A stretch of DNA of 32,900 nucleotides. It comes from Campylobacteraceae bacterium (GTDB taxonomy: Bacteria > Campylobacterota > Campylobacteria > Campylobacterales > Sulfurovaceae). Shown in pieces: positions 1-32,900 of this stretch. Below the pieces are notes generated by a model, which was given only the letters and a program-made list of their open reading frames with translations, was not told the origin of the DNA and did no database searches. Positions within the stretch are counted from its first letter, which is position 1; each line of letters starts with the position of its first letter. Made by a program: the position numbers and the translations under genes. The stretch spans positions 1-32,900 of the forward strand of contig JAMOOX010000127.1 of NCBI GenBank assembly GCA_027065045.1, given 5' to 3'.

Positions 1-225
1 AATAATATGCCAACTTCTAAAAAGTGCATACATAAAATTTGTAGGCTCTGGATTTGGGATAGGGCTTATAAATGGTACAGCGATATAAAATCCTGTAATA
101 GTTAAAACTACAATAGAGATAGCTCGAATCCAATGTTGCCATCTATACCCAGCACTAAACTCCATCTCTTGTTCTATTTCACACTCTTTAGCTACAACAG
201 AACTATCTGTATTTACATTTTCCAT
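1..225 (-). CDS. Hydrogenase cytochrome b subunit (HyaC/HupC-like), 5' part only
   Basis: This is the N-terminal 75 codons of a gene that runs off the left window edge. The start ATG is at 225-223, with an AGGAG ribosome-binding site overlapping the stop codon of the large-subunit gene, which shows tight operon coupling. The protein begins with an acidic cytoplasmic stretch, then a YRWQHWIRA motif leading into a hydrophobic helix (about residues 34-50), typical of the first membrane segment of the di-haem cytochrome b that anchors uptake [NiFe] hydrogenases and passes electrons to quinones. Family assignment rests on this short segment together with its position directly after the small and large subunit genes. 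The remaining helices and most haem ligands lie outside the window. Confidence 0.85.
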
Positions 226-236
226 AACTTAGCTCC

Positions 237-2036
237 TTATATGCTACATGCTCCACCATAAAGTGGGTCAACTTTATACTCACTTAGCTTATTTCCTTTT
301 GTATCCATTACATGAACTGCACATGCGATACATGGGTCATAAGAGTGAATTATTCTAATAATCTCTAATGGCTGAGTAATATCTAAAATTTTAAGTCCAA
401 CTAAATCAGCCTCATAAGGTCCTTTGATTCCATTTGCATCTTCAGGAGAGGCATTCCAAGTAGATGGTACAACTGCTTGATAATTTTCACATACACCATT
501 TTTAATTCTAATCCAATGGCTTAACATTCCACGAGGTACATCACCAATTCCACGCCCCTTATACTCTTTATCTTTATCTACAGCATATATAGCACAAGTA
601 TCTTGGTCAACTTTAAGGTTTTCAATTAAATTATTAAATGCTTTTATCGCATTATCAGCAATAATCTCACACTGCAAAGCTCTAGCTGCTGTTCTTCCAA
701 GAGTAGTAAATAGTGCCTCTACAGGTAAATTTGTCTCTTTTAAGAATCCATTTACAGAATCTTTGACTAATTTATTACCTCTAGCATAACTAACTAATAG
801 ACATGCAAGAGGGCCAACCTCCATAGGTTTACCATCATATCTTGGAGATTTAATCCAACTATATTTTCCTTTTGGGTCAATAAGTTTAGAGTCTATCTCT
901 TTGCCATCTAAACCAATACTTTTACCATCTACAAAACCTGTATAGTTTGGATTTGTTTTACCATCATAAGGGTGAAGTGGTTCATCATCAGCATACCAAG
1001 AGTGTGTAGCCTCTTCTGTAATTAAATCTTCATTTATATCAAATACCTTACTTAAATCCCCATCAGTGATATATCCACTATCAAATAAATACTCATCTCT
1101 TCCAACCATAAAGTCTCTAAATGCCATAAAATTTTTAACTCCAACTGGCTTAACAACAGATACTTCATCTCTATACATCTCAGCAGCCATTTTAATATCA
1201 GCTACATAAGCATTTTTTACAAACTCTGCCATTTTTTTGTATTTTGTTAGATACTCTCCCATTCGTGATGGGTCTAAAATATCCATAACACAAGTTACAC
1301 CACCAACAACAAGAGATTGTGGGTGAGGTTGTTTCCCACCAAATATAGCCAAAAGTTGAGCAGCAACTCTTTGCATTTCAAGTGCTTTTAGATAATGTGA
1401 TAGTGCAATTAAATTCTGTTCTGGTGTAAATTTATAAGTTCCATGTCCCCAATAAGCATTGGCAAATGGTCCAAGTCCTTGTGGATGTTTAGCAAATTTA
1501 GCTACAGTCTCTTTTACTTTTTTAAGCTCATTGACTCCAGTTCCAATAGGAGAATTTGTATATTTAAATGCTAACTCACTAGCCTTTTTCTCATCAGCAC
1601 TTAAAGCTGAAACAATATCAACCCAATCAACTCCGTGTAAATGATAAAAATGAACAACATGGTCATGAAAAAACAACGCAGCGTTCATTAGAGTTCTTAC
1701 AAGTTCTGCATTTAATGGAATTTTAATTCCTAAAGCATCTTCAACTGCTATTGTACTTTTGAGATAGTGTGAATATGTACAAACTCCACAAATTCTTTGC
1801 ATAATTAAAGGTACATTTCTAGGGTCTCTACCCTTTGCAATTACCTCTAATCCTCTCCATAGAGTTGATGATACAAAAGCATCTTGTACTATTCCATCAT
1901 CTCCCACAATTACCTCTGCTCTTAAGTGTCCCTCAATTCTAGTAATTGGATCAACTACTACTCTTTTTGTTTTAGATGACAATTTAGACTCCTTTGATTT
2001 TATCTCTTTATCATTTTCTGTACTATTTGTATTCAT
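237..2036 (-). CDS. hyaB: [NiFe] uptake hydrogenase large subunit
   Basis: Catalytic subunit that binds the NiFe(CN)2CO centre and oxidises H2 on the periplasmic face of the membrane. Both cysteine motifs are visible: RICGVCTYSH at residues 81-90 (RxCGxCxxxH) and DPCIACAVH at 567-575 (DPCxxCxxH). A 24-residue tail follows His575; in this family an endopeptidase removes the tail after metal insertion, so the maturation site looks intact. The length (599 aa) is normal. It has no signal peptide and is expected to be co-exported with the Tat-signal small subunit. The gene lies 13 bp after the small-subunit gene and its stop overlaps the ribosome-binding site of the cytochrome b gene. A group 1 membrane-bound uptake enzyme is likely; the exact subgroup needs a tree. 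The symbol could equally be hydB or hupL. Confidence 0.95.
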   Translation of the reverse strand: MNTNSTENDKEIKSKESKLSSKTKRVVVDPITRIEGHLRAEVIVGDDGIVQDAFVSSTLWRGLEVIAKGRDPRNVPLIMQRICGVCTYSHYLKSTIAVEDALGIKIPLNAELVRTLMNAALFFHDHVVHFYHLHGVDWVDIVSALSADEKKASELAFKYTNSPIGTGVNELKKVKETVAKFAKHPQGLGPFANAYWGHGTYKFTPEQNLIALSHYLKALEMQRVAAQLLAIFGGKQPHPQSLVVGGVTCVMDILDPSRMGEYLTKYKKMAEFVKNAYVADIKMAAEMYRDEVSVVKPVGVKNFMAFRDFMVGRDEYLFDSGYITDGDLSKVFDINEDLITEEATHSWYADDEPLHPYDGKTNPNYTGFVDGKSIGLDGKEIDSKLIDPKGKYSWIKSPRYDGKPMEVGPLACLLVSYARGNKLVKDSVNGFLKETNLPVEALFTTLGRTAARALQCEIIADNAIKAFNNLIENLKVDQDTCAIYAVDKDKEYKGRGIGDVPRGMLSHWIRIKNGVCENYQAVVPSTWNASPEDANGIKGPYEADLVGLKILDITQPLEIIRIIHSYDPCIACAVHVMDTKGNKLSEYKVDPLYGGACSI

Positions 2037-2049
2037 TATATATTAGCCT

Positions 2050-3225
2050 CTACTCTTTTGGATTTTTAATAGTTGAGATTGCAGCATGTGCGGCTATTCC
2101 AACTGCTGTTGCTGTAAGAAGAGTTAAACCTATTTTATCTGCTGTAGCATCAGCACCTAATCCACCAAATGGAGTATCATATAATTTGTCTGATAGCGGT
2201 TCATTTACTGTACCCATTGTATCCCAAAAATCTGGCTCACTACAACCCATACAACCAAATCCAACTTGAACAGGCCAAGATGTACCTTGATTAAACTTGT
2301 TTTTTGAGCAGTTATTAAATGTATATGGTCCTTTACAACCTACTTTATATAGACAATAACCCTCTTTAGCACCATCGTCTCCAAATTGTTCTACAAACTC
2401 ACCAGCATCAAAATGCCCTCTTCGCTCACATAAATCATGTATTCTATTTTTATAAGCCCATTTTGGACGGTTATAAGCATCAAGTGCTGGGAGTGTGCCA
2501 TATAAAAGATAGTGTAGAAGAGTACCTACAATGTTTTTCTCACTAGGAGGACACCCAGGGACATTAATTACAGTTTTATGAGTAACTTCACTAAGCCCTA
2601 CTGCTCCAGTTGGATTTGGAACTGCTGCTTGAACACCACCAAAAGATGAACATGTACCAATAGCAAAGATAGCAGCTGAATGCTCTGAAGCCTCTAGGGC
2701 TATATCTTTACCCTTTTTAGCATGTCCCCCAATAGTTAAAAATGAACCCTCATTACCAGTAGGTATTCCACCCTCAACCATTAAAATATATCTACCTTTA
2801 TACTTCTCAATAGCACTCTCTAAATTATGCTCTGCTTGCCAACCAGCAGCAGCCATTAGAGTTTCATGGTATTCTAATGATATATAATCAAAAATCAAAC
2901 TATCAATAGTAGGATTAGCAGAACGAAGCAAAGATTCACTACACCCTGTACACTCTGCCATATGTAACCATATAATAGGTAATCTATCTGCTACTTTAAT
3001 AGCATCTGCCATAAGAGGTGTAAATGTAGATGGAAGAGATAACATCGCCGTCATTGCCCCTGCCCACTTCATAAAATCTCTTCTTGAGAAACCATTCTCT
3101 TTAATAACCTTATCTATGGAGTTATCCTCATCCATTTTTGGTAATCTCTTTAACTGTTCAATTCTCTCTTTAAATGACTCATATAATGTATCATAAGAGG
3201 TATCTTTTATACCACTACCCATCAT
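2050..3225 (-). CDS. hyaA: [NiFe] uptake hydrogenase small subunit, Tat-exported
   Basis: Iron-sulphur subunit carrying electrons from the NiFe site to the membrane cytochrome b. A twin-arginine signal SRRDFMK is at residues 47-53, followed by a hydrophobic stretch (about 54-68), so the holoenzyme is exported folded by Tat. The proximal cluster motif ECTGCSES begins at residue 91, and further conserved cysteines occur later (GTCSSFGG, PGCPPSE, and CxxxxGCKGP-, FGCMGCSEP-like stretches). A C-terminal hydrophobic helix at about 362-380 is the usual membrane anchor. The length (391 aa) fits, although the stretch before the Tat motif is longer than usual. It is the first gene of the operon; the ribosome-binding site is the AAGGAG just upstream. 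The symbol follows E. coli usage; hydA or hupS would be equivalent. Confidence 0.95.
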   Translation of the reverse strand: MMGSGIKDTSYDTLYESFKERIEQLKRLPKMDEDNSIDKVIKENGFSRRDFMKWAGAMTAMLSLPSTFTPLMADAIKVADRLPIIWLHMAECTGCSESLLRSANPTIDSLIFDYISLEYHETLMAAAGWQAEHNLESAIEKYKGRYILMVEGGIPTGNEGSFLTIGGHAKKGKDIALEASEHSAAIFAIGTCSSFGGVQAAVPNPTGAVGLSEVTHKTVINVPGCPPSEKNIVGTLLHYLLYGTLPALDAYNRPKWAYKNRIHDLCERRGHFDAGEFVEQFGDDGAKEGYCLYKVGCKGPYTFNNCSKNKFNQGTSWPVQVGFGCMGCSEPDFWDTMGTVNEPLSDKLYDTPFGGLGADATADKIGLTLLTATAVGIAAHAAISTIKNPKE

Positions 3226-3426
3226 CTTCTCCTTTTAGAATGAATATTTATTCATATTTTAGAGTAACTTCTCTTAAAAAGAAATAAAGATATTAAAATA
3301 TTGATTAATAGAAATATAGATGTGTTTTATATACACATAAGCAATTTTGTGGTAAGTATAATTTTACTTTAAGTGAGAATGGGACTAACTTTAGTATTTC
3401 TATGAATTCACAAGAGAAATCTCATA
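3226..3426. other. Non-coding gap between the hydrogenase operon and the CAP lipoprotein genes
   Basis: About 200 bp of AT-rich DNA with no convincing ORF. It must contain the promoter of the minus-strand hydrogenase operon. I do not see an unambiguous -35/-10 pair or a strong regulator palindrome, only A/T runs typical of Campylobacterota promoters. Confidence 0.5.
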
Positions 3427-3457
3427 TTAGAGCCAAAAAATCATATTTTGGCTCTAA
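3427..3457 (-). terminator. Hairpin downstream of the CAP lipoprotein gene
   Basis: A perfect 12-bp inverted repeat, TTAGAGCCAAAA and TTTTGGCTCTAA, with a 7-base loop lies 12 bp past the stop codon of the minus-strand gene ending at 3469. The stem is long and the arms contain A/T runs, but the T-tract after the hairpin is short. A transcription terminator is the likeliest role. Confidence 0.65.
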
Positions 3458-3468
3458 AATATATAACT

Positions 3469-4110
3469 CTATTTCTTAAAGCCAAATACATTTGTCCATA
3501 AAAAACCACCATTAGACTTGGCTACTTTGGATAATCCCATCTCTGTAAAATTAGATGTCATAATATTAGCACAGTGTGGTGGGCTATTTAACCAATCATT
3601 AACTGCACTTTGAATTGTAGTATGAGCATCTGCTAAATTCTCACCTGCCCCATAAGAAGATGTAACACCTGTATCTAAATAACCACTATTTTTCACTCTA
3701 TCTAATGGATCGCTATGTTTATTTAATTTTGCACCTGAAATATCATATTGAGTAGCTGACCCCTCATGAGCAAAGAAGTTGGCATTAAGCATATCATAGT
3801 TATGTTCATAAGATGCTTCATATAAATCATTATTCCAAGTCAATGCCCCAACAGAAGCAACCACACCTTTACCGTCTCCACAATCCCTAGATACTGCTCT
3901 TGCATTATTAATAGCATCTAAAAATGCACTTTTATCTGCTTCTGATATAGTTGGTATTGTGTAGTTGGTAGGTGTTGTAGTTTGTGCTGTTGTAATATCT
4001 GTATTTGTTTGATTTGTAGTATCTACATTTAAAGTATCACTACTTCCTCCACCTCCACCACAACTTGCCAAAAATCCTACTGCTACTAATGATATTAATT
4101 TTTTTTTCAT
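3469..4110 (-). CDS. CAP/SCP-domain (YkwD-like) lipoprotein
   Basis: Secreted lipoprotein with a signal peptide and lipobox FLASC (Cys16), then a low-complexity Gly/Ser and Thr/Asn/Gln linker to about residue 50. The rest is a CAP domain: LDAINNARA helix, LTWNNDLYEASYEHNYDM, FFAHEGS, GENLADA and PPHCANIM, giving the conserved His/Glu set of the family. Two cysteines (in RDCGDG and PHCANI) are placed to form a disulphide. It is adjacent to, and paralogous with, the longer lipoprotein upstream (13 bp gap), so the two are probably co-transcribed. The biochemical role of bacterial CAP lipoproteins is not settled, and I give no substrate. Confidence 0.85.
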   Translation of the reverse strand: MKKKLISLVAVGFLASCGGGGGSSDTLNVDTTNQTNTDITTAQTTTPTNYTIPTISEADKSAFLDAINNARAVSRDCGDGKGVVASVGALTWNNDLYEASYEHNYDMLNANFFAHEGSATQYDISGAKLNKHSDPLDRVKNSGYLDTGVTSSYGAGENLADAHTTIQSAVNDWLNSPPHCANIMTSNFTEMGLSKVAKSNGGFLWTNVFGFKK

Positions 4111-4123
4111 ATTTTATCCTTTA

Positions 4124-5005
4124 TTATTTATTTTTATATCCAAATAGATGTGTCCAGTAATACTCTATTGTTTTACCATCTTTTTCTATAAATTTTGGAT
4201 TTTTAATTTTTGATATTCCCATCTCTTTGAAACTACTATCCATAAGATTTTTACAGTGGAGAGGACTATTTACCCAACCATTAATCGCTTCATCTATTGA
4301 GACATAACCTCCTGCTAAATTCTCTCCTATTCCTGCTTCTACTACACCTACCATTTTATCATCATCAAGGTAGTTATTATTTCTAATTCTCTCCTCTGTA
4401 TTACTTGTTTTTGATAATTTACTTCCTGTTATATCAAAACTACTTCCTGAACCATTATGTCCAAATATAATACTATTTACCATATCATAATTATGTTCAT
4501 AAGATGCCTTAAATAGGTCATCATTCCAAACAAGTGGGTCAGCACCGGCTACAAATCCTACACCCTCTCCACAATCTCTAGCCACGGCTCTTGCTTCATT
4601 GATAGCTTCTAAATATCTTATTTTATCTGATGAGGATATAAATGGTATTGTATAGTTACTAGGAGATAATTTAACTGCCTCATCTTGTGAAACTCTATTA
4701 TCTACATCTAATACTACACTACTAGGTAGTGATTTTGTATCAGTAATTTCTTGCTTTATCGTGGTATCTTCATTTACACCTGTATCTATATTATTTGTAG
4801 TGTTGGTTGTATTTTGTTCTTGTGTATTTATAATTGTATTGATTTTTGTGATGTTTTGTTCTTCTAAGATGGCACTATTGTTATTATCTTCTATATTTAT
4901 ATTAGTATCTATAGTTTGATTTACGGGGGTTGTGGTATTATTATTATCACCACAACTAATCAAAAAAATTGTAGATAGTACAATTGTTGAAATATTTTTA
5001 TTCAT
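4124..5005 (-). CDS. CAP/SCP-domain lipoprotein, longer paralogue
   Basis: Signal peptide with lipobox LISC (Cys18), followed by a long Asn/Thr/Glu/Asp-rich linker to about residue 110 and then a CAP domain matching the neighbouring 213-aa protein motif for motif: YLEAINEARAVARDCGEG, LVWNDDLFKASYEHNYDM, FGHNGSG, GENLAGG and PLHCKNLM. The linker is far longer than in its neighbour, which accounts for most of the 80-residue size difference. It is probably anchored to a membrane with the CAP domain displayed on a flexible stalk. AGAGGA before the ATG is the likely ribosome-binding site. Tandem duplication followed by linker divergence is the simplest history. Confidence 0.82.
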   Translation of the reverse strand: MNKNISTIVLSTIFLISCGDNNNTTTPVNQTIDTNINIEDNNNSAILEEQNITKINTIINTQEQNTTNTTNNIDTGVNEDTTIKQEITDTKSLPSSVVLDVDNRVSQDEAVKLSPSNYTIPFISSSDKIRYLEAINEARAVARDCGEGVGFVAGADPLVWNDDLFKASYEHNYDMVNSIIFGHNGSGSSFDITGSKLSKTSNTEERIRNNNYLDDDKMVGVVEAGIGENLAGGYVSIDEAINGWVNSPLHCKNLMDSSFKEMGISKIKNPKFIEKDGKTIEYYWTHLFGYKNK

Positions 5006-5048
5006 ATTAAAATCCTCTTGTTTTGGTGGGTGTAAAGATACACCCCAA

Positions 5049-6602
5049 TTAAATTTGACCTAAATCGCCTCTATTTTTAAGTAATCCCTCCATGCTAAGG
5101 TATGAATTTAATGCTCCAATATAGGCATCAGCACTAGCATACATTGTATCAATATTTAATCCATGCCCAATAATAGCAGGTTCATTATCATTAAATACTA
5201 CCTTTACAACTACATTTGCTAAGGCATTTTTACCTTTACTTACAGATTTTACTTTATAATCCATCAATTTACCATTATATCCCGATACTCTATCAATTGT
5301 CTTAAATATAGCATCAATAGTTCCATCACCAATACCTGCATCTGTTTTTTCAACACCATTATGTTCAATGGTAATTGCACTACTTGGTAATCCTGCACTA
5401 CAATCCATCAACTGTAATCCTAGTAATTTAAATTCTTGTTTGATACTTGACATTTGACTTGTTACTAATGCTCTTAAATCATCATCATAAATATCTTTTT
5501 TCTTATCTGCTAACTCTTTAAATCTATTAAATGCCTCATTTAATACATCTTGTTCTAAAATAAAGCCCAATTTGGATAACTTATCTTTAAATGCAGCCCT
5601 ACCCGAGTGTTTGCCTAATACCAAAGTATCTTCTAAATCAAGCCCAATATCAGCAGGAGAGATAATCTCATAAGTCTCTTTATTTTTAAGCATTCCATCT
5701 TGATGAATTCCACTCTCATGAGCAAAAGCATTTTTACCTACAATTGCCTTATTTGGTTGTGGTTCAATTGTTGTGATATTTGCTATAAGTCGGCTTGTTG
5801 GATATATCTCTTTGGTATTAATATTTGTTTCAAAATCTCCAAATACATCTTTTCTAGTCTTAAGTGCCATTACCACCTCTTCAAGTGCAGCATTTCCTGC
5901 TCTCTCACCCAATCCATTAATAGTACACTCTATCTGTCTAGCTCCATTTAACACACTCTCCAATGAGTTAGCCACAGCAAGTCCTAAATCATTATGATTA
6001 TGAACCGAGATTATCGCCCTACCCTGCGTATAATCGCTAATCTCTTTGACCATAGCACCAATCTCAAATGGTAATCTATAACCAACTGTATCAGGGATAT
6101 TAATAGTAGTAGCCCCTACCTCTATTACAGCATCTATTATCTCTTTCATAAATACAATATCACTTCTACCTGCATCTTCACAACTAAACTCTATATCATC
6201 TGTATAAGTAGTAGCATACTCAACTGCTCTTACAGCTCTTTTTATCACCTCATCAGGTCTCATTTTAAGTTTATATTCCATGTGAATTGGACTTGTAGCA
6301 ATAAATGTATGTATTCTTTTCATTTTTGCTTTTGCAATAGCTTCACCTGCTAATTTAATATCATTATCAATAGCACGAGCCAAAGAACAGACCGTTGATT
6401 TGGTAATCTTTTGAGAGATTAATGATATAGCATCAAAATCCCCTCCACTAGCTGCTCCAAATCCAGCTTCAATTATATCTACACCCAATCTCTCTAATTG
6501 AGAAGCAATTTGTATCTTCTCTTGAGTATTCATAGATGCCCCAGGTGATTGTTCACCATCTCTTAGTGTTGTATCAAATATTTTTATAGTCTCTTTGTTC
6601 AT
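5049..6602 (-). CDS. leuA: 2-isopropylmalate synthase
   Basis: First committed enzyme of leucine synthesis: condenses acetyl-CoA with 2-oxoisovalerate to 2-isopropylmalate in the cytoplasm. The N-terminal TIM-barrel signature [14 protein letters not shown] is at residues 9-22, the metal/substrate region [15 protein letters not shown] near residue 200, and [14 protein letters not shown] just after it. A linker domain ([17 protein letters not shown]) and a C-terminal LeuA allosteric domain ([21 protein letters not shown] onward) complete the usual architecture, so leucine feedback inhibition is expected. The length (517 aa) is typical. It stands alone: the 146 bp upstream separates it from the ymdB-like gene and the CAP lipoprotein genes follow it on the same strand. 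Confidence 0.96.
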
Positions 6603-6748
6603 AGTAATTACCCTATTATTTATGCGTTAATTAATTTATAGTTTATAGTGTTGGTGGAAGTGTTAATATATTATCTAAGATAGCAGGAGAAGAGAACAAC
6701 TTGAAGTCTTTATTTTAAAATTATTCATAATAATCCCCTTTTTTTATT

Positions 6749-7585
6749 CTAATTATACTCTTTTTTTCTTGAATTAAAATTTAATCCATTAGTTAAAATA
6801 GTTTTACCATCATCAAATATCTTTAATTTCATTGATGATATAGCCCTACCATTATCATCAAGTTCAAATATTATCATCTGTAAAATAGATTTACACTCAT
6901 TAGGTACATCAAAATGTTTGCCTACTCCTGTAGTCATCTTGGCAATTGGTACATCAATACTCATTCCCAATACATTATCAATACAACCAGTAAGTCCTAC
7001 ATCAGTTACATAACAACACCCATCAACAATCTCTAAATCATCTGTACCAACATGAGTATGAGTCCCCATTATAGCCGATACCTTATCTTTGAGCATATAT
7101 AGTAGTGTTCGTTTCTCTGCTGTGGTCTCTGCGTGAATATCTATTATAATATGCTTTACTCCATTTTTTTGAAGTTTGGCTACCTCATCATTAATAATAT
7201 TAAATGGATTATCTACAACTGCACCCATAAAGTGATAACCCATTAGATTAATAATTGCTACTTTATGATTGTTTATAGTTGTAGTATATATACCTCTTCC
7301 AGGGGCTGATTTGGGATAGTTTATTGGGCGAATTAGTGGGTATTTTTCAAATAGAGGAAATATATCTTTTTTATCAAACGAGTGATTTCCACCACTCATC
7401 ATATCTATACCACTACTTAATAGTTCCTCCATATTCTTTTGAGTCAATCCAAATCCATGACTTGCATTTTCATAATTTGCAACTACATAATCAATACTAT
7501 ACTCATCTCTAAAAGATAGAAGATTATCTCTAATAATCTCTCTAGCAGGACGACCTACAATATCACCAATAAATGCTATTTTCAT
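6749..7585 (-). CDS. YmdB-like metallophosphoesterase (TIGR00282 family)
   Basis: Di-metal phosphoesterase of the family whose Bacillus member YmdB cleaves 2',3'-cyclic nucleotides. Motifs in order: FIGDIVGRPAR at the N-terminus, NYENASHGFGL, GGNHSFDKKD, IIDIHAETTAEKR and GTHTHVGTDD, which supply the metal ligands and active-site histidines. The length (278 aa) is slightly longer than usual because of a C-terminal extension. Its ATG overlaps the TAA of fabH by one base (TAATG), so it is translationally coupled to fabH. In vivo substrate in this lineage is unknown. Confidence 0.88.
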   Translation of the reverse strand: MKIAFIGDIVGRPAREIIRDNLLSFRDEYSIDYVVANYENASHGFGLTQKNMEELLSSGIDMMSGGNHSFDKKDIFPLFEKYPLIRPINYPKSAPGRGIYTTTINNHKVAIINLMGYHFMGAVVDNPFNIINDEVAKLQKNGVKHIIIDIHAETTAEKRTLLYMLKDKVSAIMGTHTHVGTDDLEIVDGCCYVTDVGLTGCIDNVLGMSIDVPIAKMTTGVGKHFDVPNECKSILQMIIFELDDNGRAISSMKLKIFDDGKTILTNGLNFNSRKKEYN

Positions 7586-8586
7586 TACTTTCCTGCAAAT
7601 GGGACTAATGCACTAGCCCAAGTCAATCCACCACCAAATGTATCTAAAAGCATAAGTTCATTCTCTTTTAATCTTCCTAATTCATATATATCATTAATTG
7701 CCATTGGAATTGATGCAGCAGATGTATTACCAAATTTATGGACTGTTAATACTATTTGCTCTTTTTCTAATTTTAGTGCATCACCTACAGCTTTGATTAT
7801 TCTATAGTTTGCTTGATGTGGGATAAAATGTTTAATATCACTAGATTCTATATTATTATGTGCTAGAATATTTTTAACATCTTTTGTAAGAGTCTTTACA
7901 GCTAATTTAAATGTTTCATTACCTTTCATCTTAACAAAGTTTAAACCCTCATCTAATACTTTTTGAGAAGCAGGATTTACACTCCCTGGTGCTGGTGTCA
8001 TCAAAAAATCAGAGTAACTTCCATCAGCACTTGCATGAATATCAATAATAGCTTTATCTTTATCAGTGGTAGCACTAATTACAGCAGCACCTGCACCATC
8101 TCCAAACAAGATACAAGTACCTCTATCACTATAATCAACAATTGATGAGAACTTTTCTGCACCAACTATTAAAACATTTTTTTTCATACCTGATTCAATA
8201 AATGCTTTAGCAATAGATAAAAGATAGACAAATCCACTACATGCAGCTGAAATATCAAATGCTTGGACATCTCTAATCCCTAATTTATCAGATATAATAC
8301 ATGCAGTTGATGGCATATTAAAATAATCAGGTGTAACAGTAGCACATAGAACCAAATCAATATCATCAGTTGATAACCCAGAGCGTTCTATAGCCTGTTG
8401 TGATGCTTTTGCACCCATATCACTTGTATATTCATTCTCATTGGCAATATGCCTCTCTTTAATTCCTGTTCGTTTTGTAATCCACTCATCGGTAGTATCT
8501 ATCATCTCTTCTAACATTTTATTATCTAATATCTTAGATGGGACATAAGCACCTATTGATATAAATGACGCATAAGTTTTTGACAT
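7585..8586 (-). CDS. fabH: Beta-ketoacyl-ACP synthase III
   Basis: Starts fatty-acid synthesis by condensing acetyl-CoA with malonyl-ACP. The catalytic triad is visible: Cys116 in DISAACSGFVY, His257 in HFIPHQAN and Asn287 in HKFGNTSAAS. The N-terminal WITKRTGIKERH motif and the C-terminal DTFGGGLTWAS motif are also characteristic. The length (333 aa) is normal. In many Campylobacterota fabH follows plsX; here the upstream side is an intergenic promoter region shared with the divergent ferredoxin gene, so plsX is elsewhere. Downstream it overlaps the ymdB-like gene by one base. Confidence 0.96.
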   Translation of the reverse strand: MSKTYASFISIGAYVPSKILDNKMLEEMIDTTDEWITKRTGIKERHIANENEYTSDMGAKASQQAIERSGLSTDDIDLVLCATVTPDYFNMPSTACIISDKLGIRDVQAFDISAACSGFVYLLSIAKAFIESGMKKNVLIVGAEKFSSIVDYSDRGTCILFGDGAGAAVISATTDKDKAIIDIHASADGSYSDFLMTPAPGSVNPASQKVLDEGLNFVKMKGNETFKLAVKTLTKDVKNILAHNNIESSDIKHFIPHQANYRIIKAVGDALKLEKEQIVLTVHKFGNTSAASIPMAINDIYELGRLKENELMLLDTFGGGLTWASALVPFAGK

Positions 8587-8707
8587 AATTTTCCTTAGAT
8601 TGCAAATTCATTGTAGTATATTACCATAATTAAGTTTTAATAAAATAGTAAAAATGAATTTAAATATATAAAATTGCCTCTTAAAGAGTTATTTAAATTA
8701 ATATTGA

Positions 8708-8713
8708 TATAAT
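8708..8713 (+). promoter_or_regulatory. Probable -10 element of the ferredoxin gene
   Basis: TATAAT in an A/T-rich context, 31 bp before the ferredoxin ATG, with an AAAGGAG ribosome-binding site between (8732-8738). No good -35 is seen, as is common in Campylobacterota promoters. Confidence 0.55.
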
Positions 8714-8744
8714 TTCGTGTATTCAAAAATCAAAGGAGAAAGAA

Positions 8745-9020
8745 ATGGCAGTTTTAATTACAGATACATGTATCAATTGTGCCGCTTGTATTGACGAGTG
8801 TCCAGTAGAAGCGATTGTAGATGAGGACGATAACCCAACAGGAGAAGAGGTATACTATGTATATTCTGATAAATGTGTAGAGTGTGTAGAACATCATGAT
8901 GTACCAGCTTGTGCTGAAGCATGTCCAACAGAGGGTTGTATTGTATGGGACGATGTTGTTGATGGTATGCCTCAACTTGATAGTAGAGGTGAAAAAGGCG
9001 AACCTGTAATAGAAGAGTAA
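8745..9020 (+). CDS. 2[4Fe-4S] ferredoxin
   Basis: Small acidic electron carrier of 91 aa. The first cluster motif is C9-x2-C12-x2-C15-x3-C19-P. The second is C44-x2-C47-x8-C56-x3-C60-P, with the eight-residue insertion typical of the Allochromatium/YfhL-type ferredoxins, and an extra Cys65 follows. The C-terminus is a short acidic tail. It has its own promoter and ribosome-binding site and is followed by a hairpin, so it is probably monocistronic. In Campylobacterota such low-potential ferredoxins serve 2-oxoacid oxidoreductases and the reductive TCA cycle, but the partner here cannot be named from context. Confidence 0.95.
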   Translation: MAVLITDTCINCAACIDECPVEAIVDEDDNPTGEEVYYVYSDKCVECVEHHDVPACAEACPTEGCIVWDDVVDGMPQLDSRGEKGEPVIEE

Positions 9021-9041
9021 TCTTTGATTATAGAATAATAG

Positions 9042-9059
9042 TGGTGGGGCTTCCCATCA
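9042..9059 (+). terminator. Hairpin after the ferredoxin gene
   Basis: Stem TGGTGGG with CCCATCA (one G-T pair), loop GCTT, 21 bp past the stop. It lacks a T-tract, so termination strength is uncertain. Confidence 0.4.
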
Positions 9060-9150
9060 CATCTACTCAATTATGTTTCAATAAAACACAATCATTTATA
9101 TTATTAATATATAAAACAATCTATTTAATATTTAATCTATCAAATATAGT

Positions 9151-9156
9151 TATAAT
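9151..9156 (+). promoter_or_regulatory. Probable -10 element of the malate dehydrogenase gene
   Basis: TATAAT 26 bp before the preferred ATG at 9183, in a strongly A/T-rich intergenic segment. No convincing -35. Confidence 0.5.
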
Positions 9157-9182
9157 AAAATTTAATTTTTATGGGGGTTAGT

Positions 9183-10127
9183 ATGAATAGAGGTAAAGTT
9201 GGAATTATTGGTGCAGGATTTGTAGGGGCTTCTACAGCTTATACATTAGCAATGTTAGGTATTGCTAGAGAGATAGTATTATATGATATTATTGCAGATG
9301 TTGCCATTGGTAAAGCCATAGATATTGGACAAGCTACAAATTTTTCATCTAAAAGTACAGTTGTAAATTATGCTATTGAACCCAAAAATATGGTTGGTTG
9401 TGATATTGTAGTAGTTACAGCAGGAGTACCTAGAAAAGATGGTATGAGTCGTTCGGATTTATTGATGATAAATGCAAAAATTGTAAAAGAGATAACAAAT
9501 AATATAAATAGATACTCTCCTGAAGCTATTATAATATGTGTATCAAACCCATTAGATGTAATGACATACTTGATGCATCATATTAGTGGATTGGGTAGAG
9601 ATAGAGTAATAGGAATGGCAGGGGCATTAGATGGTGCTAGAATGGCACACTATATTGCTCAAAAAAGTAGTGTAAATAGTTCTAAAGTAGATGCAATGGT
9701 ATTAGGAGAACATGGTGATAATATGACACCTTATATCAAAGGTTCTAGTATATCAGGAATACCAATTTCTCAATTTATTGGAGCAAGTGATATAGAAGAT
9801 ATAATTGAAGACACCCAAAAAGGTGGGGCTACAATAGTTCAACATTTAGGTACTTCTGCATATTACGCACCTGCAAGAGCTATTAGTGCTATGGTAGAGG
9901 CGATATTAGATGATTCAAAGATGATTATATCATCATCTGTAGTATTAGATGGTGAGTATGGATATAAAGATACTACTCTAGGAGTACCTGTAATATTAGG
10001 TAAAAATGGAGTAGAAGAGATAATAGAACTTGATTTAGATAGTGATACAAAAGCTAAATTAGATAAATCTGTAAGCTCAATTCAAGAGAATATTGAGATA
10101 CTAAAATCAAATGGCATATTTGGTTAA
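9183..10127 (+). CDS. mdh: Malate dehydrogenase (lactate/malate dehydrogenase family)
   Basis: NAD-dependent oxidation of malate to oxaloacetate, or the reverse in a reductive TCA cycle. The Rossmann motif GIIGAGFVGAS is at the N-terminus. The substrate loop GVPRKDGMSR has an arginine after Pro, the residue choice that favours malate over lactate. The NPLDVMTY motif and the catalytic histidine in LGEHGDNM are present. An upstream in-frame ATG at 9171 exists, but no ribosome-binding site precedes it, whereas GGGGG at 9173-9177 is correctly spaced for the ATG at 9183, so I choose 9183. The resulting 314-residue protein begins MNRGKVGIIG, matching the family's usual start. It is a single gene between its own promoter and the coiled-coil gene. 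Confidence 0.93.
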   Translation: MNRGKVGIIGAGFVGASTAYTLAMLGIAREIVLYDIIADVAIGKAIDIGQATNFSSKSTVVNYAIEPKNMVGCDIVVVTAGVPRKDGMSRSDLLMINAKIVKEITNNINRYSPEAIIICVSNPLDVMTYLMHHISGLGRDRVIGMAGALDGARMAHYIAQKSSVNSSKVDAMVLGEHGDNMTPYIKGSSISGIPISQFIGASDIEDIIEDTQKGGATIVQHLGTSAYYAPARAISAMVEAILDDSKMIISSSVVLDGEYGYKDTTLGVPVILGKNGVEEIIELDLDSDTKAKLDKSVSSIQENIEILKSNGIFG

Positions 10128-10190
10128 TCTTTTTTATAGATAGCACTATCTTATCATAAATATTATTTTTTACATTAAAAAGGAGTTTTT

Positions 10191-10634
10191 ATGATAGATA
10201 GTGATATGGCACAGATAAAAGAGCTTTTAGTCGGAGAGTTTGAGAGAGAGACCAAAAATGAGTTTCAAGCGATATATAAAACAATAAATGAGCTAAAAGA
10301 ACAGACCCAACAAGAGATAGCCAAACTAGATAAAATCTTACAAAAAAAGTATCAATATTTAGAAACGAATATAAACAATCAAATAAATTCACAAAAAGAG
10401 TTTAATATCAATAAATTTAACTCTATCCAAGAAGAGATAAATATCCAACAAGAGTTTACAACAAAAGCATTTAATACTCTAAATAGTAGATTTCAAAAGA
10501 AATTAAATAGTATAAAAGATGATTATACTCAAAAAAATATCTCAAAAGAGTCTATGGCTACAATGTTTTTTGAGTATGCACTAAAGCTACAAAATGAATC
10601 TATAAAAGATAAACTTACAGAGAATATCAAATAG
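10191..10634 (+). CDS. Coiled-coil protein upstream of the OmpA-domain gene
   Basis: A 147-aa, highly charged protein without signal peptide or membrane segment. Almost the whole length is predicted by eye to be coiled coil: repeated Leu/Ile/Phe at a/d spacing among Glu, Lys, Gln and Asn. An internal repetition around QKEFNINKFNSIQEEIN and QQEFTTKAFNTLNSRF suggests duplicated heptad blocks. A strong AAGGAG site precedes the ATG. The stop codon directly abuts the ATG of the OmpA-domain gene, so the two are co-translated and the products probably act together. I do not recognise a named family. Confidence 0.75.
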   Translation: MIDSDMAQIKELLVGEFERETKNEFQAIYKTINELKEQTQQEIAKLDKILQKKYQYLETNINNQINSQKEFNINKFNSIQEEINIQQEFTTKAFNTLNSRFQKKLNSIKDDYTQKNISKESMATMFFEYALKLQNESIKDKLTENIK

Positions 10635-12455
10635 ATGGATAGAGATTTTGAGAAATTAAGAGAATTAATTTTAAAAAAAGAGATAAATCAACTTAATAAT
10701 ATCATTTCAAGAGTCCAAAATATAGAAAATGCTCATAAAAAAGATATATTAATAGAACATTTATCTACCCTTATTACAGATATACTATCTAAAAATATCA
10801 AAAACAACCCTCAACAGATATACTCTATCGTACACCCATTTGTAATTAAAGGGCTAAAAGAGGAGCTAACCAAATCTTCAAATAGCGAACTCTCCAAAAT
10901 CCTAGCACCCATAATCTCATCTTCTATGAAAGAACAAGTCCATAAACAAAAAGATTCAATTGTAGATGCACTATATCCTATTATGGGTAATATGATTAGT
11001 AAATATGTAACAAATGCCTTTAAAGAGATGATGGTAGATGTCAATCATAAACTCCAAGATACCCTATCATCACAAACTATCAAAAGAAAAATCAAATCCA
11101 AAATATATAATATTAGTGAAGCAGAGCTTATATTAAAAGAGTCAAACATAGCCAAAGTCAAAAGTATATTTCTAATTCACAAAGAATCAGGAATATTAAT
11201 ATTAGATATTCACAGAGATAATAATATAATTGAAGAACCCGAAATGGTAGCTTCAATGCTAAGTGCTATTAAAAGCTTTATAAATGATTGGATTAGTAAT
11301 CATGATAAAATGAGTGAAGTGAGTGAAATTGAATATGGTAACTCATCTATTATAATTGAGAGTGCAGGAAGTAGCTATCTAGCTGTGGTAATGGATGGAA
11401 AAGCCAACTTTAAAATGCAAGAACAAATCTCTCTTACACTTACAAAAGTTGTATTAAACTACTCCATAGAGATTGCCCATTATAATGGAGACCCAGATAC
11501 AATTAATAAAAAAGCTATCACATCTATACTATCTACACTATTTATTAGCAAAGAAAAAAAGCCCAAAAAAGATAATAATTTCCCTATATTTAGTACAATT
11601 ATACTTCTATTTCTTATTTTAATCCCTCTATCATGGAGTGGATATAACTACTATCAAGAGTATCTAATAAAATCCAAAGAACAATCTATTATATCTTTGA
11701 TATATAATAATAATATCAAAATTTATGATTTCAAAATAGAGACTAAAAATGGTAAAATTAGAGTAGATGGTATAGTATTAAATCAAAAAGAGAGTATAAA
11801 ACTATCAAAACTATTATCAAATAAGAGAGTCAAAAATAATATTACATCAGTTGATTATGACTTTTTAAAAGAGTATATTCAAATCCAACTAAATCAAATC
11901 CTATTTAACTTTAATCAAAAATATAGCTCAAATATCATCTATAAAGTAGATAAATATAGCACAATAGCATTCAAAGGTAGCATTATTACAAAAGATACCA
12001 AACTTGAACTTATTAACTATCTAGGAAAAATATTTCAAAAGTACAGACTAACTTTTGATATAAAAGTTCTACCTAAATTAAAAGATAGAATATACTTTGA
12101 TATATCATCATCTAAAATAGAAAATAGATATATTAAACTCTTAGATAATATAGCTAATCTATTAAAAGTCCATAATAGTTATAATATCAAAATCACAGGA
12201 TATACAGATATTATAGGTAACAGTAGATTTAATAAAATATTATCATCTCGCAGAGCATATAGAGTAAGAAATGAACTTATAAAAAGAGGTGTCAATATAA
12301 ATTCTATTATAATTACCAATCAAGCCACACCACCAGAAGATATTTCAAATGTATTAAAAGAGAGAGAGTTATCAAGATGTGTTAGGTTTAATTGGGAGAT
12401 GAAAAAAGGTAATAATATTTTAAAAAAGTTGAGAGTGAGTACCAATTCGTATTAA
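10635..12455 (+). CDS. Membrane-anchored OmpA-domain protein with large cytoplasmic N-terminal region
   Basis: A 606-aa protein. Residues 1-150 are helical and charged. Residues about 165-260 (VKSIFLIHKESGILIL through SSYLAVVMDG) resemble a Roadblock/LC7-type fold. A single hydrophobic helix lies at about 317-337 (FSTIILLFLILIPLSW). Residues about 355-400 look like a BON-type segment. The C-terminus (about 483-590) is an OmpA peptidoglycan-binding domain with IYFD and ITGYTDIIGNSRFNKILSSRRA, the conserved TDxxGxxxxNxxLSxxRA set. There is no N-terminal signal peptide, so the topology is probably cytoplasmic N-terminus, one inner-membrane helix and a periplasmic OmpA domain gripping the cell wall. 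It may link a cytoplasmic switch to the envelope. It forms an operon with the preceding coiled-coil gene. Confidence 0.8.
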   Translation: MDRDFEKLRELILKKEINQLNNIISRVQNIENAHKKDILIEHLSTLITDILSKNIKNNPQQIYSIVHPFVIKGLKEELTKSSNSELSKILAPIISSSMKEQVHKQKDSIVDALYPIMGNMISKYVTNAFKEMMVDVNHKLQDTLSSQTIKRKIKSKIYNISEAELILKESNIAKVKSIFLIHKESGILILDIHRDNNIIEEPEMVASMLSAIKSFINDWISNHDKMSEVSEIEYGNSSIIIESAGSSYLAVVMDGKANFKMQEQISLTLTKVVLNYSIEIAHYNGDPDTINKKAITSILSTLFISKEKKPKKDNNFPIFSTIILLFLILIPLSWSGYNYYQEYLIKSKEQSIISLIYNNNIKIYDFKIETKNGKIRVDGIVLNQKESIKLSKLLSNKRVKNNITSVDYDFLKEYIQIQLNQILFNFNQKYSSNIIYKVDKYSTIAFKGSIITKDTKLELINYLGKIFQKYRLTFDIKVLPKLKDRIYFDISSSKIENRYIKLLDNIANLLKVHNSYNIKITGYTDIIGNSRFNKILSSRRAYRVRNELIKRGVNINSIIITNQATPPEDISNVLKERELSRCVRFNWEMKKGNNILKKLRVSTNSY

Positions 12456-12477
12456 TATTATCTCCTTTTATTTTCAT

Positions 12478-12569
12478 TAGACTTCTTGCAAAACTCATCG
12501 GAAATGATGGCTTTAGCCTAATAAAAAGCTGGAGCTAAAGCACCAATTCCAAGTTTTGCAAGAAGTCTA
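12478..12569. mobile_element. MITE-like hairpin element with 18-bp terminal inverted repeats
   Basis: The ends are perfect inverted repeats, TAGACTTCTTGCAAAACT at 12478-12495 and its complement at 12552-12569. The interior also folds back (GGCTTTAGC near 12508 against GCTAAAGC near 12534), so the 92-bp unit forms one long imperfect hairpin. The flanking TA on both sides could be a TA target duplication of the IS630/Tc1 or IS5 type. It has no coding capacity. It sits between the ompA-like gene and the toxin-antitoxin pair and could also act as a terminator. Confidence 0.6.
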
Positions 12570-12585
12570 TTCCAACTCAATCAAT

Positions 12586-12607
12586 TTGTAGCTCAAATAT
12601 GCTACAA
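12586..12607. promoter_or_regulatory. Palindromic operator before the dinJ/yafQ-like pair
   Basis: A perfect 7-bp inverted repeat, TTGTAGC and GCTACAA, separated by 8 bases, directly precedes an A/T-rich -10-like segment (TATATAAAAT from about 12607) and lies 31 bp before the antitoxin ATG. Ribbon-helix-helix antitoxins of the RelB/DinJ family autoregulate through such palindromes; this is the natural candidate site. Confidence 0.6.
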
Positions 12608-12638
12608 TATATAAAATAATTTAAAAAAAGGCTATAAT

Positions 12639-12908
12639 ATGACATTAAATGCAACAGTTAGAGCAAGAGTAGATGAGCAGTTAAAATATGAGGTTGAAGA
12701 GATTTTAAAACAGATTGGACTTACTACTTCACAAGCAATTACTCTTTTTATGAATCGTATTCGATACGAAAAGGGTATTCCTTTTGAGTTAAAAATTCCA
12801 AATGCTACAACAATCAAAGCTATGGAAGAGGCAAATAATAATGATGGAGAGATGGTCAGTTTTGATGAGTTTTTAAAAGAGGAAAAAACCCATGTTAAAA
12901 CTCTTTAG
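12639..12908 (+). CDS. dinJ: RelB/DinJ-family antitoxin
   Basis: An 89-aa protein. The N-terminus (TLNATVRARVDEQLKYEVEEILKQIGLTTSQAI up to about residue 37) is the ribbon-helix-helix DNA-binding and dimerisation domain. It is followed by LFMNRIRYEKGIPFEL, the family signature, and a charged C-terminal region (TIKAMEEAN onward) expected to wrap the toxin. It overlaps the toxin gene by 17 bp. The operator at 12586-12607 implies autoregulation. The symbol is by family resemblance to E. coli DinJ. Confidence 0.9.
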   Translation: MTLNATVRARVDEQLKYEVEEILKQIGLTTSQAITLFMNRIRYEKGIPFELKIPNATTIKAMEEANNNDGEMVSFDEFLKEEKTHVKTL

Positions 12909-13161
12909 AACCAAAACTTTTTTAAAAGAATATAAAAAGATAAAGTTTACAGATAAACTATATTTGAAATATGTTGTCTATATGACAACTCTTTTAAAAG
13001 AGGATTCCTTGCCCCAAGAGGCAAAAGACCACCCTCTAAAAGGAAACTATTCAGATTATAGAGAGTTTCATATTAGTGGTGATTTACTTTTAATTTATAG
13101 AGTTGAAGATGAGATATTAAAACTTATAAGAATAGGGAGCCATTCAGAGCTTTTTGACTAA
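12892..13161 (+). CDS. yafQ: YafQ-family mRNA interferase toxin
   Basis: An 89-aa RelE-fold endoribonuclease that cuts mRNA at the ribosome. The residues used by E. coli YafQ are all present, shifted by three: His47 (DHPLKG), His60 and Asp64 (REFHISGDLLLIYR) and His84 (RIGSHSELF). The toxin is therefore probably active. Its start lies inside the antitoxin gene (17-bp overlap), which ensures coupling. The pair is flanked on the left by a MITE-like element and on the right by a relic of the ompA-like gene, so it looks like an inserted cassette. Confidence 0.92.
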   Translation: MLKLFRTKTFLKEYKKIKFTDKLYLKYVVYMTTLLKEDSLPQEAKDHPLKGNYSDYREFHISGDLLLIYRVEDEILKLIRIGSHSELFD

Positions 13162-13170
13162 AAAATATAA

Positions 13171-13200
13171 AGAGGTGTTGGGTTTAATTGGGTGATGAAG
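13171..13200 (+). pseudogene. Relic of the 3' end of the OmpA-domain gene
   Basis: By eye 26 of 30 bases match positions 12375-12404, which encode the RCVRFNWEMK end of the OmpA-domain protein. The copy would read RGVGFNWVMK. It sits 10 bp past the toxin stop codon, on the same strand as the source gene. It implies that the MITE and toxin-antitoxin segment entered at, or recombined into, the end of this gene or of a lost paralogue. Confidence 0.6.
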
Positions 13201-13203
13201 AGT

Positions 13204-13221
13204 AGTAGATTATTATCTACT
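13204..13221. terminator. Bidirectional hairpin between convergent genes
   Basis: Stem AGTAGAT and ATCTACT, loop TATT, placed between the toxin gene and the stop codon of the convergent metallophosphoesterase gene. Moderate stem and weak T-tract. Confidence 0.45.
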
Positions 13222-13222
13222 C

Positions 13223-14347
13223 CTAACTCCAGTAAATCAAAGTAATCTCTGAAGATGAGCCTAATCTCATCTTTGGACCCCAAAAGCCTATTCCACTATT
13301 TACATAAATTGCCTCTTTGTTTGAGAGTTTATGTAATCCTTTGACATATATTTGATTTAGTTTGACTAGATATGAGAATGGGAATATTTGACCTCCATGT
13401 GTATGACCACTTAGTATTAGATTTGGTTTGAGGTTATCTAGTTTTATTATCTGTCTTGGTTGGTGCATTAATAGTAGTGTAGGTATATTTGGGGTGAGAG
13501 ATTTTTTTACTTTTTGGGTATCTGGTATAAATTTATCTACTTTATATCCAAAATAATCATATAATCCTGCTATATTAAATCTACGGTTTTTATCTCCTAC
13601 TTCTATTGAATTATTTTCTAATACAGTTATGCCTATACTTTTGACATAGCTTATAGCATCTTCTATTCCATGAAAATATTCGTGATTTCCTACTATATAA
13701 AATGTCCCAAATCTACTTTTGAGATGAGATAGATGAGATAGGCTATCTTTAATATCTTTTACAGGTAAATCAATTAAATCTCCTGTGATTGTGATAAAAT
13801 CTGCATCTAAATTATTAATTCTCTCTACACTTTTTTTGACAAACTCTTCATCAATTAATCCTCCAATGTGCATATCACTTATTTGGACTATTTTATATGG
13901 TTTATCAAAAAGGTTTTGATTGAGATTTATATTTATAATTATCGGCTCTTTTTGACCTCCATATATTGCACCTCCCCAATAAGCCCCACTAACTGCCACT
14001 ACTCCTATATCACTACTCTTTTTAAAAAACTCTCGTTTGCTATTATCAAAAGGGATAGAGTGTTGAAGTATATGAACAAACTCATATAAAATAATAGTAA
14101 CAAAAAACAGAAATCCAATCCCTAGAGAGGTAGAGAATATAAAGTATAAATCATTTGATATAGTGATAAAATATCTACCAACTATATATCCTATAATACC
14201 AATAAAATTTAATATTACAAATATTTTGATACCCAAATATACTCTTTTACTAACATCTAATCTTTTGACTACCCTTTTACAAATACCAATATGAAGAAGA
14301 GCCATAATTATCATTATAGCAATAGGAAATATAACCGTTGTTTTCAT
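13223..14347 (-). CDS. Membrane-bound calcineurin-like metallophosphoesterase (YkuE/YaeI-like)
   Basis: Three hydrophobic helices in the N-terminal part (about residues 4-24, 36-61 and 68-95) are followed by a basic KREFFKK stretch and a catalytic domain from about residue 150. Metal-binding motifs run in order: SDMHIG (Asp158, His160), TGDLID (189-194), GNHEYFHG (from 220), MHQPR (His295) and SGHTHGGQ (from 313). All five are intact. Relatives act on phosphoester headgroups or nucleotides at the membrane; the substrate here is unknown. It is convergent with the toxin-antitoxin pair and divergent from the small lipoprotein gene. Confidence 0.88.
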   Translation of the reverse strand: MKTTVIFPIAIMIIMALLHIGICKRVVKRLDVSKRVYLGIKIFVILNFIGIIGYIVGRYFITISNDLYFIFSTSLGIGFLFFVTIILYEFVHILQHSIPFDNSKREFFKKSSDIGVVAVSGAYWGGAIYGGQKEPIIININLNQNLFDKPYKIVQISDMHIGGLIDEEFVKKSVERINNLDADFITITGDLIDLPVKDIKDSLSHLSHLKSRFGTFYIVGNHEYFHGIEDAISYVKSIGITVLENNSIEVGDKNRRFNIAGLYDYFGYKVDKFIPDTQKVKKSLTPNIPTLLLMHQPRQIIKLDNLKPNLILSGHTHGGQIFPFSYLVKLNQIYVKGLHKLSNKEAIYVNSGIGFWGPKMRLGSSSEITLIYWS

Positions 14348-14460
14348 CTACTTTAAAGCCTTTTTGTTAATATCTGTTGAATTAATTATTTTCTTTATTA
14401 TATCTAAAATTCAAAATTATTCTAAACAAAGATAAATATAGTAAATTTTGGTTATGTAAA

Positions 14461-14488
14461 TTGATTAATAGCTAATTTTAGGTAAAAT
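14461..14488 (+). promoter_or_regulatory. Probable sigma70 promoter of the lipoprotein-ridA operon
   Basis: TTGATT at 14461-14466, a 16-bp spacer and TAAAAT at 14483-14488, 26 bp before the lipoprotein ATG; AAAGGAAAG before the ATG serves as ribosome-binding site. Confidence 0.55.
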
Positions 14489-14514
14489 TTCATAAATTAG
14501 AATAAAGGAAAGAT

Positions 14515-14847
14515 ATGAAAAAGATAATTTTATTGGTATCATTGATATTTATTTTTACATCTTGTACGCAAGAGACTCAAAATAAATTAAGTCGTTCTTT
14601 ACAAAACTGGACAGGTACTGCAGGTGTATTAGAGGTATATGCAGGTGAAAAGTTGGTAAAACGATTTATGAAAATAGATAAGCTTTCAACTGCTTATGGT
14701 ACAGATGCAGGAGAGGCTAGACCATATAGATATGGATATGGACATAATGATAAAAACTTTAATGGTAAAATAGATGAGGGTGAAGAGAAGGTATATTTTG
14801 AATTCTCAGATTACTCTACAAATTATATTTTTTATGAGGATAAATAA
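14515..14847 (+). CDS. Small lipoprotein with an EF-hand-like loop
   Basis: A 110-aa protein. The signal peptide MKKIILLVSLIFIFTSC ends in lipobox FTSC (Cys17), so it is predicted to be lipid-anchored. A middle segment (WTGTAGVLEVYAGEKLVKRFMKIDKLSTAYG, given here only as a description of its position at about 32-62) is beta-rich by appearance. Residues about 80-91 (DKNFNGKIDEGE) have the DxNxNGxIDxxE spacing of a calcium-binding EF-hand or dockerin loop. It ends 3 bp before the ridA ATG and shares its transcript. I do not recognise a named family; the calcium site is inferred from the pattern only. Confidence 0.8.
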   Translation: MKKIILLVSLIFIFTSCTQETQNKLSRSLQNWTGTAGVLEVYAGEKLVKRFMKIDKLSTAYGTDAGEARPYRYGYGHNDKNFNGKIDEGEEKVYFEFSDYSTNYIFYEDK

Positions 14848-14850
14848 AAT

Positions 14851-15240
14851 ATGAAAGTAATTGCAACAAAACAAGCACCAGAGGCAATTGGACCATACTC
14901 ACAAGCTATTGAGGTAAATGGAATGATATATACATCAGGACAAATCGCATTAGATGAAAAGGGTGTATTAGTCGCAGATGATATAGAAAATCAGACTCAT
15001 CAAATAATGAAAAATCTTTTTTATGTATTAGAAGAGGGTAGAAGCCATTTTAATGATGTGATTAAATGTAATATTTTTCTCAAAGATATGAATGATTTTG
15101 ATAAAGTCAATAAGATTTATGCACACTATTTTGGTCTTCATAAACCAGCTAGAAGTACAGTTGAGGTGAGTAGATTACCAAAAGATGTACTTATTGAGAT
15201 AGATTGTATAGCATTAGCTAATACAGAAATGCATTTTTAA
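14851..15240 (+). CDS. ridA: RidA/YjgF family enamine/imine deaminase
   Basis: A 129-aa protein that hydrolyses reactive 2-aminoacrylate and related enamines released by PLP enzymes, protecting cells from enamine damage. Visible motifs are APEAIGPYSQA at the N-terminus, YTSGQI, and the C-terminal RSTVEVSRLPKDVLIEIDCIA, which contains the active-site arginine in PARS and the Glu near the C-terminus. The length is exactly typical. It is preceded by the lipoprotein gene with a 3-bp gap. Confidence 0.95.
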   Translation: MKVIATKQAPEAIGPYSQAIEVNGMIYTSGQIALDEKGVLVADDIENQTHQIMKNLFYVLEEGRSHFNDVIKCNIFLKDMNDFDKVNKIYAHYFGLHKPARSTVEVSRLPKDVLIEIDCIALANTEMHF

Positions 15241-15263
15241 AAGAGACTTAAAGATTATTTAGA

Positions 15264-15269
15264 TATAAT
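15264..15269 (+). promoter_or_regulatory. Probable -10 element of rplU-rpmA
   Basis: TATAAT in TAGATATAAT, 41 bp before the rplU ATG. A/T-rich upstream region without a clear -35. Confidence 0.5.
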
Positions 15270-15310
15270 CCAACACTTTTTTAAAATAATATAGAGATAA
15301 AGGGTTTGCA

Positions 15311-15622
15311 ATGAACGCAATCATAAAATCAGATGGGCAACAATTTAAAGTTAAAGAGGGTGATATAATCTGCTTTGACAAAATGAGTTTAGAACCAAAG
15401 AGTGAAGTAGAGTTTAAAGAAGTTCTTGCAATTGATAACGACGGAGAACTAACTATTGGTATGCCACTTGTTGAGGGTGCTTTAGTTAAGGGTGAAGTTA
15501 TTAATGAAGGTAGAGATAAGAAAGTTATCATCTACAAAAAAAGAAGAAGAAAAGACTCTAAGTTAAAAAGAGGTTTTAGAAGAGATTTTACAAGAGTAAG
15601 AATTACTTCAATCGTAGCATAA
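15311..15622 (+). CDS. rplU: 50S ribosomal protein L21
   Basis: A 103-aa protein with the family's start ([16 protein letters not shown]), the central [19 protein letters not shown] region, and the basic C-terminal stretch [21 protein letters not shown] that contacts 23S rRNA, ending in TRVRITSI. It forms the universal rplU-rpmA operon with the next gene (14-bp gap). Confidence 0.98.
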
Positions 15623-15636
15623 TTTAAGGAGAAGAT

Positions 15637-15891
15637 ATGGCACATAAAAAAGGTCAAGGTTCTACACAGAATAATCGTGATTCGGCTGGTCGTAGATTAG
15701 GCGTAAAAAAATATGGTGGGGAAGCAGTAATCCCTGGAAACATCATCATTAGACAAAGAGGTACAAAAGTACATCCAGGTAATGGTGTTGGTATGGGTAA
15801 AGACCACACAATTTTTGCACTTATTGAAGGTGTTGTAAAGTTTGACAACAGAACTGCTAGACAAAAGAAAGTTTCTGTAGTTCCTGCATAA
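15637..15891 (+). CDS. rpmA: 50S ribosomal protein L27
   Basis: An 84-aa protein beginning [16 protein letters not shown], with the GVKKYGGE and [21 protein letters not shown] motifs. The N-terminus reaches the peptidyl-transferase centre and here starts directly after the initiator Met, without the cleaved Firmicutes-type extension. AAGGAGAAG precedes the ATG. In Campylobacterota obgE normally follows; here a convergent phage-type RNA polymerase gene does, marking the island boundary. Confidence 0.98.
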
Positions 15892-15900
15892 TTCAATATT

Positions 15901-15923
15901 ATTCCTATCATCTTGATAGGAAT
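15901..15923. terminator. Bidirectional terminator between rpmA and the phage-type RNA polymerase gene
   Basis: A perfect 10-bp stem ATTCCTATCA and TGATAGGAAT with a TCT loop lies between two convergent stop codons (15891 and 15934). The flanks are A/T-rich on both sides, which suits bidirectional termination. Confidence 0.8.
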
Positions 15924-15933
15924 AAATAATATA

Positions 15934-18612
15934 TTACGAAAAGAAATATTTAGATTCCACTATTTCATTTATATTAAAATTATCTTTATTTATGTATTGA
16001 ATATTTTCTAATGTTATTATATATTTCTCTTCTATTTCATTTTTTAGTTTATTAAGAATATCAACATTAAACATATCTATAAAACTATTTTTAATAGCTT
16101 TTTGTAACTTATCAATATCACAAGCATGAGTACCAAATGAATCATGTATTGTAGCAAAAGAGTCTATATTATACTTTTCATTTGATTTTAGAATTGTAAG
16201 AAATAGATGAGTAGCATCTAAAGAGTGGGTAAAGTTTGGGGCTATCCCTTTTCTTTGTTCTTTAATATCTATTTTATCAGTAGGTATTTTTATCTGTATT
16301 TGTCTCTTTTTACCATTATATTTAGTGTTAATTTTTTCATTTTTCATTTTAAACTCCTCTTGAATTACTTTTAATCCAATTATAGGAGTAGTCCATCTAA
16401 TCTCTCTGTTTTGAGTAGATATTTGTTTAGCTATATCTTTCATCCATTTTTTATATATATTTGATGAAGATAACTCTATTTTAATAGCTTTATTTATCAT
16501 ATCTCTTAGATAAGTTGATACTCTATCTATCTCTTCTTCATTAAATTTTAACTCTTGATTTAATTTATTTTTGATAAAATCCTCTAATTGTATCTTTTTA
16601 GCATCTTTTCCTGCCCCATAAACTTCTGTCATTACATTTTTTTTGGTTAAATTTCTATTAATATAGGGCTTTATCTTCTCTAACTCCTCTATATTCTCAT
16701 AGCTATTATCATTTTCTATAAGTTCTATTGTTTTCTCTGCTACATCTTTATAAATATCATTTGGTTCTGTTTGATTTGTAGTTGGAATTACATTTACTTT
16801 TTTTGCCCCTTTGCTATCTCTTAGAAGTGCTGTAATATGTTGAAATCCATTGTTTGACCCGTCCATTGCGATTGGTAGGGCTGATTTAAACTCTTTTGGA
16901 TTATTTATAAACTCTCTATATTCATAAGCAAATGCCAAAAAGCTAAAAGGTTTATCTGCCTTTTTTAAAAACTTATTCTCAAATTTATTATCAGTATCAA
17001 ATATAGCTAATATATTATCTCTATTATCATCTACCCATTTAACTCTATCATCAAATGATATTTTATCCTCTCCATATAGATTAGCCCCATGGATTTTAAA
17101 CCATCTCTCTCCACTCTCTCCAAGAGCTTTTTTTGTAGCAAATCTTAGAAGTGATTTTGCAAAGTCATCTCCTTGAGGATTAAGTAGTGGTTGGGCAGGA
17201 TATACTCTACCTCTAAAATCAACTTGCCATACAAAATATATCTCACTATAATCTTTGAATTTTTTTGCTTTTTTTAATATCTGTTCTTTTAGATTGATTT
17301 CACTATCTAATTTATTAATCTCTTTTAGATAATTATAATATATCTTCTCTTTCTCTTTTTTTTCATCTATTTTAGGTTGAAGTTTCTCTTTTATATCTTC
17401 TTCTAAAAAGCCAATATCTTTTAAAAGTTTTCTATTTGAGGCTAACTCTATTCTTATCTTTTTAAACTCTTGATAACTTACTTTTTTATTTTGAATTAAC
17501 TCTTTTTTATCTATTTTAGTTTCTTCTTTTAGAGATTTAAGGTAAATATCCAACTCATCAATTATATCACTATTTATCTGCCATTTTGTATTTTGAATAA
17601 TATTTACAGCTTTTAGTAATTTGGGGCTAAATTTATCTTTTTGGCTTTCGATATTTGCTTTATCTCTTTTGGTTGTGCTTTTCATTATATATAAATCAAA
17701 CTTAGGAGAACTCTCCTCATCTTTGATAAATCCACCATCATCTATATTTGTCCAAGGTGTAGGTGGGACTATCATTGGTTCAAACGATGGAGAGATAAAC
17801 TTTAGCATACTATTATATATACTCTTTGTATTTTTTTCAAACTCTTTGCTAAATTTAAGATTTTTAAACTCACCATCTTTTTGATACTCCTCTAATATAT
17901 TAGCCTCAATCAATAGACTAAATGGAGACTCTCCTATATTTATCTCTGTATCATTCTCCCACTCTTCTATATCTATTTTATCTCTTTTGTATTTAAATGC
18001 GATATGTTCAAACAACTCTTCACTAATTTTCTTTATAATAAATTGTTGGCTTGTAGAGTTATCTTCATTATCTTGTAAATCTTTTTGTAATATATTAGAT
18101 AGAGATTTAAAGGTTATCCAAGCAACTTCTCCACTACTTAATAGAATTGTCCCTAAAGTAAATTCATACTCTTTTTGTTTAATATTTAACTCCTCTATAC
18201 TATTATCTAAAGACATATTTTTTTCTTTTAAAATATTATATACTATTTTGATAATATCATCATCTTTTAATTTATATATAGATTTGAAATTTATAGCCTC
18301 TTGTAGTTTAGGTGCTAACTCTTTGGCTTTTCTTTTTAAATTTGAATCTTTTAAATTATCTTCATTATACAATTTACATATCCTATCTTTATATTTATCA
18401 TTTATAAATATTTTTTCTATAATTTTAGGTAGCTTTTCATCTCTTAATTTACTAATCTCTTGTTCCATAGGTTTAAGATACTTTTTGAAAAATGTATCTT
18501 CAATAGTTTGCCTTCCATTTCTCTGTTTTCTTTCTATATCTTTTTTTATTTTAATCTCAAAATCATCTATTGTTAATTTTTGTAGTTCCAACTGTTTTTT
18601 TCTAAGTTTCAT
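15934..18612 (-). CDS. T7-type single-subunit DNA-dependent RNA polymerase
   Basis: An 892-aa polymerase, about the size of T7 RNAP (883 aa). Motifs in order: WQVDFRGRVYPAQ at about 462-474; catalytic Asp584 in MDGSNNGFQH (T7 Asp537); Arg653, Lys657 and Tyr665 in NRNLTKKNVMTEVYG (T7 Arg627, Lys631, Tyr639); HSLDATHL at 796-803; and His823-Asp824 in TIHDSFGTH (T7 His811, Asp812). All core catalytic residues are present, so it is probably active. A Lys/Glu-rich N-terminal region replaces the T7 promoter-binding domain with little recognisable similarity. The gene is convergent with rpmA and divergent from an array of tiny ORFs whose candidate promoters face away from it. No phage structural genes flank it. 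A mitochondrial or linear-plasmid origin cannot be excluded, but a bacterial chromosomal setting is clear. Confidence 0.93.
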   Translation of the reverse strand: MKLRKKQLELQKLTIDDFEIKIKKDIERKQRNGRQTIEDTFFKKYLKPMEQEISKLRDEKLPKIIEKIFINDKYKDRICKLYNEDNLKDSNLKRKAKELAPKLQEAINFKSIYKLKDDDIIKIVYNILKEKNMSLDNSIEELNIKQKEYEFTLGTILLSSGEVAWITFKSLSNILQKDLQDNEDNSTSQQFIIKKISEELFEHIAFKYKRDKIDIEEWENDTEINIGESPFSLLIEANILEEYQKDGEFKNLKFSKEFEKNTKSIYNSMLKFISPSFEPMIVPPTPWTNIDDGGFIKDEESSPKFDLYIMKSTTKRDKANIESQKDKFSPKLLKAVNIIQNTKWQINSDIIDELDIYLKSLKEETKIDKKELIQNKKVSYQEFKKIRIELASNRKLLKDIGFLEEDIKEKLQPKIDEKKEKEKIYYNYLKEINKLDSEINLKEQILKKAKKFKDYSEIYFVWQVDFRGRVYPAQPLLNPQGDDFAKSLLRFATKKALGESGERWFKIHGANLYGEDKISFDDRVKWVDDNRDNILAIFDTDNKFENKFLKKADKPFSFLAFAYEYREFINNPKEFKSALPIAMDGSNNGFQHITALLRDSKGAKKVNVIPTTNQTEPNDIYKDVAEKTIELIENDNSYENIEELEKIKPYINRNLTKKNVMTEVYGAGKDAKKIQLEDFIKNKLNQELKFNEEEIDRVSTYLRDMINKAIKIELSSSNIYKKWMKDIAKQISTQNREIRWTTPIIGLKVIQEEFKMKNEKINTKYNGKKRQIQIKIPTDKIDIKEQRKGIAPNFTHSLDATHLFLTILKSNEKYNIDSFATIHDSFGTHACDIDKLQKAIKNSFIDMFNVDILNKLKNEIEEKYIITLENIQYINKDNFNINEIVESKYFFS

Positions 18613-18640
18613 TTATAATCCTAATATTTATCTTTTTATG

Positions 18641-18646
18641 ATTATA
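18641..18646 (-). promoter_or_regulatory. Probable -10 element of the RNA polymerase gene
   Basis: On the minus strand, TATAAT within TAGATATAAT lies 28 bp before the polymerase ATG, with an AGGAT ribosome-binding site close to the start codon. It overlaps the left end of the 47-bp repeat at 18644-18690 that faces the other way, so the two promoters could interfere with each other. Confidence 0.5.
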
Positions 18647-18690
18647 TCTAAATTCAAGAATTTTCAAAGTATTGACATATAGAAAAAAAA
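18644..18690 (+). promoter_or_regulatory. 47-bp repeat, copy 1: candidate promoter for the single-subunit RNA polymerase
   Basis: Nearly identical to 18882-18928 (two mismatches in 47). The right half reads CAAAGTATTGACATATAG followed by eight A. TGACATATAGAA resembles the core of phage SP6 promoters (TGACACTATAGAA), which suggests initiation at G18682, 21 bases before the ORF1 ATG. A sigma70 reading fails: TTGACA is present, but 17 bp downstream there is only TTTCAA. That the neighbouring polymerase uses this site is inference. Confidence 0.6.
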
Positions 18691-18702
18691 GGAGTTTCAA
18701 TT

Positions 18703-18744
18703 ATGATTTGTGTAATTATCAAAGCTATTTGTGATGAACTGTAA
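18703..18744 (+). CDS. Tiny ORF1 of the cassette array (13 aa)
   Basis: ATG to TAA encoding a 13-residue peptide beginning MICVIIK with an acidic end (DEL). An AAGGAG ribosome-binding site at 18689-18694 lies 8 bases before the ATG, directly downstream of the candidate phage-type promoter, which argues for real translation. The first of six ORF-plus-hairpin cassettes. No family recognised. Confidence 0.5.
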   Translation: MICVIIKAICDEL

Positions 18745-18751
18745 TTTATGT

Positions 18752-18769
18752 GTAGCTTGAAATAGCTAC
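18752..18769 (+). repeat. Cassette hairpin H1
   Basis: GTAGCT-TGAAAT-AGCTAC, 6-bp perfect stem, 7 bp after the ORF1 stop. It is preceded by TTTATGT, which recurs before the other copies. Member of a family of six hairpins, each following one ORF. Confidence 0.75.
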
Positions 18770-18797
18770 TTACTATTTAATAATAAAAGGATTTAAT

Positions 18798-18851
18798 ATG
18801 AGATTTGAGGAATTAACAACTGTTTATCTACCTCCTCTATTTTGGTTGTAG
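18798..18851 (+). CDS. Tiny ORF2 of the cassette array (17 aa)
   Basis: ATG to TAG encoding 17 residues that begin MRFEEL and end in a proline/aromatic stretch (PPLFWL). AAAAGGA lies before the ATG. It follows hairpin H1 and is followed by a degenerate copy of the hairpin. No family recognised. Confidence 0.45.
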   Translation: MRFEELTTVYLPPLFWL

Positions 18852-18861
18852 TATTAGTTTA

Positions 18862-18879
18862 GTTGCCTGAGATGGCTAG
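18862..18879 (+). repeat. Degenerate cassette hairpin H1'
   Basis: GTTGCC-TGAGAT-GGCTAG keeps the loop and three inner G-C pairs of the family (compare H4, GTAGCC-TGAAAT-GGTTAC) but loses outer pairs. It follows the ORF2 stop by 10 bp and precedes the second 47-bp repeat by 2 bp. Confidence 0.5.
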
Positions 18880-18881
18880 AA

Positions 18882-18928
18882 ATATCCAAATTCAAGGATT
18901 TTCAAAGTATTGACATATAGAAAAAAAA
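18882..18928 (+). promoter_or_regulatory. 47-bp repeat, copy 2: candidate promoter for the single-subunit RNA polymerase
   Basis: Same element as 18644-18690. TATTGACATATAG ends at G18920, followed by nine A; initiation there would give a 23-base leader to the ORF3 ATG, nearly equal to the 21-base leader of copy 1. The strong conservation against divergent surroundings suggests a bound site. No sigma70 -10 occurs at the right distance from TTGACA. Confidence 0.6.
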
Positions 18929-18942
18929 ATAAAAGGATTTAA

Positions 18943-19005
18943 ATGATACCAGTTTCTGCTGTTGCCACTATTATTGGTGCAATTATTACTTCTTGTAAAA
19001 AGTAG
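18943..19005 (+). CDS. Tiny ORF3 of the cassette array, hydrophobic 20-aa peptide
   Basis: ATG to TAG encoding 20 residues: MIPVSAVATIIGAII followed by TSCKK. It is hydrophobic with a single Cys and a basic end. ITSC fits a lipobox, but the N-terminus lacks the usual Lys/Arg. AAAAGGA ribosome-binding site, 5 bases from the ATG. It clearly resembles ORF4 (M-x-P, AVA, II, a single Cys near the end, C-terminal Lys). A membrane-active peptide or mini-lipoprotein is possible; function unknown. Confidence 0.55.
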   Translation: MIPVSAVATIIGAIITSCKK

Positions 19006-19025
19006 TAAATGATTTAGATTTATGT

Positions 19026-19043
19026 GTAGCTTGTAAAAGTTAC
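19026..19043 (+). repeat. Cassette hairpin H2
   Basis: GTAGCTT-GTAA-AAGTTAC: 7-bp stem with one G-U pair in RNA, 20 bp after the ORF3 stop, preceded by TTTATGT. Confidence 0.72.
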
Positions 19044-19069
19044 TAACTTAATATATAAAAAGGATTAAA

Positions 19070-19138
19070 ATGATGCCATTTATACCTGCTGTTGCTATTA
19101 TTAGTGCAGTTGCAGTTGCTTGTAATAGTAGTAAGTAA
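19070..19138 (+). CDS. Tiny ORF4 of the cassette array, hydrophobic 22-aa peptide
   Basis: ATG to TAA encoding 22 residues beginning MMPFIPAVAIISAV, with a single Cys near the end and a polar tail (NSSK). An AAAAAGGA site lies just upstream; either of two adjacent ATGs could be used. It is a paralogue of ORF3 by pattern, which is the best argument that these tiny ORFs are genuinely translated. VAC before the tail is compatible with a lipobox. Confidence 0.55.
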   Translation: MMPFIPAVAIISAVAVACNSSK

Positions 19139-19152
19139 TTTAGATTTTATGC

Positions 19153-19170
19153 GTAGCTTGAAAAAGTTAT
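19153..19170 (+). repeat. Cassette hairpin H3
   Basis: GTAGCTT-GAAA-AAGTTAT: stem pairs through two G-U wobbles, so it is more stable as RNA than as a DNA palindrome. Preceded by TTTATGC, 14 bp after the ORF4 stop. Confidence 0.7.
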
Positions 19171-19201
19171 CAAATTAATATAAAAAATAAAAGGAGTTTC
19201 T

Positions 19202-19234
19202 ATGGGTGTATGTATCTGTTTCCCAAGAGTATAA
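19202..19234 (+). CDS. Tiny ORF5 of the cassette array (10 aa)
   Basis: ATG to TAA encoding MGVCICFPRV. An AAAAGGAG site stands 7 bases before the ATG, the same AAGGAGTTTC context as ORF1, and a family hairpin follows. Short and Cys-containing like ORF1; function unknown. Support comes only from the repeated cassette layout. Confidence 0.4.
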   Translation: MGVCICFPRV

Positions 19235-19251
19235 GTAAATATAATTTATGT

Positions 19252-19269
19252 GTAGCCTGAAATGGTTAC
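19252..19269 (+). repeat. Cassette hairpin H4
   Basis: GTAGCC-TGAAAT-GGTTAC: relative to H1 the inner T-A pair is changed to C-G on both arms, a compensatory change that supports a selected RNA stem. Preceded by TTTATGT. Confidence 0.75.
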
Positions 19270-19295
19270 TAATTTTAATAATAAAAGGATTTAAT

Positions 19296-19514
19296 ATGAG
19301 AGTATCTTATCATGCAGGTGAGAGGTTTTTGCAGAGAGTTTTTCAATTTAAGGAGTACACCAAGAAACAGGTTATTAATGCTATGCAATTAATAGAGAAA
19401 GATATATCTAATATCCAGTATCGTAGTTCCCACTTTGTATTGCCATCTTTTCCAAATTACCAATGTGTAGTATCTGATAATACTTTAGTGACTATCATCC
19501 CTAAGAGGGGATAG
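19296..19514 (+). CDS. Small protein of the cassette array (72 aa), possible DUF4258/RelE-like toxin fold
   Basis: A basic 72-aa protein starting MRVSYHAGERFLQRV. The HAxxRxxxR start, followed by a helix (KKQVINAMQLIEKDI) and a strand-rich end (CVVSDNTLVTIIPKRG), resembles the layout of DUF4258-type proteins, some of which are toxin-like; this is a weak, by-eye match. A longer reading frame opens at 19248, but that ATG is part of the conserved hairpin H4, so I take 19296, which has an AAAAGGA site as in the other cassettes. It is the last and largest ORF of the array and is followed by H5 and a T-tract. Confidence 0.65.
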   Translation: MRVSYHAGERFLQRVFQFKEYTKKQVINAMQLIEKDISNIQYRSSHFVLPSFPNYQCVVSDNTLVTIIPKRG

Positions 19515-19522
19515 CTCTATGC

Positions 19523-19548
19523 GTAGCTTGAAAAAGCTATTTTTTTTT
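19523..19548 (+). terminator. Cassette hairpin H5 plus T-tract: array terminator
   Basis: GTAGCTT-GAAA-AAGCTAT followed by TATTTTTTTT. This copy alone runs into an uninterrupted T-tract, so it should act as an intrinsic terminator for the array. It overlaps the stop codon of the convergent CARF-nuclease gene (ending at 19537). Confidence 0.75.
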
Positions 19549-21351
19549 GCTTTTTAATATATTTAATATTATATGGATATTATTCTTTATCTCTTCATTG
19601 GTAAAATTCCCACTACCAAATCCAAAGAAACCAAAACCACCACCATAATATACTTTTTTTTCTTTTATATTATCACTATAATAATCTACAAGAAGCTTTA
19701 TATCTCTACCATAATATATAAGTTCATCACCTCTATATATTAATATATTTTTACCATATAATCTATCTACTATTGCAGAAAATTTTGAGGTTAATGCTTC
19801 TAATAATACAATATCATCATATTTTTGTGCTAAATTAATTGATTTTATTGCCAACTCTTCATCTTTAGTCGTTACACCTTGTGCTTTACGGTCTTTTTTG
19901 CGTATCTCATCTATCTCTTTTTGTGTAGCACCAAAATTAACCATAGCAGGAATATATCCACTATCATTTAAGGCTATTAATTTATCTTTTCTACTTAAAT
20001 TTATACCTAATATATTAGCAACTTGTTCTAATGAGCTTAATTTTGATTGTTGTTCATTATGATGGTCTATTGTGATATAGTTCAATGGTGGGGCTATATC
20101 TTCTATTAACTCTATACCTATATATAGATAATTATTTTTGATATTATTTATATAGCTACTTAGTTTTGCACCCCAAGATAGATTATTATCTATATAGCTT
20201 TGATTATATCTATCTAATAGTTTTTTGATAGTTTTCATCTCTAAATCATATCCACCTAATAAAAACATTCTTTTTTTAATTTCAAAAAAGTTTGATACTT
20301 TTTTATCAAATTTTTTACTACCAAAAACATAACCATTATAGATATTAATAGAGTTTGTAATTGCTCTTAGTTTAGCTTTTTCTCCAAACACTACCTTTGG
20401 TTTTCTAATTTTATTACTATTATTTGGATGAATATTAACAATAATATTCTTACTATCATCTCCAAAATAGCCCAATAACGAATCACTTTTATATATAATA
20501 TCTTGTGCTGATATATTATCTCCTAATTTACACTCTATAGTATATATATGATTATCTTTGATAGCTAATATATCAAACTCATTATTTACAAACTCATCTT
20601 CTACACTATTAAATAAAACAATCACACCTATTTTTATATCATCAAAATTATATTTGATTAAGTTAAGATATATAAACTCTTCAAATAAGATACCAAAATA
20701 ACTAACATCCTTAATAGCTTTATAATTACTATCTATCATATTTAATTTTATTAAGATATTTATAATAATAGGATATTTTGAAGCTATATCTTCTAATCTA
20801 TTTTGCTGTAAATATCTTCTTACTCTAAAAAGTATATTAAAATCACCAAATAAAGTATTAATATACTCCTTTCTTTTGAATATATTATCTTGATTTACCT
20901 CTGATGTGATGTGATACCCTAAAGATGAAATAAACTTATCTATATTCATATTATTTGTAATAGTATGATTGCTAAAACCAATACTATCTATCAGATTATA
21001 GCTATTTTCAAACTTATCATAAGCAATTATTTTACCACCACACTTAATAACCACCCCAGATAATATCACAAGTAAAGCCGTATCACTACCCGTAGCATTT
21101 AGATATATATCTTCGCTATTTAGAGATATAATATCTTTTTGAATAGATAACATATCAGACTTACTATCCTCATCTAACTCCATCATCTCTATTTCCAAAG
21201 AGAAGTTTTTAATCCATTTTTTCAATCTATTAGCAGTAAACTTATCTTTATCATCATATATAAGAATATGTCTTTTTGTTTTATCCTTAAACTCATATAT
21301 TATTGGTGTAAGTTCATGTAACTCTCTATTTAATATAGTTATTAGTGTCAT
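19537..21351 (-). CDS. Card1/Can2-like CARF nuclease fused to a DHH-type phosphoesterase-like domain
   Basis: A 604-aa protein, much longer than Card1/Can2 nucleases (about 350-400 aa). Residues 1-150 look like a CARF domain (strand-rich start, HILIYDD, and DIYLNATGSDTALL matching the ligand-loop region). Residues about 215-280 hold a PD-(D/E)xK site: EFDILAI (Asp260) and TIECKLG (Glu273, Lys275), as in DUF1887 nucleases activated by cyclic tetra-adenylate. From about 360 a further region begins: FLLGGYDLE, then TIDHHNEQ (Asp429-His430-His431), LIALNDSGYI (Asp463) and a glycine-rich YYGGGFGFFGFG near 568, resembling DHH/DHHA1 phosphoesterases although upstream Asp motifs are weak. It is divergent from the CorA-Cmr operon, consistent with an ancillary effector that may also degrade a nucleotide messenger. 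Fusion and CARF calls are by motif; the DHH activity is inferred. Confidence 0.78.
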   Translation of the reverse strand: MTLITILNRELHELTPIIYEFKDKTKRHILIYDDKDKFTANRLKKWIKNFSLEIEMMELDEDSKSDMLSIQKDIISLNSEDIYLNATGSDTALLVILSGVVIKCGGKIIAYDKFENSYNLIDSIGFSNHTITNNMNIDKFISSLGYHITSEVNQDNIFKRKEYINTLFGDFNILFRVRRYLQQNRLEDIASKYPIIINILIKLNMIDSNYKAIKDVSYFGILFEEFIYLNLIKYNFDDIKIGVIVLFNSVEDEFVNNEFDILAIKDNHIYTIECKLGDNISAQDIIYKSDSLLGYFGDDSKNIIVNIHPNNSNKIRKPKVVFGEKAKLRAITNSINIYNGYVFGSKKFDKKVSNFFEIKKRMFLLGGYDLEMKTIKKLLDRYNQSYIDNNLSWGAKLSSYINNIKNNYLYIGIELIEDIAPPLNYITIDHHNEQQSKLSSLEQVANILGINLSRKDKLIALNDSGYIPAMVNFGATQKEIDEIRKKDRKAQGVTTKDEELAIKSINLAQKYDDIVLLEALTSKFSAIVDRLYGKNILIYRGDELIYYGRDIKLLVDYYSDNIKEKKVYYGGGFGFFGFGSGNFTNEEIKNNIHIILNILKSKKK

Positions 21352-21378
21352 TTTAATCTAATCTTCAAATTTAATTTA

Positions 21379-21384
21379 TATAAT
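21379..21384 (+). promoter_or_regulatory. Probable -10 element of the CorA-Cmr operon
   Basis: TATAAT 26 bp before the corA ATG; TATACT at 21390-21395 is an alternative. The 59-bp gap is shared with the divergent CARF-nuclease gene. AAAAGG precedes the ATG. No operator palindrome is obvious. Confidence 0.5.
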
Positions 21385-21410
21385 ATGATTATACTATTAA
21401 AAGGTTTAAT

Positions 21411-22919
21411 ATGTCAAATATAATTAGTTACCACAATTTTATGTTTCCATTTAGGTTTGATAAGATTATAGAGTGTTTTGATGATAGACATCAATACTAT
21501 AAGAATAAAGAGTTTGATGAGAGAGTATTAATAGATAATAAGTTTAAAAAAAGTTTAGAAGATAATAATTGGAAATATAAGAAGTTTAATATAAATAATA
21601 GTTTAGACTATAATGAGATAGCTTATTATTATGACTTTGTCAAAGATAGTCTATTTAATATTAAAGATTTTGATGAAAAAGATAAAGCAACTTCATACTA
21701 TTTTACAAAAAATATCCAAGAAAATAGTAAATATATTATTAAAATATCTAAAAAAGAGTATATATTAAATCTAACCTCTATATCATTAAGAATTTTTGAT
21801 ACAGGAGTAGGAATATTATCATTTGAAACAGAGAATATTAACTATTCAGATATTAAAGATATACTTAAAATTAATGATTTTGGAAGACGAATATATCCAC
21901 AATTTTTAGGAGATAATTTTAATATAGATGCTACTCAAAATGCTTTTTTACCAGAGTATTTAGAAGTAAATGGTATAAAAGAAGATTTTAATAGGGAGTA
22001 TAAAAAACTTGATATTGAGTTAGCTAGTTTTATTACAGAAATTTTAGGAGATACATTTAGTACCCAAAAGAGTAAAAAAAATAAATATTTTATTCAGCCA
22101 TTATTAGATGATAGAATGTTTGTTTTATGTTGGTATGGTAGTGGTAAAGCTTCTAATGAAATAAAACGAAATTGGAAAGAAAATGATAATTGGTATAAAT
22201 TTGTATTTATAGATGGTGTGGAGAAAATGGTTCAAGATAATTCTATGCAAAATAAACTTATAGAACAATCAACCTATACTAGATGGAATGATTATGGCAC
22301 ATTTTATGGAATAACTAGATACTCTTTTGTATGTTTAACAGATAGGAAATTTTTTGGAACAAATATTATATCAAATCATATAAAAACCATCTATTTTCAA
22401 TTAATAATATTACTATTAGCCCAAAGAGGCTCAATTTTAAGATTTTCAGATGAGATTACAGCTATTTCAGATATTAATCAAGAGGATGAAATATCTAAAA
22501 ATATATCAGTTTTATATAAAAACTACCTAAGATTTAAAAATAAATTATATTTCAAAGAGGTAACAGCACAAGAACAAGGTATAGAACTATATGATAAAGC
22601 AAGAGAGATAATGAGAATAGATAGTGATATAACAGATTTATCAAATGAGATACTATCACTAAATAGTTATGCTTTTTTCCTTGAAGAGAGAGAAGAGAAA
22701 AAGCAAATGAATAAACTTACTAAACTTGGAACAATTTTTTTACCAGGGACATTTATTGCAGGTGTATTTGGAATGAATATTTTTCCCGAGAATTTCCTTA
22801 ATAATATAATAACTGGTTTTGTATTAGCTTTTGGGAGTATTATAGGACTAACATATTATCTTGCAAAGATTAATGATATTAGTATAAAAGATTTTTTTAC
22901 AAAGGATAAAAATGAGTAA
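21411..22919 (+). CDS. CRISPR-associated CorA-like membrane protein
   Basis: A 502-aa protein with a long soluble N-terminal region (about 1-430), a coiled-coil-like helix (EQGIELYDKAREIMRIDSDITDLSN region) and two C-terminal membrane helices (about 437-453 and 465-485) joined by the CorA signature GMN at 454-456. CorA proteins encoded in type III CRISPR loci are membrane effectors; in Bacteroides fragilis the CorA effector is activated by SAM-AMP made by Cas10. The gene leads the cmr operon and overlaps cmr1 by 8 bp, so its product is almost surely co-expressed with the interference complex. The N-terminal region is not similar by eye to housekeeping CorA and is probably the ligand sensor. 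Opening of a pore on activation is inference. Confidence 0.85.
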   Translation: MSNIISYHNFMFPFRFDKIIECFDDRHQYYKNKEFDERVLIDNKFKKSLEDNNWKYKKFNINNSLDYNEIAYYYDFVKDSLFNIKDFDEKDKATSYYFTKNIQENSKYIIKISKKEYILNLTSISLRIFDTGVGILSFETENINYSDIKDILKINDFGRRIYPQFLGDNFNIDATQNAFLPEYLEVNGIKEDFNREYKKLDIELASFITEILGDTFSTQKSKKNKYFIQPLLDDRMFVLCWYGSGKASNEIKRNWKENDNWYKFVFIDGVEKMVQDNSMQNKLIEQSTYTRWNDYGTFYGITRYSFVCLTDRKFFGTNIISNHIKTIYFQLIILLLAQRGSILRFSDEITAISDINQEDEISKNISVLYKNYLRFKNKLYFKEVTAQEQGIELYDKAREIMRIDSDITDLSNEILSLNSYAFFLEEREEKKQMNKLTKLGTIFLPGTFIAGVFGMNIFPENFLNNIITGFVLAFGSIIGLTYYLAKINDISIKDFFTKDKNE

Positions 22920-24048
22920 ATTTAAAGTAGAATTTAAACTAAAACAGCACACACCAATTATTCACTTCCAAAGTGACCAAATAGGAGCGACTTTAAGGGC
23001 TACGGAACTTAAACCTAAATTTGATAAGTTTTTGATAGAACAATTTGAAAAAGAAGAGATTAATTATGAAGAGTTTCTTATCCCTCAACAAGATAAGGCT
23101 TTGGATTATAAGGTTAAAATTGAGCCTAACATATCTCAAAATCAAGCTATAGATAAAAATAAAAATAAAAATCCTCTATTCTTTGGGAATATGGGAGATG
23201 GTAAAGATAAAAAATTTAAAAATCCTAATAAAACTTTTAAAATAGAATTTTTTAGTTTTAAACCAAAGATTATAGAAGTTATAGAAAAGTATTTTGAAGC
23301 TTTTTTAGCTAATACTAACTTTGGGACAAGACAATCAAAAGGATTTGGAAGTTTTTATATAGATAAAAAAGATTTTAATAAAACTCTAATTCCATATACA
23401 GTTTATAGCTTTTCTTCAAAAGATTGGCAAGAAAATATAGGACTTTTATATAAATTTCTAAGACAAGGGATAAATTTAACAGCAGGAATAGGTAACCCTT
23501 TTTATACCAAACCTGCTATTTTTACTTATGCCAGAAGTAAAAGTTGGGAATGGGATAAAAAAGCTATTAAAAGTGCATATTTTAGTGCTACTTTAAGTTC
23601 TCAAATATCAACACATGATAGTGATATATTAACTTATACATCAGGTACAAAATATCTATTAAGAGATTTATTTGGTCTTTCAAGTTCTCAAGAGTGGAAA
23701 AGTTATGGGAGAACGATAAAAAAAGAAGATATAAATATAGATGAAAATAATAAACCTATTATAGAGCGATTTAAATCACCTATTACTTTTAAAATAATAG
23801 ATAATACGGTATATTTTTGGGTAAATAATAGCTATAAATCTATATTAAATCAAACTTTTAATATAAAAGCTGGTAGGCTAAATAATACTCTTAATCTCTC
23901 AACCCCAAATAATGAGTTTAATTTTGAAGAGTTTTTAGATTTTGCTATTAATATCAAACTGAATACCCATATTAATAGCAGTTTTCATGATGCGGATAAA
24001 TTTCGTGATTTAAAAGAAATATTAAATAAGATAAAGGCTTCAAAATGA
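22912..24048 (+). CDS. cmr1: Type III-B CRISPR RAMP protein Cmr1
   Basis: A 378-aa RAMP-fold protein. The start (FKLKQHTPIIHFQSDQ) and the ATLRATELKPKFDKFL segment at about residues 26-41 are characteristic of Cmr1 proteins from Bacteroidota- and Campylobacterota-type systems. RQSKGFGSF at about 142-150 matches the glycine-rich RAMP loop. Cmr1 caps the 3' end of the complex and helps contact the target RNA. It overlaps corA by 8 bp and cas10 by 4 bp (ATGA). Cmr1 genes in some lineages are duplicated or fused; here it is single. Confidence 0.88.
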   Translation: MSKFKVEFKLKQHTPIIHFQSDQIGATLRATELKPKFDKFLIEQFEKEEINYEEFLIPQQDKALDYKVKIEPNISQNQAIDKNKNKNPLFFGNMGDGKDKKFKNPNKTFKIEFFSFKPKIIEVIEKYFEAFLANTNFGTRQSKGFGSFYIDKKDFNKTLIPYTVYSFSSKDWQENIGLLYKFLRQGINLTAGIGNPFYTKPAIFTYARSKSWEWDKKAIKSAYFSATLSSQISTHDSDILTYTSGTKYLLRDLFGLSSSQEWKSYGRTIKKEDINIDENNKPIIERFKSPITFKIIDNTVYFWVNNSYKSILNQTFNIKAGRLNNTLNLSTPNNEFNFEEFLDFAINIKLNTHINSSFHDADKFRDLKEILNKIKASK

Positions 24049-25322
24049 AATATATAGCACTAACAATAGGACCAATTTATAAGACACTCTCAAATGCAAA
24101 AAAACCTAAAGAGCTTTTTTCAAGTAGTTATATTTTCTCTTATATTATGAAAGAGATTATAAAAGAGTTTAGAGATAGAGAGTTTATTACTCCATATATT
24201 AAAGATGATAATGTATTTGATGATAGTGATATAGGACTCTTTCATGATAGATTTATATTTATATCACAAAGTGGAGATATAGAGAAACTTCCAAAAATTA
24301 TAGATGAAGTTTTAAATCATATTGCTACTAAATTAGAGTTAAATCTCAAAAGTATAAAAGAGTATTTACAAATTAACTATTTAGAAAAAGAGTTAGAAGA
24401 TAGTGATAACCCTATTTTAAAAATTACTCCATATCTTGATACTTTAGAGCTTTTTTATCAAACAACACAAGATATTAGTTTTGCTAATGCCCTAAGACGA
24501 AAAAAAGGGGATATAGATAACTTTCTTACAGATGGTAAAAATATTATTGATGACCTTAAAAGATTATCTTATAATAATTATTTTTGTGTAGTTCATGCTG
24601 ATGGTGATAAAATGGGTCAAGCTATCTCAAATAAAGATAATATAGAAGATGTATCAAAATTACTTTTTGAATATTGTAACTATTCACACCAAAAAATCAA
24701 AGAGTTTGGAGGACAAACTATTTTTGCTGGTGGTGATGACTTACTATTCTTTGCTCCTGTTGTTGGTAAAGATAATACAACTATATTTAATCTTTGTGAA
24801 ATTATAGGAGATGATTTTAAAAATAAATTTAAGTTAAAAGGTGGTGCTACTTTAAGTTTTGGAATTAGTGTCAATTATATTAAGTATCCTCTATATGAAG
24901 CTCTTGAAAATAGTAGAGAATTATTATTTAGTAAGGCAAAAAATGATAAAAGAAATAATATAGCCTTTAGAGTAACTAAACATAGTGGGCAATCTTTTGA
25001 AGCAGTTATTCATAAAGGAGATGATAAGGTTTATCAAAAATTCTTAGAGTTTGTAGCCATAATTACAGATGATAAAAAAGATAAAAACTTCTTACACTCA
25101 ATTCATCATAAAATAGATACTTATAAAACTACTATTAATCAAATTAAAAATAATAAAGTCAAACTTCAAAACTTTTTTGATAACTATTTTAATGAGTATG
25201 GACATCAAGATTATAAACTATTTTTTGAGACAATTGTAGATTTTATCCATAGTTCACAAGATTTAGATTTGGTTTATTCTACCCTTAGATTTATTAAATT
25301 TGTAAAAGGAGATAAAGAGTGA
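24045..25322 (+). CDS. cas10: Cas10 (Cmr2), small variant without HD nuclease domain
   Basis: A 425-aa large subunit. It begins directly with a palm domain (YIALTIGPIYKTL, SSYIFSYI). The second palm carries VVHADGDKMGQ at about 183-192 and the polymerase motif FAGGDDLLFF with GGDD at 229-232, so nucleotide cyclase or conjugase activity should be intact. There is no N-terminal HD nuclease domain and no CxxC zinc-finger pair, which explains the short length compared with the usual 700-1000 aa. Thus ssDNA cleavage by Cas10 is not expected and immunity must rely on messenger-activated effectors (CorA, CARF nuclease) and RNA cleavage by Cmr4. It overlaps cmr1 (ATGA) and the MNT gene (GTGA). Confidence 0.93.
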   Translation: MKYIALTIGPIYKTLSNAKKPKELFSSSYIFSYIMKEIIKEFRDREFITPYIKDDNVFDDSDIGLFHDRFIFISQSGDIEKLPKIIDEVLNHIATKLELNLKSIKEYLQINYLEKELEDSDNPILKITPYLDTLELFYQTTQDISFANALRRKKGDIDNFLTDGKNIIDDLKRLSYNNYFCVVHADGDKMGQAISNKDNIEDVSKLLFEYCNYSHQKIKEFGGQTIFAGGDDLLFFAPVVGKDNTTIFNLCEIIGDDFKNKFKLKGGATLSFGISVNYIKYPLYEALENSRELLFSKAKNDKRNNIAFRVTKHSGQSFEAVIHKGDDKVYQKFLEFVAIITDDKKDKNFLHSIHHKIDTYKTTINQIKNNKVKLQNFFDNYFNEYGHQDYKLFFETIVDFIHSSQDLDLVYSTLRFIKFVKGDKE

Positions 25323-25642
25323 TAAATATAGAGAATATTAAAAAAGAAATCGTTCAAAGACTTAAACCAATAAATGCAAATAAGATTATTCTCTTTGGTT
25401 CTTATGCTTATGGTACTCCAAATAAAGATAGTGATTTGGATTTATGTATTATCAAAGATAAAATAAATTCCAAAATCAAAGAAAAAAGAGAGATAAGAAA
25501 ACTTTTGAATAATATTGATATGCCTATGGATATATTAACTTTAGAAAACAATTATTATCTTTCTCATAGTGATAAAAATTGGATAAATACTCCTCTATAT
25601 GATATAAGAACTAAAGGAGATATTTTATATGAAAAAAAATGA
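25319..25642 (+). CDS. MNT-type minimal nucleotidyltransferase (antitoxin-like)
   Basis: A 107-aa protein. The MNT signature is complete: LFGSYAYG (Gly27-Ser28), DSDLDLCI (Asp39, Asp41) and a third acidic residue at Asp71 in PMDIL. It starts with GTG at 25319, overlapping the cas10 stop as GTGA, with AAAAGGAG upstream. MNT partners of HEPN toxins neutralise them by transferring AMP to the toxin. It overlaps the HEPN gene by 14 bp. Its position inside the cmr operon, between cas10 and cmr3, is unusual. Confidence 0.9.
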   Translation: MINIENIKKEIVQRLKPINANKIILFGSYAYGTPNKDSDLDLCIIKDKINSKIKEKREIRKLLNNIDMPMDILTLENNYYLSHSDKNWINTPLYDIRTKGDILYEKK

Positions 25643-26042
25643 TATAAAAAATAGTGCAGATATGTTTTTGTATAAAGCGAATATAGATTTTAATAGTGCT
25701 AGACATCTATACTCTTTATTTAATAGAGATGAGGTAGATATAGATATTGAAAAAGTCTATTTTGACCTACAACAGAGTGTTGAAAAACTACTAAAAGCAT
25801 TATTATCATATCATAAAATCAATGTACCTAAAATTCATGATATAAATAAGCTAATTAAAGATTGTATAAATAATAATATTTTGCTTATAGAAAATGTAGA
25901 ATTATTAATAGACCTTTCAGACTATGCTGTTGAGGGTAGATATGATATTATTTGTGATAATATAGAAGAAGCAGATGATTATTTTCTAAAAGTAGAAGAG
26001 TTACTACTATTTACAAAAAAATACTTAGGAGATAAAATATGA
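25629..26042 (+). CDS. HEPN-domain protein, partner of the MNT nucleotidyltransferase
   Basis: A 137-aa all-helical protein of the small HEPN family (PF05168-like): SADMFLYKANIDFNSARHLY, then YFDLQQSVEKLLKALLSYH, then KIHDINKLI, and AVEGRYDI near residue 102. The usual RNase motif RxxxxH is not plainly present; RYD stands where this subfamily often has RY(P/D). It may therefore be a regulatory or weakly active HEPN protein. Overlaps the MNT gene by 14 bp and cmr3 by 4 bp (ATGA), so it is translated as part of the Cmr operon. Confidence 0.82.
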   Translation: MKKNDIKNSADMFLYKANIDFNSARHLYSLFNRDEVDIDIEKVYFDLQQSVEKLLKALLSYHKINVPKIHDINKLIKDCINNNILLIENVELLIDLSDYAVEGRYDIICDNIEEADDYFLKVEELLLFTKKYLGDKI

Positions 26043-27085
26043 GATATTTAATTACACTTACACCATTAGAGCCATTTTTCTTTGGTGGAGATATTACATT
26101 TGGAAAATTTAAAAAACTTTTTGCAAAACTAAAGAAAATTAAGTTTACAAGTAGTCCCAAAGTATTAACCTTACGAGACTTTGAATATCATAGGATTGAG
26201 TTTTACAAGAAGTCTAAAGATGAAAATAATAGCTCTTATTTAGTCCAATCAAGATATTTTCCACAACAGAGTGCCATTTTAGGAATGATAAGAAAAGAGA
26301 TGTTAATCCAAAAAGGTTATCTTACAACCAAAAGAAAAGGCGAATGGATAGATAAAAGTCTAAAAGAAGAGGCTAAGAAATTTATAGGAGATAGTAAATT
26401 TGAGTTTGATACTAAACAAGATTTTGGAGTTTTTAAAAATATATCTCCTATCTTTTTGCTAAGAGGAGATAAGAAATTTATTAAAAAAGTAGCTATTGAT
26501 AAATATAGTGATGGATTGTTAGAAGGTTATAATCCAAAAGAGGATATTTATAATAACTTTATACCAATTGATAATGGTAAGCCTCTAAAAACAGAAGATA
26601 TTTTTAAAGAGGTAAAACAGATTGGAAACTCCAAAAATGATAAAGAGGATTCTCTATTTAAAAAAACAAGCTATATCTTAAAAGATAACTTTAAATTTGC
26701 TTTTTATATAGAGTCCGATTTTGAATTAAAAGATGCCTTTATAAACTTAGGTGGAGAGAAATCTACTTTTCAAATGAGTATTATAAAAACAGATGATACT
26801 TTAGAGTATAGAGATAAAAATGGTTATCTTACACTATTAAGTGATGCTTATATTGATATAGATATTAGAGATAATTGTGATTTTGCAATTACTAGTGAAA
26901 TATCTTTTAATTATCTACAAAATAAGTTTCAAGAAAATGGTAAAAAGATTTTTGATAAATCACCTAAAACAAGATTTTTATATGAAAAAGGCTCGGTTTT
27001 TATTAACCCAACAGATAAATTATTAGAAAACTTAAATAAACCAAATCTGCAAAAAATAGGGTTAAATATAGGAAGTTTAAAATGA
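26039..27085 (+). CDS. cmr3: Type III-B CRISPR RAMP protein Cmr3
   Basis: A 348-aa RAMP protein. The N-terminus YLITLTPLEPFFFGGDITFG is the classic Cmr3 opening, and RYFPQQSAILGMIRKEML near residue 80-97 is the conserved helix that follows. SFNYLQNK and KTRFLYEKGSVF in the last third are also family-like. Cmr3 binds the 5' handle of the crRNA together with Cas10. It overlaps the HEPN gene upstream and the putative nuclease gene downstream by 4 bp each (ATGA). Confidence 0.9.
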   Translation: MRYLITLTPLEPFFFGGDITFGKFKKLFAKLKKIKFTSSPKVLTLRDFEYHRIEFYKKSKDENNSSYLVQSRYFPQQSAILGMIRKEMLIQKGYLTTKRKGEWIDKSLKEEAKKFIGDSKFEFDTKQDFGVFKNISPIFLLRGDKKFIKKVAIDKYSDGLLEGYNPKEDIYNNFIPIDNGKPLKTEDIFKEVKQIGNSKNDKEDSLFKKTSYILKDNFKFAFYIESDFELKDAFINLGGEKSTFQMSIIKTDDTLEYRDKNGYLTLLSDAYIDIDIRDNCDFAITSEISFNYLQNKFQENGKKIFDKSPKTRFLYEKGSVFINPTDKLLENLNKPNLQKIGLNIGSLK

Positions 27086-27810
27086 GTGAATTAGATAAGA
27101 TAGAAGAGTTAGAAAAAGAGATAGAGGCTTTAAAATGTACTAAAGATAGCATTATCCCTAGCTATTCATATAGCAAAATTAGATTTTCTGATTTAAAAAA
27201 GGTTGTTACTCTCAAAAGATTATATGATAATGATATTTTTGATAAATGGTTTAATAATAATATTGATATTTCACAAAGCGATAAAGAATTTTTATCTAAT
27301 CTTATATCAAAATTCTCTTTTTTAATAGAGAGTTATAAAGAAGAAGATTTAAAAATCAAATTTATATCACCTATCTTAAACAGAGTAGATTTTTTATCAA
27401 AAGAGAAAGAGATAAGAGAGTATTATAATGAAAAAATGATATATAAAAGTGAGAAATTTATCTTCAATGGTGAGACTGATTTTATGATAGCAAAAGGTTT
27501 AGAAGAGAGCGAAAAACCATATTTCTTTATTCAAGAGTTTAAAAAATCTATCAAAAATGATGACCCAAGACCACAGCTTTTAGCAGAACTTATCTCTGCT
27601 ATTGAACTAAACGGTAATTTATCTATCAAAGGGGCTTATATAGTGGGGGCGATTTGGAATTTTGTTATTTTGGAGAAAGTAGATAAAGAGAGCTATACTT
27701 ATACCATTAGCCATAATTTTGATAGCACAAAGATAGATGAATTAGAAGATATTTACAAAAATTTAATATTTATAAAAAATGAAATTCTAGGAGAAAACAG
27801 TGAAAACTAA
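27082..27810 (+). CDS. Putative PD-(D/E)xK protein embedded in the cmr operon
   Basis: A 242-aa protein with an N-terminal charged coiled-coil-like start (about 1-20) and a helix-rich middle. A PD-(D/E)xK-type core is seen: EEDLKIKFISPIL at about 87-99, GETDFMIA (Asp133) and FFIQEFKKS (Glu152-x-Lys154), followed by a helix with PQLLAELISAIEL. This order (acidic helix, D, ExK, Q-containing helix) is the nuclease pattern seen in HsdR-N-like and similar proteins. It lies between cmr3 and cmr4 with overlaps of 4 and 11 bp. I do not recognise a named Cas family. It lacks a CARF domain, so any control must come from partners. Confidence 0.7.
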   Translation: MSELDKIEELEKEIEALKCTKDSIIPSYSYSKIRFSDLKKVVTLKRLYDNDIFDKWFNNNIDISQSDKEFLSNLISKFSFLIESYKEEDLKIKFISPILNRVDFLSKEKEIREYYNEKMIYKSEKFIFNGETDFMIAKGLEESEKPYFFIQEFKKSIKNDDPRPQLLAELISAIELNGNLSIKGAYIVGAIWNFVILEKVDKESYTYTISHNFDSTKIDELEDIYKNLIFIKNEILGENSEN

Positions 27811-28627
27811 ACTTTATACAATAGAGACATTAACAAATTTACATGTAGGTGCAGGTGATTTAAATTTTGATATAATTGATAATCAAGTCCAAAGAGATGA
27901 TATTACAGAGTTGCCAATTATTCATAGTAGTAGTCTAAAAGGTGCTTTTAGAGAGGCTTTTAGAGAAGATAATATAGAAGCTAAAAACTCTGAAAAGTAT
28001 ATATTTGGTCAAGAGAATAACTCAAATGAGACTCAAGCAGGGGCTTATAAATTCTTTGAAGCACAACTTTTAAGTCGTCCTGTAAGAAGTAATAACAGAG
28101 CATATTTTAATGCTACAAGCCCAAAAGCAGTTAAAAACTTTTTGGAAGCTATTGAAAATTTTAAAATAGAGTTTGATAATGAGTTAAAAACTAAATTAGA
28201 AGAGTTGTCAGAATTAAATCCAACAGACTCTAATCCTTTGATTTTTGAAAATATAGCAGATACTATACTTGAAGATAATACAGCTATCTATAAGAGTTTT
28301 AAGACTTCAAAACTACAAGAACTTTTAGGAGAGAATATAGCACTATTTAGTGATAAAGATTTTAAAGAGTTAGATTTACCTGTACTTGCTAGAAATCAAC
28401 TTGAGAATGGAGAGAGCAAAAACCTTTGGTATGAAGAGGTTGTACCAAAAAAATCTAAATTTTTCTTCTTTGTTGGTATGCCTGATAATTTAGATAAATC
28501 AGATAAAAAAGAGAAACTTGATGGATATAATAATAAATTTGAAAAATTATTAGAAAATCCTATTCAAATTGGTGCGAATAAATCTATTGGTTATGGATTT
28601 TGTAATATTACAAAGGTTTCAAAATGA
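27800..28627 (+). CDS. cmr4: Type III-B CRISPR RAMP nuclease Cmr4
   Basis: A 275-aa backbone subunit. The start IETLTNLHVGAG, then IIDNQVQRDDITELPIIHSS and SSLKGAFREAF, are diagnostic for Cmr4. Asp27, in IIDNQVQRD, corresponds to the catalytic aspartate that cuts target RNA at 6-nt intervals in characterised Cmr complexes, so RNA cleavage is probably retained. The C-terminus has IQIGANKSIGYGFC, the glycine-rich RAMP loop. It overlaps the putative nuclease gene by 11 bp and cmr5 by 4 bp. Confidence 0.95.
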   Translation: MKTKLYTIETLTNLHVGAGDLNFDIIDNQVQRDDITELPIIHSSSLKGAFREAFREDNIEAKNSEKYIFGQENNSNETQAGAYKFFEAQLLSRPVRSNNRAYFNATSPKAVKNFLEAIENFKIEFDNELKTKLEELSELNPTDSNPLIFENIADTILEDNTAIYKSFKTSKLQELLGENIALFSDKDFKELDLPVLARNQLENGESKNLWYEEVVPKKSKFFFFVGMPDNLDKSDKKEKLDGYNNKFEKLLENPIQIGANKSIGYGFCNITKVSK

Positions 28628-28983
28628 GTAAAAGAAGTATAGAAAAATATATTCCTAAGGCTATGGAAGTTTTAAAAGAAAACTTAGAAGGTGGTATATT
28701 CCCAAAAGAGTATAATGGATATATTTCAAGTTTTGGAGCAAGTGTAATTCAAAGTGGGCTAAAACCAACATTAGCACTCTTTGAAAATAAAAATAATACA
28801 GATAGATATAAAATAGTAGAGTTTATATTTGAAATTTTCAAAAGATATAATAATATAAATACAGAAGAGATTTTATTAATAAACTATGTTATAAATAATA
28901 ATAAAGATAATCTAAAAAAAGAGATTTTAGATATATCAATTGCTCTTAAATTAACTTTAAGAACTTTTAAAAAGGGGAACTAA
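28624..28983 (+). CDS. cmr5: Type III-B CRISPR small subunit Cmr5
   Basis: A 119-aa helical protein with SIEKYIPKAMEVLKENL at the start, YISSFGASVIQSGLKPTLALF in the middle and a helical C-terminus, the usual Cmr5 pattern (YIP, FGA, SGL.PTLAF). It forms the inner filament next to Cmr4. Overlaps cmr4 by ATGA and directly abuts cmr6. Confidence 0.92.
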   Translation: MSKRSIEKYIPKAMEVLKENLEGGIFPKEYNGYISSFGASVIQSGLKPTLALFENKNNTDRYKIVEFIFEIFKRYNNINTEEILLINYVINNNKDNLKKEILDISIALKLTLRTFKKGN

Positions 28984-29994
28984 ATGAGTAATTTAGGTTG
29001 GCAATTTTATAAGGGATATTTTAGAGATATTAATTGGAATAATATAGATGAAACAGCTATATCAAAAAAAGTAGATGATATTATAAATAGTCCTATCACA
29101 ATAGAGGCAAGTGAGCCTTTAGGAAATATCCACTTTAAAGCCTCTACAACCTACCCTGGGTTAATTTTGGGTAGTGGCTATCTTCATGAATTACCATCAA
29201 TTAAGGGTCAAGCAATATTAGGCTTTGATTTTGATTATACTTCAGGATTGCCTATTATTAGAGGAAGTAGTATCAAAGGTGTATTACGAAGTGCTTTTAA
29301 ACATCAAGATTATATTAAAGATTTGCTTTCAAAACAAAAAATAGAAGTTAAAAAACTAGAATTAGAAATATTTGGTCAAGATAATGATAGTAATCAAGTA
29401 TTACAAGGCAAAGATATATTTTTTGATGCTACAATTATCCATGGTGACAGAATTTTAGAAGATGATTATCTTGCACCTCATGGAGATAATCCACTTAAAA
29501 ATCCAACTCCATTAAGATTTATAAAAGTTGCACCAAATATAACTTTTAGATTTAATTTTCAATTAAGTGATGGGATTATCTCAAAAAAAGAGAAAGCTTT
29601 ACTGTTTGGACAAATTTTATATGATTTAGGAGTTGGGGCAAAAACAAATGTAGGATATGGTAAATTTAATGATAGACTTACAAAAGATAGATTAGAAGAT
29701 CAACTTAAAAAGAATGAAAAAGAAGAGCAAGAAAAAAAAGATGCTAAAGAGAAGATAATAGAAGATGAAAAAAATGCTAAGAAACTAGCCTCTATGTCTC
29801 CAATAGATGCTTTAAAAGAGCAAATTAAAAGTTTATCAGATAATAAAGATATATATGATTTATTAGTTGAAAAAAAGATAAAAGATAAAGATTTAGAGAA
29901 GTTTGTATTAGCTCAAATTGGAGCAAAACCAATAAGAAATAGACCAGCAAGAAGGAGATGGGCAATTAAAATTTATGAATTTTTTGGATTATAA
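28984..29994 (+). CDS. cmr6: Type III-B CRISPR RAMP protein Cmr6 with C-terminal extension
   Basis: A 336-aa protein. The RAMP core has GLILGSGYLHELP, GFDFDYTSGLPIIRGSSIKGVLRSAF (family hallmark; residues about 79-104), FFDATIIHGDRILEDDYLAPH and GVGAKTNVGYGKF. After about residue 235 comes a Lys/Glu-rich helix and a further roughly 65-residue segment (SPIDALKEQIKSLSD to the end) which ordinary Cmr6 proteins do not need; it could be a docking module. It abuts cmr5 and is 3 bp from the RT-Cas1 gene. Confidence 0.92.
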   Translation: MSNLGWQFYKGYFRDINWNNIDETAISKKVDDIINSPITIEASEPLGNIHFKASTTYPGLILGSGYLHELPSIKGQAILGFDFDYTSGLPIIRGSSIKGVLRSAFKHQDYIKDLLSKQKIEVKKLELEIFGQDNDSNQVLQGKDIFFDATIIHGDRILEDDYLAPHGDNPLKNPTPLRFIKVAPNITFRFNFQLSDGIISKKEKALLFGQILYDLGVGAKTNVGYGKFNDRLTKDRLEDQLKKNEKEEQEKKDAKEKIIEDEKNAKKLASMSPIDALKEQIKSLSDNKDIYDLLVEKKIKDKDLEKFVLAQIGAKPIRNRPARRRWAIKIYEFFGL

Positions 29995-29997
29995 CCC

Positions 29998-32115
29998 ATG
30001 CTAACCACTCCATACAAAAAAATATTCTCAAAAGCCTCTCTAAAAGAGGCTTTAACTCTTATCAAATCCAAAGGTTCAGGCATAGATAAAGAGTTTCTTG
30101 ATGACTTTAAAAAGTATGAGAAACTACATATCAAAGCTCTTAATAATGAGCTTTTAGATGGTATCTATTCACCTGAACCTATCAAAAAAATATCTATTCC
30201 CAAAAATGATAAAGAGTATCGTCCTATTGCTTTGGCATCTGTAAGAGATAAGGTAGTCCAAAGGGCTTTGGTAATGGCTATTGAACCATATTTTGATAAG
30301 CTTATGAGTAATAAAAGCTATGGATATAGACATGATAAAAGCTCTCTCAAAGCTATTGGTAGATGTAGTGATTTTATTAATCGTGGCTATTTTTGGGTAT
30401 ATAAAAGTGATATTGATAACTATTTTGAGACTATTAATCATGATAGATTACTTAATATTTTGGGTTCTCATATAGAGGATAAAAAGATTATCAAGCTTAT
30501 ATCTTTGTATCTTGAAAATGGAGGATTTAAAAACTATAACTATATAGACCATAATAAAGGAGTCCATCAAAGAGATATATTATCTCCACTTCTAAGTAAT
30601 ATTTATCTCAATGAGATGGATATGTTTTTGGATATAGGAGATGATAAGAGTTATAAGGCTTATATTTTTGAGCATGGATTTAGTTTTTTAGGAGTCCATT
30701 TCAAAGACAAAGATAAGAGTATAGATAATGAGAGATTATTAAAAAAAGTCTCTAAATTATTTGAGATAGCAAGAGAATCTAAAAATCCAAAAGAGTTTGT
30801 ATCTAAAGTTAATCTATTTTTAGATGGAATTCAACGCTATTATCTCAAAATAATCAAACCTAATTCAACACAATTTGAATTATTATATAATGCTATTATA
30901 GACTCATCTGCTCAATTTGTATTTTTACAAAGAAAAGCAGAGAAACTTAAAAATAAAAAAGATTTCAAAGAGCCATTTATAGATTTATATCTATTAAAAG
31001 AGACATCTATTACACAACATAAAGATATAGTAGAGAGAATTATATCAAGAGGATTTGAAAAGTATTTAGCCACCAAAGAATATACCAAAGATAGTAGCAA
31101 AATTTTAGCCAAAAAACAAAAATATACCAAAAGTTTTGCCTCATCTTCTACCCTTTATGTGAGTCAATTTGGAGCATATTTGGGTATGAGCAAAAATAGT
31201 ATTATAGTCAAACTCAAAGGCAAAGTAGTAGCTAAGATACCCAAAAGATTATGTGAACATATCATCATAGCAGGTAAAGCAATATCTATTAGTTCTAATA
31301 TGATATATCTATGTGTCAAAGAGGGAATAGCGATAGATTTTGTAGATGGCAGAGATAAACCATTTGCTTCTATATTATCTCCTAAAACTGCTTATCCCAA
31401 AATGGCATTGAGACAATTAGAGCTAATTAAAAGTAATAAAAGTTTAGACCTTGCCAAGAAATTTATATATGCCAAAGCCAAAAATCAGCTCAATTATCTC
31501 AAATATTTAGATAAATATCATCAAGAGATAGATAAAGAGATAGATTTTATAGAATATAAAGTCAAAAATAGTATCAAAAAAGCTACAACAGTAGCCCAAT
31601 TAATGGGATATGAAGGTGAAATTAGTGCAATATATTGGCAATCTTTGGCTACTATTCTCAAAGATAAAATTAATTTTGAGAATAGAAATACAAGAGGGGC
31701 AAAAGATATAGTAAATGCTTCATTAAATTATGCCTATGCTATACTATACTCCCGTATTCAAAATGCCCTACTCAAAGCAGGATTAGCTCTTAATGTCTCT
31801 TTTTTACACTCAATACAAGAGGGTAAACCAACTTTAGTTTATGATTGTATAGAGGAGTTTAGAGCCTTTATAGTAGATAGAGCGATTGTATCTATGTTCA
31901 ACAAAAATGAAGCTCTCAAAATCAATGCCAAAGGAGAACTTAGTAAATCTTCTTGTGAACTTATAGTCAAAAATGTAAAAGAGCGTTTAGGTGTATATAG
32001 TAAATATAGAAAAGCATCAAAAAAGGTAGATAACATCATCCAAGACCAAGCATATCTATTAGCACGACATATAAAAGGCGAAGCTAAATATAAACCATTT
32101 ATAGGAAAATACTAA
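29998..32115 (+). CDS. cas1: Reverse transcriptase-Cas1 fusion with a deleted RT active site
   Basis: A 705-aa fusion. Residues 1-235 are group II intron-like RT: KSKGSGIDKEFLDDF, YRPIALASVRDKVVQRAL, SYGYR, and motif A WVYKSDIDNYFETINHD (Asp138). The next motif is altered (GVHQRDILSPLLSN; relatives usually have PQG), and the YxDD catalytic box is absent: MDMFLD jumps at about residues 210-214 into GDDKSYKAYIFEHGFSFLGVHF, which normally lies some 40-50 residues further on. A maturase-like segment follows (250-370), then Cas1 (about 383-705) with Glu539 (MGYEGEISAIYW), His604 (SFLHSIQ) and Asp616/Glu619 (LVYDCIEEFR). No Cas6 domain is fused. Integration by Cas1 looks possible; reverse transcription does not. 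The frame is open throughout; start ATG is 3 bp after cmr6. Confidence 0.93.
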   Translation: MLTTPYKKIFSKASLKEALTLIKSKGSGIDKEFLDDFKKYEKLHIKALNNELLDGIYSPEPIKKISIPKNDKEYRPIALASVRDKVVQRALVMAIEPYFDKLMSNKSYGYRHDKSSLKAIGRCSDFINRGYFWVYKSDIDNYFETINHDRLLNILGSHIEDKKIIKLISLYLENGGFKNYNYIDHNKGVHQRDILSPLLSNIYLNEMDMFLDIGDDKSYKAYIFEHGFSFLGVHFKDKDKSIDNERLLKKVSKLFEIARESKNPKEFVSKVNLFLDGIQRYYLKIIKPNSTQFELLYNAIIDSSAQFVFLQRKAEKLKNKKDFKEPFIDLYLLKETSITQHKDIVERIISRGFEKYLATKEYTKDSSKILAKKQKYTKSFASSSTLYVSQFGAYLGMSKNSIIVKLKGKVVAKIPKRLCEHIIIAGKAISISSNMIYLCVKEGIAIDFVDGRDKPFASILSPKTAYPKMALRQLELIKSNKSLDLAKKFIYAKAKNQLNYLKYLDKYHQEIDKEIDFIEYKVKNSIKKATTVAQLMGYEGEISAIYWQSLATILKDKINFENRNTRGAKDIVNASLNYAYAILYSRIQNALLKAGLALNVSFLHSIQEGKPTLVYDCIEEFRAFIVDRAIVSMFNKNEALKINAKGELSKSSCELIVKNVKERLGVYSKYRKASKKVDNIIQDQAYLLARHIKGEAKYKPFIGKY

Positions 32116-32399
32116 TGGCAAATTATATAGTAACTTATGATATATCAGATAATAAAAGACGCAAAAAAGTATCAGATATTTTAGAGGGATATGGTAAAAG
32201 GGTAAATTACTCCGTCTTTGAGATACAACTATCTACAAAAGCCCAAAAGAAATCAATAGAAAGAGAGTTATTAAAAGAGTTAAATCCCAAAAAAGACTCT
32301 TTGCGATTTTATCATATATGTAAAAACTGTATAGATAAATCTTGGAGTCTAGGAGAAGAAAATGCTCCATTTGAGAGAGATGCTATATACTATTTTTAA
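32115..32399 (+). CDS. cas2: CRISPR adaptation protein Cas2
   Basis: A 94-aa ferredoxin-fold protein beginning NYIVTYDISDNKRRKKVSDILEGYG, with the family's Asp in strand 1 (YDIS), then RVNYSVFEIQLS and LRFYHICKNC. It forms the Cas1-Cas2 integration complex with the RT-Cas1 fusion, whose stop codon overlaps its ATG (TAATG). It is the last gene of the operon before the structured non-coding region. Confidence 0.96.
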   Translation: MANYIVTYDISDNKRRKKVSDILEGYGKRVNYSVFEIQLSTKAQKKSIERELLKELNPKKDSLRFYHICKNCIDKSWSLGEENAPFERDAIYYF

Positions 32400-32420
32400 T
32401 CCATTTTCATCCCAAAACGA

Positions 32421-32754
32421 TTTGCGAACTTTTTGAAATTGGCAAACCCCCATTTTTAGGGCTTATAATTTTTACTTATGGGTTAAAAAAGTTCGCAAAC
32501 CTCCAATTTATCAAATTCAAAAAATAGGTTTGCGAACTTTTAGTTTAGTTTAAATCTCGTACCCCCTATTTTAGGGCTATTATAAACTTAAAATTGACTT
32601 AAAGTTCGCAAACCTATACTTAGTTATTTTTAAAGAGATAGGTTTGCGAACTTTTTTGACAAGATAAACCCCCATTTTTAGGGGGTATTTAGCTATTTTA
32701 AGTTATAATTTGGCTTATATTGACACATATAGTCATATAGATTTGCGAACTTTT
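32421..32754. repeat. Six copies of TTTGCGAACTTTT in alternating orientation, forming degenerate ~110-bp tandem units
   Basis: Plus-oriented copies begin near 32421, 32529, 32642 and 32742; minus-oriented copies (AAGTTCGCAAAC core) lie near 32490-32500 and 32603-32613. Each minus copy pairs with the plus copy about 25-30 bp downstream as an inverted repeat. The plus copies recur every 100-113 bp. The intervening sequence is only loosely conserved, so this is not a CRISPR array. The last copy abuts the -35 of the promoter at 32755. Confidence 0.8.
32447..32685. repeat. Three C-run/G-run hairpins within the tandem units
   Basis: CCCCCATTTTTAGGG at 32447-32461, CCCCCTATTTTAGGG at 32562-32576 and CCCCCATTTTTAGGGGG at 32669-32685 each lie between TTTGCGAAC-family sites. 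The third is a perfect 5-bp G-C stem. Their regular recurrence (115 and 107 bp) shows that the whole ~110-bp unit was duplicated. Confidence 0.7.
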
Positions 32755-32783
32755 TTGACAAAAATGCTTCAAGGTTCTATAAA
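32755..32783 (+). promoter_or_regulatory. Strong sigma70-like promoter, probably the CRISPR leader promoter
   Basis: Consensus TTGACA at 32755-32760, a 17-bp spacer and TATAAA at 32778-32783, reading toward the right window edge. It is immediately preceded by a TTTGCGAACTTTT site, which may be an operator. With no ORF following, transcription of a CRISPR array beyond the edge is the natural use. Confidence 0.65.
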
Positions 32784-32839
32784 AGGCTACTGTTTAGTAT
32801 TTTTTTATTAAATAAAATTCTATAAATTTATTTAATTCC

Positions 32840-32854
32840 CCCTATCTAATAGGG
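32840..32854 (+). repeat. Short GC-rich hairpin
   Basis: CCCTAT-CTA-ATAGGG, 6-bp perfect stem, in the putative leader just before the possible first CRISPR repeat. Confidence 0.5.
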
Positions 32855-32900
32855 TTTCCCTGCTTATTTGTGGGGAGGTTATTTTAAGACTTCGTCTTTC
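32854..32900 (+). CRISPR. Possible first CRISPR repeat at the window edge (unconfirmed)
   Basis: A stretch starting GTTTCCCTGC and containing CCC and GGGG runs lies about 70 bp past the promoter, downstream of cas2, where an array would be expected. The GTTT start fits many repeats. Only one copy is visible, so the call rests on position alone. Confidence 0.2.

What the first reader, a model, noticed from the sequence alone, without database searches (positions are those of the whole stretch)
30587..30700. RT-Cas1 whose RT catalytic motif is deleted in frame
The sequence passes from the SPLLSNIYLNEMDMFLD segment straight to the GDDKSYKAYIF and SFLGVHF segment, so the YxDD box and about 40-50 surrounding residues are missing. 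The preceding motif is also altered (HQR where PQG is usual). The rest of the 705-codon frame, including the Cas1 active site, is intact. The system has probably lost RNA-spacer acquisition while keeping DNA-spacer integration; or the RT remnant has become structural.
Basis: partly seen in the sequence, partly recalled or inferred. Interest (0 to 1): 0.75.

Follow-up and report, generated by a model that had tools for sequence, protein, structure and literature searches.

The report
CRISPR RT-Cas1 with deleted RT core
A bacterial CRISPR "memory-writing" enzyme that normally joins an RNA-copying half to a DNA-inserting half has lost 40 amino acids, including the RNA-copying active site, while its DNA-inserting half stays intact, and relatives show that this half has been lost several times by different routes.

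Summary
The RT-Cas1 fusion at 29998-32115 (705 aa; type III-B cmr operon, cas2 and array leader downstream) lacks 40 residues that every intact relative has: RT motif 5 ([YF]xDD) and the helix after it. It also carries a private G192R change in RT motif 4. "HQG" rather than "PQG" is the norm in this clade, so only the final R is abnormal. Of 37 fused frames compared from this bacterial order, only this one lacks [YF]xDD; its closest intact relatives (~70% identical) keep it. The Cas1 active-site residues and Cas2 are intact. The RT is therefore almost certainly inactive. From published mutants (Thiomicrospira D540A; Marinomonas RT-deletion) the protein most likely still integrates DNA spacers but not RNA. 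That step is inferred.

Surviving RT sequence evolves no faster than intact RTs, so the loss is recent or the remnant is still constrained. RT loss recurs nearby: a MITE plus a stop codon (G158), deletion of the whole RT (G598), and stand-alone Cas1s inside the RT-Cas1 clade (G568/G614). Spacer strand skew cannot show the loss, because RT-free type III arrays are skewed too. Reads were not available, so an assembly error is unlikely but not excluded.

The parts
29998..32115 (+). RT-Cas1 fusion gene, 705 aa; RT part 1-~300 (catalytically broken), linker ~300-383, Cas1 384-705 (intact)
30625..30640 (+). Deletion junction (F210-L211-D212 | I213-G214): 40 codons absent relative to relatives, including motif 5 [YF]xDD
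   Evidence: alignments; DNA arms compared
30571..30573 (+). Codon 192 (AGA, Arg) where all compared relatives have Gly (HQG/YQG/NQG, RT motif 4)
31147..32112 (+). Cas1 domain (residues 384-705), active-site residues E539, H604, D616/E619-E620 present
32115..32399 (+). cas2
32400..32853 (+). CRISPR leader; repeated TTTGCGAACTTTTT motifs on both strands
32854..32890 (+). First CRISPR repeat (37 bp); the array continues on contig C56 (8 repeats, 7 spacers)
32891..32900 (+). Start of a leader-proximal spacer (TTCGTCTTTC) that differs from the first spacer on C56 (TTACCAG...)
22912..29994 (+). cmr operon: Cmr1 (22912), Cas10/Cmr2 with GGDD (24045), nucleotidyltransferase + HEPN pair (25319, 25629), Cmr3 (26039), PD-DExK-like (27082), Cmr4 (27800), Cmr5 (28624), Cmr6 (28984)

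Best explanation
This is a type III-B RT-Cas1 whose RT has been inactivated by a clean in-frame 120-bp deletion. The deletion removed the YxDD catalytic strand pair and most of the helix that, in the Thiomicrospira structure, runs from the RT active site into the Cas1 active site. A second hit, G192R, lies in RT motif 4. Shown: the deletion, G192R, the intact Cas1 residues and Cas2, and no faster change in the RT remnant than in intact RTs. Inferred: Cas1-Cas2 still integrates double-stranded DNA spacers at the leader, while cDNA synthesis, 3' dN-tailing of RNA and RNA spacer capture are lost. It would be a natural counterpart of the laboratory RT-dead and RT-deleted RT-Cas1 proteins and one step of a recurrent loss of the RT in this clade.
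For: All 36 other fused frames keep [YF]xDD and the motif-4 Gly. L004 and L005 (about 70% identical) are intact. Cas1 active-site residues and the Cas2 frame are intact. Relative-rate tests show no excess change in the RT remnant. Residue mapping onto 7KFT places the FADD aspartates and most of helix alpha9 in the deletion, while the K574 equivalent (K217) is kept. [quoted passage not shown] PMC11014452: Marinomonas RT-deleted Cas1 still acquires spacers, with the signature of DNA-derived ones. Other RT losses with Cas1 kept: L006 MITE + TAG, L240 with Cas1 96% identical to an intact RT-Cas1 but residues 1-404 gone, L243/L244 stand-alone Cas1 inside the RT-Cas1 clade. The junction is compatible with a short-repeat deletion (5' arm TTTTTGGAG, inferred from L006; 3' arm about TTGGATATAGG).
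Against: No reads, expression or spacer-acquisition data. No protospacers were found, so the origin of the spacers is unknown. The closest relative, L008, has both RT and Cas1 broken, so the whole gene may be decaying. Only one genome carries this allele. The structure prediction was too poor to test whether the remnant folds.
Confidence: 0.7

Rival explanations
1. The adaptation gene is simply decaying: the in-frame deletion is its first lesion and Cas1 is already useless, because a misfolded RT lobe destabilises the protein.
For: The closest relative L008 has lost part of the RT and has a frameshift in Cas1; several other RT-Cas1 genes in the order are split or truncated. The array is short (7 spacers).
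Against: The frame is kept through the deletion and all of Cas1; conserved Cas1 sites are intact and only one private change falls at a conserved Cas1 column. Two versions of the leader-proximal spacer start hint at recent acquisition, though weakly.
Confidence: 0.2
2. Assembly artefact: a collapse or chimeric read removed 120 bp and the real gene is intact.
Against: The lost stretch is unique sequence, the inferred direct repeat at the junction is only about 5-6 bp, the loss is exactly in frame, and an independent G192R lies in the adjacent catalytic motif.
Confidence: 0.07
3. RT activity is supplied in trans by another RT of the cell, so RNA spacers are still captured.
For: Two further RTs exist in the genome (C88, C7).
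Against: Neither lies in a CRISPR locus; both are at contig ends and have YVDD-type sequences, one followed by a lectin-like reading frame, i.e. diversity-generating-retroelement-like by inspection. No second RT-Cas1 is present.
Confidence: 0.03

Closest known systems
RT-Cas1 fusions of RT clade 2A (Epsilonbacteraeota; PMC6013744), type III-B associated
   Same: Domain order RT-Cas1 without Cas6, neighbouring cas2 and cmr genes, HQG-type motif 4, 37-bp repeat array downstream of cas2.
   Different: The catalytic YxDD segment (40 aa) is deleted and the motif-4 Gly is Arg; none of the 36 other fused frames compared shows this. Clade 2A assignment is by host lineage, not by a tree with that paper's reference RTs.
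Laboratory RT-dead/RT-deleted RT-Cas1 (Thiomicrospira D540A, PMC8102632; Marinomonas RT-deletion, PMC11014452)
   Same: RT catalysis removed, Cas1 kept; predicted DNA-only integration.
   Different: Natural allele; it loses the active-site hairpin together with most of the RT helix but keeps fingers, thumb and the K574-equivalent lysine.
Stand-alone Cas1 derived from RT-Cas1 (L240 in G598; L243/L244 in G614/G568)
   Same: Cas1 of the RT-Cas1 clade without a working RT, cas2 next to it.
   Different: There the whole RT coding part is gone; here most of it remains fused.

Membership tests
RT-Cas1 fusion protein | Group II-intron-like RT domain fused N-terminal to Cas1 in one frame | tested here: met
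   RVT_1 67-209 (partial), group_II_RT_mat 14-211, Cas_Cas1 386-640
RT-Cas1 fusion protein | RT catalytic triad including [YF]xDD (motif 5) | tested here: not met
   Motif absent; present in all 36 other fused frames compared. It is a derived, RT-inactive member by descent, not a working RT-Cas1
RT-Cas1 fusion protein | Conserved Gly of motif 4 (xQG) | tested here: not met
   G192R, private to this sequence
RT-Cas1 fusion protein | Spacer acquisition from RNA | not testable with these tools
   No protospacers found; strand skew is not diagnostic
Cas1 integrase | Active-site Glu, His and Asp/Glu | tested here: met
   E539, H604, D616/E619-E620 conserved
Type III-B (Cmr) CRISPR-Cas | Cmr1-Cmr6 with Cas10/Cmr2 | tested here: met
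   Pfam, NCBIfam and PADLOC matches for Cmr1, Cas10/Cmr2 (GGDD), Cmr3, Cmr4, Cmr5, Cmr6

The most novel reading that the evidence does not exclude
The RT lobe has been kept as a non-catalytic scaffold: removing the active-site hairpin and the helix that plugs Cas1 turns the fusion into a DNA-only integrase. RT inactivation with Cas1 retained would then be a recurrent, selected transition in Campylobacterota RT-Cas1 systems.
Probability: 0.2. Interest if true: 0.55.

Novelty: new variant of a known kind. Interest (0 to 1): 0.42.

Why it matters
It is a natural experiment on what the RT of an RT-Cas1 is for: a type III-B system that has lost RT catalysis by a precise deletion but kept the integrase. 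Together with the relatives that lost the RT by a transposon insertion, a stop codon or deletion of the whole domain, it suggests that RNA spacer capture is dispensable and repeatedly lost while adaptation machinery is retained. This can be tested by biochemistry and by spacer sequencing in the native hosts.

Tried and rejected
(1) Spacer strand skew as a readout of RNA-derived spacers. 17 of 18 RT-Cas1 arrays are pyrimidine-rich (mean skew 0.165), while this array (7 spacers) is not (0.016, p about 0.01). Stand-alone-Cas1 type III arrays in the same order show the same skew (L170 +0.13, L174 +0.18, L188 +0.27), and the array beside the broken RT in G158 is still skewed. The skew therefore does not depend on the RT, and the argument was dropped. 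(2) Protospacer search in 398 related genomes and in phage records: no convincing match. (3) AlphaFold model of the remnant with a two-row alignment: pLDDT 40, unusable. (4) RT-specific relaxed selection: not seen. (5) Stand-alone Cas1 of G568/G614 as proof of old RT loss: nested in the tree, but the AU test does not reject the alternative (p 0.145). (6) No report of a naturally RT-dead RT-Cas1 was found in the open papers searched; subscription journals were not covered.

Full report
What is there. The window is one whole contig (C127, 32,900 bp) of a 164-contig, 2.06-Mb genome whose relatives are Campylobacterota: the named relatives are a Campylobacteraceae MAG and Arcobacter plasmids. At its right end lies a type III-B operon: Cmr1, Cas10/Cmr2 with GGDD, a nucleotidyltransferase/HEPN pair, Cmr3, a PD-DExK-like protein, Cmr4, Cmr5, Cmr6, then RT-Cas1 (29998-32115), cas2 (32115-32399), a leader, and the first repeat of an array. 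The array continues on contig C56 with 8 repeats and 7 spacers; the two contigs share 73 bp (leader end, repeat, 2 bases) and then diverge.

The observation. RVT_1 stops at residue 209 and Cas1 starts at 384. In the alignment of fused RT-Cas1 frames from the order, this is the only one of 37 without [YF]xDD. The gap is exactly 40 residues, from after L211/D212 to I213. The closest intact relatives, L004 and L005 (about 70% identical), have VRYADD.

Mode of loss. Relatives give the likely arms. In L006 the 5' side is ATG TTT TAG GAG, a stop codon at the very Leu where the present deletion begins; in L008 the 3' side is CTAAAGATAGGTGAT. The junction TTTTTGGATATAGGA fits a deletion between short direct repeats of about 5-6 bp; this is inference. 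Such a junction is not where an assembler collapses, but reads were not available.

Age and constraint. Counted against L004 and L005, this protein's private changes are 24 versus 14/20 in the RT N-part, 26 versus 18/14 in the RT C-part plus linker, and 42 versus 11/25 in Cas1. Tajima-type tests against four outgroups show no excess in the RT remnant. The remnant is therefore not an old, freely drifting fossil: the loss is recent, or the remnant is constrained.

Structure and mechanism. The alignment to Thiomicrospira Cas6-RT-Cas1 (7KFT) puts its FADD aspartates (D540) and most of RT-helix alpha9 inside the deletion, while the helix-tip lysine K574 corresponds to K217, which is kept. In that protein alpha9 reaches into one Cas1 active site; [quoted passage not shown] Marinomonas RT-deleted Cas1 still acquires spacers, and those carry fewer noncoded end nucleotides, like DNA-derived ones (PMC11014452). 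By analogy the present protein should be a DNA-only integrase. A folding attempt with a two-row alignment failed.

RT loss recurs. L006 (G158) has a MITE with more than 15 copies in that genome inserted in the RT, plus a TAG stop, with the Cas1 part open. L240 (G598) has a Cas1 96% identical to the intact RT-Cas1 of G453 (L064), but the first 404 residues are gone and CRISPR repeats lie in their place. L243/L244 (G614/G568) are stand-alone Cas1-Cas2 pairs that fall inside the RT-Cas1 clade, although the AU test does not reject the alternative (p 0.145). L008, the closest relative, is broken in both halves.

Spacers. Spacers of RT-Cas1 arrays in the order are pyrimidine-rich, as expected for crRNAs antisense to mRNA; the seven of this genome are not. 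Type III arrays with ordinary Cas1 are equally skewed, so this does not report on the RT and is not used as evidence. No protospacers were found. Contigs C127 and C56 carry different starts of the leader-proximal spacer, which may reflect recent acquisition or strain mixture (weak).

Verdict. Real, and best read as a recent natural RT-dead allele of an RT-Cas1, with DNA integration probably retained. The kind of system is known; the natural inactivation, and its recurrence by several routes in the same clade, was not found described in the papers searched.

Noticed in passing
window 15934-18612 (-): 892-aa single-subunit phage-type RNA polymerase (Pfam RNA_pol, E 4e-99), unusual in a bacterial chromosome-like contig.
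   Followed up: partly
window 18644-19540: Repeated modules upstream of the RNA polymerase: five TATG[TC]GTAGC..GCTAC-like hairpin units, most heading a tiny, often hydrophobic ORF, and two 96%-identical 47-bp AAATTCAAG.ATTTTCAAAGTATTGACATATAG elements; possibly promoters of that polymerase.
   Followed up: no
window 19537-21351 (-): 604-aa protein that joins a CARF/PD-DExK (Card1-like) nuclease to a DHH hydrolase ('DHH_CorA' in PADLOC), divergent from the CorA effector at 21411. It may fuse a cyclic-oligonucleotide effector with a messenger-degrading enzyme.
   Followed up: partly
window 25319-26042 (+): Nucleotidyltransferase + HEPN pair (MNT-HEPN type) embedded between Cas10 and Cmr3, in the same operon and strand.
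   Followed up: no
window 32421-32761: Leader carries several copies, on both strands, of TTTGCGAACTTTTT; the motif also appears after cas2 in L008, so it is a conserved leader element.
   Followed up: partly
L240 (G598) 1100-1500: CRISPR repeats lie directly upstream of cas1 where the RT coding region of close relatives should be, suggesting that recombination with an array removed the RT.
   Followed up: partly
L006:1126-1370 (G158:C39): MITE-like element with terminal GGGCACCTCGAAAAACTCTAG inverted repeats inside the RT; more than 15 copies in G158 and related copies in G086.
   Followed up: yes
L095-L113, L170, L174, L188: Type III spacers in this order are pyrimidine-rich in crRNA sense whether or not the adaptation module has an RT.
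   Followed up: partly
G000:C7:2-1202 and C88:2-955: Two further RTs with YVDD at contig ends, one followed by a lectin-like reading frame; they look like diversity-generating retroelements.
   Followed up: no
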